DNA from: Mesostigma viride
Taxonomy: Eukaryota > Streptophyta > Mesostigmatophyceae > Mesostigmatales > Mesostigmataceae
NCBI GenBank assembly: GCA_009746045.1
Contig: RPFO01000934.1
Location: forward strand, 609,101-673,100
Length of the DNA: 64,000 bases
Direction of reading: 5' to 3'
The translations under genes were made by a program, and so were the position numbers. Below, in pieces: positions 1 through 64,000 of the stretch; position 1 is the stretch's first letter, and each line of letters starts with the position of its first letter. The notes beneath the pieces were generated by a model. That model searched no databases. It was given only the letters and a program-made list of their open reading frames with translations, and was not told the DNA's origin.

Positions 1-3000
1 GTTTCGGGGTCGACCCGGAGAGGAAGAGCATCAAGACGTGCATCAACCGCGCCACCGGTGAGTGGGCGGCCCCCGGGACGAGGAAGTGCCCTTGTAGGCC
101 CATGTTAGATAGACCGCGTTATTGCCATTGTGCCATCCCGAGCAAGTGCCCTTGTGGGCCCATGTTCCATCGACCACGTTATTGCCATTGTGCCATCCCG
201 AGCAAGTGCCCTTGTGGGCCCATCTTAGATAGACCACGTTATTGCCATTGTGCCATCCCGAGCAAGTGCCCTTGTGGGCCCATGTTCGATAGACCGCGTT
301 ATCGCCATTGTGCCATCCCGAGCAAGTGCCCTTGTGGGCCCATGTTCGATAGACCACGTTATTGCCATTGTGCCATCCCGAGCAAGTGCCCTTGTGGGCC
401 CATGTTCGATAGACCGCGTTATTGCCATTGTGCCATCCCGAGCAAGTGCCCTTGTGGGCCCATCTTCGATAGACCACGTTATTGCAATTGTGCCATCCCG
501 AGCAAGTGCCCTTGTGGGCCCATGTTCGATAGACCGCGTTATTGCCATTGTGCCATCCCGAGCAAGTGCCCTTGTGGGCCCATGTTCGATAGACCCCGTT
601 ATTGCCATATTGCCATCCCGAGCAAGTGCCCTTGTGGGCCCATGTTCGATAGACCCCGTTATTGCCATTGTGCCATCCCGAGCAAGTGCCCTTGTGGGCC
701 CATGTTCCATCGACCACGTTATTGCCATTGTGCCATCCCGAGCAAGTGCCCTTGTGGGCCCATCTTAGATAGACCCCGTTATTGCCATTGTGCCATCCCG
801 AGCAAGTGCCCTTGTGGGCCCATCTTAGATAGACCGCGTTATTGCCATTGTGCCATCCCGAGCAAGTGCCCTTGTGGGCCCATGTTAGATAGACCGCGTT
901 ATTGCCATTGTGCCATCCCGAGCAAGTGCCCTTGTGGGCCCATCTTAGATAGACCCCGTTATTGCCATTGTGCCATCCCGAGCAAGTGCCCTTGTGGGCC
1001 CATGTTAGATAGACCCCGTTATTGCCATTGTGCCATCCCGAGCAAGTGCCCTTGTGGGCCCATCTTAGATAGACCACGTTATTGCCATTGTGCCATCCCG
1101 AGCAAGTGCCCTTGTGGGCCCATCTTAGATAGACCCCGTTATTGCCATTGTGCCATCCCGAGCAAGTGCCGTTGTGGGCCCATGTTCGATAGACCCCGTT
1201 TTGCCATTGTGCCATCCCGAGCAAGTGCCCTTGTGGGCCCATCTTAGATAGACCCCGTTATTGCCATTGTGCCATCCCGAGCAAGTGCCCTTGTGGGCCC
1301 ATGTTAGATAGACCGCGTTATTGCTATTGTGCCATCCCGAGCAAGTGCCCTTGTGGGCCCATCTTAGATAGACCCCGTTATTGCCATTGTGCCATCCCGA
1401 GCAAGTGCCCTTGTGGGCCCATCTTAGATAGACCCCGTTATTGCCATTGTGCCATCCCGAGCAAGTGCCCTTGTGGGCCCATCTTCGATAGACCCCGTTA
1501 TTGCCATTGTGCCATCCCGAGCAAGTGCCCTTGTGGAGCCACTACGGTAGACCCCGTTATTGCCATTGTGCCATCCCGAGCAAGTGCCCTTGTGGGCCCA
1601 TGTTCGATAGACCGCGTTATTGCCATTGTGCCATCCCGAGCAAGTGCCCTTGTGGAGCCACTACGGTAGACCCCGTTATTGCCATTGTGCCATCCCGAGC
1701 AAGTGCCCTTGTGGAGCCACTACGGTAGACCCCGTTATTGCCATTGTGCCATCCCGAGCAAGTGCCCTTGTGGGCCCATCTTAGATAGACCCCGTTATTG
1801 CCATTGTGCCATCCCGAGCAAGTGCCCTTGTGGGCCCATGTTAGATAGACCCCGTTATTGCCATTGTGCCATCCCGAGCAAGTGCCCTTGTGGGCCCATG
1901 TTAGATAGACCCCGTTATTGCCATTGTGCCATCCCGAGCAAGTGCCCTTGTGGGCCCATCTTCGATAGACCGCGTTATTGCCATTGTGCCATCCCGAGCA
2001 AGCGTCCAGAGAGATATGAGGTATGCCTTTATCGCGCCATCTTGGTGGCCATACTCAAACAATCATGCTCATGCTGCTGTCCCTGGGTTCCTCCAAAACG
2101 TCCGACGCGCCATCACTGCCACGTGAGGTATGCTGTTTACGTCATCCATAAAAATCGAAGGTTTCATGTTCCATGCATGGAGCTGGCCCAGTTTAAAGCG
2201 GTTTCTTTTGGGGCAATGGCAGCAGTGCCCATAAACCCACAATGCCCTGTGACAGGAATGGGGTGAGAAGCAAGGCCTTGTTGCTTAAATTAAAAGCCCT
2301 GGGGTGGGCTTGAATAGATGTGGGTAAGGGAATGGCAAGTGTCTGGGTGGCTGCTGTTTCCTTGTTTGTCCGTGTCCACCACGCCGTCGCCCATGTTGCA
2401 ATGCATCTTCCACACGCGCGCAAGTATGGCTAGCGGCCGATACATCATTCCTCCACAAACAGCTGGACTATATCTAGCACTTTGTCTATTTACCTGGGTC
2501 TATCTATGTGGCTCCATTTAAATATGGTTCCTTCCAGCCCACATCCAGAGCCCGACGGAGCTGGACCGCATGTGCCACTTTGCCTTATTAGGTTCGTCTA
2601 TCTAATTGTCTCTCCACCTTTCTCTATTTATTTATAATCGCCGTGTCTGCCAGCCCACATCCAGAGCCCGACGGAGCTGGACCACATGTGCCGTGGGCGG
2701 GAGGCGGTCCACCGCACGGTGACGACCCTCAACAAGGTCTTCCCGCAAACGTGCCGCTTCCTGCGGCTCCACTACGACTTCAGCGTGGTCACCAACGTGA
2801 GCGTGTTATAATAAATAAAATACCGCCATGTATGATAGTAATGCAACTGTATATAGTGCCGCTCTCTGCGGCTACCCTACGGTTTCTGGTGGTCACCAGC
2901 GTGAGTGTGTTATAATAGTTATAATACCACCATGTATAGCGTGGTCACCATCCTGGGTGACTGAAAAGCAATCGCGGTGGGCGTATGGCGGTAGTTATTG

Positions 3001-6000
3001 CGCTCACCAAATACCAGTGTTAGTGATATTAAAACTGTAGCGGGGGGCCTAGCGTGGTGGTTTGCGTCTTCGAACGTGAGCGTGTTATGCATTTTTTATA
3101 TCGCGACGATGAGTACCTACGAGTGCAGATACGGCTCAGCGCTTATGGTTGTGGTTAGCGTTTTTAGCATGGTCACGGATGTGAGTGTCTTTAGGAAAGA
3201 CATGAATTTGGAGAAGGAATCCGACGCTCAAGGCAACTGGCCGAGCTACCGCTTTGCAAGGCAGTCCCTGTCTCGTCTAGCCCCTGCATCATCTAGCCCG
3301 TAGCAACCCCTATCTCGTCTATAGCCCGTAGCAACCCTCATATCGTCAACCCCTACAGCGCCTGGCCTTACTCTCCCGCAGCCCTTGCTTTGTATTTGTC
3401 CAGCGCACCGCGTGCATACGAGACATGATGAAGCAAGCGGCACCCGTAGTCTCGCAGTTCGCCCTGCATCTCTCGGGGTGTCACTCAACTCCTTGATCGA
3501 TTTTCGTTAACCCCCTCCAGATATCCTGCCCTTGTGCCCCCTATTGTACAGGTGCTGCCTCCACCCTAGCGTGCAGGTGCTGACATCCCCTTCATCTTTC
3601 AGTTCGCTAGAAGAACAAACGCTAAGTTATTCCGCTGGTTACTGGATCTGTTAGACCTCTCCATTCATCAATCCAGTCCCTCATGCCAAAGACACGCAAT
3701 GTGCAGGTGCTGAGCTGGTCTCTGTCACTCTTCAACCAGCCTAATGTTAAGAATGTTCCCCTGCGCCCCGCACATACCGCGCATGTGCAGGTGCTGGGCT
3801 CCTCTTTTTTTCTCAAATATTTTCCCCTCGTAGTTCTTTCCCCCGCCCCCCCCATGTCCCTTCCTGGAGGCGCGTAGCTCCTCTCTGCTACTCCAACGAT
3901 CCACCCTCTTTGTTCCTTTCCCCCCTGTGCCCCCCACCAATACCCTGCAGGTGCTGAGCTCCGCCACGCGCGGCCGTCTGGGTCTTGTCACCATCATGCG
4001 GTCGCCCCCCGACCGCGTCACGTCCGCGTATCGATACGCAAAGGCAAGCGCATGAGCATGGTGTTCATCGGAAGTGCATCAACTTGATGGGAACACAACC
4101 CCTTCTGATGAGCACAGCCCGCACACCACCCCTCTTTCTCTCCCTCTTGTTCTCCCCTTTCCGGTAGGCTTCCTTCTAGGTACCCCTCTACGCTTCCCTC
4201 TCGGCTGCCTTCCAGGCTTCCTTCTAGGTTTCCTTGTACCCTTCCCTGTCATATGTTGGAGGTGCCACCCAGATGGTGGTGTCTTTTGGATGGTGTCGAT
4301 GATTGCTCATGCAAAGTTTTAACCCTCGAAGTAGAACCATCAGCATGCCGTCGGTTAGTGATGGGGCTGGGTAGGTTGGGCAGACTGCTGGACGTGAGAC
4401 AGACCAGACACGCCTGCCACTGTTGGCTTTCAAAGGATGCCTAAAACTTTACTTTTGCCTTCTACAATTAGTAGATCATGATTGAGTACATCAATTAGTA
4501 GATGAATTCGTAGATCATCGTCTCCTACGTTGATACCAGCTCGAGCTACCCGCGTTTGGTTTGTGAGACGTATTTCTGTTGTGGTTTGTACTATGTGGCT
4601 TACAATACATTGATTCTGTCTGTCCTTCAGTGGATGCTTGCCACCTGGTGTGTTAAACTGCTATTTTAGCACGCTCACGTAGTCACGTTAGTGCTTGTGT
4701 TACAAGCTCCATGCTGGCACCATGCCTGAACAAGTGCTACGCGGCCCCCTCCCTTGCATCCTTGACCATGGTCTGCGTGTGCCGTGCGCTGTCCACCGGA
4801 TGCCATGCAACCACGCTACATGGGGACTGCCACCTGCCCACTCCGGCCCCACGTGGCCTGTCCTTGACTCATCATCGGCATGGTCCTGGATGTGGCGTCT
4901 GCAGGAGGTGGACGGCGACCTGAGGGTAAGCCTTCCCTGGGAACTACTACTATACTACTATACTAGGCCATGGATATCTAATAGGCAGTATAGTATAATA
5001 AGATGTACACAGTACATCTACTGATAGCCTGCCCAATAGGCAAAACGTTTGCCACCTAGTTTATCATTGCAGGCCGCTCTCTTGTGATACTTTTTACTAT
5101 CATCAGAAGTGTAGTATTCCTTTGATTTGTTACGGTAGCTGGGTTGCGGCTGCCAGCATTCCCGCCCCCTTCCCCTCTGCCCCCCCCCCCCCCCCCTCTT
5201 CGCCCCTAATTTCTTTTCCCCAGGACTTTGTGTGCCATGCGGCAGTAAATTAACTGTTGACCCCCCTGGCCACACACAGACACACACGCACGCTGGACTT
5301 CCCAAAAGGTAACAGCGATCATGACGCCCGCTACACTCGTGTCTCTTCCTCGAATGTGTGTGTGTGTTTTTAATGTTATCCCCCACCCCACACACAGGAC
5401 TTTGTGCAAGGCGACGGCGGTGCCAAGGCCAACCGCTTTGGCGGCGCCAACCACGCGACCAAACAGTTGGCGGGCGTGCTGCAGGAGTGCTCACAGCTGA
5501 CCCCGCTCGAACGCAAAGAGCTGTTGAACGACGAGGAGGCGATGTTGGAGCGCGCCAAGCGTAACTTGGAGAACTTTTGCGTCCTGGTCTACGAGTACCT
5601 GCCCGAGTCGCTCGAGTACCTGTCCAAGGTGTACGGGGTCAAGGTACGAGGGGTGGGTCTTTAAGTACCTGGGAATAGTCCATAAGACAAATAAGGTCAG
5701 TAATGTGTACGGTGTCATGGGGCATTTCAGGTTATCAAAGCAGGGCTCAATTAGGAAGTGCTGCCACTTTATAGATCTGCATGGCTCACCTATTTAGATA
5801 ATTATTTGGCCGTGTGAGGCTAAATATTGGCGGTGTGAGGCGATCCAGGACTACCCCTGGGAGCACCCCAAGTACGCAATCAATCCAAAATTGGGAGAAA
5901 ACGGCGGGCCTATAGCGGGCGGGTCCCAAAGCTACGCCCAATCCAGTTGCAATACACTAAAAGGCGGGGTGCATGCGGGTTGGTTGCTTGCTTGCACGCA

Positions 6001-7305
6001 CATTTTGCGCTGGGCAGAGCCAGCGGGTCACTCTAGTACCCATTTACGGTAGTTCTGGCGTGCTCATGCTGCCATGCTGCTAAACTATTGCCGCTCTGTC
6101 AAGTTAATGCTGCCCCACCTGTGTTCTGATCCGCCGCCCACATGACACCCCTCACACGACACACCCCACGCATGCAGCTGCACATAATGCTTCTCCATCG
6201 GCATGCTAATGCTGCCTGTACGTATGCTCCCCTATGTATTCATCGCTTCCCTATGTACTCATCGCTTCCCTATGTATTCATTGCTACGTATTCATTGCTT
6301 TCCTATGTATTCATTGCTATGTATTCATGGCTTCCCTAAGTATGTCCCAACCCCTGCATGGGCCGCTTTGCTCACATCACATTGTCCCTGCAACCGCAGG
6401 GCATGAAGCTACGCCCACAGCACTACAACGCGGGCGACCGGCGCCCCATCAAGCACGACCGGCACGCGCTGATTATAGAGGAGAACCGGCTCGACATGCT
6501 CCTCTACGCGTACAGCGTCGAGCTGTTCGCTGCGCGCTACAAGGCCGTGACCGGCAAGGACCTGCCCCCCAAGGCCAGCGCGCTCTCCGCGATGGCGGAG
6601 GCGAGGGCCGTGCAGGCCGCCGGTAGGGGGGGTGGCAAGAAATCCGAGAAGGTTGCGGAAGCCAGCACGGCGCTCGTCGCGGCCGCCGCGCTCCGGGGGA
6701 CCCTGCCAGGGTCTTCCTCGCACGCGCAGGGTGGCCACACTGCCGGGGGTGGTCATGGTTCTGGTGGGGGTGGTCATGGTGCTGGGGGTGGTCATGGTCC
6801 CGGGCATGGTGCCAAGCACGCGCCGCACCGCCCTCCCCACCAGGTCCAGGTCGGAGGTATCTCGATGAGCCTTAAAGCTAAGAAGCCCGCGCACCACGGC
6901 GGGGGGCATGGTTTCCCTGGCATCCAGCGTGCCAGGGACCGGTTGCATACCCTGGCCGGCTCGTTCCAGCACCAGCCGGTGGGGGGCATCTTCTCGCCGT
7001 CAAAGTCGCTGGCAAAACGGGAGGCGCTAAAGGCCGCGAGCATGGTGAGCCTCCAGGTGGCTAGGTCCCATCCCGTGGGGGGACCGTTGGCCATATCTCC
7101 AATCGCCCATGTCACGGGGACGACCGCGGCTGCGCTAGCTCAGCACACGGCCCCGGTGGGTCCTGCGGCAAAAGCCAAGTCGCCAGCCGTGGTGTCGGCC
7201 ATGGCGGGCCATGTTGTCTCACTCGGCATCGGCAGCAAGAAGGCTACGGCGTTGGCACACAGTTTGGGAATGTCCAATAAGATGCCGCCACTACATAAAC
7301 CTTAA
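1..7305 (+). CDS. Sulfotransferase family protein, multi-exon, 5' partial
   Basis: This is probably a Golgi-type carbohydrate sulfotransferase using PAPS as donor. Exons I can join in frame are 1-57, 2654-2796, 3951-4043, 4905-4925, 5398-5643 and 6400-7305 (stop). Exon 3951-4043 carries TIMRSPPDRVTSAY, the R-x-P-x2-R-x2-S-x-Y signature of the 3'-phosphate-binding region. Exon 5398-5643 has AKRNLENFCVLVYEYLPESL, which matches the family pattern in which a later strand precedes an E-rich helix. The last exon begins with a segment ending RLDMLLYAYSVELFAARY, the usual C-terminal helix of this family. A Gly/His-rich tail of about 230 residues follows and is not part of the fold. The 5'-phosphosulfate loop would lie upstream of the window. 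Intron 3 uses a GC donor at 4044. The family call is firm; the substrate is unknown. Confidence 0.8.
85..2004. repeat. 60-bp minisatellite filling a sulfotransferase intron
   Basis: About 31 head-to-tail copies of a 60-bp unit lie between the donor at 58 and the acceptor ending at 2653. Units differ at a few fixed positions only, for example a variable base in the GACCNCGTT core and a TTAGATAGA or TTCGATAGA swap. Three units near 1,535, 1,655 and 1,715 carry the alternative GCCACTACGGTAGA segment. Because 60 is divisible by three, long open frames appear on both strands; I regard these as by-products, not genes. The intron sequence just after the donor (near 75-100) already resembles the unit, so the array may have grown from it. 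Confidence 0.95.
2537..2582 (+). repeat. Upstream echo of an exon start (acceptor echo)
   Basis: About 40 bases here nearly repeat the acceptor and first part of the exon at 2,651-2,690 (CAGCCCACATCCAG and onwards), then diverge at a point inside the exon copy. It would be a decoy 3' splice site. Confidence 0.8.
2855..3200 (+). repeat. Downstream echoes of an exon end (donor echoes)
   Basis: The exon end at 2,740-2,796 plus its GTGAGC donor is copied in decayed form inside the intron. The clearest copy is 2,861-2,925, including GTGGTCACCAGCGTGAGTGT and the following TTATAATA. Weaker copies end near 2,960, 3,088 (GAACGTGAGCGTGTTAT) and 3,188 (GGTCACGGATGTGAGTGT). Confidence 0.75.
3545..3962 (+). 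repeat. Series of acceptor echoes before the PAPS-motif exon
   Basis: The string CAGGTGCTG occurs near 3,550, 3,582, 3,705, 3,787 and at the presumed true acceptor (3,948-3,956), mostly as TGCAGGTGCTG. Each decoy reproduces the AG acceptor and the first coding bases of the exon at 3,951. Spacing is irregular, 30 to 160 bases, so it is not a simple tandem array. Confidence 0.8.
4905..4925 (+). other. 21-nt microexon in the sulfotransferase gene
   Basis: The segment encodes EVDGDLR. It has an AG acceptor (CTGCAG) before it and a GTAAGC donor after it. Flanking exons end and start in phase 0, and seven codons keep the frame. Without it the two neighbouring exons would still join in frame, so it could be optional. 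This is inferred from splice-site form only. Confidence 0.5.
5215..5245 (+). repeat. Acceptor echo before the 5,398 exon
   Basis: CCCCAGGACTTTGTGTGCCA imitates the presumed true junction CACACAGGACTTTGTGCAAG at 5,391-5,410. The copy lies about 175 bases upstream inside the intron. Confidence 0.75.
6228..6345 (+). repeat. Short tandem repeat, about 20-bp unit
   Basis: Some six imperfect copies of CTATGTATTCATCGCTTCC and relatives lie in the intron upstream of the final sulfotransferase exon. It is pyrimidine-rich and lies within about 200 bases of the acceptor at 6,399. Confidence 0.85.
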
Positions 7306-8160
7306 ATTCATGCATAAATTCATGCATAGATTTGCAAGCCTTCAACTTGTGCGTGCACGGCATCTGAAGCTGGCATGCGTGGCCCGCTGCCAGATTTTTG
7401 CGAAGCGTAATGGCTGTTTTTTGTTTTTTTGTATAGTATTATTATGATTTGTACACGATTAATGGGGCAATTAATTAATTAATCAATTAGTTGCACTCGT
7501 GCTTCGCTGGGGAGTCACGAAGGATTAACCCCGATGGATGTATGGATGAGGGCACATAATGGACTACCGGTCTATTCTATCTAGAGGGAGCCAGACCCTA
7601 GCGGTCTCTCGATCCTAGCATTCTTCCCATACGTGCAAACACGCTTCTTCTCCACAGCGGGGGGGTCATTGTGCTCTACTGTCTGGGCCCACTTGGCCTT
7701 AATTGTCCATGCATGCATCTTTTTCCAAATCATGGAGATGCCTAGGCCCCCCCATATCCTCTACCAGTTGCTCCTTAATGTTCATGTGCACGCCTCTCCA
7801 TGCGCGGGGTACATTAATTAATTAATTAATTAAAATCATAGCTCCGTTGGGAGCATATGTAACACATAGCCCTGAGAAAGGGGCATCTATGGGTTTGTAA
7901 TACAATCAGGGCTACAACCTGCAGGTGGAGGATGTACAACTGTCACCTGCTCTGGGTGCACAAGGTGCACCTGCACCGCCATGATGGTTCATGCCTCCTT
8001 AACAAGCACAGGCACCCAAGCGGGGTACATGCGCCGGGCCATGCACGTGAGCCCGCCGATCTCGATTGACATGCATACCTGATCAATACCGCCGCCACTG
8101 TTATTTCATCCTCTGACAGGCGCTTTGCCAATGAAGACAACATGCAACCAGGGGAGACCC
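7306..8160. other. Intergenic DNA; one copy of dispersed repeat family B
   Basis: I see no gene here. From about 7,805 to 7,990 there is a copy of a dispersed repeat that starts with TTAATTAATTAA runs, passes through CTCCGTTGGGAGCATATGTA and ends near GGTGCACCTGCACC. Relatives lie at 11,430-11,720 (opposite orientation), 25,145-25,345 and 32,205-32,320. Confidence 0.6.
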
Positions 8161-8163
8161 CAG

Positions 8164-8418
8164 ACTGCAGGTTCTCGACGAGCTCAAGAACAAGCTCGTC
8201 ACGCGACTGGAGCTGCTTGAGGCCGGACTGACGACAGTTACGACACTGTGCACAGGTAAGTGCCCACCGCCTACCCAAATCATGGGACAAGGCTGGGCCT
8301 CCACCAGTGCTGCTCACTTTCAGCGACGAACATCGCGGCAAGAGCCCGGCTCCTCTCTCGCCGCAAGAAGCTGGAGCTTGACGACGACCTGATGCCGGCC
8401 GCATGCAGCAGTTACTAG
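8164..8418 (+). CDS. Two-exon fragment of an unrecognised coiled-coil-like protein
   Basis: Two segments, 8,164-8,255 and 8,324-8,418, splice cleanly through GTAAGT and TTTCAG sites. They give an open C-terminal stretch rich in Leu, Lys and Glu that ends SSY and a TAG stop. It includes LDELKNKLVTRLELLEAGL, which looks like an amphipathic helix. No start codon or upstream exon is convincing, so this may be the tail of a longer gene or a transposon-carried fragment. I do not recognise the family. Confidence 0.35.
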
Positions 8419-8579
8419 GATGCATAATTAAAGTATATCCAAGTGGGGGTTAAGTGCATGCGGAGAACACCGCCACAAGTTTGGCAGCGTTGTATGATGC
8501 ATGGGAAGCCCCGTGTGTCTGGAATTATTAGGCAGCGTAGATCGAGTACAGTTTTCTGGCCATTTAGCCCGTACTAATC

Positions 8580-9612
8580 ATCAAGGAGACATTACCAGCG
8601 CAGGCCAGAAATCGGGAGTATCCGGACCATGGTAGCTCGAGCATGCCGTTATCTTGTCCGCATTGTCGAGTCGTTCAGGATGATGAATATGAATGGAGAT
8701 GGAAATGTGTAGCCTTGTGTATCGAAATTATGGCTGGCTTATGTCAAAGAGCAATTATGGCTGGCTTATGTGGCGAGCAAGTAGATGACCTAGACGGTGG
8801 GGCCGGAAACAGCTTGCTTGATCAGGGCGTGTCAATCATGTTGATACGGATGAGGGCCCCGCTGGTTCTTTGCGTGAGGACTGGCCAGCCTGAGAATGAT
8901 ATCTTTTTACATGGTCAGGCCGGCCCTGCCAGGGTTAGGCGACGTGGTGGCCAATCAACATTGGACATACTGCGATATGATCAGAAAATACTGCGATATG
9001 ATTTTAGCTAGCTGACATGAAGAAAAAAGACGCTGTTGGCGTCATCCACTCAACCCCTCTTACTGAAATGTGGTCGATCGCGGATAAGCAGGATAAGCAG
9101 CGTTGGGCGGACATTGTCAAAGACTACGACCCCCAAACTGTGGGTCCTATGAAATATTAAGGGCATGGTAGGCATAGTGCACTTGAGATTAGCTCACGGC
9201 CTCCCTTGAGGCCCATATTTTAGACTAGCTGTGGACATGTACATGTACAAATAGTACTGGTACAGATAGCCACGTGGCTCCCGCGGTCTTCACGTCTTTC
9301 CCGACGATCTCAGACAACTACCCTAGTCCTTTAACGGTGTTGGATCGCCATGCGTCCAGGAATAGTTGTCTTGAACTTAACTTAATATTGATCTGTCTTG
9401 CTGCTTCCGGCCCTATACCGTCTAGGTCATCTAGTCGCTCAACACGTAAGCCAGCCATAATTTCAATGCACAAGGCTACACATGTCCATCTCCCGTTCAT
9501 ATGGCATCATCCTGAACGACTCGACAACGCGGAAAAGATAACGGCGCAGGCTGGAGTTACCATGGTCCGGAAATTCTCCCGATTTCTGGCTTGCGCTGGT
9601 TGTCTCCTTGAT
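8580..9612. mobile_element. Foldback / MITE-like element with ~190-bp terminal inverted repeats
   Basis: The left end begins ATCAAGGAGAC and the right end finishes GTCTCCTTGAT. The inverted similarity extends about 190 bases inward on each side, through the stretch containing GAGTCGTTCAGGATGATG and its complement CATCATCCTGAACGACTC. The interior has no transposase-like frame, so the element would depend on enzymes made elsewhere. Single-end relatives lie at 12,055-12,118 and 31,945-32,180. Confidence 0.75.
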
Positions 9613-9695
9613 ATATTAACGTCTTGGGGAGACTAACGCTTCGTCTTTCTAAGACGCACATGCTGATATAATTTTCCGAATCTAAAACGCAATAT

Positions 9696-11054
9696 ATGAC
9701 GAGCAAACGCCCGTCGACGCAACGCAGTTTGGCCGATGCGCTCGCCTTCGACAATGCGGCAGCTGAGGCTGCCGCTTCGCCAGATCCGGCAGGCAGCGGT
9801 GACACTAGTCGTGCACTGGTGGTCACCCAGCAACCTCCCGGCCTCAATGCCTCGCCATCGGCATCGCCTGACCCTAAACGCGCCCGCCCCGCCGACAAAA
9901 CTGGAGGGCCACGCTGGGCGGAAACACGCTTCTCGGAACCGCGCTTTCGGCCCCAACCTTTCCAGGTCGATGATTACGACTGGACCACCATTTCTCCGAG
10001 TGATGCTATGCATCACATCTTCTTCGGGGACTACGCCTCGCTTTACGACCTGTGCCTCCATCTCCACGCCACTGGACGCCTCCTCGTCACCGACGGCCGA
10101 CGCTGGCACAACATCAGCTAGATGTTCGGGTGTCCCCGCCCCCAACTCCAACACGCCGTCCTCAACTCTCTTCTCCAGAAGTCTGACGGCGAGATCTGGG
10201 CTCCATCCATCTCCGCCCCCGCATTCCGTTCCATCCTCACGGAAGCCTTTCAGCAGCACGTGACCCCCCTTGCTGCCGACATAGCAGCAATCGGCGGCAC
10301 GCTGACTGCTGAACTTCCTCACATTTCCACCGCCGCCGCCTCCACCTCCACTGCCATTTCCGCCTCCACTGCCGACATCAAAGCCCAGCTCCTCGACCTC
10401 GACCACCGCCTTCAAGCCACCGCCAACGCCCTTGAGAGCTTGCATGACACCGCCGGCCTCACCGCCCAGGCGGTGAAGGACATCGCCACCCAGCCGGCTC
10501 CTGCTGGCCCGGCCGGCGATGCTCCCTCCACCTGGGCGGACTTGCTTAAGCAGCACACCACCTCCACCACCTCCACCATCTCGGCACAACTCAAGCAACA
10601 AGCCCTCGACCTTCGCGAGGAAGCCGACATCGCCCGGCGCAGCCACAATGTCATCGTCAAGCACTTCGACCAGCAGGCAGGTGAGACCTCCACGAGCCTT
10701 CTTGAGGCATTTAAGCGCGCCATTCTTGCCCCCATGTTACTCACTGGTGAGCTGGACATGTCGGCTGTCCGCCTCCCCCGCGCGCGGGGGAAGGCTGGCC
10801 CGGCACCCGTGCTCCTCACCTTTAAGTACATGGCGGACAAGCTGGCGTTCCTTAAATGCCGCAAGAAGCTCTCGGAGACTCGCTTCACGCTGGACGACGA
10901 CTTGACCCTGGCCCAGCAACAACGGCGACGCGAGCTATGGCCGACCTACCTTCAGCTCCGGCAGAGCGCAAGGGGGAAGCCGGTATACTGGAGGGGGGCG
11001 GTCATCCACGTTGACCACAAGCCCTGGCAGCCCCCTCCTGCCACCTCAGACTAG
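9696..11054 (+). pseudogene. LINE-1-type ORF1 protein relic with an in-frame TAG
   Basis: One reading frame of about 452 codons is interrupted by a single TAG at 10,119-10,121. The N-terminal part is Ala/Pro/Asp-rich. The middle is a long heptad-like helical region. The C-terminal part has the arrangement of LINE-1 ORF1 proteins: RRSHNVIVKHF, a strand with LLTFKYMADKLAFLKCRKKL, then a DDDLTLAQQQRRREL helix and a GKPVYWRGAVIHV strand. Such proteins bind element RNA. No reverse transcriptase ORF2 follows, so this is either a relic or a non-autonomous copy. A single stop could also be recoded or a base error. Confidence 0.65.
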
Positions 11055-13311
11055 GAATATATATTCATTGAGAATGATAGATTACGGAGGTGAGATAGGC
11101 ATGCAACATAAGGAAAAACCCGAGAACTGGGAGAATAACCCTGAAGAAATTAATAGTAATCTGACACAGACATCCAAGGATCACGCCAGCGGCACAAGGT
11201 ACAACTAACTATACATCACAAAACTACACGCAGCAACAGCGCTGCCGGCCCACCACTGATGCCTAGGAATATATATATACCAGTAGTGTAGATTAGTAAG
11301 GCTTAGCCTAGCATGTGGCCCACGCGCATGTGCGCCCATAATGGCCCCCATGGATGATGCCTTCAACATTTAGCCATGCTTTGTCTATAATGGGACCCCC
11401 ATGGATGTTGCATTAAGAATTTAGCCATGCTATGCCATGCAGAGAGATGCTCTCTGTCGAGAAGCCATGCCCTAGCCCTTGTATAGCCATGATGATCTTC
11501 CTCCCCCGTGCCAGGATCCCCTTAGTTGGGTTGAACCTGAGACAGCATGGTGGTGCCGGTGCCCTTGCGGCACCTAGAGCAAGTGTTGCTTACATTCCCA
11601 CCCTAGGAAATTGCATGAAGTAGCCTAGGATGTATTTAAAGCCATATGCCCCTTCTCAGGGATATGTGCTACATTGACTCCCAACGGAGTGATGTTGATA
11701 ATTAATTAATTAATTGGGGAGACATCCACTATTTTTAAATCGGGGAGTTCAGTGCTCCGTGGTCCCCCAACGGGGACACGAGACTAATTAATTAATTATT
11801 GCAGCAGCAGCAGCAATGCCGTGATCAATGGCCTGACTGCATGCAGCCGCCACAAGCTAGCTAGACCACCCCCGAGTAGCCCCATGCAGGTGTACCAGTT
11901 GGCGATCAGTGCGGGGGCCTAGCTTTATATGACAACAACAAACTGTGCAAGCCCCCTCAGGCTCCCCCGAAATAGAAAGCTAGTTGCATGTTTATATGCA
12001 TGGGCAAGTCTGGAGTGGCATGCGTGTGATGGCATTAGATCAGCCATGGCTCACTGCGTGTGGCCATGGTCCGGATTCTCCCGATTTCTGGCCTGCGCTG
12101 GTTGTCTCCTTGATATTTGCTTGCGCCTCAGCCTATGTACGTCCTGGGCGCACCTCACCTGTATATAGCATCGGCTTTTGCATGTGCAGCCGACTAATTA
12201 TAATGCACCCACAGTTGGGCCGGCACCATGATCGATATGCAGAGAGAGTCCTCTGTGGCCTGCCCGCTAGTGGCAGTGAGAGGAGCTAGTTCGCAAGCTA
12301 GTCGAGGGCAGCCTCGGGCCTCCTTTGCACATTGTATATCGGAGTCAAAGGTTCCTTTATTAATGCCCACGTGACGCAGTCACGTGCGTGCTGCATGCAT
12401 GTTGCAGGAGCGTGCATGCAATTTCAGTGCCGTTCGAGGCAGCATCGTCCAGTAGAGCACAAACAGCCAACACAATGAGACCAACCGCTGACAAAAATGA
12501 ACCGATGGCAGGATGGGCTAGCAGGGCAAACAGCCCGCCATTGCCTATGTTCTGATGTGTATGGTGGCACAGAAATGCATTACCAATCGATCCAATCCTC
12601 GCCTATATGAACAACTGCAGCCTTTGGACTTCCACCGCCACCCCACTGCTTCCTCAGTAAAGTCTTCATCTTTTCAACACTTGCATGCAGTGAACTACGA
12701 TCATCAACGAAGCACAACGTACAGAGAAAAAACACCACAATGTCATCTGCTCAACCACTTGTCATCCTCTTACTACGCCATAGGAAGCTGCCCCAAACGC
12801 TTGCGGTCAGCTTTGTGGAACAAAGTCACACACACGGAGAGTTTAATTATTGTCATCACGGTTGGCTCAATGACAGCACTTGACATTGCCGAGAACTCGT
12901 CACATGCTTGCTGGCTCCTGGCGCCATGGCAGTACTGAACCACCAGCATCATGGGTTCAATACAGCATACGTGAGCCAGGATTCCTCCAGCTCAGTTGAA
13001 AACTACCCCCCCCAAAGCACCCCACCTCAGCCCCACCCCGTGCCTGGCCCCCTCTTGGCATCCCACAATGGTAACGCCCCGTTCCTTGATCGAAAGATCA
13101 ACCGGTGACATTTGTACCCAGTGACATGCCACTAGTGCACGCTCACGCACATACCAGCTTACGCCAAAATGAAGAACATCGTACACCCTTTTCTCAGAAA
13201 GAGAGGGGTTTAACCGCCAACCCTAAATCCGAAACAACCCCTTCCTCCTTGGCCATGAATTTCCCCCCCAAAAGCCACAAAAAAACACCCCTCCTTCGTG
13301 TAGGTGTAGCG
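11055..13311. other. Repeat-rich intergenic DNA without a supported gene
   Basis: The stretch holds pieces of three dispersed repeats: family B near 11,430-11,720, one end of the foldback element near 12,055-12,118, and family C near 12,270-12,400 (marked by GTGACGCAGTCACGTG). TTAA-type tandem runs occur at 11,700 and 11,785. Short open frames between 12,555 and 13,110 show no family features, and I do not call them. Confidence 0.55.
12270..12400. repeat. Dispersed repeat family C, copy 1
   Basis: It shares TGGCAGTGAGAG, a CCTCC...CATTGT block, AAGGTTCCT and GTGACGCAGTCACGTG in order with the reverse complement of 33,095-33,225. The second copy lies immediately next to the palindrome junction, which supports host origin for DNA up to about 33,225. 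Confidence 0.6.
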
Positions 13312-16300
13312 TTAGCTCCGCAGGCACAGCACGTTATTGGCCTGCGCAACCTCATACAGGTACTGCTCCAACCCAAGCACCGCCTCCTTGGCGGCACGGC
13401 CCGATGCTGCCCCCCCTGCCCCCCCCCGGCCGCCCCGCCGTGAGCCCCCCCTGCTGCTGGCACCCGCCGACGTGAGGATATCCTCGGGCGCAAAGTAGGT
13501 ATCGCGCGCCGCCACGTCGGCATCCGCCCCGCCCAGCTTGAACCCGTAGAGATCGAGGCGCGTGCACAGCTCCGAGTGGACAAGCGCCAGCACCAGCTGG
13601 AGTGCTGCTGACGGCTCCAGGGTCCCTGGGTCCGCTGGCGTGGAGGAGCCCGACCCGGCCCTGCGGCCCCGGGACCCCCTGGCTGCCTTGAACACGTTGG
13701 GCGAAAGCAGGTTGTACAGCCCCTGCGCGGCCATCGCGGAGACGTCGGTGATGGCCTCGAGCGAGGCGAAGGGGATCCCGCGGGACAGCCCCACGGGTGC
13801 GCGCTGGCCGGCGCTGTGCGCGTAGAGGTAGAGCCGCGGCGCTTGGCGCTCGATCACATCGCCCGGGTAGGCGGGGTCGAGCACGCGCACCGCGCTCTCG
13901 GGGAGATCCGCATCGTTGCTGGCACACGCAACGGGGATGGCGCAAGGTCATGTGCGGATGGGGATGGGTCAATGGGGTGTCGGGGGATGGGGTCATGGCA
14001 TGGGGGGATGGGGTCATGTCGGGGGGGGGGATGGGGTCATGTCGGGGGGGGGATGGGGTCATGTCGGGGGGGGGATGGGGTCATGTCGGGGGGGGGATGG
14101 GGTCATGTCGGGGGGGGGATGGGGTCATGTCGGGGGGGGGGATGGGGTCATGTCGGGGGGGGGATGGGGTCATGTCGGGGGGGGGGGGGGGGGGTCATGT
14201 CGGGGGGGGGGATGGGGTCATGGAGAGAGGTTGGATTCGTGGGCTCGAGGGGGAACAGAATGTGAGGACCTAAAAACTGTTTCTATTCATAACTTCATGT
14301 GTGGTGTGTGTCTGTGCACGACCGCCTTACCCCTGCATTGGCCTTGAAGTGCATGATCAATCGCAAAAGCGCCACTAAGTGAGAATTGCACGCCGAATTT
14401 TTGCGCACACGAAAGGACACCAAACGGTTCAATGACTTCATGTCACGCACTTGTCACCCAATGTCAGCTTCTCACTCACAGACACCGCTCAAGCACGGGA
14501 TACCAGCTTTAAAACAAAGCAAAACAAAACAAAACACACGCATAATCTCACTCACACAAATAACACGTAGATTAACCACAGGCCGCGCTCTCACCCATAC
14601 ACTCTCAACGACTGATTCTCACCGCAACCCCTATAATCGGCGCCATTTTTGCGAGACATGCCGCGCTGCGTAGGCCCGTGTCCCATAGGCACCCGCGCAA
14701 ATATACACCCACGCCGATCGCCGTCTCAACTCTCATCACTCAAACAGATGCCGCGTTCAGAAATCGCACGATCAGACCATCGAATCTTCACTCACACAAA
14801 CGCCGCGTTGAGGAAGTGCACGCGATGCTCCCAATCACACAAGCGTCACATTAAGCATCGCATGCACAGACCATGTATCCCACGCCAACCACTCACGCAA
14901 ACACCGCATGAAAGTACCACACCATCACACCTCCTCGCACGCAAGCACCACATCGATAAACCACATGCCACGCTCTCACTCACACAATCACCACATTGAA
15001 AAACCGCATGCCATCCATGTTCCCCTTCACTCACACAAACGCCGCGTTGAGGAACCGCACGCTCGTCTTGGTGCCCACGGAATACTCGTAGTCATGCACA
15101 GGGCTGAACCCAAAGCGCAGCACGCTGTCGTGCGCGTCAATCTCCGCCCCCCTCTCCGCCGACAGCAGCAACCGCGACGGCGCCACCACCGCGCACCGGC
15201 CCAGCGACCCCTTCCTCAAGGCCAGCCCGTGTCTGGAGCCCATCGGCCCGCACGCTTTCGCCAGCAGGTCACACGTGTGGGACGCGTCCGGGCGCCAGTA
15301 GCGCATCATGCGGACCAGAGTGCGGATCGAGGGCGGTGGCGCCACGAATGACATTCTTGGGCCCGGCCGCCAATTACCACTCCCCGCACGCGAACCTGCC
15401 CTCCCCCTGGTGGCCGCCACCGCCCCCGATGACGACAAGGAAGAAACATCCGACGAATCCCCGGAGAACGAGGACGGTGAAAGGAGACCCGTCCAGCGAG
15501 AGAAGGCCGACCCGACTGCCTTTGCGGCGGATCCGGAGCGAGACGCCAGGGCGTACCCCTTCTGGCGGACGGCACGAGTCAAGGAACCCAGCGCCTCGTG
15601 GTCCACTTTGACCTCCACGAGGCCACGCAAGCGCCGCCGCCGCTGCCACTCGCCCAACTGTTCCACCTCCGCGATCTCACTCACCAGTCCATGCTGGCCC
15701 AGGACGGACACTCGCGACAGCAGCCGCCGCCGCCCGTGCGCACTAGCATCCGTAAAACCGCCTCCCACTCCCCCCTGCGACGCATATGCCCCCCCCCCGG
15801 CCATACCCCCCACTCCCCCCAAGCCACGGCTGGTTGCGCCTACAACCGCATGGGGGGCGGTTGCGATCGAGGCCACGGGGTCCCCACACGCGGTGAAAAC
15901 TCGGCACATCTCCGGGGGTGGGACCGCCGGCCCCCTCTGGGCCCCCCCAACCCCCCCGCCGCCGCCCCCGGCACCCCCAGCACCCCGGCCGCCCCCGGCA
16001 CCCCGGCCGCCTGGAGCTCCGAATCCCCCCGGATGGGTGCCACGCGCGGAAAATGGACGGTGCAGCGCGACCGCATCTCCCGCAGCGTACTCTCCCCCCA
16101 CGAGGTGGGCACGCGCTTGAGGCCCAGCATGTGGACCTCGACCGCCTCAGACCCTTCCAGGGGGGCCACCGGGTCGTCGTCCTCGGGCCCTTCCTCGCCC
16201 TCGCCCTCGTCCTCGACAGCGTCGTCGCCAGCGACGAGCGAGCTATCACCATCACCCGAGAGAGGAGAGGATGACCCTTGTCCCGAGAACTGTGAGAAAC

Positions 16301-18146
16301 CTCGCGCGGATGATGAGTAATCCGACGAGGCCATCATCGGCACATTCGTGCTGCCCCAATCCAGATTTGCGCCGCCACTGCTGCCGCCGCCGCCACCGGT
16401 GTTCCCATCGGCCGACAAGCCCCATGCAGGTGATAGTAGCGAGGCATCTGGTACAGATGTGCTGCCGTCGCTGCCACCCAAACCCTGACCCTCTGACTGC
16501 GATGGCAGGGAATCTGAGACTGCTCCCGTGGCACTGCTGCCGTCGCCAGCAAAAGGCCAGTCGCCGCCCTCAGCAGCTGCAGAAGCCCATGCCTCTGACG
16601 ACTGCGCCGACGGATTCGAGGCTGAAACCTGCATCACACTATCGTCATCACCACCCCCAGAGTCTGCTGACTCTCGGTTGCCCTCGAACGACTGGTCTGG
16701 CAACATGCCAGCCACATCCTCCGTGGGCGCTAGGCCACCCTCGAGAAGCTCTGTTGGCGTTGCGGACGCTATCGCTATCGCGGCCGAGAGCAGGCCACCA
16801 TCTGCGCTGTCCACGACCGGGCCACTATCGGTAAGCTCTGTTGGCGTTGCGGACGCTATCGCTATCGCGGCCGAGAGCAGGCCACCATCTGCGCTGTCCA
16901 CGACCGGGCCACGATCGCTGATAACTGCCACTTGGCCGCCATCCGGGCCGGTAATCACCGTATCCCCGCCGCCGGCATCTGCCACCAATGGCTCTGTCAT
17001 GGCCTGCTCCAGCCCCGCAGCCTCACTGCCACTGTAGCCGCCACTGGCATCCGCGCTGCCGTCCTTGTTCTTCGTCATCTTGGAGCTGTCACGCGGCTGC
17101 GTCCCTGCGAGCACCTGGCCATCGTCGGTCGCAGTGAGACCCTGGCTGCCATCTGTCACGCCCGGCGATGCATCGCCACCATCCCCTATAGCAGCATCTT
17201 GCACTGCATCGTCCATAAACGGCTCGGACACAAAGTCATCCGGCTGGATATCTCCATGATCCATCGACGAGTCCCCAAAGAAGCTGTCGACAATTGGGCC
17301 GCCCTGTTCCTCCTGCTGCTGCTGCCGATCGCTGGGATAAACATAGCCAGCCAGCTGCTGCCGAGCGCCGCCACCATAGCCGGCCTGCTGGTCCGCGCTC
17401 GGGACGATGGATTGACCAGCATCACTTACTGCTGGGACCGGTTCACCCACGGCTGGGACCTGGGCGATGGATTGAGGGAAATAGGGGGGAAGGGTCACCT
17501 CTACCGATTCCCCCGAGTGGACCACTTCCCCAGGAACGGGATGCCCAGGGAGCAAATCGCTGTGGGCGACGTCGCCAGGGATGAGGTCGCTGTGGCCAGG
17601 GACCACGTCGCCAAGGAGGGCATTAGGCGCAGTTGCCGTCCAGCTGTCAAGCCCGGCCGTGTACAGCGGCCGCTGTTCCACCACGCTGTCCGCGGCCGGG
17701 TCCTGAAAAGCGTTGTTTTCGGGCTGGGGACCCAGCGAGCCCAGCTGATGGAAATGCATACCAGCGTCGGAACCCGCACCGGTGGCCGTGCTTTCCTCAC
17801 CCGGCTGATGAATGTTGAAAAACTGGTCTATGCCATCATTGTCAAGAGCACGGACGCCGCTGGAGGAGTCATCACCTGAAGGCCACAGATGACGGTGCTC
17901 TGGAAATTCCTCACTGTCTTCCTCCGGGGGCTCACCTTCCGCAGCCGAATTTTCTTCATCCAGGCGCTTCAACTGCTCATCAAGAAGTCCCTGCCATGCA
18001 TGCCCATCCGACGCTGCATTTTCCAAAGATGGATCCGTCGTGTCGTCGAAGTTGTACGATGCCAGAACCTGCCGACAGAGCATTTGCAAAAGCAGTGATG
18101 CTAAACATGCCTGCAGAAGGCTGCATCTCATTCGCGCCGGCAACAT
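13312..18146 (-). CDS. GT29 sialyltransferase-like protein with long acidic stem
   Basis: The product is probably a type II or secreted Golgi glycosyltransferase moving sialic acid or a related sugar from a CMP-sugar. The start at 18,146 gives a hydrophobic leader (CSLLQACLASLLLQMLCRQ). About 600 residues of Asp/Ser/Gly-rich stem follow, including a 27-residue unit repeated twice. The exon ending at 15,035 holds a clear sialylmotif L: CAVVAPSRLLLS, EIDAHDSVLRFGF, then VGTKTSVRFLNAAF. It splices with GTGAGT to 13,918 and the frame continues NDADLPESA. The terminal exon has the sialylmotif S region (PSAALQLVLALVHSELCTRLDLYGFK). Between about 15,950 and 16,030 the frame shifts by one base inside G/C runs; this is a short intron, a base error or a lesion. 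The sialylmotifs make the family call strong; donor and acceptor are unknown. Confidence 0.75.
13985..14225. repeat. 22-24-bp C-rich minisatellite next to a splice acceptor
   Basis: About ten copies of GGGGTCATGTCGGGGGGGGAT lie in the sialyltransferase intron. On the coding strand they read as CATGACCCCATCCCCC units running up to roughly 70 bases before the acceptor at 13,919. They form a very long pyrimidine-rich tract. G-run length varies between units. Confidence 0.9.
14535..15050 (-). repeat. Donor echo array in the sialyltransferase intron
   Basis: The exon end plus donor (coding strand TTCCTCAACGCGGCGTTTGT followed by GTGAGTGA) is repeated downstream at about 45-60-base spacing. Copies lie near 14,990, 14,945, 14,900, 14,850, 14,805 and 14,755, with weaker ones near 14,560 and 14,490. 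The copy near 14,805 keeps CTTCCTCAACGCGGCGTTTG intact; others have several substitutions but keep the GTGAGT or a near match. Confidence 0.85.
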
Positions 18147-19237
18147 TCGTAGTCCTTCAAAGCGCGCTTCCTAACCAGTTTAGCGCCTAATTCAATTTAG
18201 TCGCCGCCAAAAAGACGATGAGAATAGGGTGCTTGAATAAATGCTGGAAGCGCCATCTCAGGCCGCCGGTAGTGACGTGCAGCATGTGACTGCCGGATCA
18301 CAGGCTTCAAGCAAAAACAACAAACGGGCTTTCCCAGCGATTACGACTTTGCACCCAGCAGACAAAATAATGCGCCTTGCCTGGAATTAGGAGGGGAATA
18401 ACAGCCACCAAGCATAAAACTCGTCAATTTTTTTCCATGTAAATCCGGTGTAAACCTGATGTAAAGAAATCATGGGTAATGGTTTGTTTCCCATAACGTT
18501 TACGAAAGTTTTACGAAACTAGTTGAGAAAGGGTGACCAGACCATTGACCGAGGACCATGAGTTGGCCCGTCCTTGCTGGCAGACCAATTCGGTGCACGT
18601 GACCGTAGCCCGATTGAGCTCTAGAGATTGAGCTGGGGGCGGCTACAAGCTGGAACGTTGCGGCCACGCGTGATCGCATCCGTCATTGCAAGATCTAGAG
18701 ATCTGATTTTCCGAGGAATGAGTTCATTGAGTTGAGTTGAGTTGAGTATATTCCCACGCCGAGGAATGGGCGCAGTTTGGCACATGGCATGCGCACCATC
18801 GAGCCAATCACGACGCTTGAATATGCCCCAGGCCGGTGCCCGCCGCCGCGGGTGGCCGTAGTTCAACAGGTAAAAGATTTGTGCGGGGGGCTCGCGGCAA
18901 AAAAACGCGAGCTAATTTGGCAGTCGAGTCAGCACGGGATCTAGCCAAGGGCGGTCTGGGCGGAGGCGTGACTCGGATGAGGCAGTCTCTATCTAGCACA
19001 CTGCTCGCTGGCATTTTTTACCTACTGCACCAAAACCTGTGCCATGCAGGCTGGAAGGCCGAAACGACGGAGGTATTAGAGCTGCTTTGCTCGTTGGAAC
19101 GGAAAGCAGGCATTTTTAAATGATCGCTCATTCTGACTTTTAGCCACAAAAGTTCTTGGCGATTCTCAATGTCTTTTAAACTGGTTGGTCGCATCGCGGC
19201 ACTTGTTCGTGCAGTTTAGGCTGCAGGCAACACTGCC
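18147..19237. other. Intergenic region between divergent sialyltransferase and RNA-binding genes
   Basis: The two flanking genes point away from each other, so both promoters should lie here. I see no TATA box that I would defend. A short GAGTT run sits at 18,725-18,745 and an inverted GATCTAGAGATC-like motif near 18,690. Confidence 0.4.
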
Positions 19238-22200
19238 ATGGGAGGTTTAAGTGTGCTGCTTCAGCAAGGGGGGGCTCCTGGTCACAGATTCCGAACAGCA
19301 TCGTCTCATGGTGAAAGCGGTGTACCAGGCGAACCTAGTGCTGCTGACGCCCAGGGGGATGCCGTTTTAAATAGGAAACCGGAGGGTTCGTCGCGTCCTG
19401 AACGAGGGCGGGCGTCGCTAGATTCCCGGCTGACCGCTATCGAGAGAGAGTTTATTCAGTCAGTTGGAGATAGCCCTGCTACTGGTGCCCCTCAAGATGA
19501 TAAAGCGGAAAAGGAGCGACGTGCTGCTGGCAAGAATAGGTGGAGTTCCGGCGTGGGGTGGGAAATGTGTGCTCCAGGCAAACGTGCTGACAAGTCCAAT
19601 GCCGTGGACAAATTTACAATCGTTATCAAGAACATCAACTTTAAGGTAAGCAGGGGGAGGGCGTTGTGAAGCAGCAGGCAGCTTGAAGGGTTTACCTTTT
19701 CTATCGATCTAGTCACCAGTGGCTATGTGTACGATGGCAGGTAAACTCATGCGTACACAACATTATTCTCTCCATGCTATCGCAGTACATTATAGTATAT
19801 GTGGCTATGCGCATTGAAACGCAGAGGTTGGCTGCTAGGCCATGTGGTCTAGGAAAGCCCCAAGCGTCGCCAAGCATTTTAAATTGTCATCGGTATGGCT
19901 GTTGTACTGGGACTTGTTGGTGGTACCACCGTTGTCGCGCACTTTAAGGGTCGCGCACTTTCTCAGCTTTTGGTGGGTCTACGGGTCCTAGGCCACAGCA
20001 TGATTGGCCTTGGTGCAACAAGTTGTGGCAGGTCACAAGTTGTGTGCATGCCCTCCTGCCATTCCAGCCGTGGTCCACCCGCCTACTTCGGCGATACTAG
20101 AATATCGCGTAGGTCCGTGCGTAGTAGTACTCCTGCGCACATAGCTCTAGTGGTGAGCCATCTTCTATAGATTCCGCTATATCGGACATATTGGCACCCC
20201 TCTCGGGTAAAGAGGTTTTTCGCAGTTGGGCTGTTTCGAAATGATTGTGAGACGCCTTCGGATCAGGAGACTCACACAGCCGCGAAATCATGCCAAAGGT
20301 CCTATGTTCGATCCCTTGCTGGTAGCTTCTGAGCTTTCTTATTTTCTGTGTTCCGCGGAATCTCATATTTGGGCCGCTAGCGTTTTCACGTTTGTTGCTT
20401 TCTGGTCTGACGACAATGCCCTCCTGCGCTCACTTGCATGCCCTCTACTTGTCTCCAGGATCTCGGTGTTTTTAGTATGGTTGGTGCCATGCCCTCCTGG
20501 CCCGGTGGCCAGCCATATAGGCATGCACAAGATGGTGTAAGATCACTTTGTACCACAGATCTTAATTTTCTTCTTTGATACTTTCAGCAAACACTTTGTG
20601 GATATTCCTAGCGCGTGGCTGTAGCAAATGTGTAGTGGCGAATGCGTTTGCGGGAAAACGTTTGTCGCAAATGTCTTGTGGCAAATGCATCATGCCACAA
20701 CATTGCAACGCATTGTAACCGATGCGTTGACGTGCTGGTGTAGAATGGGTCGGTGGCCCCCCTGGCTGTTTAGGCATTTCTGTGATGCCCTTGTGCACAG
20801 ACTTCCATCTTCTGAGTCAGGGGGTGACAGCAGATACTCAAAGCATGAGCTGAGCATTATTTTTTCTCTTACGTGCCCGGTGGCAAATGTACACAGAGGC
20901 TGCTTTGCTAAGCCACAAACCTAGCCAGCGTGCAGCATGCAATAGAGGTTCGATTATCAAATGGGCAAACCTGAACTTACATCTCCCATGTACATCAACT
21001 TATAGCTGGCACATATGTATTTCCAATACCCATGTTTTATCTTTGCTTGTCTTAGCCTCCCCCCTCCTGGATCCATTAACCCATTGCTCCTGTGATAATT
21101 TATCTGCAATATATTAATAGTCCACCGAGTTTTAGATTACATTTCCACCCGCTCACTGCCCATGTCACATCATTGCTTGAACATGCCAATGCCCACACCC
21201 ATGCCCACATGCATGCCCACGCATTCCCATGTCACCGCATTTTTTCTTGTCCCATGTTTGCTCTACTCATCTTTGCTTCGCGCATTGTCGCTGCTCCGAT
21301 CTCGTTGCTTGCCGCCCTCCCTGTCCCTTCACCCGCAGCTGCCCATGTCTAAGATTTCTTTGCTTCACTCATATTTGCTCACCTTTGCCTTTCCTATTGG
21401 CTCATCCTTGCTCTCCCCCCCAATGCCCCCGCCCCCCGCCTTGGCAGCTTCCCATGTCCAAGATGTCAGAGACCCTCGACGAGCTGGGCGTGCCGCCCAT
21501 GTCCATCAACTACGCGTATGACGCCGATGGCGACTTCCGAGGGACGGCGTTCCTGAAGTACTCCAACACCGAGGACAGCGACCGTGCGCTCGAGGTGTGC
21601 CAGAATTACACCATCCTCGGCCGCCAGTGGCACGTCGAGAAGTATGTGCGCAAAGTCAGCGGCACGGGCATGCCGCCTCTGCCCCCCACAGTGGCCGAGG
21701 GGAGTGAGGAGGGTATCGCGGACATGGAGGGGGGTGCGGTGGGGGGTGCGTCGGAAAATGTTGAGTCAGTCAACCGGAAAATCGTGGACAAGCTCGAGCG
21801 GTTCAAGGCGGTATGTGGACCCTTGAGTGTTTTTTCCTCCATTTTATTATTGAGAGTGTTGTTGTTGTTTTCTCCTCCTTGGTTCTTCACGGGCGTTTGG
21901 AGGCCTTTGTGTACCTCAGCCGATCTCGGTACGTGGTTGGGTGTCTGCACAGGTGCAGCTTTGGCTAATCTTGTGCAAGGTTGCTTTCATGATAAGTTTT
22001 GAATAGGACAATATGAATGTGAGGTGCCATGCTCGATGGTTTTTTGCCTGAATCATGTTTCAATGGTGGGAGAGACCTTGGGCGCATCAGTTAAGGTACA
22101 GGGCAAGAAGAATGGGAGGTATATTGGAGCAGACCAGCTTCGCGGTGTTAGCCCTTGATGGGTCCCTTAATAGCCCATTCTTGTCTTTTTTCCACCGGCT

Positions 22201-23925
22201 TGGTAAGCCTTGTGCATCGCGCAAGGCACTGCAGGCATTGCAGTACAAATAGAATGGATGAAGAAGAATCTCTTTTGCTTTTGCCCAGCTTCTTTCCTAT
22301 CCACCCCCACTCATACCCCCCCCCCCCTTTCCCTGCTGCTGGTGCTCCCTCTGCCGTGCGCCCCCCGGCTGCTCCCTGTGACTATCTCTTGCGCAAACAC
22401 GTTGCGCGCAAACACTCACGCGATGACTCTGCGTCCCGTGTTTCCCCAACCACCCATCCCTCGTTCCTTCCTCACACAACAACAGAACAAGGTGCTGCGC
22501 AGCATGAACATGTCGCACCCGCCTGAGGATCACGACGTGCTCACCGCGGTCGCGCGCCGGCTCGGCCTGCTCGTCGAGGTCAAACCCGACGGCACCATCC
22601 ACGTCTCCAAGCCCGCGCCGCCAGCCTCGAGTGGGGCAGGGGCAGGGGCACCTTCTCGCGATGCCAACGAGGCCGATGACGAGGCGGCCAGCAGCGGCGG
22701 CGGTGACGACGATAGTGACGGGCTCGACGACGCGGTCGCGGCCGCACGCTTGGCGGCCATGGCAGCGCTCGGGGGCGGGGTGGATCATCACGGAGGGGTG
22801 CCGGCAGCATCGGCGGCCGGTGCCTCTGGCACCTGCAACCGGCGGCGTAGTGGCGGCAGCAAGAAGGACATGCTGGCGACTGGAGTTCCACGGTCCGCGT
22901 CGGGTTCCGTGCATGGGTCGCCGTTGGCAGAAGGCCACAGCCCTGCGGCGAGCGACCGGTCCAAGCATTCGGAGCTCACGCGGCAATTAAAGGGCAGCGG
23001 GGGTGCCAGCGGCGGGACCACCCCTGGGGGCGGGATCCCCTCAGGGACGTCTGGCAGCAGGAGCCGTCGCTCGTCGGCTGATCACTCGCGCACTCATAGC
23101 GACCACGGGATCAGCCGGTTCGGGGGCCACGGGGACGAGTCGTCGTCAGGGGCCAAGTGGGGCCATATCAGCACCGCGGATGACCCAGGCCGGTGGGTGG
23201 GCAGCGCGCGGGGGGATGATGGGGAGGGGGGGGGGAGCAGCGGGGGCGAGTGGCAGCACGTGGGGTCCGCGGGCCGGGCCAGCCGTGACGCCTCGCACCC
23301 ACCCACCGCGTCATTTTTCCGGGAACAGGAAGGCTCGAGCGGCGCCGCGGGCGCGGGCCATCATGGGAAGCACGCCGGGGGTGGATCCGCGTACACGCAT
23401 TTCGGGTCCCCTGGCACGCACCACAGCGATGGCAGCCATCACGCGCACCACACGGGGGGTGGGCCAGGGAACAGCGGTGGTGCTGCCTCTGGGAGCGCTG
23501 CTGCGCCTTCGACGAGTGGCGGGAAGAGCCACCCGTGGGATATTCCCTCGGGGGGCCACACGGGCTCCCACTCGGGGGGGGGGCACTCGGGTAGCCACTC
23601 GGGCAGCCACCACTCATCGTCGCGCATGCGCGTGGGGTCATTGGACAAGAGCGAGGGGGCACACCATGAGGCCAGCCCCAAGGTGAGCGGGGGCGGGGGC
23701 AGCGGCGGAGCAGGCGAAGGCTCCCCCTCGAGCTCCTACACCAAGTGGCGTAAGGAGTTTCTGGTCTCGCACGCGGCCGAGGTCCCCCAGTATGTCCCGC
23801 CACGCCAGCCCCTTGGGCCGGACGGCACCAAGGGGTTTGGCGCGGTGCGTAAGGTGCGCGGGCTCGAGGGCACGCCCACGGGGAGTGGCACTGGGTCACC
23901 CCAGACAATCTCGGTGCTCGGATAG
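19238..23925 (+). CDS. Pin4-like RNA-binding protein (RRM plus R3H-type region)
   Basis: Three exons join in phase 0: 19,238-19,645, 21,448-21,810 and 22,486-23,925, giving about 736 residues. The RRM begins at the end of exon 1 (FTIVIKNINFK, RNP2-like) and continues in exon 2 with FRGTAFLKYSNTEDSDRALE (RNP1-like) and a closing GRQWHVEKYVRK strand. Exon 3 opens with a short helical block (HDVLTAVARRLGL) where fungal Pin4/Cip1-type proteins carry R3H, though the Arg-x3-His core is not evident. A Gly/Ser/His-rich low-complexity region follows. The C-terminus has PPRQPLGPDGTKGFGAVRKV, which matches the conserved tail of that family. It probably acts on mRNA in the cytoplasm. Earlier 5' exons cannot be excluded. 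Confidence 0.75.
20095..20345. mobile_element. tRNA-derived SINE-like unit
   Basis: A B-box-like segment (GTTCGATCCC) sits near 20,308 in a short sequence whose other part (GTAGTACTCCTGCGCACATAG near 20,125) resembles 25,679-25,700. It lies in intron 1 of the RNA-binding gene. The match is partial and the ends are not defined. Confidence 0.4.
21330..21360 (+). repeat. Acceptor echo before RNA-binding exon 2
   Basis: CGCAGCTGCCCATGTCTAAG imitates the presumed true junction GGCAGCTTCCCATGTCCAAG at 21,443-21,462, about 110 bases upstream of it. Confidence 0.75.
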
Positions 23926-24115
23926 GCGATGCCCATTTGATTCTTGGATAGGTGGCACTTCATTTGGTGCTCGGATAGGCGTTACCATGTCGGCGCCGCC
24001 CCATTTGGGTGCACCATTAGGTTCTGCCTTTTTCGTGCTCGGATAGGCGCTGCCCCTTTGGTGGACTGGCAGGCACTGCCCCTTCGTTGGTGCTCAGATA
24101 AGCATTGCCCCTTTT
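23905..24115 (+). repeat. Echoes of a stop-codon region
   Basis: The end of the RNA-binding gene (GGTGCTCGGATAGGCG, with TAG as stop) is repeated just downstream near 23,960, 24,035 and 24,090. Each copy is followed by a similar CATTTG, TACC or TGCCCCTTT segment. Copies keep the TAG or change it to TAA. Confidence 0.75.
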
Positions 24116-25145
24116 GGAGCTGACCACCAAGGCTTTGCATAAGTGTCGATTTGACGAAGCGATGCTGGACTGGGCATGCTGGCAAAGGCCTCTGTGGACA
24201 CACCTCTTTCTTCTGTGGGAAGCATGAGATAGCTGTATGAAATGTGGCATGATGAAGGCCATGTTTCTGTGGAAAGGCACGGCGTGCGGAGCTGACTGTG
24301 GTGCTGGTGCTGATGCGCCTCCCGTGGTATCGTTGATATCTCGTCTGGCTGGGTCGTCCATCTGTCGCTTTTTTCCCTTCAAGTAACGTCCCTCGTGATG
24401 GTTTGCTCGTGGGGATTACAGCCCACGCACTTGACCACCAAGTGCAATCCCCTGATAACTAGTGCTCCCTCTCCCAGTATCACTAGCCCCCATTCTTGCA
24501 TCCTGGTTCGTGGGCTGTGGTACTCTGATAGAGCGGCGCTGGTGTGGACTTGTATTGCGCGAGAACTTCTGGTGGATCTTGCCAAGGTTTTTGAACCATG
24601 CTGACCATTTTCCTTGTCTGGCAGTTAATGCGATGAGACCGGACTTAAGACCGGCTCCCAGATGCTCAATTGGTTTGTGGGACCTGACCCAGCCAACAGC
24701 AGCTGCCAGCCTATCAAATGTGTGTCAGGTAAGGTTGGTAGCTGTCAACTGTGTTTAAGAAACAACAAATGCTGTAGATGTCAATGTATCCAGTCCTGAA
24801 ATCAGTGAAGGGCCTACCAGCATGGTGCCATGCACGTGCTGGCTGTCTCATTGTTACCAGCATGGGCCTGGAACTGTGATATGCTGACTAGGGAAAGCGT
24901 GAACCTGCCTTTTGTGTGTTTGCCACAGACTAGATGTGTTCGTTGCCACAAAAACAACAATTTGTGTTCGTTGAATTGATTGTAATCAATAAAAGCAGCC
25001 ACGTGCATGCCTTTGAGTACAGTCATTCACGCCTGGAGTCTTGGCTCAAGTTGTGTTCACGCCTTCAGTTGGAATCTTGGCTTAAGTTGTGTTCACGCCT
25101 TCAGCTGGGTCGCATAAGATTTCGGCATTCTAGAAGTTCAAATTA
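24116..25145. other. Intergenic DNA with a 36-bp triple repeat
   Basis: I see no supported gene. Near 25,022-25,110 three imperfect copies of a unit containing CTTGGCTCAAGTTGTGTTCA lie in tandem. They follow CAGTCATTCACGCCT, which also begins the hairpin element at 32,762. Confidence 0.5.
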
Positions 25146-25345
25146 GTTCAGAATAGTATTAATTAATTAATTAATTAATTAATTAATTAATTAATTAATT
25201 AGGAACATCACTCCGTCGGGAGTCAATGTAGCACATATCCCTGAGAAGGGGCATATGGCTTTTAATACATTCTAGGCTACTTCCTGCAAGGGTGGGAATG
25301 TAAGCGACCCTTGCTCTAGGTGCACCAAGGCACCTGCACCCTCAT
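25145..25345. repeat. Dispersed repeat family B with TTAA microsatellite
   Basis: A run of about ten AATT/TTAA units (25,160-25,201) leads into CATCACTCCGTCGGGAGTCA, CCCTGAGAAGGGGCATATGG and GGTGCACCAAGGCACCTGCA. The reverse complement of 11,570-11,720 matches closely. The family may be a small non-autonomous transposon; I cannot define both ends. Confidence 0.65.
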
Positions 25346-25409
25346 AATCTTCACACTATGCCCAGCTAAGGGGGAGTATGTTATGTGGGGGAAGATCATC
25401 ATGGCTATA

Positions 25410-25957
25410 CAAGAAGATATCCGTCCTATAGTCAGCAAAATTGGTGCGAGAGGTCCCCAGTTCGATTCCGGTCGGATTCATTTGCAGATCGCGTTTTCCG
25501 CGTTTTCCGCGGCCCGGCACTGAACGCAAAGGTTTTCACCTTTGCGGAGTGTCTGATCAGAATATACGCTTGGCTGATTTCGATAGTACCGGCTACGCCC
25601 CCTTCTAAAGAAGGATTCAGCCGTGTTCAGCCCGTCTCACGGTGCGAGACTGAACAAGTCTCGCGTGCAGACACGTGTGTAGTACTCCTACACACAGATC
25701 TCGAGTGATTTATCTAGTACCAAATCCGAAAGGCTTGCATCACTCCCCGGACAGGAGAACTTTTGCGGATGACTGTAGGTGTAAGTTGGCGATGCCATGG
25801 TAACCGGAGACGTCCGTCCTATAGTCAGCAAAATTGGTGCGAGAGGTCCCCAGTTCGATTCCGGTCGGATTCATTTGCAGATCGCGTTTTCCGCGTTTTC
25901 CGCGGCCCGGCACTGAACGCAAAGGTTTTCACCTTTGCGGAGTGTCTGATCAGAATA
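25410..25957. mobile_element. Pair of tRNA-derived SINE-like units in direct repeat
   Basis: About 150 bases are almost identical at 25,412-25,562 and 25,808-25,957. Each holds GGTGCGAGAGGTCCCCAGTTCGATTCC, of which AGTTCGATTCC fits a tRNA B box, and then ends in a TTTCACCTTTGCGGAGTGTC tail. The spacer (25,563-25,807) resembles part of the unit at 20,095. It looks like a SINE inserted beside another, or a partial tandem duplication. Confidence 0.55.
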
Positions 25958-25959
25958 CA

Positions 25960-26838
25960 AGAAGAGTACACATGCCGTGGGCAACCAAGCACACATGTCG
26001 TCGGGCTAGTCCGACGAGTGCGCACGTGAACCGGCACTCCCGGTCACACACGACACCATAGAGATAGTCAGCTGCACCGCCTCATGTCGGCGAAACCCAT
26101 AGTTCCATCGGAATCGTTTCAGCGGCCGGCATTTCCTCTCCGCGTTTCCTCAACCTCGTTTTCAGGATCATACTCATCGTTCCTGCATTTTCCTCTTCCA
26201 CGCAGGTTGTGGCTTTTTTGAAAGCCACGAATGTACCCGGGGATGGGACGCTTCGGCTGCCTCAATGCCTACACATTCAATACGATGTCCCCCTCTCACC
26301 TTCCTCCATCATTCCGCTCACATTGCACTACGTGTCTGTGTTTTGTTCTTTTTCTTGTTCTCGTTTGTTTTGCTGTTCTTGTCCTTTTTCTTTTACTTTT
26401 ACTGAGGGAGCTAGGCTGGGCTGCGCGCTGTGTGTGCTACTCTCGTGTTTTTCTGTGGGCACTTGAGAGACTAACCAAGGATCGGGCCCCCCACACGGCA
26501 ATATCAGCCTTTGCTTTTGTTTACCCTCCCATATCTCTTTACAAACGCCAAAAAAACACAAAGGCAGGAGCACGGTGACTCATCTGGAACATGAAGAAGG
26601 GAAATCTTTTCGTTACAGGAAAGAGGTGTCAAGTATGACAATTGGAAGGCCCCCCCACTGGGAATCCACATGTTCCGAGTCCATTCAGCTGTGTTGTTAG
26701 CCACATCCTGCCCCGGGGAGATGCATCATGGACCACCGCTATCGCGTAACGGGTGTTACGCAGTGAATATTGACTTACCTCAATATGCTCCGCTCTGGTT
26801 CTGTTTGATGTCTTAGCTCTCAGTGCATCTGAATCATC
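25960..26838. other. Region upstream of the Penelope-like element, no gene called
   Basis: Short open frames exist on both strands, but none shows a family motif. The stretch near 26,330-26,400 is T-rich. Any 5' untranslated part of the retroelement would lie here. Confidence 0.35.
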
Positions 26839-29800
26839 ATGAAACACCTTATGACTTTCTGGCATGCTCTTACCCTCCACAGAATACGGCAATCCAGTGG
26901 CATTGATTACCGGAAGTACACTGCTATTTCTCGGCAGTTCCCCTATCGTATCTCCTCACAGGCATGGCGGAAGCGTTGTCGCATCAACACGCGCCATAAC
27001 CATCACTGCAAGGATGACCATACTCTACGTCGCCTCCGGCGCTTACAGCGCACGCATTTGTCGCTTACCAACTCCACTCGCCCACACCCCGTAAGCACCC
27101 ATCGCGTCATTTATGCCATTTACAACCGCAGGTACCCTCAGCGTATCTACGTTGGCCAGACGCAACGGGATGCCTGGACGCGTTTTCAGGAACATGTCCG
27201 AGCGGCACGCCGCCTTCATATTGGCCGCCCTGCCGCCAACGACGACACCCCCCTACATGGCGCCATGGCCCAATACGGGTGGTGGGATTGGCGAGTCGTC
27301 CCCTTGGAACATGTCCCCGGCACCTTTACCGGCGCCGCTTTTCGCAAAGCCGCAGGGCATCGGGAAACGTTTTGGAAACGAATGTTACATGCATTTCTGC
27401 CCCACGGTTTTTGCATTGAAGGCAAGAGTTTCAAAGCTCGGTCTCGCCGCCGCCCGCCTCCCCTCCGTCCCCGCCCTCTTATGTTCATCCGTGCCTGGCG
27501 TCTGAAGCACAATCTCCACCCATATCGCCCCTATCCCCCCAGCGTCACCCCGGCCCCTCCACCTTCCACACATGTGTCCACCGATCCTTCCCTTTACTCC
27601 ACCAGTCTCCGCTGCTTACGTCACATGTCTCGGCTTATGCAACGCGGCAACTTTCATGCATCCTATCTCGAAGCCTGCAGCTTGAAGAAGCTTACCAGCT
27701 TACACATTGCCGTCGGGTCGTGCTCCCCAGCTGATCTGCAAGTCCCCCGCTCCCATGCCACTAGTCTGCGAGGCCTTCTCTCACGTATCATTCGGCACCG
27801 TGTCAATGGGAATGCAGATGCACTGCGTCCGCGCCGTTTGCTGATCTCACCTTTCATTCATGCTGCGATGGATGAGCTGTGTTTGCCACACATTCTGCAT
27901 TTGCCGCAAGTGCAGGCTGCGATGCCGCTCGTGGTGCGCAACACTTTCGGCACTCCCATTGCCGCCTGGCATTACTCTCCCACCTTGGGACAAATGGTTT
28001 TCAGCAACGGGAAGGTCAGCCGCGATACAACGCCCACCGAGCTGGCCACCATCTTGGCAGGGCCCTGCCCCTGCCAACAACAACGGTATTTCAAGTACCT
28101 TGATCCCACCTCACAGCACGTCATGACCGCTGACCTCAGCATCCTGCCGAGCCACACGCTTGTAGACCTTTTTGCCAAAGGCACCAAGTTTCGGCCGTGG
28201 GTCCAGCGCACGTGTGCCAAAGAGGTGAATGCACTGCTCTCCACATCACTGCGCAAATTCTGCAATGCCATGAGCACGGACCTACAGCTTGCTCCCCTTG
28301 CCATGGAACCGTGGTTTCGCGCCGTCATTCACGAATGCAATGCACGTCTCACCAGGCTTGATTACCGTCTCCAGCAGGTCCACCGCACCACCTGGCTCAA
28401 CACCACAGATAAAGCACTTCTTGACCACTTCAAGCAGGACTTTATCATCACGTGTGTTGACAAGAGTGCCAACAACTTTGCTTTCATATGCAAGAAGCAC
28501 TACCTTGCTACTTTGCAACACGAGTTGGCGTCCAGCCCTACCTATGTTCAGCGTGCACAGTCCACCGCCAGTATCACTGCTGCTCATCGGGCTTTTCTGC
28601 ACAGCCAAAACATTTTTGCTCGGGCATTCCTTAAGCGGCAGCGACGCGCCACCACCACTACGTTCCCATATCTGTATCTCACTCTTAAGCTGCACAAAAC
28701 TCCTGTTGCTTTGCGCACCATTGCTGCGTCGCATTCAGCCCCACTGATGCCTCTCTCGAAACTCATCTGCCATGCTTTGAATGCTCTTCTCCCCGAAGCC
28801 AATGCATTATGGGTGGAGGTGCTGTCGAATGCCGGGTATGAATGCGCTGGTAGTTGGATCGTCATAGACTCAGCCCAAGTACGCCTACGCCTTGCCGCCC
28901 TTAGCCGTTCTAAGACAGCAGCAGAGAAACGTATACCTATGCCCATAGCCACCTATGATTTCACCACTCTATATACCACACTAGATTTGCACGATTTGAA
29001 AGCTCGTTTAGATAGCCTCCTTACTCGTCTGTATGCACGTAGGCCTCACGGGCGCAACCACCTGCACGTGCGTGTTTCTCAGACCAAGCCCACGGCAACG
29101 TGGCTCTCAGGGATCGCGGCAGGTGCTATCGTGCGGGATGGTTATAATTATATTATCACGAAGGCTGACCTTGTCCATTGGATCTCTTATCTTGTTGATA
29201 ACACCTTCATCTGTTTTGCGGGCAATGTATACCAACAAGCTATCGGCATCCCTATGGGCACTAACTGTGCCGGGCTCCTTGCAAACCTCTATCTATACAC
29301 TTATGAGCTTGCATTCATGGAGAATCTCATTGCCTCAAACGATGATGTTCTCATCAGGCGTTTTATCCATACATGTCGATACATTGATGATGTCATCGCT
29401 TTCGACAACCCTGATTTCGCAACCCATTTGTATATCACCGCTGGTCTGCCTGGCATCTACCCGCAAGCGTCCCTCACATTAACTCGTCGTCTGTCCCTGG
29501 TCCTCTACGGAGGACTGAGTTGAACTCAGTCCTCTCTAGAGGACCGAGTTTTTGGGTTTCGTAGAAAATTCGCCCCGGTCAGAATGTTTGACAAAAAAAT
29601 TCTCTCAAAATTTATTCAAATACTACGTGAAAAGATCTTTCTTGGACATATTTTTGGGATTTTTTTGGATTTGGTATGAGCGGCTTAATGTACGGTCAAA
29701 GTACAGGTGGTAAGGGTACTTTTCCACGTGAAACGCGAGTTCCGGAAATGCACGACCTAGCCATGGCGGCTCGCGCCCATGCATGCAGTTTACGTTTGCG

Positions 29801-31829
29801 GACGAGTTAGCTGTCCAAACTCAGGAAATAGATTTAACATGCCCTAAAGATGATAAAAATACATTTTTAGCTCGCGGGGATGCGATTTACCCGGTGTCGG
29901 CACTGTTCTTGCTGGAAAAAACTGCGATAAGGCAGGTCGACGGAATTGATGACTGCGCTTGCTTTCCGGCGCAATTTCAATGGCTGATAGGTTTCTTTCT
30001 ACATTTTAACATGCATCGTATTAGAATAAATTGAGTGACAGTATAGATTTGAGTATTTCGACCATTCTGTCACGTCATGGTCTATGTGCCGCAAAGTGCC
30101 ACTTTTGCGGGCACCGCCTGGGCCAAGGTAACGCCAGCCGTGCCAGGTAAAGCCAGATAATCGTTGCCTCTTCGTTTCTTGATGTTTGTACATGAGTTTA
30201 AGCTTGCGAGGCGTTGTCAGGTTCAAGTCTTGATGCTCTTTCTTGACCGTTGCCTGCCCTCTCTAAAACCCCCTTTTCAGATGATGTTATCAGGCATTTG
30301 CCTTGACCCAGTGTAGTTGTGCAGGGTTTTAGGAGCTGTGCAGGTTTAAACACCTTCATAGATGTTAGTTATTCTTTTGCTACGTTCATACTGCATGATT
30401 TTGAGGCCACGGGCCGCGTCAAGGGTGCATTCAAGCTTTTACGGGTGAGTGAAAAGTCTTGGTGACAAACCACTGCCATCATGTGCCAGCAACTATGTTG
30501 GCCACATCATGGCAAGGCAAAACAGTTATAGCCATATCTATTGTTGTTAGAAACAATGGAAATATGCTTCACCTACCCATTATATTGGTGGTTGACACTT
30601 ATAACATAACCCTTTGTTGGTAGGGTATCCAAGCCCATTCCCTACATGCATGCATAGGCTCTCACTACATGATAAGGTATGATATACCTGAAGTATGATG
30701 ATGCAAGTGTGTTGTCCTGTAATGCTTGAAGGGAAATGAGTTGATTGGGATGGTTGGTGGCCACGGTGGTGTGTAGTATGACCGCACTTACATGCTAGCA
30801 AAGTTAGCAAAAGCCCCATTCCTCTCCTGAGGACTGAGAGTTTTTTAATTGTTTCAGGCAGTTGCAGTGGCCAAATCGAGCCCAGTTTTTTTCCACGTTT
30901 CAAGAACTATGTTGTTTACATGCCTATATTTTTTCTTCATGCACGAGGATTTGATTGAATTTTTCCCACTCGTTCTTATCCCGAAAAATGCAAATTCGCG
31001 AGGGGTGCCCATCGTCCGTGTAATTTTCAGGTGTTCGGGTCAAGTTTTCACATATGCAGTATTTTTGCCAACAAAATGACATCTAGTACACCCCCGATCC
31101 ACATCAAAACATTTGGGATGGACCCCCCACCTAGTCGCTACACGCGGTTGAAAATTGTCAACTCAGTCCTCCTGTGAGGACTGAGTTGGGACAGACGACG
31201 AGTTAAAGCTCACGTCGGAGGATACTCATTGCAATTACCTCAATCTTAACATTACCCATAACAAGAAGGGCTGGCGTACGGCTGTCTATGATAAGCGCAA
31301 GGATCCTAAATACCAGCAAATTCCTTTTATTCGTTACCCCGATATTCACAGTCTCCTTTCCCACACAGCAAAATATGGTGTTGTTCTTTCTCAGTTACAT
31401 CGTTTTTCCCGTCTTTGTTCTTATCGTGTTGATTTCATCACGACTCTTGTTGAACTCTTGCAGCGTTTACTGGTCAAAGACTATGACCGAGCCATTATGC
31501 TCCGGACGTCAAGTCCGATGTTTTTTGCAACGTCACCCACATCTGTTCGGTGCTGCCCCTTGGCACAAGCTCTACAAACAGGTCGTGGACCGGCTGGATC
31601 GCATAGTATCTCCGCACATCTGAACCCTGTGATGCCAGATCTCCTTTGCGGCCGTTCCGAGCTTGGCACTGGATTCGTTGTCCACATCGTCGCGTCGCTG
31701 CCGCAACACGATGTTTTCTGGCATCCGCGGGCTTTTGGTTCCCGCCGCACATTTGAAAGTGCTGTCCTCCGGCTTTTTGCCTTTGCACCGTGTGCAGTTC
31801 TTGGACGTTTGGAATCATGGCATGGCTAA
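26839..31829 (+). pseudogene. Penelope-like retroelement with N-terminal GIY-YIG domain, interrupted
   Basis: An 894-codon frame (26,839-29,523) has an N-terminal GIY-YIG nuclease-type domain at about residues 89-205 (VIYAIYN, then RIYVGQTQRDAWTRFQEH). A reverse transcriptase follows: KLHKTPVALRTIAA, TYDFTTLYTTL near residue 704, GIPMGTNCAGLLANLYLY near 802 and RYIDDVIAF with the catalytic YIDD near 847. The frame is cut by an insert at 29,483-31,202. Removing the insert and one TTAA restores the frame into 31,207 onwards (NYLNLNITHNKKGWRTAVYD, then SQLHRFSRLCSYRV), the RT thumb. Near 31,500 a further frame change is likely, because HPHLFGAAPWHKLYKQVVDR lies in another frame. N-terminal GIY-YIG is known from Chlamys and Naiad-type Penelope-like elements; canonical members carry it at the C-terminus. 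Confidence 0.85.
29483..31202. mobile_element. 1,720-bp TTAA-flanked non-autonomous DNA transposon
   Basis: The element starts CTCGTCGTCTGTCCC and ends with the exact complement GGGACAGACGACGAG, and TTAA flanks it on both sides (29,479-29,482 and 31,203-31,206). TTAA duplication is typical of piggyBac-type transposition. Just inside each end lies a palindrome built on GAGGACTGAGTT / AACTCAGTCCTC (about 29,507-29,533 and 31,160-31,187). No transposase-like frame is visible inside. It sits in the reverse transcriptase of the Penelope-like element and so is younger than it. Confidence 0.85.
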
Positions 31830-32382
31830 CGTGATGACTGACTAGCTAGACCTTTTCAGTGGTTTTCCATTTGCGGGTATTTCCTCGTAAATGGTGGGAG
31901 AGCGATCGCAGCAATGGTGCTCACCACTAGACACTCCCGGCCAGTTAGGCTAGAAACACACGCCCTGATCAAGCATGCTGTTTCCGGCCCCACCGTCTAG
32001 GTCATCTAGTCGCTCCACACGTAAGCCAGCCATAATTTCAATGCACAAGGATACACATTTCCATCACCATTCATCTTCATCATCCTGAACGACTCGAAAA
32101 CGCGGAAAAGATAACGGCAGGCTCGAGCTACCATGGTCCGGATTCTCCCGATTTCTGGCCTGCGCTGGTTGTCTCTTCATTGAAATGATACAAGAGCTAG
32201 GACATGGCTTCTCTACAGAGAGCATCTCTCTGCATGGCATTAAAATTAAATTAAATTAAATTAAATTATAACATGACTCCGTTGGGAGATCATGTAGCAC
32301 ATATTCCCGTGGATGGATGGAGGGGGGGGGCAAAGCCGCGAAACCGAACTAATCTAACTCTAAGCTAATAATCTAGAAAACC
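31830..32382. repeat. Solo end of the foldback element and a family B copy
   Basis: From about 31,945 to 32,180 the sequence matches the right end of the 8,580-9,612 element (GTCTAGGTCATCTAGTCGCT through CCCGATTTCTGGCCTGCGCT). From 32,205 to 32,320 a family B copy has AAATTAAATTAAATTAAATT and CTCCGTTGGGAGATCATGTA. No gene is seen. Confidence 0.65.
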
Positions 32383-32700
32383 CTATATTCTACTCAGCAA
32401 AGCGCCCCTTCCGCTTGGGGCCGGGGGGGGCTTGCCCACAGGGGCGGGCGTATGAGCCTGGACAATGGTTTTCCACCTCCTCTTGTCCTGCATAGCAGTC
32501 CAAGCAAGAGAGAGGGAGTGAATGCGTTTTTCAAACTGCGCTGGGACCACTAGGTCAGCCATCAACTGCTGTGGGTAGGTCATGACATGTTTGCCTACCT
32601 TCTTAGGAATGTCCTTAGGGCCAGGCCAGGTCAGGATATGCCGTCCTGGCTGGCCAAGCCGCTGTGGGCCGGCCAGACCGAGGCATGCATGGCATAGCAT
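32383..32700 (-). CDS. Hypothetical 105-residue protein, possibly transposon-derived
   Basis: The frame starts MLCHACLGL and contains ILTWPGPKDIPKKVGKHVMT and LAWTAMQDKRRWKTIVQAHT. The composition is protein-like rather than repeat-like, but I recognise no family. Its position between repeat copies suggests a fragment of a mobile-element protein. No upstream exon is supported. Confidence 0.3.
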   Translation of the reverse strand: MLCHACLGLAGPQRLGQPGRHILTWPGPKDIPKKVGKHVMTYPQQLMADLVVPAQFEKRIHSLSLAWTAMQDKRRWKTIVQAHTPAPVGKPPPAPSGRGALLSRI

Positions 32701-32761
32701 GGCGATATTCTTCAGAATAGTATGTTTTAGTATATTTAGTTAAACTTAGTACAATTTAGTA

Positions 32762-32841
32762 CAGTCATTCACGCCTTAAGTTGGGTTGTCCCCTCAAAAA
32801 TTCAAAAACCTCGAACCCAACTTAAGGCGTGATTGACTGTA
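32762..32841. repeat. 80-bp hairpin element
   Basis: ACAGTCATTCACGCCTTAAG and its inverse CTTAAGGCGTGATTGACTGT flank a short loop, with an inverted arm of about 27 bases and one mismatch or bulge. It probably is a tiny foldback transposon; its end motif recurs at 25,020. Confidence 0.75.
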
Positions 32842-32999
32842 AAGTAAGTGCGTGAACATGCACTGAACGCATGCCACGGAGTACCCGATGAGGTACTTTT
32901 CTTCGCGGATACTTCACCCGCGAAGGCAAGTGGGTTGACTCGATCACTCAGCCCAGCCTTTGAGTACATTTAATTGTCTCCTTTAATAAATCGCCCTGC

Positions 33000-33225
33000 G
33001 CCGGCTGGCTGCCTCTTTGATCGATAGTCGCGCGCGGGATCACAGATGTGTAGTTCACTTTAGGATTAATTCAACTTAATTATCACATTGTCTCCTTGAT
33101 AATTATCACGTGACTGCGTCACTTGGGTGCCAATACAAAGTAGAGGAACCTTCACCCCCTGTACACAATGACAAGGAGGGAGGGTAGCTAGCTTCTCTCA
33201 CTGCCATCAGTCGGCGGCCGACAGG
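33000..33225. repeat. Dispersed repeat family C, copy 2, at the junction
   Basis: The reverse complement shares blocks with 12,270-12,400, including GTGACGCAGTCACGTG (here CACGTGACTGCGTCAC at about 33,108-33,123). It ends only some 40 bases from the start of the palindrome. Confidence 0.6.
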
Positions 33226-33321
33226 CCATGTGCAGAGCGCTCTATCCACAGCACGGGGCCGCCAGCAACTACGTGAGCTACCCCCCCAGAGCCTCTGCAG
33301 CCCCCAGTCCCCCTAGACCCC

Positions 33322-33570
33322 CTAGACCCCTTGGACCCCCCGGAGCCCCCGGTCCGAACAGAAGTCCTGTAATCTCCACCGCCGCCGTCGCCTGTCCCGG
33401 CCCCGGGAGGCGGCGAAGGGGCAAACGAGGGGGGAGAAGGTAATCCACCTCCGACCGGCGAGAGGGGCCGGAGAGGCCCCGCCAATTTCACTCGCCCCCC
33501 GCCCCGGCCCTCCCGATGGGCGACGCTTGCTTGGATTCTCTTGCACTACTTCTTTTTTAGACTCTTTCAA
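33322..33570 (-). CDS. Small arm ORF with KEVVQENP motif, left copy
   Basis: An 82-codon frame begins MKESKKEVVQENPSKRRPSG and becomes Arg/Gly-rich. It faces away from the ORF at 33,653 across an AT-rich gap, and the two share the motif KEVV(Q/H)ENP near their starts. I recognise no family. Coding status rests on the motif pairing and on the AT-rich gap acting as a shared promoter. Confidence 0.35.
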   Translation of the reverse strand: MKESKKEVVQENPSKRRPSGGPGRGASEIGGASPAPLAGRRWITFSPLVCPFAASRGRDRRRRRWRLQDFCSDRGLRGVQGV

Positions 33571-33571
33571 A

Positions 33572-33650
33572 AATAATTATATGGGTAATGAAAAATTGCA
33601 AAGGGTATAGGCTATATATAGGGCTATATATACAGGAATAATATTTCCCG
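33572..33650. promoter_or_regulatory. AT-rich bidirectional promoter candidate, left arm
   Basis: In a strongly GC-rich arm this gap holds CTATATATAGGGCTATATATA and AATAATTATATGG. It separates two diverging ORFs. The mirror copy lies at about 38,087-38,170. Confidence 0.5.
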
Positions 33651-33652
33651 GG

Positions 33653-33841
33653 GTGGCTGAAAAAGAAGTCGTGCACGAGAATCCACTCCACCTCCGATGG
33701 TCGGGGGCGGCGGGAGAGGTGGCGGCAGGTTCGCTCGCCCCCCGTCCCGGGTCCGTCGCGCCCCGAGTCTGGATGTGTTTGAAACGTCCTTTTCCCTCCT
33801 GGAGGGGTGGCGCGGGCGGGTGGGGGGTCGAGGGTGGATGA
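33653..33841 (+). CDS. Small arm ORF with KEVVHENP motif, left copy
   Basis: A 62-codon frame starting MAEKEVVHENPLHLRWSG resembles the divergent ORF at 33,322-33,570 near the start. The rest is Gly/Pro/Arg-rich without a known domain. The start codon as listed may be GTG (GTGGCTGAAAAAGAAG). Confidence 0.35.
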   Translation: MAEKEVVHENPLHLRWSGAAGEVAAGSLAPRPGSVAPRVWMCLKRPFPSWRGGAGGWGVEGG

Positions 33842-33904
33842 GAATGCGTGGTTTCGGTCGGGCTTCTTTCTGTCGAGTCGACCCGGGTTCTCCCGTTCCA
33901 GTCT

Positions 33905-33968
33905 GCGTCCCGGCGCCCCCCGGGCCGGGGTTGGGAGGGGGTCGCGCTTAGGGGGCGGGAATATTATG
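33905..33968 (+). promoter_or_regulatory. Shared upstream box, copy 1, left arm
   Basis: GTCCCGGCGCCCCCCGGGCC, then GGGTTGGGAGGGGGTCGCGC, TTA, a G-rich spacer and AATATTATGTGGGG. Almost the same order recurs at 34,405-34,470 before the HNH gene, so it may be a promoter or leader common to both arm genes. Confidence 0.5.
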
Positions 33969-33997
33969 TGGGGTCATGGTAAGGGAGATCGAGAGAG

Positions 33998-34387
33998 ATG
34001 GGGACGACTCTGGAGGACGTCCTGACCTGCCACGACTGCCGGCGCGGCATCCCGCTGGAGGGCTGGGACCCGGACCCCACCAGGGTGGACGCGGACGTCC
34101 GCGGGTACCTGCGCGGTCTGATCCCGAGCGTGTACGGCGACGTCGTCGCCCCGTGCCTGGTCTGCCGCGGGTGCCACGAGAGGGAGGAGAAGAAGGAGGA
34201 GTGGGAGGACCCGCCGAGGATGTTCGACGAGCCCCTGAGCGACGACGCGATGCTGATCCTGTGCACCCTGAAGGGCGTGAAGCTGCCCCCTGAGTACAAA
34301 TGGACCACCCCGATGGCCATGTGGGTGGTCCGCGACGGGGGTGTGGTGCTGGCCGGCCCGGCGACCCTGGGCCCGGCGGGTAAGTGA
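33998..34387 (+). CDS. Small CxxC zinc-binding protein, left arm copy
   Basis: The frame starts MGTTLEDVLTCHDCRRGIPL and has a second cysteine cluster PCLVCRGCHEREEKK, giving CxxC and CxxCxxCH pairs that could bind one zinc. The C-terminal half (DDAMLILCTLKGVKLPPEYK) looks like an ordinary small fold. Its stop codon overlaps a good splice-donor string (GGTAAGTGA). The copy at 37,353-37,742 encodes the same 129 residues. Next to an HNH gene it may be a partner protein, but I recognise no family. Confidence 0.6.
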   Translation: MGTTLEDVLTCHDCRRGIPLEGWDPDPTRVDADVRGYLRGLIPSVYGDVVAPCLVCRGCHEREEKKEEWEDPPRMFDEPLSDDAMLILCTLKGVKLPPEYKWTTPMAMWVVRDGGVVLAGPATLGPAGK

Positions 34388-34404
34388 CCGCGGCAAGTCT
34401 AAGT

Positions 34405-34470
34405 CCCGGCGCCCCTCGGGCCGGGGTTGGGAGGGGTCGCGCTTACGGGAGAGGGAATAAAATGTGGGGG
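34405..34470 (+). promoter_or_regulatory. Shared upstream box, copy 2, left arm
   Basis: GTCCCGGCGCCCCTCGGGCC, GGGTTGGGAGGGG, TCGCGCTTA, a purine spacer and GGAATAAAATGTGGGGG repeat the layout seen at 33,905. It lies between the small zinc protein and the HNH gene. Confidence 0.5.
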
Positions 34471-35443
34471 TATGATAACAGCGGCGATAGGCGAGAAAAG
34501 AAGATGACGACCCCCGCGTTCCAGCGCATGAACCTGCTGAACGAGATCGAGAGCTGCAAGAAGATAGCCCACATGCGCAAGAAGATGGGCGTGCACCGCG
34601 TGGTGAGGAAGTTCAACTCGGACTGGCGGTACAAGTGCGGTAAGACGCAGAGGAGGTTCAAGCCTCTGAGCGAGGCGGCGGCTTACGACCGCTGGACCGG
34701 CAAGTGCGCCGAGTGCCGGACGCCCCTCCGCTTCTTCGGCGCGCCGGAGCCCTTGGGCCTCCTGGTCCCCTCGCCGCACCCGAGCAGCGCCGGGCTCTCG
34801 CTGACCGGATCGGCCTCGGGCTGGCCCCCGGAGTGGCGGTGCGGTCTGTGCAGGGCGGGACCTCTGGACTCCGAGGCGGACGAGTTGCGCCACCTGAGGA
34901 CGGAGGAGGAGTACCTGCGCGCCCGGAAGGGGTGGCGATCCCCAGCGGCCCCAAGGTGCCGGTTCTCCCCTTCCCCGAGGTCGCGCCGGAGAGCGCGCCG
35001 AAGGCGAAGCCCCCTCCCCGCTCCTGGGGGGCGGGGAATGCCCGGCCGGCGTGGAGCCGGAGGCGTGGCAGCACGTGAAGGGGTGCCTGACGTCCGCGGA
35101 CTCCAGGGTGAAGAAGGACCTGCCCCTGAGCTGGCAGAGTACGGCTCACGGCGAGCGGGACCTGTCTGGGTACCTGCTGGATGGCGTGAGGAAGCTGGAG
35201 GCGCAAGGATGGGCCTGCGCCCACTGCGGCGGTCTGATGTCCCTGCACGCGCCGCCCGAGCTGGAGCTGAAGCCGTCTCCCGACAAGATCGACACGCTGA
35301 ACCGGGCGTACTTCCCCGACAACTACAGGTGGCTGCACGTGAGCTGCAACCAGTCCAAGGGCGTGGACGACGGCATAGACCAGTGCAGGAGGAGGATGGC
35401 GGAGTACGAGAAGCTGCCGGACGCACCTGACCCCGTAGCATAA
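34462..35443 (+). pseudogene. HNH endonuclease-like gene, left arm copy, two frame breaks
   Basis: This is the mirror of the intact right-arm gene at 36,294-37,277. Relative to that copy it lacks one G near 34,930 and one near 35,027. The first shift ruins the frame after RARKG and the correct frame is regained only from about 35,051 (MEPEAWQHVKG). The nuclease motif itself (DKIDTLNRAYFPDN, then LHVSCNQSKG) is present downstream. Both losses are in G runs, so base-calling error is as likely as decay. Confidence 0.7.
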
Positions 35444-35579
35444 CGAACACCGAATGCTAATGACAAGTTCCCTCATCCAATGCATGTCTGACATGCCACG
35501 CGTCACTGTGCCATTGGTAGACAGTCCCAAAGCAAAGAAGGGCCCATCACCGCAGAGGTGACAGGCCCGGGATGCGCAC

Positions 35580-35745
35580 AAGGAGGGCCGGGTTTGACCG
35601 CATGAGGGAGAGCTGGTTTCAAACAGGGAGGGCTGGGTTTGACAGCATAAGGGAGAGCTGGTTTCAAACAGGGAGGGCTGGGTTTGACAGCATAAGGGAG
35701 AGCTGGTTTCAAACAGGGAGGGCTGGGTTTGACAGCATAAGGACG
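35580..35745. repeat. 45-bp tandem repeat near the palindrome centre, left
   Basis: About 3.5 copies of a unit containing GGGTTTGACAGCATAAGGGA and GAGCTGGTTTCAAACAGG. The mirror lies at 35,992-36,157. A frame through it repeats RAGFDSIRESWFQTG, but I see no sign that it is a gene. Confidence 0.9.
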
Positions 35746-35863
35746 GGTGCGGGTACAGGGCTCCCAGAAAAAATATCTAACCCCCATGGTATAGAGGATA
35801 TCTAGGGTTTCCCAACTCACCCCTGTCCCCATGGGACCATGGGAGATGGTCCCGGCCCCATCA

Positions 35864-35873
35864 GAACGCGTTC
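35864..35873. other. Palindrome centre
   Basis: GAACGCGTTC has its two-fold axis between 35,868 and 35,869, with no unpaired spacer. Inverted identity runs outwards without a break from here. It fits either a head-to-head replication junction or a copied hairpin end. Confidence 0.9.
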
Positions 35874-35991
35874 TGATGGGGCCGGGACCATCTCCCATGG
35901 TCCCATGGGGACAGGGGTGAGTTGGGAAACCCTAGATATCCTCTATACCATGGGGGTTAGATATTTTTTCTGGGAGCCCTGTACCCGCACC

Positions 35992-36157
35992 CGTCCTTAT
36001 GCTGTCAAACCCAGCCCTCCCTGTTTGAAACCAGCTCTCCCTTATGCTGTCAAACCCAGCCCTCCCTGTTTGAAACCAGCTCTCCCTTATGCTGTCAAAC
36101 CCAGCCCTCCCTGTTTGAAACCAGCTCTCCCTCATGCGGTCAAACCCGGCCCTCCTT
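35992..36157. repeat. 45-bp tandem repeat near the palindrome centre, right
   Basis: Mirror of 35,580-35,745, with the same number of units. Confidence 0.9.
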
Positions 36158-36293
36158 GTGCGCATCCCGGGCCTGTCACCTCTGCGGTGATGGGCCCTTC
36201 TTTGCTTTGGGACTGTCTACCAATGGCACAGTGACGCGTGGCATGTCAGACATGCATTGGATGAGGGAACTTGTCATTAGCATTCGGTGTTCG

Positions 36294-37277
36294 TTATGCT
36301 ACGGGGTCAGGTGCGTCCGGCAGCTTCTCGTACTCCGCCATCCTCCTCCTGCACTGGTCTATGCCGTCGTCCACGCCCTTGGACTGGTTGCAGCTCACGT
36401 GCAGCCACCTGTAGTTGTCGGGGAAGTACGCCCGGTTCAGCGTGTCGATCTTGTCGGGAGACGGCTTCAGCTCCAGCTCGGGCGGCGCGTGCAGGGACAT
36501 CAGACCGCCGCAGTGGGCGCAGGCCCATCCTTGCGCCTCCAGCTTCCTCACGCCATCCAGCAGGTACCCAGACAGGTCCCGCTCGCCGTGAGCCGTACTC
36601 TGCCAGCTCAGGGGCAGGTCCTTCTTCACCCTGGAGTCCGCGGACGTCAGGCACCCCTTCACGTGCTGCCACGCCTCCGGCTCCACGCCGGCCGGGCATT
36701 CCCCGCCCCCCCAGGAGCGGGGAGGGGGCTTCGCCTTCGGCGCGCTCTCCGGCGCGACCTCGGGGAAGGGGAGAACCGGCACCTTGGGGCCGCTGGGGAT
36801 CGCCACCCCCTTCCGGGCGCGCAGGTACTCCTCCTCCGTCCTCAGGTGGCGCAACTCGTCCGCCTCGGAGTCCAGAGGTCCCGCCCTGCACAGACCGCAC
36901 CGCCACTCCGGGGGCCAGCCCGAGGCCGATCCGGTCAGCGAGAGCCCGGCGCTGCTCGGGTGCGGCGAGGGGACCAGGAGGCCCAAGGGCTCCGGCGCGC
37001 CGAAGAAGCGGAGGGGCGTCCGGCACTCGGCGCACTTGCCGGTCCAGCGGTCGTAAGCCGCCGCCTCGCTCAGAGGCTTGAACCTCCTCTGCGTCTTACC
37101 GCACTTGTACCGCCAGTCCGAGTTGAACTTCCTCACCACGCGGTGCACGCCCATCTTCTTGCGCATGTGGGCTATCTTCTTGCAGCTCTCGATCTCGTTC
37201 AGCAGGTTCATGCGCTGGAACGCGGGGGTCGTCATCTTCTTTTCTCGCCTATCGCCGCTGTTATCATACCCCCACAT
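36294..37277 (-). CDS. HNH endonuclease-like protein, intact right arm copy
   Basis: About 327 residues from the ATG in GGAATAAAATG; an inner start at 37,235 (MTTPAFQRMN) is also possible. The N-terminal third is basic. Cysteine pairs occur as KCAECRTPL, RCGLCRAGP and WACAHCGGL. The C-terminal part has the HNH layout DKIDTLNRAYFPDN...RWLHVSCNQSKG after the CAHC pair, as in zinc-stabilised HNH nucleases. Giant-virus and homing nucleases of this kind cut DNA. Its place in the terminal repeat suggests a role in end processing or simply mobile-gene spread; both are inference. Confidence 0.75.
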   Translation of the reverse strand: MWGYDNSGDRREKKMTTPAFQRMNLLNEIESCKKIAHMRKKMGVHRVVRKFNSDWRYKCGKTQRRFKPLSEAAAYDRWTGKCAECRTPLRFFGAPEPLGLLVPSPHPSSAGLSLTGSASGWPPEWRCGLCRAGPLDSEADELRHLRTEEEYLRARKGVAIPSGPKVPVLPFPEVAPESAPKAKPPPRSWGGGECPAGVEPEAWQHVKGCLTSADSRVKKDLPLSWQSTAHGERDLSGYLLDGVRKLEAQGWACAHCGGLMSLHAPPELELKPSPDKIDTLNRAYFPDNYRWLHVSCNQSKGVDDGIDQCRRRMAEYEKLPDAPDPVA

Positions 37278-37352
37278 TTTATTCCCTCTCCCGTAAGCGC
37301 GACCCCCTCCCAACCCCGGCCCGAGGGGCGCCGGGACTTAGACTTGCCGCGG

Positions 37353-37742
37353 TCACTTACCCGCCGGGCCCAGGGTCGCCGGGCCGGCCAGCACCACACC
37401 CCCGTCGCGGACCACCCACATGGCCATCGGGGTGGTCCATTTGTACTCAGGGGGCAGCTTCACGCCCTTCAGGGTGCACAGGATCAGCATCGCGTCGTCG
37501 CTCAGGGGCTCGTCGAACATCCTCGGCGGGTCCTCCCACTCCTCCTTCTTCTCCTCCCTCTCGTGGCACCCGCGGCAGACCAGGCACGGGGCGACGACGT
37601 CGCCGTACACGCTCGGGATCAGACCGCGCAGGTACCCGCGGACGTCCGCGTCCACCCTGGTGGGGTCCGGGTCCCAGCCCTCCAGCGGGATGCCGCGCCG
37701 GCAGTCGTGGCAGGTCAGGACGTCCTCCAGAGTCGTCCCCAT
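37353..37742 (-). CDS. Small CxxC zinc-binding protein, right arm copy
   Basis: Encodes the same 129 residues as 33,998-34,387, with LTCHDCRRG and PCLVCRGCHE. It lies upstream of the HNH gene in the same direction, about 75 bases apart, so the two may be co-expressed. Function unknown. Confidence 0.6.
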   Translation of the reverse strand: MGTTLEDVLTCHDCRRGIPLEGWDPDPTRVDADVRGYLRGLIPSVYGDVVAPCLVCRGCHEREEKKEEWEDPPRMFDEPLSDDAMLILCTLKGVKLPPEYKWTTPMAMWVVRDGGVVLAGPATLGPAGK

Positions 37743-37898
37743 CTCTCTCGATCTCCCTTACCATGACCCCACATAATATTCCCGCCCCCTAAGCGCGACC
37801 CCCTCCCAACCCCGGCCCGGGGGGCGCCGGGACGCAGACTGGAACGGGAGAACCCGGGTCGACTCGACAGAAAGAAGCCCGACCGAAACCACGCATTC

Positions 37899-38087
37899 TC
37901 ATCCACCCTCGACCCCCCACCCGCCCGCGCCACCCCTCCAGGAGGGAAAAGGACGTTTCAAACACATCCAGACTCGGGGCGCGACGGACCCGGGACGGGG
38001 GGCGAGCGAACCTGCCGCCACCTCTCCCGCCGCCCCCGACCATCGGAGGTGGAGTGGATTCTCGTGCACGACTTCTTTTTCAGCCAC
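37899..38087 (-). CDS. Small arm ORF with KEVVHENP motif, right copy
   Basis: Identical in frame and sequence to 33,653-33,841. It diverges from 38,170 across the AT-rich TATATAT-containing gap. Confidence 0.35.
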   Translation of the reverse strand: MAEKEVVHENPLHLRWSGAAGEVAAGSLAPRPGSVAPRVWMCLKRPFPSWRGGAGGWGVEGG

Positions 38088-38169
38088 CCCGGGAAATATT
38101 ATTCCTGTATATATAGCCCTATATATAGCCTATACCCTTTGCAATTTTTCATTACCCATATAATTATTT

Positions 38170-38520
38170 TTGAAAGAGTCTAAAAAAGAAGTAGTGCAAG
38201 AGAATCCAAGCAAGCGTCGCCCATCGGGAGGGCCGGGGCGGGGGGCGAGTGAAATTGGCGGGGCCTATCCGGCCCCTCTCGCCGGTCGGAGGTGGATTAC
38301 CTTCTCCCCCTCGTTTGCCCCTTCGCCGCCTCCCGGGGCCGGGACAGGCGACGGCGGCGGTGGAGATTACAGGACTTCTGTTCGGACCGGGGGCTCCGGG
38401 GGGTCCAAGGGGTCTAGGGGGTCTAGGGGGACTGGGGGCTGCAGAGGCTCTGGGGGGGTAGCTCACGTAGTTGCTGGGAAGGCTTTAGGGTGGCTTTCAC
38501 CGTGGCTAAGGCACCCCTAA
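38170..38520 (+). CDS. Small arm ORF with KEVVQENP motif, right copy
   Basis: A 116-codon frame starting MKESKKEVVQENPSKRRPSG. The left copy is shorter because of a one-base difference near a G run and one substitution. The frame crosses the arm boundary at 38,478 and ends in unique DNA, so the C-terminus as read here differs between copies. Confidence 0.35.
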   Translation: MKESKKEVVQENPSKRRPSGGPGRGASEIGGAYPAPLAGRRWITFSPSFAPSPPPGAGTGDGGGGDYRTSVRTGGSGGSKGSRGSRGTGGCRGSGGVAHVVAGKALGWLSPWLRHP

Positions 38521-38540
38521 ACCCTTCCCAGCAACTGCGT
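38463..38540. repeat. Hairpin at the inner edge of the right arm
   Basis: GTTGCTGGGAAGGCTTTAGGG faces CCCTAAACCCTTCCCAGCAAC with a loop of about 30 bases. The inner half also forms a direct repeat with the left boundary: CCAGCAACTGCGTGAGTGAC near 38,530 against CCAGCAACTACGTGAGCTAC at 33,262. Confidence 0.8.
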
Positions 38541-38809
38541 GAGTGACCCCCTCTTTTCCCCCTGTTCCCCCCTGCGTGTCCCCCCCGTTCCGCGCCGAGT
38601 GCTTGGGGACCCCGCAGCGTGTCCCCCCCGTTCCGCGCCGAGTGCTTGTCTGTTTCCCTGTTCCCCCCGCGCGCGAGTCCGTGATCGAGAGTACGAGTGT
38701 GCGAGTGTGTGAGTACGTCGGCAAGTCCGTGTCAGTCTCCGCTGGCGGTGTGCGTGCGTTTATGGTCGCGCTAAAATAATCTCGCGGTTCGTCATATCAG
38801 TGGCGCGCC
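38479..38809. other. Leader of the viral unique region
   Basis: It holds the small hairpin and a direct repeat around GTGTCCCCCCCGTTCCGCGC (near 38,577 and 38,621). The stretch GCGCTAAAATAATCTCGCGG before the next ATG is the only AT-rich part and may be its promoter. Confidence 0.45.
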
Positions 38810-39926
38810 ATGATGCATCCGGTGTCGTTGTCCGAGGCGCGTCTGATGTGCGAGTTCGTGGGCGCGTGCGTGCAGCCGTCGTCGCACATCCAGGAGTGGC
38901 CGGCGGCGGGCAAGCTGGCGGACGCCTTCAACGCGTTCCTCGCGGCGAAGGGTCTGCCCCCGTACGCCGCGTCCCGGCTGGCGGGCCCCTGCCCGGTGGC
39001 GGACGACCTGGCCCTGTGGTCCGGCGTGCTGGCGGGCAAGGGGGGCGTGCTGATGCACGTGGCGGGGGTCGCTGGGGGCGAGAGCGGGGGTGGTACTGGG
39101 CGCAGAACGTGTCGCTGGTCCATCCGGCCCCGTGCCCTCGGACGGGGAGGTGAAGCCGTTCCCCCCTTGGTTCAACGGGGAGCGTTTCCTGGCTGCCCGC
39201 GAGGCGGGCAAGAGGCGCGAGGAGATGCGCAGGTGGGTGAGCGCGTACGCGGGCGAGCACGGGCTGTTCGCGGAGATCACGGAGGAGGAGGAGTCGTTCC
39301 TGGAGGAGTGCCACGGCTACCCCGAGGGCGAGATGGCGGACCTGAAGGGCCTGCGCGAGATCCGCGCGCACATGGCGAAGGCGGGCGGCGCGCCCCCCGC
39401 GTGGATGAACGAGCGCGTCCGCGAGATCCGCGAGCGGCTCACGGCGGCGTTCAGCCGCAAGCAGGGTTCGTCCTCGCGCTGGCGCCTGCGCGACAACCAG
39501 GCGGGCGACGCGCTGACGGCACGGCTGAAGTGGCGGTCGGCGGAGGAGGAGGAGCACGACCTGCAGGGGTCGGGCGAGGCGCGGGGCGGGCGCGAGGAGG
39601 AGGGCAAGGAGCGCGAGGCGGCGGCGCTGGACACGTACCTGCGGCTGTTCCTGCAGCACAGCGACCTGGTGGTCCTGGAACGCGGCGGGCGCCTGCCGCT
39701 GGCGGAGTTCCGCCGCCTGTTCTTCGTGGAGTACCTCCAGAACGGCAGCCGCATGACGCGGCGAGTGCCCAACGCGGACCTGGCCGCCCTGCTGGCCCCC
39801 CACGGGGTCGCCGTGACAGGAAACGTGCGCATGGGCAGCGGGGAGGAGGAGAAGCGCACGGTGTGGGTGACGGGGGTGGCCCGGAGGGCGCTAGGAACGA
39901 CGCGTAATAATAATAATGATGAATAA
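38810..39926 (+). CDS. Viral protein of unknown function with winged-helix-like C-terminus; frame shift
   Basis: The start MMHPVSLSEARLMCEF at 38,810 reads well to about 39,060. The coding frame then moves by one base in a G-rich stretch and continues from about 39,090 (GEVKPFPPWFNGERFLAARE) to a stop at 39,926. The middle is Glu/Arg-rich and helical. The last 90 residues (LRLFLQHSDLVVLERGGRLP, LAEFRRLFFVEYL, then ADLAALLAPHGVAVTG) resemble the small winged-helix modules attached to viral replication or regulatory proteins. That similarity is by eye only and I assign no function. Confidence 0.5.
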
Positions 39927-39968
39927 AACCTCGATGGATGCAATACAGTGAGCGCAAATGCACGGTAT

Positions 39969-41021
39969 TCAGCGCCGCCTCCGCACGGCACTCTGTGGCC
40001 TCCTGACCCGCCTGGCGGCGGTGGGGTGGCCGGGGTCCGGTGGCGAGGGCGGTGGCGGGCCGTAGTTGTCCATCCACCATCGGTAGGCCGCTTCCGGGTC
40101 CGCCCCCGCCTTGCCTTTGTCCCGGTGGCGCCTCTCCTGCTCGCTGGCGGGTGGGGGGACGAGCCAGCTGGGGTCGGCGGGTATCTGTTGTGGCAGTTCC
40201 GGCTGGGGAGGAGGAGGGCTTTGTCGTCGAGAAGGACCGGCTTCCGTGGCGGCGGATCTCTTCGGCCAACGTATGTGACGATGACGCTCCCTCCAATAGC
40301 GCTTTTGGACTTCGTGATTCGTCTCCTGCCCTTCCTCGGCGGTTTTTTGAAGCCATTTGTTGTGGCGGGCCAGTTCTTTTTTTACCCATGCAATGTCGTT
40401 GGGGTCTTCGCTCTTCCATCGTTCAGATTCTTGTTTACGCCTTTCCTTAGTCCTGGCCCGTTCTTTTTTCACCCATGCGATGTCGTCTGGGTCTTGGCTC
40501 TTCCATCGTTCGGCGCGTCGTTCCCTCCGTTTCCGATTTTGGACTTCGCGATTCGTCTCCTGCCCTTCTCTCTTGTAGCTGGCCCGGGCTTTGAGATTGT
40601 TGGCTTCCGATCGTGCGATGTCGTCGGGATCCTTTCTCTTTTTCAGTTCAGCGTATCTTTCCCGGGCTTTACGATTTTTTGCTTCTCTTTGTGTTTCCTG
40701 CCTCTGCGCCTGTTGCCGCCCGCCCTCCTCGTCACCATCCTGGGCGGATCGCTCCTTCTCGTACGCGTCCATGTCGAAAAAAACGTGATCGGCTTTGTCG
40801 AGTCCCTCGGGCATCCCGGGCGTGTTAAGCGGGTCACCGGGCTCCTCGAAGCGGGCCAGCTCGTCCATGTCAAGGGCCCCCAGCTCGTCCATGTCAAGGC
40901 CCCCCACCTCATCCATGTCTAGGCCCACCAGCTCGTCCAGGTCCAGGTCCCCCAGGCCGTCGTCGTCTCCCGGATCGTCCGCCCGCACCCTGTGTCTTCG
41001 GGTCGCTCTCCGCCGCGCCAT
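39969..41021 (-). CDS. Acidic/basic repeat protein, tandem copy 1
   Basis: The start MARRRATRRHRVRADDPGDD is chosen because the neighbouring paralog begins identically. A basic head is followed by acidic repeats of LDMDE(L/V), then about five highly charged helical repeats built on K-x-(D/N)PDDIA and EGQETNR. The end is a Pro-rich stretch and an EAAYRWWMDNYGPPPPSPP tail. No enzyme motif is present. Charge pattern and repeats suggest a nucleic-acid-binding or scaffold protein; this is inference. Confidence 0.7.
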   Translation of the reverse strand: MARRRATRRHRVRADDPGDDDGLGDLDLDELVGLDMDEVGGLDMDELGALDMDELARFEEPGDPLNTPGMPEGLDKADHVFFDMDAYEKERSAQDGDEEGGRQQAQRQETQREAKNRKARERYAELKKRKDPDDIARSEANNLKARASYKREGQETNREVQNRKRRERRAERWKSQDPDDIAWVKKERARTKERRKQESERWKSEDPNDIAWVKKELARHNKWLQKTAEEGQETNHEVQKRYWRERHRHIRWPKRSAATEAGPSRRQSPPPPQPELPQQIPADPSWLVPPPASEQERRHRDKGKAGADPEAAYRWWMDNYGPPPPSPPDPGHPTAARRVRRPQSAVRRRR

Positions 41022-41044
41022 GTTTTGATACATGTCTGAGAATT

Positions 41045-42184
41045 TTATCGGGCTCGCGCCCTTCTGACCCGCCTGGCGGCGGTGGGGTGGCCGGGGTCCG
41101 GTGGCGAGGGCGGTGGCGGGCCGTAGTTGTCCATCCACCATCGGTAGGCCGCTTCCGGGTCCGCCCCCGCCTTGCCTTTGTCCCGGTGGCGCCTCTCCTG
41201 CTCGCTGGCGGGTGGGGGGACGAGCCAGCTGGGGTCGGCGGGTATCTGTTGTTGTTGTGGCGGTTCCGGCGGGGGAGGAGGAGGGCTTTGTCGTCGAGAG
41301 GGACCGCTTTCCGTGGCGGATCTCTTCGCCATCCGTGCGCGACGCTGGTAGTCCCTAATCTTGGCCCGTTGTTTTTCCACCCATTCAACGGCGGCTGGGT
41401 CTTTGCTCTTTCTCAGTTCGGCGCGTAAATCCCTCCATTTGCGATTTTTTAATTCGCGATTCGTCTCCTGCCCTTCCCCGGCGTTTTTTTCAAGCCATTG
41501 TCGACTGTAGGTCCGTCGATTGTTGGCCCGTGCAATGTCGTCGGGGTCCTTGCTATTTCTCAGTTCGAAGAGTCGTTTACTCCTTTCCTTATACCTGGCC
41601 CGTTCTTTTTCCACCCATGCGATATCGTCTGGGTCTTTGCTCTTCCATCGTGCGGCGCGTAGTTCCCTCCATTTGCGATTTTTAACATCACGATTCGTCT
41701 CCTGCCCTTCCTTGGCAATTTTTTCACGCCATCGTCTACTCGAGGCCCGTATACTTTCTAACGATGCGATGTCGTCGGGGTTCTTTCTCTTTTTCAGTTC
41801 AGCGTATCTTTCCCTCCTTCTGCGATTGGTGGCTTCTCTTTGTGTTTCCTGCCTCTGCGCCTGTTGCCGCCCGCCCCCCTCCTCGTCACCATCCTGGGCG
41901 GATCGCTCCAGGTCGAAAAAAACGTGATCGGCTTTGTCGAGTCCCTCGGGCATCCCGGGCGTGTTAAGCGGGTCACCGGGCTCCTCGAAGCGGGCCAGCT
42001 CGTCCATGTCAAGGCCCCCCAGCTCGTCCATGTCTAGGCCCCCCAGCTCGTCCATGTCAAGCCCCCCCACCTCGTCCATGTCTAGGCCCACCAGCTCGTC
42101 CAGGCCCAGGTCCCCCAGGCCGTCGTCGTCTCCCGGATCGTCCGCCCGCACCCTGTGTCTTCGGGTCGCTCTCCGCCGCGCCAT
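41045..42184 (-). CDS. Acidic/basic repeat protein, tandem copy 2
   Basis: Paralog of the next gene downstream, 24 bases away and in the same direction. It shares the start, the acidic LDMDE repeats (four here, three in the other), the charged PDDIA/EGQETNR repeats and the Pro-rich end. An in-frame start at 42,226 would add 14 residues. The pair arose by duplication of about 1.1 kb; the tails are almost identical, the central repeats less so. Confidence 0.7.
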   Translation of the reverse strand: MARRRATRRHRVRADDPGDDDGLGDLGLDELVGLDMDEVGGLDMDELGGLDMDELGGLDMDELARFEEPGDPLNTPGMPEGLDKADHVFFDLERSAQDGDEEGGGRQQAQRQETQREATNRRRRERYAELKKRKNPDDIASLESIRASSRRWREKIAKEGQETNRDVKNRKWRELRAARWKSKDPDDIAWVEKERARYKERSKRLFELRNSKDPDDIARANNRRTYSRQWLEKNAGEGQETNRELKNRKWRDLRAELRKSKDPAAVEWVEKQRAKIRDYQRRARMAKRSATESGPSRRQSPPPPPPEPPQQQQIPADPSWLVPPPASEQERRHRDKGKAGADPEAAYRWWMDNYGPPPPSPPDPGHPTAARRVRRARAR

Positions 42185-42234
42185 GTCCTCGAGTACACCC
42201 GGCTGCGAAAATATTTCATCCTCCACAGGGTCAC

Positions 42235-42580
42235 ATCATATGTGAAGGCACCTCCGCAAACGTTTTTGACGCGGTGAAAACCGGCCCCAACGAGGACCGC
42301 GGCATCTGGATCCACACCAAGCCACCCCCTAGGGATGTGGATCAGCCCATATTTCTGGAGCTGGCCAATATTTCCGTGTTTTGTGATCACTTCCGTTTCC
42401 ATGGTCAGGGGCGAGGAGGATACAGTACTGGAGAAGCTCGGGCCCGGTTTGGGCGTGCTGGGGTACTACGAGGAGGCAAGGGAGTACAGGGGCCTGGAGT
42501 TTGCCGGGCCCAATAAACGCCTGATGGGCGCGAACAGGTGTTTCAATCGCGAGGGCCGCGCAAGACTGGCCGCTTGATTG
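42235..42580 (+). pseudogene. KilA-N relic
   Basis: KTGPNEDRGIWIHTK matches KTGPVDERGVWVHPE of the intact gene downstream. After a one-base shift, MWISPYF matches MWISHDF of the same gene. Only the core of the domain survives and there is no start. It is a truncated second copy. Confidence 0.65.
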
Positions 42581-42684
42581 GCCACGATCGCCGTGCCCTG
42601 AAATGGGATCTACCCTTGGTGCATAATGGGCAAGGAATGCGTTTAAAACATCCTATTTATTATGGATTCATACACGAATAAAGG

Positions 42685-43728
42685 ATGGCTCTCATGAGCA
42701 GCTCGACCCTCTTTACGCATGCACTTTTCAACTTGGCAAAAGAGACCGACCGTATGTGGATATTCACTTTGAAGCCTTCATCGTCTTTCCAGGTAGATCC
42801 GACAAAGGAGATAAAAGTGAGAAAAAGTGACAGGATGATCCATGCACAGGACCTCACGCTTGCAGCTTCTAATGGGCAGAAACGGTTCGAAAGCTGGTTT
42901 CGCCTCGATGGTTCAAAGGCCTTCATCGCAGCCTTGCAGAGGCACCGGGAGGTAGAACACATATCTGCGTTCTATACTGGCGAGGTCACGAGTACCACAA
43001 AGACCGGGCCCGTCGACGAGCGCGGTGTTTGGGTACACCCCGAACTGGTGGGGCAGCTGGCCATGTGGATCAGCCACGACTTTGCTGTGCTGGCAACGAG
43101 CTGGGTGAACCGTATCATGGCGGGTGACATCACGATGATGCAGGTGGTGCGCGACGCCCATGACAGGACGCACGGCACGACCACGACGGTGGCGATCCGC
43201 ACGGAGCTGGCCAACGGGCGCAAGGTGCCTGATTACGCCCCCCCGGTGCGCACGCTGGAGCCCGCCATGCGCGTGGGGTGCAAGGACCTGCAGCACCAAC
43301 TGGGCGACCTGGTGAGCTCGGTCGTCCCCAAGGAGCGCGTGGGGGGCGTGATGGCCTTCCTGGGGGACAAGGTGGCTGAGGCTGCCACCGGCGTGACCGC
43401 GGCCTCGTTGAGGGAGCTGAACCACGTGAAGACGGGCAGCGCCCGAGACCTGATGAACGAAGAGCAGCTGGCGAACGCTTCCTTTTTCATGAGGAAGGTC
43501 ATGTTGCGCGCCAAGGAGGCCGGTCAGAGGGCGGACCTGCACGACATCGGGCTCTCTGTCAGACGGGACATGGCCCCGTTCGTGGTGCCGGCGCGGGGTG
43601 CGACGGCCCCGGAGACGGTGGCGGCCCACCGCCAGCAGATGAAGGATGACCTGGCTCTGACTCGCCCGCTGAACCAGGAGCGGTTCGCATGGCGCGGCGG
43701 GGGGGCGCAGAAGAGGGTGCGGTCGTGA
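42685..43728 (+). CDS. KilA-N domain protein
   Basis: A 347-residue protein. The N-terminal half has the KilA-N pattern: a lead-in with RLDGSKAFIAALQRH, then RGVWVHPELVGQLAMWISHD and the FAVLATSWVNRIM helix. KilA-N is a DNA-binding domain common in large DNA viruses and phages. The C-terminal half is helical (FFMRKVMLRAKEAGQRADLH) and ends basic (KRVRS). The AT-rich sequence just before the ATG (CATCCTATTTATTATGG) may be an early-type promoter. It probably regulates transcription or replication. Confidence 0.8.
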   Translation: MALMSSSTLFTHALFNLAKETDRMWIFTLKPSSSFQVDPTKEIKVRKSDRMIHAQDLTLAASNGQKRFESWFRLDGSKAFIAALQRHREVEHISAFYTGEVTSTTKTGPVDERGVWVHPELVGQLAMWISHDFAVLATSWVNRIMAGDITMMQVVRDAHDRTHGTTTTVAIRTELANGRKVPDYAPPVRTLEPAMRVGCKDLQHQLGDLVSSVVPKERVGGVMAFLGDKVAEAATGVTAASLRELNHVKTGSARDLMNEEQLANASFFMRKVMLRAKEAGQRADLHDIGLSVRRDMAPFVVPARGATAPETVAAHRQQMKDDLALTRPLNQERFAWRGGGAQKRVRS

Positions 43729-44020
43729 ATTTTCAGTATGAGCGGCGGTGGCACTGTCCGGGAGGGCATCCGTTGGCAGCGTCCCCTCCCTGGCAGGCTA
43801 ACGCGCGCTCGGGGGATCGAGTGTGTATATACGCGTGGGGGAGAAACAAAAAGAGGGCGGGTAACCGCGGTGGTGCATGCAAATGGAAAATGAAATTGGA
43901 TTGGATCACACTTTATTGCACATTATAAGAACACTTTATTGCCAGTTATCATCACCCTTTATTGCCAACATCCATTACTGCATCCGGTTGCATCAACCGA
44001 CATGCATACAACAGGGTGAG

Positions 44021-44785
44021 CTAGTAGAGGTCGTTCCATCGGCCGATGAGGGAGCGCTCCTTGTTGTAGCGGAAGAAGGGGAACACCAGCGCGGGGCTCT
44101 GCCACATCTCCCTGCGCTCCGCCAGGCAGATGGGACACTTGAGGTCCTCTGCGGGGTCGGCGTCGTCGAGCGCGACGGCCATGCACATGGCGCATATCGA
44201 GGGGACGTGGGTGTGGTCGCCGTTCGTCACGGGCTCGTAGGCGTCCCAGCAGACCCCGTGGCAGCACGCGCACTTCCCCACCATGCGCGGGGCAAGGCTC
44301 CCCCGGCAACGATACATGTTATCGAGGCTGGCATCAATTTCCTCGCGAAAAGAGGCAGAATAAGGGGGCGACCAGAAGGGATCGACCCTGTATGGCAGCC
44401 ACGGCGACATTTCGATATGTCCCGGCAACAGCGGTTCGTAGGAGAATTCGGGGACGATCTCCATGGCGTTGCGCGTGTTGGCCGCCGGCCCCGAATTCCT
44501 CCTGGTTGATACGTAGAGCCGGATGGCCGCCTCCTTGGCGAGGGCCAGGTTGTGCACGGTGATAGCTCGCGGCGTCGAGGCGGCCGTGACGTGTTCCGAG
44601 GTGCAGAGGAGTCCTTTCGACAACCCGCGGCACTGCACGCACTGCGCGTACCTGCCACCCAGGAAATGGTTGGGATTCTTGCTCTCCCGGCACCGGCCGC
44701 ATCGTACCGGCGTGTCCATTTTCATGTCCTGCTTCATCATCATGAATTCCTCCCTTATCTTGGCGGAATCGCGCGAGGCCCCCAT
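44021..44785 (-). CDS. Viral zinc-finger protein with two cysteine modules
   Basis: A 254-residue protein. Near the start is a four-cysteine ribbon, CGRCRESKNPNHFLGG then CVQC, of a kind frequent in giant viruses. The C-terminal third has CACCHGVCWD, CAMCMAVALDD and CPICLAERREMW, which together could form a RING-like or treble-clef site. RING-type spacing cannot be confirmed, so a ubiquitin-ligase role is only possible. It points away from the repeat block at 45.3-45.8 kb. Confidence 0.65.
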   Translation of the reverse strand: MGASRDSAKIREEFMMMKQDMKMDTPVRCGRCRESKNPNHFLGGRYAQCVQCRGLSKGLLCTSEHVTAASTPRAITVHNLALAKEAAIRLYVSTRRNSGPAANTRNAMEIVPEFSYEPLLPGHIEMSPWLPYRVDPFWSPPYSASFREEIDASLDNMYRCRGSLAPRMVGKCACCHGVCWDAYEPVTNGDHTHVPSICAMCMAVALDDADPAEDLKCPICLAERREMWQSPALVFPFFRYNKERSLIGRWNDLY

Positions 44786-44899
44786 GGCTGCGTGCGTCGT
44801 TTGCGTGAATGCCGAGGTCTGTCGACGGTCTGCCCAAATTGTAATGGACTCGACTCTTCTCTCGCTCTCCCCGGCGCCCCACGTGGCAGGTCGCCTATA

Positions 44900-45340
44900 T
44901 CATGCATCCCTCGCGGCAAGGCCCGGCGCGCGCTCTGTGTGGCGCTCCCACGTGGCTGGGGGCGTTTCCCGCCTTCCGCGCTGTTCTCTCGCGGGTTCGG
45001 TCGGATAAGCTGACGGAGGCGTTTTCTCGCGGGCTCGGGTCGGGACAAGCTGGCGGGGTCCTTCGCCTGGTGGACTGACGTCACACGAGCACGATCCCGC
45101 TGGGTCCGAGAGGCGGTTACGGAAAGGGGCGGATGTGCATAAACAGGGGCGATACCCCGCGGGCCTCCAGGCCGCCTGACCGCTCCAAGATCGCAGTACA
45201 CCAGGCCGTCTGACCGCTCTGCCACTCGCTTTCCCACTTGTCCTCACAGATCGCCTGCTGGGGCGTCAAGTCTTGCTACATTCATGGGTGCGTGTTCTCG
45301 TCGGCAAACCCCGTGACAACGTGTGAGGGGGGGCGTTCTT
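44900..45340. other. Intergenic viral DNA, no gene called
   Basis: Two short direct repeats occur: TTTTCTCGCGGGCTCGGGTC with a near copy 45 bases earlier, and CCGCCTGACCGCTC with CCGTCTGACCGCTC. ACTGACGTCACACG near 45,074 is a CRE-like palindrome that may be a regulatory site. Confidence 0.4.
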
Positions 45341-45344
45341 CGTG

Positions 45345-45800
45345 GCAGGATGCTCTCGATTGCTGGATGTCGCATGAGGGCCGCATTCTCCGTGGCGAGA
45401 TGGGAATCGGGATTCGATGCCGTATGAGAGCTGCATTCCTTGTGGCAGGACGTTGTCGATCGCTGGATGTCGTTTGAAGCCAGCATTCTCCGTGGCGAGA
45501 TCTATGGGAATCGGGATTCGATGCCGTATGAGAGCTGCATTCCTTGTGGCAGGACGTTGTCGATCGCTGGATGTCGTTTGAGGCCCGCATTCCTTGTGGC
45601 AGGACGTTGTCGATTGCTGGATGTCGTTTGAGGCCCGCATTCCTTGTGGCAGGACGTTCTCGATCGCTGGATGTCGTTTGAGGCCCGCATTCTCCGTGGC
45701 AGGACGCTGTCGATTGCTGGATGTCGCATGAGGCCCGCATTCTCCGTGGCAGGACGTTGTGGATTGCTGCATGTCGTGTGAGCCCCGCGTTCTGTGGGGC
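45345..45800. repeat. 50-bp minisatellite in the viral region
   Basis: About eight units of roughly 50 bases containing GGCAGGACGTTGTCGATTGC and TGGATGTCGTTTGAGGCCCG. Variants alternate between CCTTGTGGCAGG and CTCCGTGGCGAG, and two longer units include GGGAATCGGGATTCGATGCC. Open frames on the complementary strand are by-products. Confidence 0.9.
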
Positions 45801-45996
45801 AGGGCTCGATGGCGCCCCTCGTGTTCGCCATGCAGGCTGATGGCCCGTGGCGCCACCTGATCTTCTCTCCTGTCTCGTGCTTTTCTCGCGTGCTTGATTT
45901 CGCTTTCCAGATACGCCGCGGGCAGACACGGACTCGCACGTTGTCGAGGGGCTGGCGGATGCGGCCGTCGCTCACCTCTTGCCCCTGGTGGCGGGC

Positions 45997-47467
45997 ATGA
46001 TCAAAGAGGGGGGCATTTTCGTGGTCAAGGTGCACCCTGATGGCATGATGCGCCAGGTGGGCTGGGAGGAGTTCACGGTGGACAACTCCGGCAGCATGGG
46101 GCTGTCGCCGATCCCCCCCCCCTCCTCCTGCCACATCGATTCCGCGGAGGGGGGGGCGCTCCGGTGGATGATGTCGGAGATGGCCTACGCCCTTACGGAC
46201 ATCTTGTCTCCCTTCATGGGGGTCGAGCGGGGCGTGGTCAGGCTGGGGCCGAAGGGGGTCCAGGCACTCAAGAAGGCGGGGGTGGAGGCGCGCGTCGGGG
46301 CGGAGGCGGCGCCGGAACATCGGGGGGTCATCTACGCGGCGATGGGGGACGCCCTGCGCGAGACGGTCATGGGCGGCTACATGACGGCGGTCCGGGTGGC
46401 GACCGGCTATTCGGGCGGCGACAGGGTTTCGCTCACTTCGAAAGCCATCGAGCGCATGGTCTTCCGCGGGGAGGCCTACGTGGTGGAGGTCCACTCCGAC
46501 GGCACCCTGCGGTCCGCCGGCATCGGGGCCTGGCGTGACAGCAAGAAGAACGTGATGCTGGTGGGCGCCCCTCCTCCCATGTCCTGCCACTCGATCTCGC
46601 CCGAGGGGCAGGCCGTGTTGGCCGAGGGGCGGAGTTTCAGGGAGCGTTTCCGGCGGTTGGTGGCGGACATCCAGGGCCTGAACGGGGGGAGCTTCCAGCC
46701 CGTCATCCACTCCCCCACTCCCACCCGCCCCCGCGTCCGGTGCAGGTCGGGGGCGCGCACCGGCGGGACGCCGCGACGAAGGAGATCGTGCTGGGATGGA
46801 TGGATCACCTGCACAAGGCCTCGCGCGAGAACGACGAGGGGGAGTTTTGCCGCGTGGTCCGCGCGCTCCAGGGGGTGCTGTGCCCGGGGGACAAGCCCGC
46901 CAAGCGCCAGGCCATCGTGGAGGGGATCGACCTGTTCGTGTGGTGCGCGGAGCCGGGCGGGGACGGCGGCAAGGGCGGCAAGGGGGCGGGCGGTTCACGC
47001 CGCAGCGCGCGACCGCCGTGCGCATGCTGTTTCCGGTCGACAACGGGGCCGACATGGCCGAGGATACCCACGGGCGGCGTCCCGTTGTGCAGGCCCTGTA
47101 CATGGTGGCGCGGGGGCAGGTGGACAAGGCCGTGAACAGCCTGGCGGCGGCGGGGTGGGTGTTCGCCGACGCGTACGGCTCGCGTCCGGGCCTCGTCTTC
47201 ATGATCACGGCGCTGTTCCTGTTCCGGCGGTGCTACTGGCACGACCATTTCGTCACGATGTTCGACGCGTACAGGCGCCTGACGAGCGTCCCCGCCACCG
47301 GGCAGGAGGTGGAGGCCCTGTTCAAGAAGGTGAGCGAGCGGTTCGCCAAGGCCCCGGCGGGGAGGTGGCCCGAGGACGTGGCCGAGCTGATGCTGCCGTA
47401 CTCGAGCTTCATCGAGGTGGAGCGCACGGCGCGCGCCGACATGCACGCCGTCCGGACGGGGACATGA
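45997..47467 (+). CDS. Viral protein with internally duplicated domain; two frame shifts
   Basis: The ATG at 45,997 is the first in frame, but the frame is open back to about 45,912. A CTTTCCAG acceptor-like site stands there, so translation may start upstream. Two related blocks occur: GGIFVVKVHPDGMMRQVGW...PPPSSCHIDSAEG and GEAYVVEVHSDGTLRSAGI...PPPMSCHSISPEG, about 170 residues apart. The frame then shifts near 46,735 and again near 46,985, after which FPVDNGADMAEDTHGRRPVV leads to the stop at 47,467. Both shifts lie in G/C-rich runs. I recognise no family. Confidence 0.5.
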
Positions 47468-47744
47468 GCGGGTACGACGGATGGGGCGCGCGCGTCCTGG
47501 GCGACATGCGGGCGTTCTTCGACGACCGTCGCAGGCAGGTGGTATCCGCTCACCTGCTGATGGATAAGCACGAGCAGTCGTGTCATATGTCGTACACGGG
47601 GGTCCGGTTCGCGCGCCAGCTGTCCGCCATCTGTCAGGGGTCTGGGTTTGATTTGTGGACGGAGTTGTGCGATGAGAGCGGGCGGGGGTCCGTCCTGGTG
47701 TAGTGGCTCGCTGACGTCCCCTTCTCCCCGCCGGTGGTGCTTGC

Positions 47745-48503
47745 GCGCAGGGGGGGCTCTGCCGGGACCCGCCGCCGCCGCCGCCGCCGCCTCCTCCTCC
47801 TCCCCCGCCGCCTCCTCCTCCCCCGCCGCCTCCTTTCGCTGCCACCGGGTGGGAGACGGTCCAGGACACCGCGCGCGACCCCGTTCCCGAGCCCCCGGTC
47901 GATGTGATGTTCCAGGCATTGCCCCCGATCGCCCTGCGGATCATCCTGGAGCGCATCTGGCCGACTGGGCGCGGGATCTGCCCCGAGATGGACGAGGTCT
48001 ACTGGGAGATCTGCAGGTACAGACAACCCGCCGAGAAGCTCGAAAAGGAAGTGCGCGAGGAGCTGCTGTACCGCCAGGAGAATGGGGATCGCCGCCGGTT
48101 CGGCGGGCGGGAGGACGGGCAGCTGGAGGCCGTCTTGAAGTTGATATGCCCCGACCGCTTCATGGAGTGCTTGGACGCGCTGGAGACGCCGAGGGCGAGG
48201 AAGGAGGAGAAGCTGTGGATCCTGTGGGACAAGGTTCGCGAGGGGCTGGCCAGGCACGGGAAGAGGGTCAGCCGTTCGCAGATGAAGAGTATCCGAGAGC
48301 GGCTCTTCGACTGTCTGGGTTCGAGCAAGACTTTCGCCGACAGGTCCTACTCCTTTGTGGTCAAGTGCCACAACGTCATGACGGCCAAGTGGAGGCATCA
48401 GGGGCGCGCCATCCCCAGCTCGCCCGCGTGGGAGTGGGGCTGGTGGTCCCAACTGAGCAGCGACCACGCGGTGTCGCACGCCGAGTTGACTGTTTTGGAG
48501 TGA
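47745..48503 (+). CDS. Hypothetical viral protein with proline-rich N-terminus
   Basis: The frame from the ATG at 47,907 (MFQALPPIALRIILERIWPT) gives 198 residues. The same frame is open upstream through a run of some 20 prolines back to about 47,742, but with no ATG, so the true start is uncertain. The body is mixed alpha and charged, with FMECLDALETPRARKEEKLW and a Trp-rich end (AWEWGWWSQLSSDH). No family recognised. Confidence 0.5.
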   Translation, partial: AQGGLCRDPPPPPPPPPPPPPPPPPPPPPPFAATGWETVQDTARDPVPEPPVDVMFQALPPIALRIILERIWPTGRGICPEMDEVYWEICRYRQPAEKLEKEVREELLYRQENGDRRRFGGREDGQLEAVLKLICPDRFMECLDALETPRARKEEKLWILWDKVREGLARHGKRVSRSQMKSIRERLFDCLGSSKTFADRSYSFVVKCHNVMTAKWRHQGRAIPSSPAWEWGWWSQLSSDHAVSHAELTVLE

Positions 48504-48654
48504 TTCAGTTTTTGGACTGTCGTGATGATTATGTGCATTATTTTTTGTAGGGCTTGCGACTGTTTGTGGCTTTGTCAGCGAATGCGTGATGCGTTCATGG
48601 GGTGATACAGTGTGAAATGGGGTAATAAATATGATTCGATTTGATCAATGGAAG

Positions 48655-49569
48655 TCACGTTTTTATGCACTTGGCCTGCTTGGCCTCCGCCAGCAGCCTC
48701 TGGTTGGCGCGGTGCTCCTCTCTCTTGCGCTTGTTCTCTAGGGCGAAGGAGCGGTCCTGGGGCCGCCTCGCCTCCTCGTGCATTTTCAGTCTCTCGAACA
48801 CGGGGAATAGCTCCTTGCCTATGTTGTCCATGCTGGCGACGGGGTCCTCGCCCCTCTTTATCGCGGACTGGTTGAGCACGTTCATGAGGTCGATGCCCAC
48901 GTTGACGGACTCCGTGAAGTAGTCGCGGGTGGAGTCGCCCTTCTTCATCGCGTGCAGCTGGCGGATGTCGTAGGTGCGCATGCCGGTCGCGGTGTAGTTC
49001 TCGGTCTCGTTTATGTGCGCGTAGACCCTGGCCGGGTTGGCGGCCGTGGAGGGGGCGCCGCTCTCCTTGACGGCCTGCATGTGGCTCTTGGTGGAGTCGC
49101 AGCTCTTCACGCGCTTGTCGCTGGCGAGCTGCAGGTCCCTGGCGTCCGCGCGCGCGTAGATCTCGTCGGCCAGCGAGCGGTCCAGGTCCAGGTACCGCTC
49201 GTAGAGCAGCCCCAGCCGGTCGCGGAAGGAGGCCGCCCGCCTGCCGGGCAGCAGCTGGACGATGCGGATGATGCCAGCTCGGTCGGTCACGGGCGTGTCC
49301 CGCTGGCCCTGGCCGATAAAACGGAAGTGTAACACTCCAGATGATACCTCTTGGTATTCTTTATCGAGCCGCAAGAAGGCATTGCTAGCCATTTGGTTGG
49401 CGTTTCCTTTGAAGGTGTTGTCATCGTTCAAGAACAATACTGTTTTTATTACGTCAATTACCGATATCTTGCCATCCGGTGTCACCCTGATCTTATTAGC
49501 GAAGGGGTCTTCTTCGCCTTCCGGAAGGGCCTTTGAGGGCTGCAGGTATGCCACAACGGCCTGAGCCAT
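48655..49569 (-). CDS. Viral regulator-like protein with VTPDG domain
   Basis: The 304-residue product starts MAQAVVAYLQPSKA. The N-terminal domain contains IRVTPDGKISVIDVIKTVLF, LHFRFIGQGQRDTPVTDRAG and LLPGRRAASFRDRLGLLYER. The same domain opens the next gene upstream (49,628-50,338). The LPGRRAA...LYERYLDLD block resembles the BRO/antirepressor-associated segments of phages and giant viruses, so a DNA-binding regulatory role is plausible. The C-terminal half is a charged helix ending in Lys/Arg-rich KRKREEHRANQ. Confidence 0.6.
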   Translation of the reverse strand: MAQAVVAYLQPSKALPEGEEDPFANKIRVTPDGKISVIDVIKTVLFLNDDNTFKGNANQMASNAFLRLDKEYQEVSSGVLHFRFIGQGQRDTPVTDRAGIIRIVQLLPGRRAASFRDRLGLLYERYLDLDRSLADEIYARADARDLQLASDKRVKSCDSTKSHMQAVKESGAPSTAANPARVYAHINETENYTATGMRTYDIRQLHAMKKGDSTRDYFTESVNVGIDLMNVLNQSAIKRGEDPVASMDNIGKELFPVFERLKMHEEARRPQDRSFALENKRKREEHRANQRLLAEAKQAKCIKT

Positions 49570-49627
49570 GTTTACATTCCTGCAATGACAGAAGAAATAT
49601 TAGACCCTGAGATAAGCGCGCCGCCCG

Positions 49628-50338
49628 TCAACCTGTAATGTTTGGGTCCTGTAACTGGATGCCAGCATCCAAGGTGAGCTGGATGTTGTGCATGTCGCAG
49701 ACCTCCTTGAATACCAGCAGCCTCTCTGCGGTGACGTTGAGACAGGTCGGAGTGCGAAACAGATGCAGCCTCTTTGTGTAGTCCGGGTAGTCGAGGCCGT
49801 ACCCCAGAAGCTGGCCGATGCCACCCAAGGCGGAACCAAACTTTTTCACCTCGATCAGCACTTTGGCATCACGGCACAAGATGTCTATGATGCCGGCCCG
49901 GCACTTCACCTCTCGCTCCCCTCCGAGCTCCTCCGCAAGGTCGGCCTGAATATCCTTTTCGCCCCATCGCTTCCTCTTCCTTGCAGAAGGTTCGCATAAG
50001 CTAACCAACTCATGTATTGACGTTGCAGTCCTTGCCTTCTCGGCACGAGCGTATGTGATAGAAGGAATGGCGTCCAAAATCTCGATCAGCCCATCCAAAG
50101 TGACAACAGGAGTAGGTCTCTGTCCTTGACCGTCAAAATGGAAGACGGACGTGTCGAAGTTGTTGTATTTTGTGAGGTTGTGAAAAGACTCTCTAGGTTT
50201 TTTTATCCCGAGACGCAACAAAATGTCAAAGACCGACACCCGTCCGTCGGGAGTCACACGGACGTCCGCGGACACGGTCGCGTCCGTTTTGCGGACGTTT
50301 GCGGACATCTTCTTGGCGGATGCGGGTCCAGTGTGCAC
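49628..50338 (-). CDS. VTPDG domain fused to a PD-(D/E)XK-type nuclease
   Basis: A 236-residue protein. Residues about 18-95 match the neighbour's N-terminal domain (VTPDGRVSVFDILLRLGIKK, FHFDGQGQRPTPVVTLDG). The rest looks like a restriction-type nuclease fold: KDIQADLAEELGG, then KCRAGIIDILCRD and VLIEVKKFGSALGGIGQLLG. The Asp in GIIDIL and the Glu-x-Lys in IEVK are the expected metal-binding residues, followed by a GQLLGY helix. Both genes run in the same direction, about 60 bases apart. The nuclease call is by motif only. Confidence 0.7.
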   Translation of the reverse strand: MHTGPASAKKMSANVRKTDATVSADVRVTPDGRVSVFDILLRLGIKKPRESFHNLTKYNNFDTSVFHFDGQGQRPTPVVTLDGLIEILDAIPSITYARAEKARTATSIHELVSLCEPSARKRKRWGEKDIQADLAEELGGEREVKCRAGIIDILCRDAKVLIEVKKFGSALGGIGQLLGYGLDYPDYTKRLHLFRTPTCLNVTAERLLVFKEVCDMHNIQLTLDAGIQLQDPNITG

Positions 50339-50427
50339 GCGAACTCCTCGCGTCCTCCTTTTATTTCATTCCTATTCTTCCAGGTAAACACGGGATACAA
50401 AAATTATCGCCTCGACATATAAGCGGG

Positions 50428-50963
50428 ATGACGAGACGCGGCTCTGTCACTAATTCCAAGGTCCGCCGCCGCGCACACAGGGTGCGCGCCTCCGACGAGA
50501 CGGGTAAGAGTAGCGGCGCCCCGCGGCGCCCCCGATTCTCTACATCGACAGCCCGGATGACGTACACCCCTCCCCGGGCACGGCCGAAGCGGTCCAGGGC
50601 GCCTGCTCCTGCCAACCCTCCCCCTCGCCCCCCGCCCCTCCTCCCAGGCGCACGCCATTTATCGATCTCACGCGCGACATCATCGACCTCACAGGAGACG
50701 ATGACGATGTCCAAGTGGTCCCGCCCCCGCCCCCGCCGCGCCCGTTGTCGCTAGCCGAACAGTGGCCGAGCAGGCGTCTCCCTCCCACTTGGCGCTTCGA
50801 GCTCCCGAGCCAGAAAACCTACCTCTCCAACACGCCCCGCTCGAACACCGCTTCCTCTTCGCTTATGCCGCCCCCCCCGCGCACCGTCCGCCCTGTTCGC
50901 ACCGATACGATGAGCTACAAGCGCCTGCAGGCCAAGAGGAGGGGGCGTTGGCTACCGGGGTGA
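50428..50963 (+). CDS. Proline-rich protein with SUMO-interaction-like motif; frame shift
   Basis: The start MTRRGSVTNSKVRRRAHRVR is basic. The frame shifts by one base in a C/G run near 50,525 and then continues YIDSPDDVHPSPGT to a stop at 50,963. The key stretch is FIDLTRDIIDLTGDDDDVQV: two copies of a hydrophobic I-x-L-T core, the second followed by Asp residues, the usual form of a SUMO-interacting motif. The rest is disordered Pro/Arg-rich sequence. Host-factor binding is inference. Confidence 0.5.
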
Positions 50964-51138
50964 GAAGAATGCGAAGGTTACTGTTGGCCCGCCTCCGAAG
51001 GCCTGACCCGCTGGTCCTGGACCAGCCCTTGGAGGCTCCGGATGCCCTCGTCCTGTGCACGGCGCAACGAGACGAGCGCCCCTTGCAGCGACCCCTGCAC
51101 CTCCTGCCTACGAGCGTGTATTGCTGGCACCGCACCAT
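50863..51138 (-). CDS. Small Cys/His zinc protein, minus copy
   Basis: From the ATG at 51,138 the frame reads MVRCQQYTLVGRRCRGRCKG then SSRCAVH, a C-x(n)-G-x2-C-x3-C-x(n)-C-x2-H pattern shared with the divergent gene at 51,268. The C-terminal part is Arg/Ser-rich and overlaps the 3' end of the gene at 50,428-50,963. An upstream ATG at 51,159 is possible. Confidence 0.45.
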   Translation of the reverse strand: MVRCQQYTLVGRRCRGRCKGRSSRCAVHRTRASGASKGWSRTSGSGLRRRANSNLRILLTPVANAPSSWPAGACSSSYRCEQGGRCAGGAA

Positions 51139-51267
51139 GATGGCGCGTAACTGTCTCATAGAAAAAAACACGCGGTCCTGCCGGTCACGGTGTGCGGCCG
51201 GCTTCCAAAGCCAGCTCCCTGCGAGTCTGCATTTAAAAATCTCGGTATTACTTGAGACGCGACAGTG
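51139..51267. promoter_or_regulatory. Divergent promoter region between two zinc-protein genes
   Basis: About 130 bases separate the start codons. It has a TCTGCATTTAAAAATCTCGG stretch and an AGAAAAAAACACGC stretch, one near each gene. Confidence 0.4.
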
Positions 51268-51639
51268 ATGGCAAAGTGCACAGGAAAAACGCAGTCGGGG
51301 CGGGGGTGCCGTAACATGTGCCGCCCGGGTCAGGGCAGGTGCGCGATCCACCGCCGCCCCAGACAACACGATGTCCGCGCCAAGAAGTCGGTCGGCCCCC
51401 CCAAGCCGGTGACCCCCGGGAAGTTGTGGGATGCGCCGTTCAGCCCCTATTCCAATGTTGTCGATATGCAGATCACCAACCTCTCGCGGATCCTCGCGTA
51501 TGAGGGGGATCGTCTTGATAAGGCCCACGCAGATGACATCCGAGAGCTAATTAATCGTCTCACACAACATCGATCGACTCTCAATATGTCCACATCACAC
51601 CAGCAATTCCCGCCGTCAAGCCTGTATCGCGCACTGTAG
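51268..51639 (+). CDS. Small Cys/His zinc protein, plus copy
   Basis: The N-terminus MAKCTGKTQSGRGCRNMCRP then GRCAIH follows the C-x-G-x(n)-G-x2-C-x3-C-x(n)-C-x2-H pattern of a short zinc knuckle seen in many giant-virus proteins. The remaining 90 residues include a helical segment (DDIRELINRLTQHRSTLNMS). Its partner on the other strand has the same knuckle. Function unknown. Confidence 0.55.
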   Translation: MAKCTGKTQSGRGCRNMCRPGQGRCAIHRRPRQHDVRAKKSVGPPKPVTPGKLWDAPFSPYSNVVDMQITNLSRILAYEGDRLDKAHADDIRELINRLTQHRSTLNMSTSHQQFPPSSLYRAL

Positions 51640-51681
51640 GCGGCTAGGATCGAGGCGGACAAAAAAGTAATCTCAGCCATA

Positions 51682-51690
51682 GGTATACGC
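51682..51690 (+). promoter_or_regulatory. TATAC-type box before fibre gene A
   Basis: GGTATACGC lies 11 bases before the ATG at 51,701. Similar short boxes precede several other structural genes. Confidence 0.45.
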
Positions 51691-51700
51691 TCGATCGGAG

Positions 51701-54460
51701 ATGGCGATGAATCTCGACACCCTCAGCTACCTGCGCTCGTCCAAGGTGTACACTACGGCGATCGTGGGCGACGACAACCCCAACGCGACGGTGCGGAACC
51801 TGGAGTTGAAGTCCCTGGACAGCATCGTGCTGAAGCCCAACGGGGGCCTCGGCGCGCACGCTCTTAAGAGGTTCAAGGTGATCGGCAGCACGCAGATCGA
51901 CGGCGCGCTGCAGGTGGACGACCTCCTGTTGGACGGCCGCGCGCTGACCACGTCGGCGGGGACGCTGGCGCTGAGCTCTGGCGGCGCGGCCTCGAACGCG
52001 CTCCAGGTGGGCGGCGTGACGGTCACCGACGCCTCCGTCGCCCCGGTCACCGCCAACGCCAACCTGACGCTTTCCCCCAACGGCACGGGTTCGGTGGCGA
52101 TGGACAACGTGCGCGTGAAGGGCGGCGCGGTGACCACTTCCACCGGCGCGCTGGCGCTGAGCTCGGGCGGCGCTTCCACTAACGCGCTCCAGGTGGGCGG
52201 CGTCACCGTCACCGACGCCTCCGTGTCCTCCTCCACCGCCAACGGAAACCTGACCATGGCCAGCAACGGCACCGGCTCCGTGCTCCTGGACAACGTGAAG
52301 GTGAAGACCTCGGGCATCAGCAACAACGTGGCCAACGCGGACCTGACCGTGACATCCAATGGCACTGGGGCCGTGTGGGTGGACAACGTGAAGGTGAAGA
52401 CTAACAGCATCACCACCGGCAGCGGCGCGCTCAGCCTGACGTCGAACGGCTCGACGACCAACACGGTGAACGTGGCCGGTCTGGCCGTGACGAACAGCAG
52501 CATCGGCACGACTTCGGTGCCCGCTATCACAATCGCGAAGGACCTGTACCTGACCAGCACGGCGGGCGGCAGCGGCAAGGTGACGACCTCGGCGGGCAAT
52601 CTGGAGCTGACCAGCGCGAGCGGCACGGTGGCCGTCACGGGCGCGCTCACGGTGTCGGGGGCGGTGGCAGGCGCCAGCACTATCACTAGCACCGGCAACG
52701 CGACGGTTGGCGGCAACCTGCTGGTGGCGGGCATGATCGACAGCACCAACGCCAGCGGGAAGCTGGAGATCGCCGACAAGGCAGTCAACCTGGGTAAGCA
52801 GACAGTGTTCGAGAACGTCATGGACTTTCAATTCACGGGACTTGACGGCGTCTCAACGGCGCAAAATGGAATCGGCAACGGGATCTATGCCCAGTGCGGT
52901 ACAGGTTGCATGATCAAGAACAGCAGCGTGACCATGTCGGCTGTATCTAACCAAAACGCCAGGGTCTCGTTCTTCTACAACACCATCAACACGCCCATCC
53001 CCACCAGCCTGTTGGACTTCAGCCAAAACAACATCCAACTCGGCGCCTCATACATCATCACGGGCCTCCTTATCAACAATTACAACTTCTTCGGTATTGA
53101 GCAGACGACCGTCTCACCGTATCCGTACTTCAGGCTATACACCTCCACGGGAGGAGCCATGAAGGTCGAGACGCGTAATGCCGCTGGGACGGTTACGGCT
53201 GTCACGTCCGACGCGGTGAATTGGCTGAACTCTTACGCCACATTCGCACTCAGTATGTCGTTCACCGCGTCGGGTGGGGGGGTGTCGGTATCTCTCTCGT
53301 TCACCAAGAACGGGGGCGCGTCCATTCCCGTCACGTTCTCCGGCAGCCCTTCTCTTTCTCTCGGTACTTGCTTCCTGTCCGCCCCCTCCGTTATCGTTGT
53401 AGGCAATGTGGGCTTGCAATACGGCGGCGATAACTATTACGTGGACAATGTGACGGCTAGTAAGAACGGTGTCGCGTCGAACGCGGGCTCCGAAAACGCC
53501 GGCCTGTTCGTGGACGGCAGCGCCTCCTTTGGCAACCGCGCCCTCACCTGGCACATGGGCGCCGCCGAGGCCTCGCAGGACAAGGGCGACCACACCGGCT
53601 CCTACTGGCACCTGGAGGGAGGGCAGCTGCTGCTCTCTCGCACCATCACCGCCGCCGACCGCGAGGCGCCCGGCACCAACGTCTCGCTCGCCTCGCTCGC
53701 AAGCGGTGCTGACACGTATCGGTGGGAGTTCACTGGGTCGGCGGACAGCACGGTCGGAACGCCCGCGAAATCCTTCACTACTGGCGGGGGCGTGACGGTG
53801 GCGGACGGCGTGCTGAAGGTGGGAAGCGGCACCAGTTCGTCCGTGAGCGGCATGCCCATCGGAACGTTCACCCTCATGCTGAAGGTGTTCCCCCAACAAG
53901 ACATGTCCACCCCGACGGGCGGTTACAAAGACCTACTGGAGTACGGGTTCACCGACGTGAGGGTGCGTAACGACGGTCGCCTGGAATTTTACGATGGGAT
54001 GACCCGCGTCGTGACCTCGGCGACGGTGGGCGACCAACCGTTCCATCTCGCCATCACGAACGAGGGGTCCTCTTTCAAGGTGTACAAGGACGGCGAGCTG
54101 ATCGGCAGCTCCAGCACCAGCGACATCGCGATCGGCAGCGCCACTTTGAGGCTGTACGCGGGGTCCCTGGGATGGTCCGTGTGGTACGATGACGTGCGAT
54201 TCGTGTCCGGCCAGGCGCTGACCTCGTCCACCACGATGCTGTACGGGTGGCGGGAGATGTACGCGGGCAGCCAGACGGTGACGTACGGGTTCCGCATCTC
54301 TAACAACGAGGGGCTGCAGCTGGTGAAGGTGCGTGGTTCTGGCGGCAACGGGTGGGTGGGCGTGAACCCCGCTCCCAACACGATCACGTCCAGCAACAGC
54401 ATGGGCGCCATCGGGTCCGCCACCGCGTCCGTCATCAGCGAGAGCCAGATGTCGTTCTAG
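51701..54460 (+). CDS. Tail-fibre-like / adhesin-like protein A with LamG-like modules
   Basis: A 919-residue protein. The head (LKSLDSIVLKPNGGLGAHAL) matches protein B at 55,863-58,225. Residues about 70-340 are beta-type repeats with ALQVGGVTVTDASV or VDNVKVKTN cores, as in trimeric fibre shafts. Residues about 370-595 form an inserted domain of different composition that B lacks. The C-terminal third is LamG-like (SYWHLEGGQLLLSRTITAAD, then VWYDDVRFVSGQALTSSTTM and LYGWREMYAG) and ends in a conserved GFRISNNEGLQLVKVRGSG block. I expect a virion surface protein for host attachment. Confidence 0.7.
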   Translation: MAMNLDTLSYLRSSKVYTTAIVGDDNPNATVRNLELKSLDSIVLKPNGGLGAHALKRFKVIGSTQIDGALQVDDLLLDGRALTTSAGTLALSSGGAASNALQVGGVTVTDASVAPVTANANLTLSPNGTGSVAMDNVRVKGGAVTTSTGALALSSGGASTNALQVGGVTVTDASVSSSTANGNLTMASNGTGSVLLDNVKVKTSGISNNVANADLTVTSNGTGAVWVDNVKVKTNSITTGSGALSLTSNGSTTNTVNVAGLAVTNSSIGTTSVPAITIAKDLYLTSTAGGSGKVTTSAGNLELTSASGTVAVTGALTVSGAVAGASTITSTGNATVGGNLLVAGMIDSTNASGKLEIADKAVNLGKQTVFENVMDFQFTGLDGVSTAQNGIGNGIYAQCGTGCMIKNSSVTMSAVSNQNARVSFFYNTINTPIPTSLLDFSQNNIQLGASYIITGLLINNYNFFGIEQTTVSPYPYFRLYTSTGGAMKVETRNAAGTVTAVTSDAVNWLNSYATFALSMSFTASGGGVSVSLSFTKNGGASIPVTFSGSPSLSLGTCFLSAPSVIVVGNVGLQYGGDNYYVDNVTASKNGVASNAGSENAGLFVDGSASFGNRALTWHMGAAEASQDKGDHTGSYWHLEGGQLLLSRTITAADREAPGTNVSLASLASGADTYRWEFTGSADSTVGTPAKSFTTGGGVTVADGVLKVGSGTSSSVSGMPIGTFTLMLKVFPQQDMSTPTGGYKDLLEYGFTDVRVRNDGRLEFYDGMTRVVTSATVGDQPFHLAITNEGSSFKVYKDGELIGSSSTSDIAIGSATLRLYAGSLGWSVWYDDVRFVSGQALTSSTTMLYGWREMYAGSQTVTYGFRISNNEGLQLVKVRGSGGNGWVGVNPAPNTITSSNSMGAIGSATASVISESQMSF

Positions 54461-54507
54461 TTATGTAGCGGATTCGTAATTTTTTTCGCGCGCGTGTATT
54501 GTGTTTG

Positions 54508-54729
54508 ATGCCTACGACATCACCATTGCGTTTGTACTGCGGTATGAAAGCGCCTCCGCCCTCAGGGACGAAGTACGGCACGCAGGCGTACTGTTTGCGC
54601 AAGGGGCAGCTCCGGCTGTGGGGCCAGCGGCGGGTCCAGGAGGCGGCGCTGGCCTCGGTCATGGCGGCCGGCAGGAAGTCGAGGGGCGGGCGGAGTCGCA
54701 GCGGAGGGTCGACGAGGCGGAGGACGTGA
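54508..54729 (+). CDS. Short giant-virus-type protein with KYGTxxYCxRKGQ motif
   Basis: A 73-residue protein: LYCGMKAPPPSGTKYGTQAY then CLRKGQLRLWGQRRV and a basic tail. The arrangement PP-x(n)-(K/R)YGT-x(n)-C-x2-(R/K)-x-Q-(V/L)R-x(2)-G recalls a short conserved family in mimivirus-like genomes. That link is from memory of the motif and needs a profile search. It may be a small structural or nucleic-acid-binding protein. Confidence 0.5.
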   Translation: MPTTSPLRLYCGMKAPPPSGTKYGTQAYCLRKGQLRLWGQRRVQEAALASVMAAGRKSRGGRSRSGGSTRRRT

Positions 54730-55613
54730 TCAGTCCAGCACGATGGGGTTGTCCGCGCCCCCGAGCGGGGGCGGCCTGTGCCTGCTGGCAAACGCCTCGT
54801 AGTCCTCTGGGTCGACCCACTTCTGTTTCTTCCTGAGTTGATCCTCCCACGGGCCTCGTGAAGGGCCGGGGAAGCTTGGGGGAGGGTAAAGTAAGTCTTC
54901 TATCTTTTTGTCCAATACCCGGATTCGCGCCTCTGAATCGGGAGTTCGGGGTTCATACGACAACAGACGGCGCTCCTCGAGTGCTTGCATCATCCGATTC
55001 CTCTCAGGTAGGTCAGAGGGACCCGCTTGTGACGGTTTAGGAATAGAGGGGGGGGGGAAAGGGACCAGGGGGCGAACGCGGGGCCGGTGTATCGTACACG
55101 GGCGGCAGGCGCCTTGCCAGCATGGGACGCACCGGAGGCCCGCGGCGGCGGCGGGGGTTCTGCCCTGGAGCGCTTCGGCGGCGGGACCGGCGCGTCTTCC
55201 CCGGTTCCCCGATCGAGCAGGGACAGGGCTTTGTTTAGCCGAGCCTCCAGCCCCGCCGACGGCAACCCGTTGGCCTGCGCCTCTTGGATCGCGGCCAGGA
55301 TGCGGTGTACTTTGTCCTCGTCTACTACCTGGGCTGTCTGTCCAGGTCGGCGCGACAAGTCTGGTGCCGGCGTCGCAGGAAACAGTTCTCGTTTTACTGA
55401 CCGCACTGCTGGTTCTCGCTTTACTGATGGTGCCTGCGCTGCAGGTACCCGCTTGACCGCGCTGCTGGCCTCCTTCTTCATATCGGCGAGGGCGGCGCGG
55501 GATTCCGTCAATTGCGTTTCCAGTATGGCGCGTTCGTGGGGTGCTAGGGTTTTCCTTCTGAGCATGGTGGCCGCTTGCTGTATCAGGAGATTCAGTCTTG
55601 CCTCGTTCGACAT
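54730..55613 (-). CDS. Disordered coiled-coil viral protein; frame shift
   Basis: From MSNEARLNLLIQQAATMLRR at 55,613 the frame runs through a helical N-terminus, a Lys/Arg/Pro-rich middle with repeated (S/A)VKRE units and DEDKVHRILAAIQEAQANGL. At about 55,050-55,085, in a G/C run, it shifts into a frame that continues PERNRMMQALEERRLLSYEP and ends RPPPLGGADNPIVLD at 54,730. The final PIVLD may be a SUMO-interaction-like core. No enzyme motif is present. Confidence 0.5.
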
Positions 55614-55862
55614 CCCGACGCTCGATCGTACTCTGAGCGCCGATATTTTTGAGCTCTGCGTGGATTGAATGCATGAATGATAACGCGGGTGTTTGCTGCC
55701 TCATTCGTTGTTTTATTAAAATCAAATAAAGATCAATTAGACGAAATCACGAGTTACGACTCTACATGCAATTCCTCATCAGTGACAGACAGGCCTAGTA
55801 CAGTAATCTGCAATTAATTCATCACGACAATCAATGATCATTCATTAGAAACATCAGAAACA

Positions 55863-58225
55863 TCAGTTGAGAGACTCGAGCAGGACGGAGACCCGGGAGT
55901 CGCCGACGGTGCCCATGGAGTTGCTGGCGGTGATGGTGTTGGGCGCTGGCCTGGCCAGCACGCGGCTGGTGGCACCTGACCCGCGCACCTTGACGAGCTG
56001 CATGCTCTCGTCGTCGGCGATGCGGAACCCGTAGGTGACGATCTCGGGGGCGGCGTACATCTCCCTCCAGCCGTAGAGCATGGTGTTGGCGGCGGTCAGC
56101 GCCTGGCCGGCGACGAAGCGGACGTCGTCGTACCAGACCTCGCCGACGTAGCCTCCGTTGAGGACGAGCGCTGGGTTGGGGCCGAGGAGACCGTTGGCGG
56201 AGGACGCGGCGAGCGCGCCGTCCACGTAGAACTTGACCTCGGTGCCGCTGACGGTGATGCAGAGGACGAAGGGGTCGGCGTGCATGGGCGTGTTCGTGAC
56301 GATGGCGGCGTTGGCGCCGTCGGAGAAGGCCAGATATCCTCCCGCCGCGACCTGGACCTGGATGTATCCATACATGAGCAGGTCGGTGAGGAGGGTGAGG
56401 GTGGCGAGGTCGAACTGGGGCATGACCTTCATCACGAGGGAGAAGGTGCCGGTGATGCCGAGGTTCTGGACTTGGTCGAACTGCGATCCGGACAGCTTGA
56501 GCACCCCTCCGGCCACGGAGCCGTTTCCGGCGAAGCTGGCGGTGGGGCGCCGACGGTGCTGTCCTTGGAGGCGGAGAACTCCCAGCGGTAGGTGTCGCTG
56601 CCGGAGGCGAGCTCGGACAGCTTGACGTTGGTGCCTGGCGCGAGGCGCTCGGCACTGGCGATGGTGCGCGAGAACATGAGCTGTCCGCCCTCGACGTGCC
56701 AGTAGGATCCGGTGAAGTCTCCCTTCTCCTGGGACGCCTCTCCGGCGCCCATGTTCCATGTGATGGCGCGTGGGGCGTAGGCGGGGTTGCCGGCCACGAT
56801 CACACCGCCGCCGTTGGACTTGGTGTTGTCTGTGGCGCCGGTGCCGAGGGTGACTGTCTTGTCCTCGATGCGCAGGTTGGTCTCGGTGGTGGTGATGCTG
56901 TTGATGGCGCCGTCGACCTGCAGCTCGCCGACGATCTTGACGACACCGCCGGCGGGGGCTAGCTCGAGGTTGCCTGCGGATGTGGTGACCTTGCCGCTGC
57001 CGCCCGCGGTGGAGGTGAGCACGAGGTCCTTCTTGACGTCGACGGAAACGACGGCGTCCAGGGCGAGCACGTTCTGGTCGGTGCTGATGGTCTGGTTGGT
57101 GATGGTGACGTCCTCGATGTCGACGTCGCCGTTATGCGAGGTGAGGGAGAGGGTTCCGGCGGAGGTGGTGACGGCGCTGTCCATGAACCTGACGTTCTCG
57201 ACCTGCACGGCGGAGGTGGCGCCGGCGGTGAGGGACAGGTCGGCATCCGCGGAGACGGTGAGTGCGGAGTCGGTGAAGATGACGTTCTCGACCTGCACGG
57301 TTCCGGCGGCGGAGGCCAGCGTCAGGGCCCCGGAGGTGGTGTCGACGGCGTTGTCGGTGATCTTGACGTTCTCGAGGACGACGGAGTGGGTGGCTCCGGC
57401 GGTCAGGGAGATGTCCGCGTCGGCGGATGCGGTGAGGGCGGAGTCGGTGAAGATGACGTTCTCGACCTGCACGGTTCCGGCGGCGGAGGCGATGGTGAGG
57501 GCCCCGGAGGTGGTGTCGACGGCGTTGTCGGTGATCTTGACGTTCTCGAGGACGACGGAGTGGGTGGCGCCGGCGGTCAGGGAGATGTCGGCGTCACCGT
57601 CAACGGTGAGGGCGGAGTTGGTGAAGATGACGTCCTCGATCTGCACGGTGCCGGCGGCGGAGGTGAGCTCCAGAGGTCCCGAGGCGGTGCTGACGACGCC
57701 GTCGGTGAAGGTGACGCTCTCGACCTGCACGGTGCCGGACTCGGCGGTGAGGGCGAGGGTGCCGGAGGAGGTGCTGACGGTGTTGTCTGTCAGCTTGACG
57801 CCCTCCACCAGGACGGAGGAGGTGGCGCCGGCGGCGAGGACCAGGTTGACGTCGGTGGCGGGCGCCATCTGGTTGTCGGTGAATACGACGTCCTCCACCC
57901 GCACGCTCTGGGCGGCGCTGAGGGACATGACGTTGTTGGTGGTGGCGATGGCGCTGTTGTTGAAGGTGAGGTCCTGGATCTTGGGCGTGCCGGAGAAGGT
58001 GAACTCGCCGACGGTGAGCTTGCCGGTGATGTTGGTGTCTCCGATGACGTTGACGATCTTGGTGGCGTGGGAGCCGGATCCCCCGTTGGGCTTGATGACG
58101 ATCCGCTCCTGCGCCTGGACTGTCAGGTCCTTGACGGTGGCGCTGCCGGAACTGTCGCCCATGATCTCATTGGTGAGCATGCGGCGGACCTTGGACGCCC
58201 CGAGGTTCTCGCACAGAGTCGCCAT
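55863..58225 (-). CDS. Tail-fibre-like / adhesin-like protein B; one frame shift
   Basis: The start at 58,225 (MATLCENLGASKVRRMLTNE) matches the head of protein A. About ten beta-type repeats follow with VQVENVIFTDSALT or VVLENVKITDNAVD cores. The LamG-like part begins SYWHVEGGQLMFSRTIASAE. Near 56,545 the frame shifts by one base in a GGGGCGCC stretch and continues to the stop at 55,863 with VWYDDVRFVAGQALTAANTM, LYGWREMYAA and GFRIADDESMQLVKVRGSG. Apart from the inserted domain it parallels A throughout. It is likely a second attachment fibre. Confidence 0.65.
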
Positions 58226-58234
58226 GGTGTTCGC

Positions 58235-58250
58235 GTGTATACTGTACACA
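58235..58250 (-). promoter_or_regulatory. TATAC/GTACA box before fibre gene B
   Basis: GTGTATACTGTACACA overlaps two near-palindromes, TGTATACTGTACA. It ends 10 bases from the ATG at 58,225 (minus strand). Confidence 0.45.
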
Positions 58251-58301
58251 GAGAAAAAAAAAGGATCCCGGAGCGCACACAAAATGGCGGGTGTAGGGTA
58301 G

Positions 58302-58310
58302 ATATACAGA
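58302..58310 (+). promoter_or_regulatory. TATACAGA box before the SET gene
   Basis: ATATACAGA lies three bases before GGGATG at 58,314. With 58,235 it forms a divergent promoter of about 90 bases. Confidence 0.45.
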
Positions 58311-58313
58311 GGG

Positions 58314-59453
58314 ATGCCGGACACGCGCCTTTTCACAAGACGCTCGATGGAGGTGGCCGAACGGCTGGTCAAGCAGGCGGGGGGGGGTCTCTCAAGTACT
58401 ACACGAACCACACGGTGGTCGCCTCTCCGGACGCGCGCGTGATGGAGGCGCAGTTCTCCACGCAGACGCGGCCGTTCCATCACAACCCGGGGGTGACGGT
58501 GGCGCACTCGCGCGTGTTCGCGTCCCGGGCGTTCAAGAGGGGGGAGGTGGTAGGCCACCGCGCGGGGCTGCTGCGGTGCGCCCCCCTTGAGGGGCTGCGG
58601 AAGGACTGGCGCCGGCCGCACCTCGCGCGTCTGTGCGTCACCGAGACGTCGGTGGTCTACATCGACTGCGGGGTGTACGGGAACGAGTTCTCTTTCCTCA
58701 GGGCGGGGCGGGGCAACTTGGCGGAGGAGATTCGCGACCACCGTGTCGCGCTGGTGGCGACGCGGGCTGTGCGCGCGGGCGAGGAGCTGACCCTTTCTCC
58801 CTCGCGGGGGGCGGCGGCGGGGGTCTGCCCCCCACTGCCCGGCTCGACGGACGCGCGGTACCCGTACACGGCCTCGGCCGAGGCGCTGGCCGCCAGGGTG
58901 AGGGGCAGCCCCCGCGACGACTTGCGGTATTACACGACCGCGAACGTGGTGTACTCGCCCGACAAGCTGGCGATGGAGGCGCAGTTCGCCGTCCAGCCGC
59001 AGTCGCCCGCGGAGGGGGTGGAGGTGCGCGTGGTGTCCCGCCCCGGGCACCCTGCACGGTCAGCGTGGGCTGTTCACCACCCGGCCTTTCAAGAAGGGGG
59101 CGCGGATCGGGTTCTACAGCGGGCTGCTGAAATGCCACGACAAGGACGGCAGGGGGGACGAGATCATCCTCAAACGGGACGAGGGGGAGGACGAGATGTA
59201 CTTTGCGGACCTGCACGACGCGTCGGGCTCGTTCGCGTTCGTGGACGGGCTGGAGTACGGCAACGAGTTCCGGTACATGAACGACCCCAGGGGCATGCAC
59301 GGGGTGCGGTCGAACGCGGCCTTGGTCCGCGATACCAGCGGGGGTCAGCTTCGGATCGCGGTGGAGGCGACGAGGGACATCGGGAGCGGGAAGGAGCTGC
59401 TGATCGAGTACGGGGACGAGTATTGGGCGCGCATCGGGAGGAACAAGCTCTAG
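58314..59453 (+). CDS. Double SET-domain protein; two frame shifts
   Basis: The ATG at 58,314 reads MPDTRLFTRRSMEVAERLVK, shifts in a run of Gs near 58,380, and again near 59,045. Two related halves follow. Half one: YYTNHTVVASPDARVMEAQF, SRVFASRAFKRGEVVGHRAG, YGNEFSFLR and RAVRAGEELTLSPS. Half two: YYTTANVVYSPDKLAMEAQF, RGLFTTRPFKKGARIGFYSG, LEYGNEFRYMNDPRG and ATRDIGSGKELLIEYGDEYW. The second half has the better SET landmarks (GLF-T-x(2)-KKG, GNEFRYMN for the NH-x-C-like region, GKELLIEYG). SET proteins methylate lysines; half one lacks the final Tyr-rich loop and may be inactive. Confidence 0.65.
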
Positions 59454-59458
59454 CCTAG

Positions 59459-60043
59459 CTAGGGCCTCCTCGACGACGCGAGCTCGATGAGTATGGCGAA
59501 CGTGTCCCCCTCCAGATTGAGCAGGGTGCGCGTGGGGGCGGGCAGGGCGTAGAGCTCCAGCCGCAGGGTCTGCACGCTGGGGATGGGCGGGGTGAACACG
59601 GCGGCGTCGTCCATGGGCGAGTGGGGGGCGTACAGCTCGACGCCGTTGGGCACGATGGCGAAGTGCGCCTTGCCCGCGAAGAAGTTCCTGGGGCGCATGG
59701 CGGCGTCGTGGGCGGGGTCGTCCTCGTACCCTACGCAGACGGTCCTGGCGGCGCAGTCCGCGTCGGCTACGGTGGCGATCTTGGGCCTCATCCCCGACGC
59801 GCTGGGGATGGCGGTCTGCACCTTTTCTACCTCGCGGTCGCCCAGACGCAGGGAGATGGCCGTGCACGTCTCGGAGGCCGCCGGGACCTGGGCGTACACG
59901 AGCCGGCAGGCCTCCACGTTTAGCACGGGGGAGGGGAGGTTGAAGGTGGTGTAGCCCTCTCTGTTCGTCCCGGTGACGAGGACCCTGTGCGTGTTCTGGG
60001 CCGGCGGCACGGCCATCGGGTTGGTGGCTTGCAGCGACGACAT
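59459..60043 (-). CDS. Probable viral structural protein, 194 residues
   Basis: The frame starts MSSLQATNPMAVPPAQNTHR and is mostly beta-type: RVLVTGTNREGYTTFNLPSP, LEACRLVYAQVPAAS-like strands and TLRLELYALPAPTRTLLNLE. No domain is recognised. It ends five bases from the stop of the SET gene on the other strand. The upstream GTACAG box and the neighbouring fibre genes suggest a late structural product. Confidence 0.5.
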   Translation of the reverse strand: MSSLQATNPMAVPPAQNTHRVLVTGTNREGYTTFNLPSPVLNVEACRLVYAQVPAASETCTAISLRLGDREVEKVQTAIPSASGMRPKIATVADADCAARTVCVGYEDDPAHDAAMRPRNFFAGKAHFAIVPNGVELYAPHSPMDDAAVFTPPIPSVQTLRLELYALPAPTRTLLNLEGDTFAILIELASSRRP

Positions 60044-60051
60044 GGTGTCCT

Positions 60052-60059
60052 CTGTACAG
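60052..60059 (-). promoter_or_regulatory. GTACAG box before the 194-residue gene
   Basis: CTGTACAG is a perfect 8-base palindrome 8 bases before the ATG at 60,043 (minus strand). Confidence 0.4.
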
Positions 60060-60092
60060 TAAGACGAGCAGGTTTATTTCTCACCGGGATAC

Positions 60093-60425
60093 ATGCGCGC
60101 CGTTGGCATGCACGGGATGGACGCGACCGGACAGCGGTACGCGCTCCCCTGCTATTCGCACGCCCCGCCTCCCGTGACGGCGACCCTCCTGCGTTGGGCT
60201 CTCGTCGTCGAAAAAAAAATGGGAGACAAGGACAGAGGCGGTAGGGACATGGGTTGCGCGGTGTCGGTGGCGGCCGGGGAGGATCGGCGCATGGACACGG
60301 TCCGGTGCGGGGGCATCTACCCCTCGCCCCCCTCGCAGGCGGCGGACACGCTGGAGGGACAGGACGAGGTGGAGGGCCGGGGGTGCCAAGGGCGGACAGA
60401 AAAATATGCAAGCCAAGGGTACTGA
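60093..60425 (+). CDS. Hypothetical 110-residue protein
   Basis: MRAVGMHGMDATGQRYALPC opens a frame that ends three bases before the next gene's ATG region. A run of eight As near 60,212 is in frame (VEKKMGDKDRGG). No domain is seen; I call it only because it fits the gap and direction. Confidence 0.3.
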   Translation: MRAVGMHGMDATGQRYALPCYSHAPPPVTATLLRWALVVEKKMGDKDRGGRDMGCAVSVAAGEDRRMDTVRCGGIYPSPPSQAADTLEGQDEVEGRGCQGRTEKYASQGY

Positions 60426-60428
60426 GTT

Positions 60429-60710
60429 ATGGCGACTCCGTTGTCCTTTTTCTCTTCTCCGGCAAGCGCGACCAAGCCGGTCATCCTGGCGGACGCGGTC
60501 TCGTACCCGGACAGCGTGGCGTTCGCTCTCTCGCAGACGTTCGACCCCTGGCCGATCGCGCACTACCACCGCAGCAACTACAACACGGGGGACGAGGCGC
60601 CGGCGCCGGCGGGGGCGGGCACGGGCACGGGGGGCCTGCACGCGGTGCTGCAGTCCATCTTCTCGGACGACAACACGTCCAAGTTTTTCCGCCGCGCGTC
60701 GCCGGTGTAG
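60429..60710 (+). CDS. Small viral protein, 93 residues
   Basis: MATPLSFFSSPASATKPVIL starts a protein with a Gly/Ala/Pro linker (GDEAPAPAGAGTGTGG) and a short C-terminal helix (LHAVLQSIFSDDNTSKFF). It lies 29 bases before the next structural gene in the same direction. Unknown function; possibly a minor virion protein. Confidence 0.5.
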   Translation: MATPLSFFSSPASATKPVILADAVSYPDSVAFALSQTFDPWPIAHYHRSNYNTGDEAPAPAGAGTGTGGLHAVLQSIFSDDNTSKFFRRASPV

Positions 60711-60731
60711 GAATTTCTTTTGTCTAGAGGA

Positions 60732-60739
60732 TAGTATAG
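60732..60739 (+). promoter_or_regulatory. TAGTATAG box at the start of a fibre gene
   Basis: TAGTATAG directly abuts the ATG at 60,740. It is a variant of the boxes at 58,302 and 61,542. Confidence 0.35.
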
Positions 60740-61528
60740 ATGACGGGGGGGACGCTGTCCGCAGCCTCGGTGGTGATCCAGAACGGACTGGGGGGCGACG
60801 GGGACTTCGAGATCAGGCAGGAGAGCGACCAGTTGTGCATGCGGTTCCGAGAGGGGGGCGCCTACCAGCTGCAGGACGCGCTGGCGTACAGGCAGGACCA
60901 CTGGGAGTTCGGCAAGGACCTGCAGGTGGATGGGGACGTCACGGTCACCGGCAAGGTGGTGATGGGGGGCGTGCCGACGGACGCCTCCGACGCCGTCACC
61001 AAGGCGTACGCCGACTCGGTCGCGGTGGCCCCCGCCAGTCTGGGCGACGCGTCCGACGTGGAGTACACGGGGGTGCCCCAGGCGGGCCAGGTGCTGGCGT
61101 GGGCGGGGGCGGCGTGGACCAACCAGACGATGAGGACGGCGTACTGGACGGAGACGTTCCATTACGGGGGGAACATGGCCGGCAGCGCGGTGTCCATGGT
61201 GACGGGGGCGGGCAACACCCTGAGCGTGGCGCCGCCGTACACGTTCTCCGTGGACACGCTGTCGATCAGCGCGTACAACCTGCCGGACGCGAGCACGCAC
61301 GCGTTCGCGGTGGCGGTGAAGAAGCACGATGGCACCACGCTGGCGACGCTGTCTTCCGGGCCGATGCCGCAGAGGACGGTGATGGGCGTGCGCGCGGCGT
61401 GGGCGAACGTGAGCGTCGCGCCCTTCGCGATCGGCGCGGGCGACACGTTCTACCTGCAGTTGTCGGGATACACGGGCACGGGCATCGGGGTGGTGGTTCA
61501 GTTGTCGCAGGCGCAGTTAGAGAGCTGA
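60740..61528 (+). CDS. Phage-type tail-fibre-like protein, 262 residues
   Basis: MTGGTLSAASVVIQNGLGGD begins a beta-type protein. VPTDASDAVTKAYADSVAVA is the classic motif of phage and viral fibres (P-x-D-A-x(2)-KAY-D), preceded by DLQVDGDVTVTGKVVMGG, a shaft-repeat form. The C-terminal half is a beta sandwich ending GVVVQLSQAQLES. It probably is a virion fibre or its adaptor. Confidence 0.65.
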   Translation: MTGGTLSAASVVIQNGLGGDGDFEIRQESDQLCMRFREGGAYQLQDALAYRQDHWEFGKDLQVDGDVTVTGKVVMGGVPTDASDAVTKAYADSVAVAPASLGDASDVEYTGVPQAGQVLAWAGAAWTNQTMRTAYWTETFHYGGNMAGSAVSMVTGAGNTLSVAPPYTFSVDTLSISAYNLPDASTHAFAVAVKKHDGTTLATLSSGPMPQRTVMGVRAAWANVSVAPFAIGAGDTFYLQLSGYTGTGIGVVVQLSQAQLES

Positions 61529-61541
61529 TAAAATCATCTAG

Positions 61542-61549
61542 GGTACAGA
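61542..61549 (+). promoter_or_regulatory. GGTACAGA box before the large fibre gene
   Basis: GGTACAGA lies nine bases before the ATG at 61,559. Confidence 0.4.
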
Positions 61550-61558
61550 TCAGTAACC

Positions 61559-63867
61559 ATGAAGGCGGCGCTGAGGGTGTCGTCGCTGGACGTGTCCTCC
61601 GTGTGGGTCGTGACCCAGGAGAACGGGGCGGTCGTGGCCCGAAAGGCGGGCGACCAGAGGGAGTCGGTGAGCATCGGGCAGTCCTCCGCGTCCATCCTGT
61701 CGGACGTGTCGGCGACCGCGGACCTGCGGACGGGCGGGCGCGTGCATTTGCCGCAGGGCGATTACAGCGGGGCGGCGCCCCAGTCCCTCGTGCCGCGGTC
61801 GTACGTCTTTCGCGCGCCGGCGTTCCTGTACGGCCTCAACCACTCGTCGGTGACGGACACCGCGCATTACTCGGCGCCCCCCGACGCCGGCAGCCTGCTG
61901 GTCCGCACCGGGACGGGCTGTGGGGGCCGCAGGCGGCGACGGTGACGCCGTACTACCACCGGCACCGCGTGTTCACGGCCGCCATACCGTGGGCGGAGAC
62001 CCAGACGCCCGCGTTCCGGTACGCCTCGTTCGGCTGTCCTCCCGCCGGCCAGGCGGTGGCGGCGCTGAACGCGTTCCCCCACACCGCGTCGACGTGCATC
62101 TACGAGGTGGCGGTGTGCCTGAACAACCTGCAGATCGGGAGCGGGGGCGGCGGCAACCTGATCACGGTGACGGTGCGGGTGCACGACACGGCGGTCGACA
62201 CGGGGCTGTACGAGGATGAGGTGTACCGCCAGACGGACGTGGCCTCCGACGAGGCGGTCAGCGCGAACGGGTACTTCGCCGACGGGCGGTGGAACTGGAA
62301 GAAGGCCGTGACGTGGGCCGGGGCGGGTCAGATCGCGATGAACCCGGGGTCCGCCTACCGCGTGTCGGTCAAGGTGGCGCTGGCCTCGCCGGTCGCGCAG
62401 ACGGACACGAACACGTACGCGACGGTGCAGCTGAAGACCCTGAGCAGCTCGTTCAACCTCCAGACGTTCGGCGGTTCCGTGCCCGCCCCGACAGCCACAT
62501 CGACGCAGATCAGCGTGACCCACTCGCTCACCATGTCCGGGGGCGACAACTGGGCGGTCCTGTGCCGCGTGTACAGCGCCTCCAAGGCGGGGCTGGCGGC
62601 GGGCGATATATACACCAAGTCGGGCGCGGGCGGCACCGACCTGGTCGCGTCCTCCGCCTTTCCCATGAGCGGCGACGGGACCGTCGGGTCCGGCCCACTG
62701 GTGTTCTCCTCCCTGACGCCGTCCACCGCCTATTACGTGTACGTCGTGGCCAAGGGGTCGTCGGGGGCGTACAGCGCGGTGTACACGCACACGGTGACCA
62801 CCGCCTCCGCCGACACCACACCGCCCACCCTCGCTCTTTCCACTACGGCGGGGTCGACCCCTACCAGTAGCCCGATCAGCGTGACGGCGACGTTCAGCGA
62901 GCCGGTGACGGGGTTCGCGGAGGGGGATGTAGTGGTGACGAACGGCACGGTCGTGGCGGGCAGCCTTGCAGGGAGCGGCGCCGTGTACACTTTCTCCGTG
63001 AGCGGGACCGCTAACACGCAGACGACGGTGAGCGTCGGGGGGGGCGCGGCGACGGATGCCGCAGGGAACGGCAACATCGCGTCCTCTACGCTCGCGTTCA
63101 CGTACACGACGCTGTACGACCCGTCCACGGACGCCGCGCTGTACGCCTGGTACGATATGTCGGACGCCAGCACGGCGTTCAGCAACTCCGCCGGCACGGT
63201 CGTCCAAAACACGGCCGGCGGTACCGTCTTGTACGTGATGGACAAGAAGGGGTCGAATCACATCACGCAGACCACGACGAGCAAGGCTCCGACGCTGGAC
63301 ACCGCGACTCTGAACTCGAAGCGGTCGCTCAGGTTCACCAACGCAAACAACACGCATCTGAAGACGGCCACGACGACGGCGTTTTGGTCTCAGGCCAACA
63401 AGACGGTGGTGGTGGTGGCTAGACAGGCCACCCCGTTTACGTACCCAACTAATACAGGAAGCCAACTGCGCGGGTTCATATTGGGCGCGGGCGGCACGAT
63501 TAACACCGGCGCGATTGCCTGGGGTAGCACCACGACCACCGTAGTAGGATTCCCGAGCGATCCGTCCCCCAACGAAACGATGTGCTCAAACGCGGAGTTC
63601 TTCGACGGGAGGGCGCACGTGTTCGCGATGTCGATCACCGGCACGTCGAGCTTCTTCACCCGTTTCGACGGTCGCGCAGGGACCGCAAACGGTGGCGCGC
63701 CCAAGTCGGCCACCGGCGGGCTTTACGTGGGCGGCGACAACTTGAGCCCTACCAGGGGGCTGGAGGGGTGGGTGGGCGAGATCCTTTTTTACAGCACCGC
63801 GAAGACGAGCGCGCAGTTGGAGACGATCCGCCAGTACCTCGTGAACAAGTGGGGGACGCCCGCGTAA
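61559..63867 (+). CDS. Large surface protein with Ig-like and LamG-like domains; frame shift
   Basis: The start MKAALRVSSLDVSSVWVVTQ at 61,559 reads to about 61,915, then the frame moves by one base in a G run and continues WGPQAATVTPYYHRHRVFTA to 63,867. Domains in order: a beta-rich N-terminal part; a fibronectin-like stretch (TPSTAYYVYVVAKGSSGAYS); a bacterial Ig-like domain (TATFSEPVTGFAEGDVVVTN, then GGGAATDAAGNGN); and a C-terminal LamG-like domain (YAWYDMSDASTAFSN, GWVGEILFYSTAKTSAQLET). The Ig-like type is common in bacterial adhesins, suggesting transfer. Likely a virion surface adhesin. Confidence 0.65.
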
Positions 63868-63925
63868 GGTGTCGTTTTATTGATCAATGTACATAAATTA
63901 AGGACTGCCCAATTTTTCTCGACGC

Positions 63926-64000
63926 TTATATAAGTGCAAGAGTACCGCGATGGCGACCGCTTTTGCGAACGTCGCACGGTCGCGATGAACAGGCGAAGGC
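63926..64000 (+). promoter_or_regulatory. TATA-like box and start of a further gene
   Basis: TTATATAAG (63,926-63,934) precedes two ATGs. The one at 63,950 meets a stop after 12 codons. The one at 63,985 (MNRRR) runs out of the window and may begin the next gene. Confidence 0.35.

Follow-up and report, generated by a model that had tools for sequence, protein, structure and literature searches.

Poxviruses, chloroviruses and phage N15 have hairpin telomeres and inverted terminal repeats, and form perfect head-to-head joints on replication. In the terminal repeats of AAV, a hairpin-forming block occurs in both orientations where two ends are joined. A large DNA virus residing in an algal genome has been described for Ectocarpus, where the phaeovirus proviruses EVEa to EVEi, 288-407 kb in size, are inserted at CC with a tyrosine recombinase and have inverted repeats at the attachment site (PMC13236599). 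The part of that account used here proposes that circular and linear forms interchange at a telRL-like palindrome where reads fold back, an argument drawn largely from the reads of one EVE. The discussion of the account describes a Punuivirus of Chlamydomonas as a provirus with large terminal inverted repeats (PMC13236599).

A spacer-less palindrome between host-type and viral DNA

The window (the whole stretch of 64,000 nucleotides of Mesostigma viride DNA that was analysed) had been described in a first-pass annotation as containing a spacer-less palindrome with arms of about 2.6 kb and more than 99.8% identity. We confirm that this palindrome is real. Its axis lies between positions 35868 and 35869 (GAACG^CGTTC) with zero spacer, and the left (2,607 bp) and right (2,609 bp) arms are 99.81% identical, differing by one substitution and four single-base length differences, all four of which sit in G/C runs. 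Complementarity is perfect over the first 843 bp on either side of the axis, so a chance event can be dismissed. The span originally given, 33262 to 38478, starts correctly and ends one base too far (Table 1). As in the Ectocarpus EVEs, a palindrome is present in the provirus; however, the linearisation site in the part of the Ectocarpus account used here is a short internal palindrome within a larger inverted repeat, whereas the joint in M. viride is far longer (3.4-5.2 kb across loci) and lies at the host edge.

On the host-type side, the 384-bp dispersed repeat has 39 further copies elsewhere in the genome among 40 scored of 5,533 candidates. The DNA to the right of position 38477 is GC-rich and of viral type, with KilA-N, SET and Big_12 domains. 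A 919-aa protein matched three Mesostigma viride proteins (41-59% identity) and gave one further weak match, while four proteins of the window had no relatives in IMG/VR. An RRM exon from the host-type DNA yielded no match. Neither a transposase nor a DDE integrase was found among the ORFs scanned for domains. The far end of this provirus is unassembled because its contig (C91) stops at the end of the window. No empty allele of the window's own insertion site was found in the search with the 384-bp stretch; C1:1566845 looked like an empty site, yet it borders a dispersed repeat of ~745 bp and is therefore not a clean empty allele.

Table 1. Positions in the window of the provirus end and its neighbouring DNA
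Feature	Position	Strand	Basis or remark
Host-type DNA left of the provirus	1..33261	.	Dispersed repeat in 32300-32683; RRM and SUZ-C domains
EndB at the host junction; + strand reads CCAGCAACTACGTGAG	33262..33277	-	Shared boundary in 16/19 palindromes
Left palindrome arm, outer part of the proposed viral terminal repeat	33262..35868	+	99.8% identity to right arm
45-bp tandem repeats within the arm	35578..35742	+	Mirror copy at 35995-36159
Axis, proposed physical end of linear viral DNA	35864..35873	.	Spacer-less in 19/19 palindromes; L028 single arm
Right palindrome arm	35869..38477	-	Complementarity to left arm
339-aa ORF, putative HNH protein most like phage endonuclease VII	36294..37313	-	PHROG 1035, E 4.6e-8, residues 257-314
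EndB of the right arm, CTCACGTAGTTGCTGG	38462..38477	+	Boundary comparison
Block C, 50 bp, either orientation in different copies	38478..38527	+	22 places read
EndA (CCAGCAACTGCGTGAG), other provirus terminus	38528..38543	+	Host junction in C1 element and three small elements
Inner part of terminal repeat, common to P and Q flanks	38528..38885	+	Alignment of window with L020 stops at 358 bp
Viral genome, P side adjoining the palindrome	38528..64000	+	Domain content, flank comparison

The same joint recurs elsewhere in the genome

Related sequence is present at 28 places in the same 440-Mb genome and forms head-to-head pairs at 26 of them. Among the 21 places that were read in the comparison, 19 have a palindrome, in every case with a spacer-less axis. 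These palindromes measure 3.4-5.2 kb at the host edge and 2.6 kb where a contig end cuts the sequence, and the two arms within a locus differ by 0-14 substitutions. Both arms end 0-4 bases from the EndB point, directly after ...GTAGTTGCTGG, in 16 of the 19 palindromes (exactly there in 12); the arm boundary extends one base into C-like sequence in L014, L020 and L022, and four bases in L012. The common boundary is not seen in L010, which lies at a contig end, or in L024 and L027, where the arm is interrupted. All 16 boundary-sharing palindromes stand between host-type and viral DNA. They represent 13 distinct sites, three of which are present twice, as contigs with 99.55-99.75% identical host flank.

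This comparison backs the leading idea of the first-pass annotation, a joined or copied viral telomere integrated within a replication intermediate at the border between host and virus; its interpretation as a whole is partly supported. The second terminus, block C, the two viral flanks, the matching dinucleotides and the far end are additions to that annotation. One locus, L028, has a single arm that begins at most 5 bp from the axis. This fits a DNA end at the axis, and could alternatively represent a palindrome broken at its centre.

Termini, viral flanks and target dinucleotides

On the viral side of the palindrome, EndB is followed by block C and EndA, a stretch whose predicted fold has a z-score of -8.3. 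Block C is identical at 19 of the places where it was read, has one extra base at another and is exactly reversed at two. We considered EndB-C-EndA as the telomere itself; its two sides run into different DNA, the arm and the genome, and this idea was therefore dropped. EndA and EndB are inverted relatives, which gives a short inverted repeat of ~16-26 bp between the provirus termini. The end motif CTCACGYAGTTGCTGG matched 67 IMG/VR stretches; with 2.9 million contigs, chance matches to a 16-base pattern are to be expected.

The palindrome borders one of two viral flanks, P or Q: among 22 EndA copies with C before them, 12 are followed by P sequence and 10 by Q. In the C1 element, P adjoins the palindrome and Q stands at the far end, and the left and right ends of the element have 343 bp in common next to EndA (99.1% identity). 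In C1878, Q lies beside the palindrome, and 58 kb further on there is an inverted P-EndA-C-EndB, the second site predicted by the model set out below; against the model, the arm sequence next to it lasts for only 255 bp before other viral DNA begins. Inverted terminal repeats are found at both genome ends in these two elements.

In six palindromic proviruses, a junction-type EndA lies at a distance on the contig that holds the palindrome, and each time it is inverted; one of these pairs (C1) was read at both host junctions and five come from match coordinates. These coordinates put the five far ends near 2948853 in C887, 803995 and 2026983 in C1502, 526935 in C2067 and 152383 in C1790. The C1 element is 37,179 bp long with a far-end EndA that lacks C, and element spans range over 37-121 kb. 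For 12 of 17 internal EndA copies there was no far-end partner among 40 scored of 68 candidates, which contig ends or uncovered stretches may explain, and no provirus end was found in C1790:121500-131499. Neither end of the C1 element has C, and the same holds for three small elements. Where both ends were read, an element runs from EndB to EndA, and its 2-bp flanks match in four of four cases (GT, TC, AG and CC), an outcome expected by chance about once in 65,000 at equal base frequencies. Short terminal inverted repeats and equal flanking dinucleotides, both present here, are features of DNA-transposon-like integration. A CC at both host junctions, as in phaeoviruses, is seen in one of the four elements.

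A joined-ends, cut-and-insert model of integration

We consider it likely that the window holds one end of the provirus of a linear dsDNA virus of the alga, inserted as follows. In the viral genome, the inner sides P and Q would differ, and each end would carry the same inverted terminal repeat, consisting from inside to outside of the inner part (~345 bp), EndA, C (50 bp), EndB, the arm (2.1-2.6 kb) and the physical end at the axis. The virion DNA would be linear with covalently closed hairpin ends, a point on which the spacer-less joints and the single-arm junction of L028 bear. Joining the two physical ends head-to-head at the axis would give a circle with a long palindrome between two EndB-C-EndA sites. 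A recombinase or transposase might then open the molecule at one of these two sites, with cuts along the outer edges of EndB and EndA by which C is lost, and insertion of the remainder would duplicate 2 bp of host target. The resulting provirus would read host - EndB - arm - axis - arm - EndB - C - EndA - genome - inverted EndA - host. Of this scheme, the sequence comparison shows the order of the parts, their common boundaries, the lack of C at the host ends read, the inverted junction-type EndA at the far end, the P and Q classes and the matching 2-bp flanks; the closed hairpin ends of a linear virion DNA, the circle and the enzyme are inferred.

The perfect head-to-head joints, the inverted terminal repeats and the reading as linear DNA resemble the telomeres of poxviruses, chloroviruses and phage N15, with closed ends that are inferred in M. 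viride. In contrast to these, the joint is integrated in host chromosomes, and the two orientations occur in block C and not at the axis. The occurrence of a hairpin-forming block in either orientation where two ends meet is also reminiscent of AAV; unlike in AAV, C is dropped at the host junctions read and the boundaries are defined, and nothing suggests a parvovirus. While the Punuivirus provirus is described, in the part of the source used here, with large terminal inverted repeats, the termini in M. viride have only ~16-26 bp in common, a consequence, in our model, of the two long terminal repeats being linked together at one side of the provirus.

A head-to-head concatemer (P-axis-P or Q-axis-Q), formed by copying round a hairpin end and not through a circle, is possible, if on the unlikely side. 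The unit would be cut between EndB of one monomer and the far-end EndA of the next. Since the same terminal repeat stands at both ends, a concatemer-derived provirus would look identical to a circle-derived one, and perfect spacer-less joints are the expected product of copying round a closed end. Nothing decisive speaks against this route, and the provirus alone fits concatemer and circle alike.

We regard as improbable that a site-specific recombinase acted by a single crossover at a short core, as proposed for the Ectocarpus phaeoviruses, with the palindrome as a long-armed version of their linearisation site. For the Ectocarpus EVEs, the part of the account used here does describe a circular stage and an attachment site, together with linearisation at a palindrome (PMC13236599), and an inverted site pair could also flip C. 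However, a single crossover retains every viral base, whereas the 50-bp block C is lost from both ends of four elements; and the flanking dinucleotides vary where the Ectocarpus account gives a constant CC. The elements are also smaller than the 288-407 kb reported there.

Long inverted duplications can arise by repair. Formation of the palindrome after integration, through host repair by inverted duplication from a break, with gene conversion to keep the arms alike, would agree with the few substitutions between arms of a locus, but is very unlikely: independent events would not be expected to set axis and boundary alike at 13 distinct sites, to let P and Q alternate, or to leave EndB-C-EndA intact next to the inner arm. 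The assembly chimera raised in the first-pass annotation is rejected because one axis and one outer boundary are found again and again, at 13 distinct host sites of which three are present twice. An assembly or fold-back artefact in general is scarcely credible: four of the five arm differences do fall in G/C runs, where sequencing errors are frequent, but fold-backs have no cause to share an axis and an outer boundary, head-to-head pairs occur at nearly all places and three sites were assembled twice with host flank.

Under the joined-ends model, the comparison of copies may show how linear viral DNA becomes an inherited insertion in an algal genome. Many copies in one genome keep an apparent intermediate, with the joint, the attachment sites, the discarded block, both ends and matching target dinucleotides, so that each step can be tested with long reads from one culture. 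A search rule is also gained: a long palindrome with EndB/EndA-like termini can point to related proviruses that might otherwise be dismissed as assembly chimeras.

Coding capacity of the arms

The 339-aa ORF of the right arm has a copy in the left arm with a disrupted reading frame, and the ORF of the other arm type matched PHROG with an E value of 0.0022 only. We have modest confidence in the assignment to endonuclease VII, which is predicted from sequence similarity. The 339-aa ORF had no Pfam match above the cut-off, comparison with solved structures gave nothing useful, and its single-sequence structure model was poor (mean pLDDT 40.6). No relatives of the palindrome ORF were found elsewhere among 5.8 billion proteins (2,173 candidates). 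A search of the genome with the telomere resolvase profile PF16684 found nothing; it covered the proviruses in part, and a diverged or split gene could escape it. Family B DNA polymerase (PF00136) had 11 matches in the genome, none in the located proviruses as far as these were covered. When the two arm types are compared, the palindrome ORF shows weak selection (dN 0.29, dS 0.49).

Tentatively, and with somewhat less than even confidence, we suggest that the provirus carries both telomeres as a ready-made head-to-head joint with two equivalent attachment sites, openable on either side. Each insertion would discard the invertible 50-bp block, for which the second copy would have to serve as the source on restoration. 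The joint would encode its own endonuclease VII-like enzyme, making the provirus a self-contained cassette that could rebuild two telomeres on exit. In L015, a capsid gene lies beside EndB, outside the element.

Palindromes as a recurrent viral structure

The first-pass annotation had described a palindrome at 33262..38478 between host-like and viral DNA, of the form expected from a copied hairpin telomere or a head-to-head concatemer; it might mark an integrated replication intermediate, a new type of viral end structure or an assembly chimera. The palindrome is present as described, with small corrections to the limits of its arms (see table). Its axis, the proposed physical end of the linear viral DNA, falls at 35868/35869. 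Complementarity is perfect over 843 bp to each side, and over their full length the arms show one substitution and four length differences of one base each. The window corresponds to C91:609101-673100, and contig C91 stops at its last base.

A search of the genome (440 Mb in 2,243 contigs) with the inner arm yielded 86 matching stretches at 28 places, plus one weak fragment, with head-to-head pairs at 26 of the 28. We read 21 loci (the window and 20 of the other 27 places; L numbers denote loci, C numbers contigs) and found a near-perfect palindrome in 19, each spacer-less at the axis; the remaining two are L011, only half read, and L028, a single arm. We conclude that the palindrome is a real, recurrent viral structure. 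One axis type occurs in the window and L009, a second in the other 17 palindromes. Two arm types are almost fully alike over the outer 600 bp; further in, about 26% of aligned bases differ, with large gaps. Arms within one locus differ by 0-14 substitutions, and arms of different loci by 0-27%. As judged by titles and abstracts, none of the papers listed in literature searches describes a provirus with such a structure.

Coordinates of features in the window and at other loci
Feature	Location	Details
Left arm	33262-35868
Right arm	35869-38477
Block C	38478-38527	Contains TTTAGGG and its complement; no tandem array
Diverged tandem duplication	39999-42226	Carries 24-bp repeats
Duplication pair	40288-41023 with 41430-42186	82.5%
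Duplication pair	39999-40268 with 41060-41331	94%
Match to viral DNA of L028	43852-46922	97-98%
Second copy of axis 10-mer	62067-62076	GAACGCGTTC
60-bp unit, host-type DNA	79-2002	About 32 repeats
Axis of C1 provirus	C1:1477236
Far end of C1 provirus	C1:1512149	Read in L079
EndB end and junction-type EndA	C1106:2214548-2220372	5.8 kb apart
Endonuclease VII-like gene, Q flank	L012:982-1749	E 2.6e-8
DNA outside EndB with major capsid protein gene	L015:7462-9849	Capsid_N, E 1.8e-27

Termini of the proviruses

In 16 of the 19 palindromes both arms stop at a common point, EndB (...CTCACGTAGTTGCTGG). The agreement is exact in 12, while in L012, L014, L020 and L022 the arms run 1-4 bases beyond it. 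Conserved viral DNA lies on one side of EndB and locus-specific DNA on the other (GC 0.44-0.57 over 1 kb, 14 loci). Since three locus pairs have common flanks (L015/L016, L020/L022 and L021/L023, 99.55-99.75% alike), the 16 palindromes represent 13 distinct sites. The three exceptions are L010, which meets the contig end inside an arm, and the L024/L027 pair, where one arm is interrupted by other DNA; in both contigs the interrupting DNA has ORFs resembling, by eye, mobile-element genes.

Towards the viral genome, EndB gives way to a 50-bp block (block C) and this in turn to EndA (CCAGCAACTGCGTGAG); EndB-C-EndA has a strong predicted hairpin fold (z -8.3). Among the 22 places where block C was read, 19 are identical, one has one extra base and two (L018, L019) are exact reverse complements. 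Its TTTAGGG motif is the plant-type telomere repeat. Three small elements span EndA to EndB without block C, and therefore EndA and EndB are real termini. Their flanking dinucleotides agree: GT/GT for C1912 (535 bp), TC/TC, up to TCATC, for C1535 (228 bp) and AG/AG for C1890 (985 bp). The element on C1106, without a palindrome match between its ends, is probably an internally deleted derivative.

The far end of the C1 provirus was located by spot samples along the contig and then read. It consists of an inverted EndA followed by host-type DNA, without block C, giving an element of 37,179 bp flanked by CC/CC. Of 68 candidate EndA matches in the genome, 40 were scored: 17 are internal, including the last bases of block C, and 23 are junction-type, starting at query positions 2-5 (three of these were read, on C1, C1890 and C1912). 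Both kinds share a contig in six palindromic proviruses (C1, two on C1502, C887, C2067 and C1790, the internal EndA of C1790 coming from a different genome search), and the far EndA is inverted in all six, as read at both ends in C1 and taken from match coordinates in the other five. EndB-to-far-EndA spans for the five pairs whose EndB lies in covered sequence are 37.2 kb (C1), 40.5 (C1790), 91.9 (C887), 104.0 (C1502) and 120.9 (C2067, to which the window copy is most closely related). Among the 40 scored matches, a far-end partner is missing for 12 of the 17 internal EndA copies; several of these sit near contig ends or uncovered stretches. Match start points at the far end fit the EndB dinucleotide in C2067, C1502 and C1790, as weak support.

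Beyond roughly 350-390 bp from EndA, the viral flank is of two non-aligning kinds: among the 22 places, 12 have P and 10 have Q (L014 was typed from half coverage, and P in L017 is a short stretch). Within the C1 element, P adjoins the palindrome and Q lies at the far end, the 343 bp next to EndA being common to both (99.1%). On C1878 Q adjoins the palindrome, and at a distance of 58 kb an inverted P-EndA-C-EndB leads into 255 bp of arm, which gives way to other viral DNA. Therefore, the same terminal repeat is present at both genome ends, and the joined molecule can open to the left or to the right of the palindrome.

A proposed route from linear genome to provirus

The recurrent palindrome appears to record a step from linear genome to provirus. 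Judging from the sequences, the observed features would be produced if two genome ends joined at the axis, placing one palindrome between two EndB-C-EndA sites, one site were cut at the outer edge of each of its two termini, EndB and EndA, with loss of block C, and the remaining molecule inserted into the host with a 2-bp duplication. The joined form could be a circle or a concatemer, and the provirus looks alike under both. As the joint is always perfect, we favor copying round a closed end over ligation of broken ends. A physical end at the axis would also fit L028, where a single arm begins no more than 5 bp from it and runs into viral DNA like that of the window; this arm could equally stem from breakage at the palindrome centre. 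Insertion by a single-crossover recombinase would leave block C at one end, which was seen in none of the four elements read. The arrangement of the parts is well established; hairpin ends, a circular form and the action of an enzyme are inferred.

Viral genes and neighboring DNA

Within the arm is a gene for a 339-aa HNH protein whose nearest match is phage endonuclease VII (PHROG 1035, E 4.6e-8, against only 0.0022 in the other arm type). The Q flank encodes another protein of this kind; neither reached the Pfam cut-off. The endonuclease VII family is known for cutting four-way junctions, and our guess is that the arm-encoded enzyme acts on the joint. With proviral sequence covered in part, family B DNA polymerase had 11 genome matches, none in located proviruses, and the telomere resolvase profile had no match in the genome. 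The viral part of the window encodes KilA-N, SET and bacterial Ig-like domains. A viral protein of 919 aa has its clear relatives in three predicted proteins of the streptophyte alga Mesostigma viride. The host is probably Mesostigma or a relative; a search with a host exon gave no match.

Directly outside EndB, L015 (C392; L016, C154, has the same flank) carries a capsid gene together with an ORF resembling an ATPase (AAA_10, E 1.8e-5, below cut-off). This provirus therefore lies next to or within another viral relic. At C1:1566845, the host sequence of a contig homologous to L013 runs on and enters a dispersed repeat (about 745 bp long), which begins at the base where the L013 provirus starts. 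The second copy of the axis 10-mer in the viral part of the window is probably due to chance.
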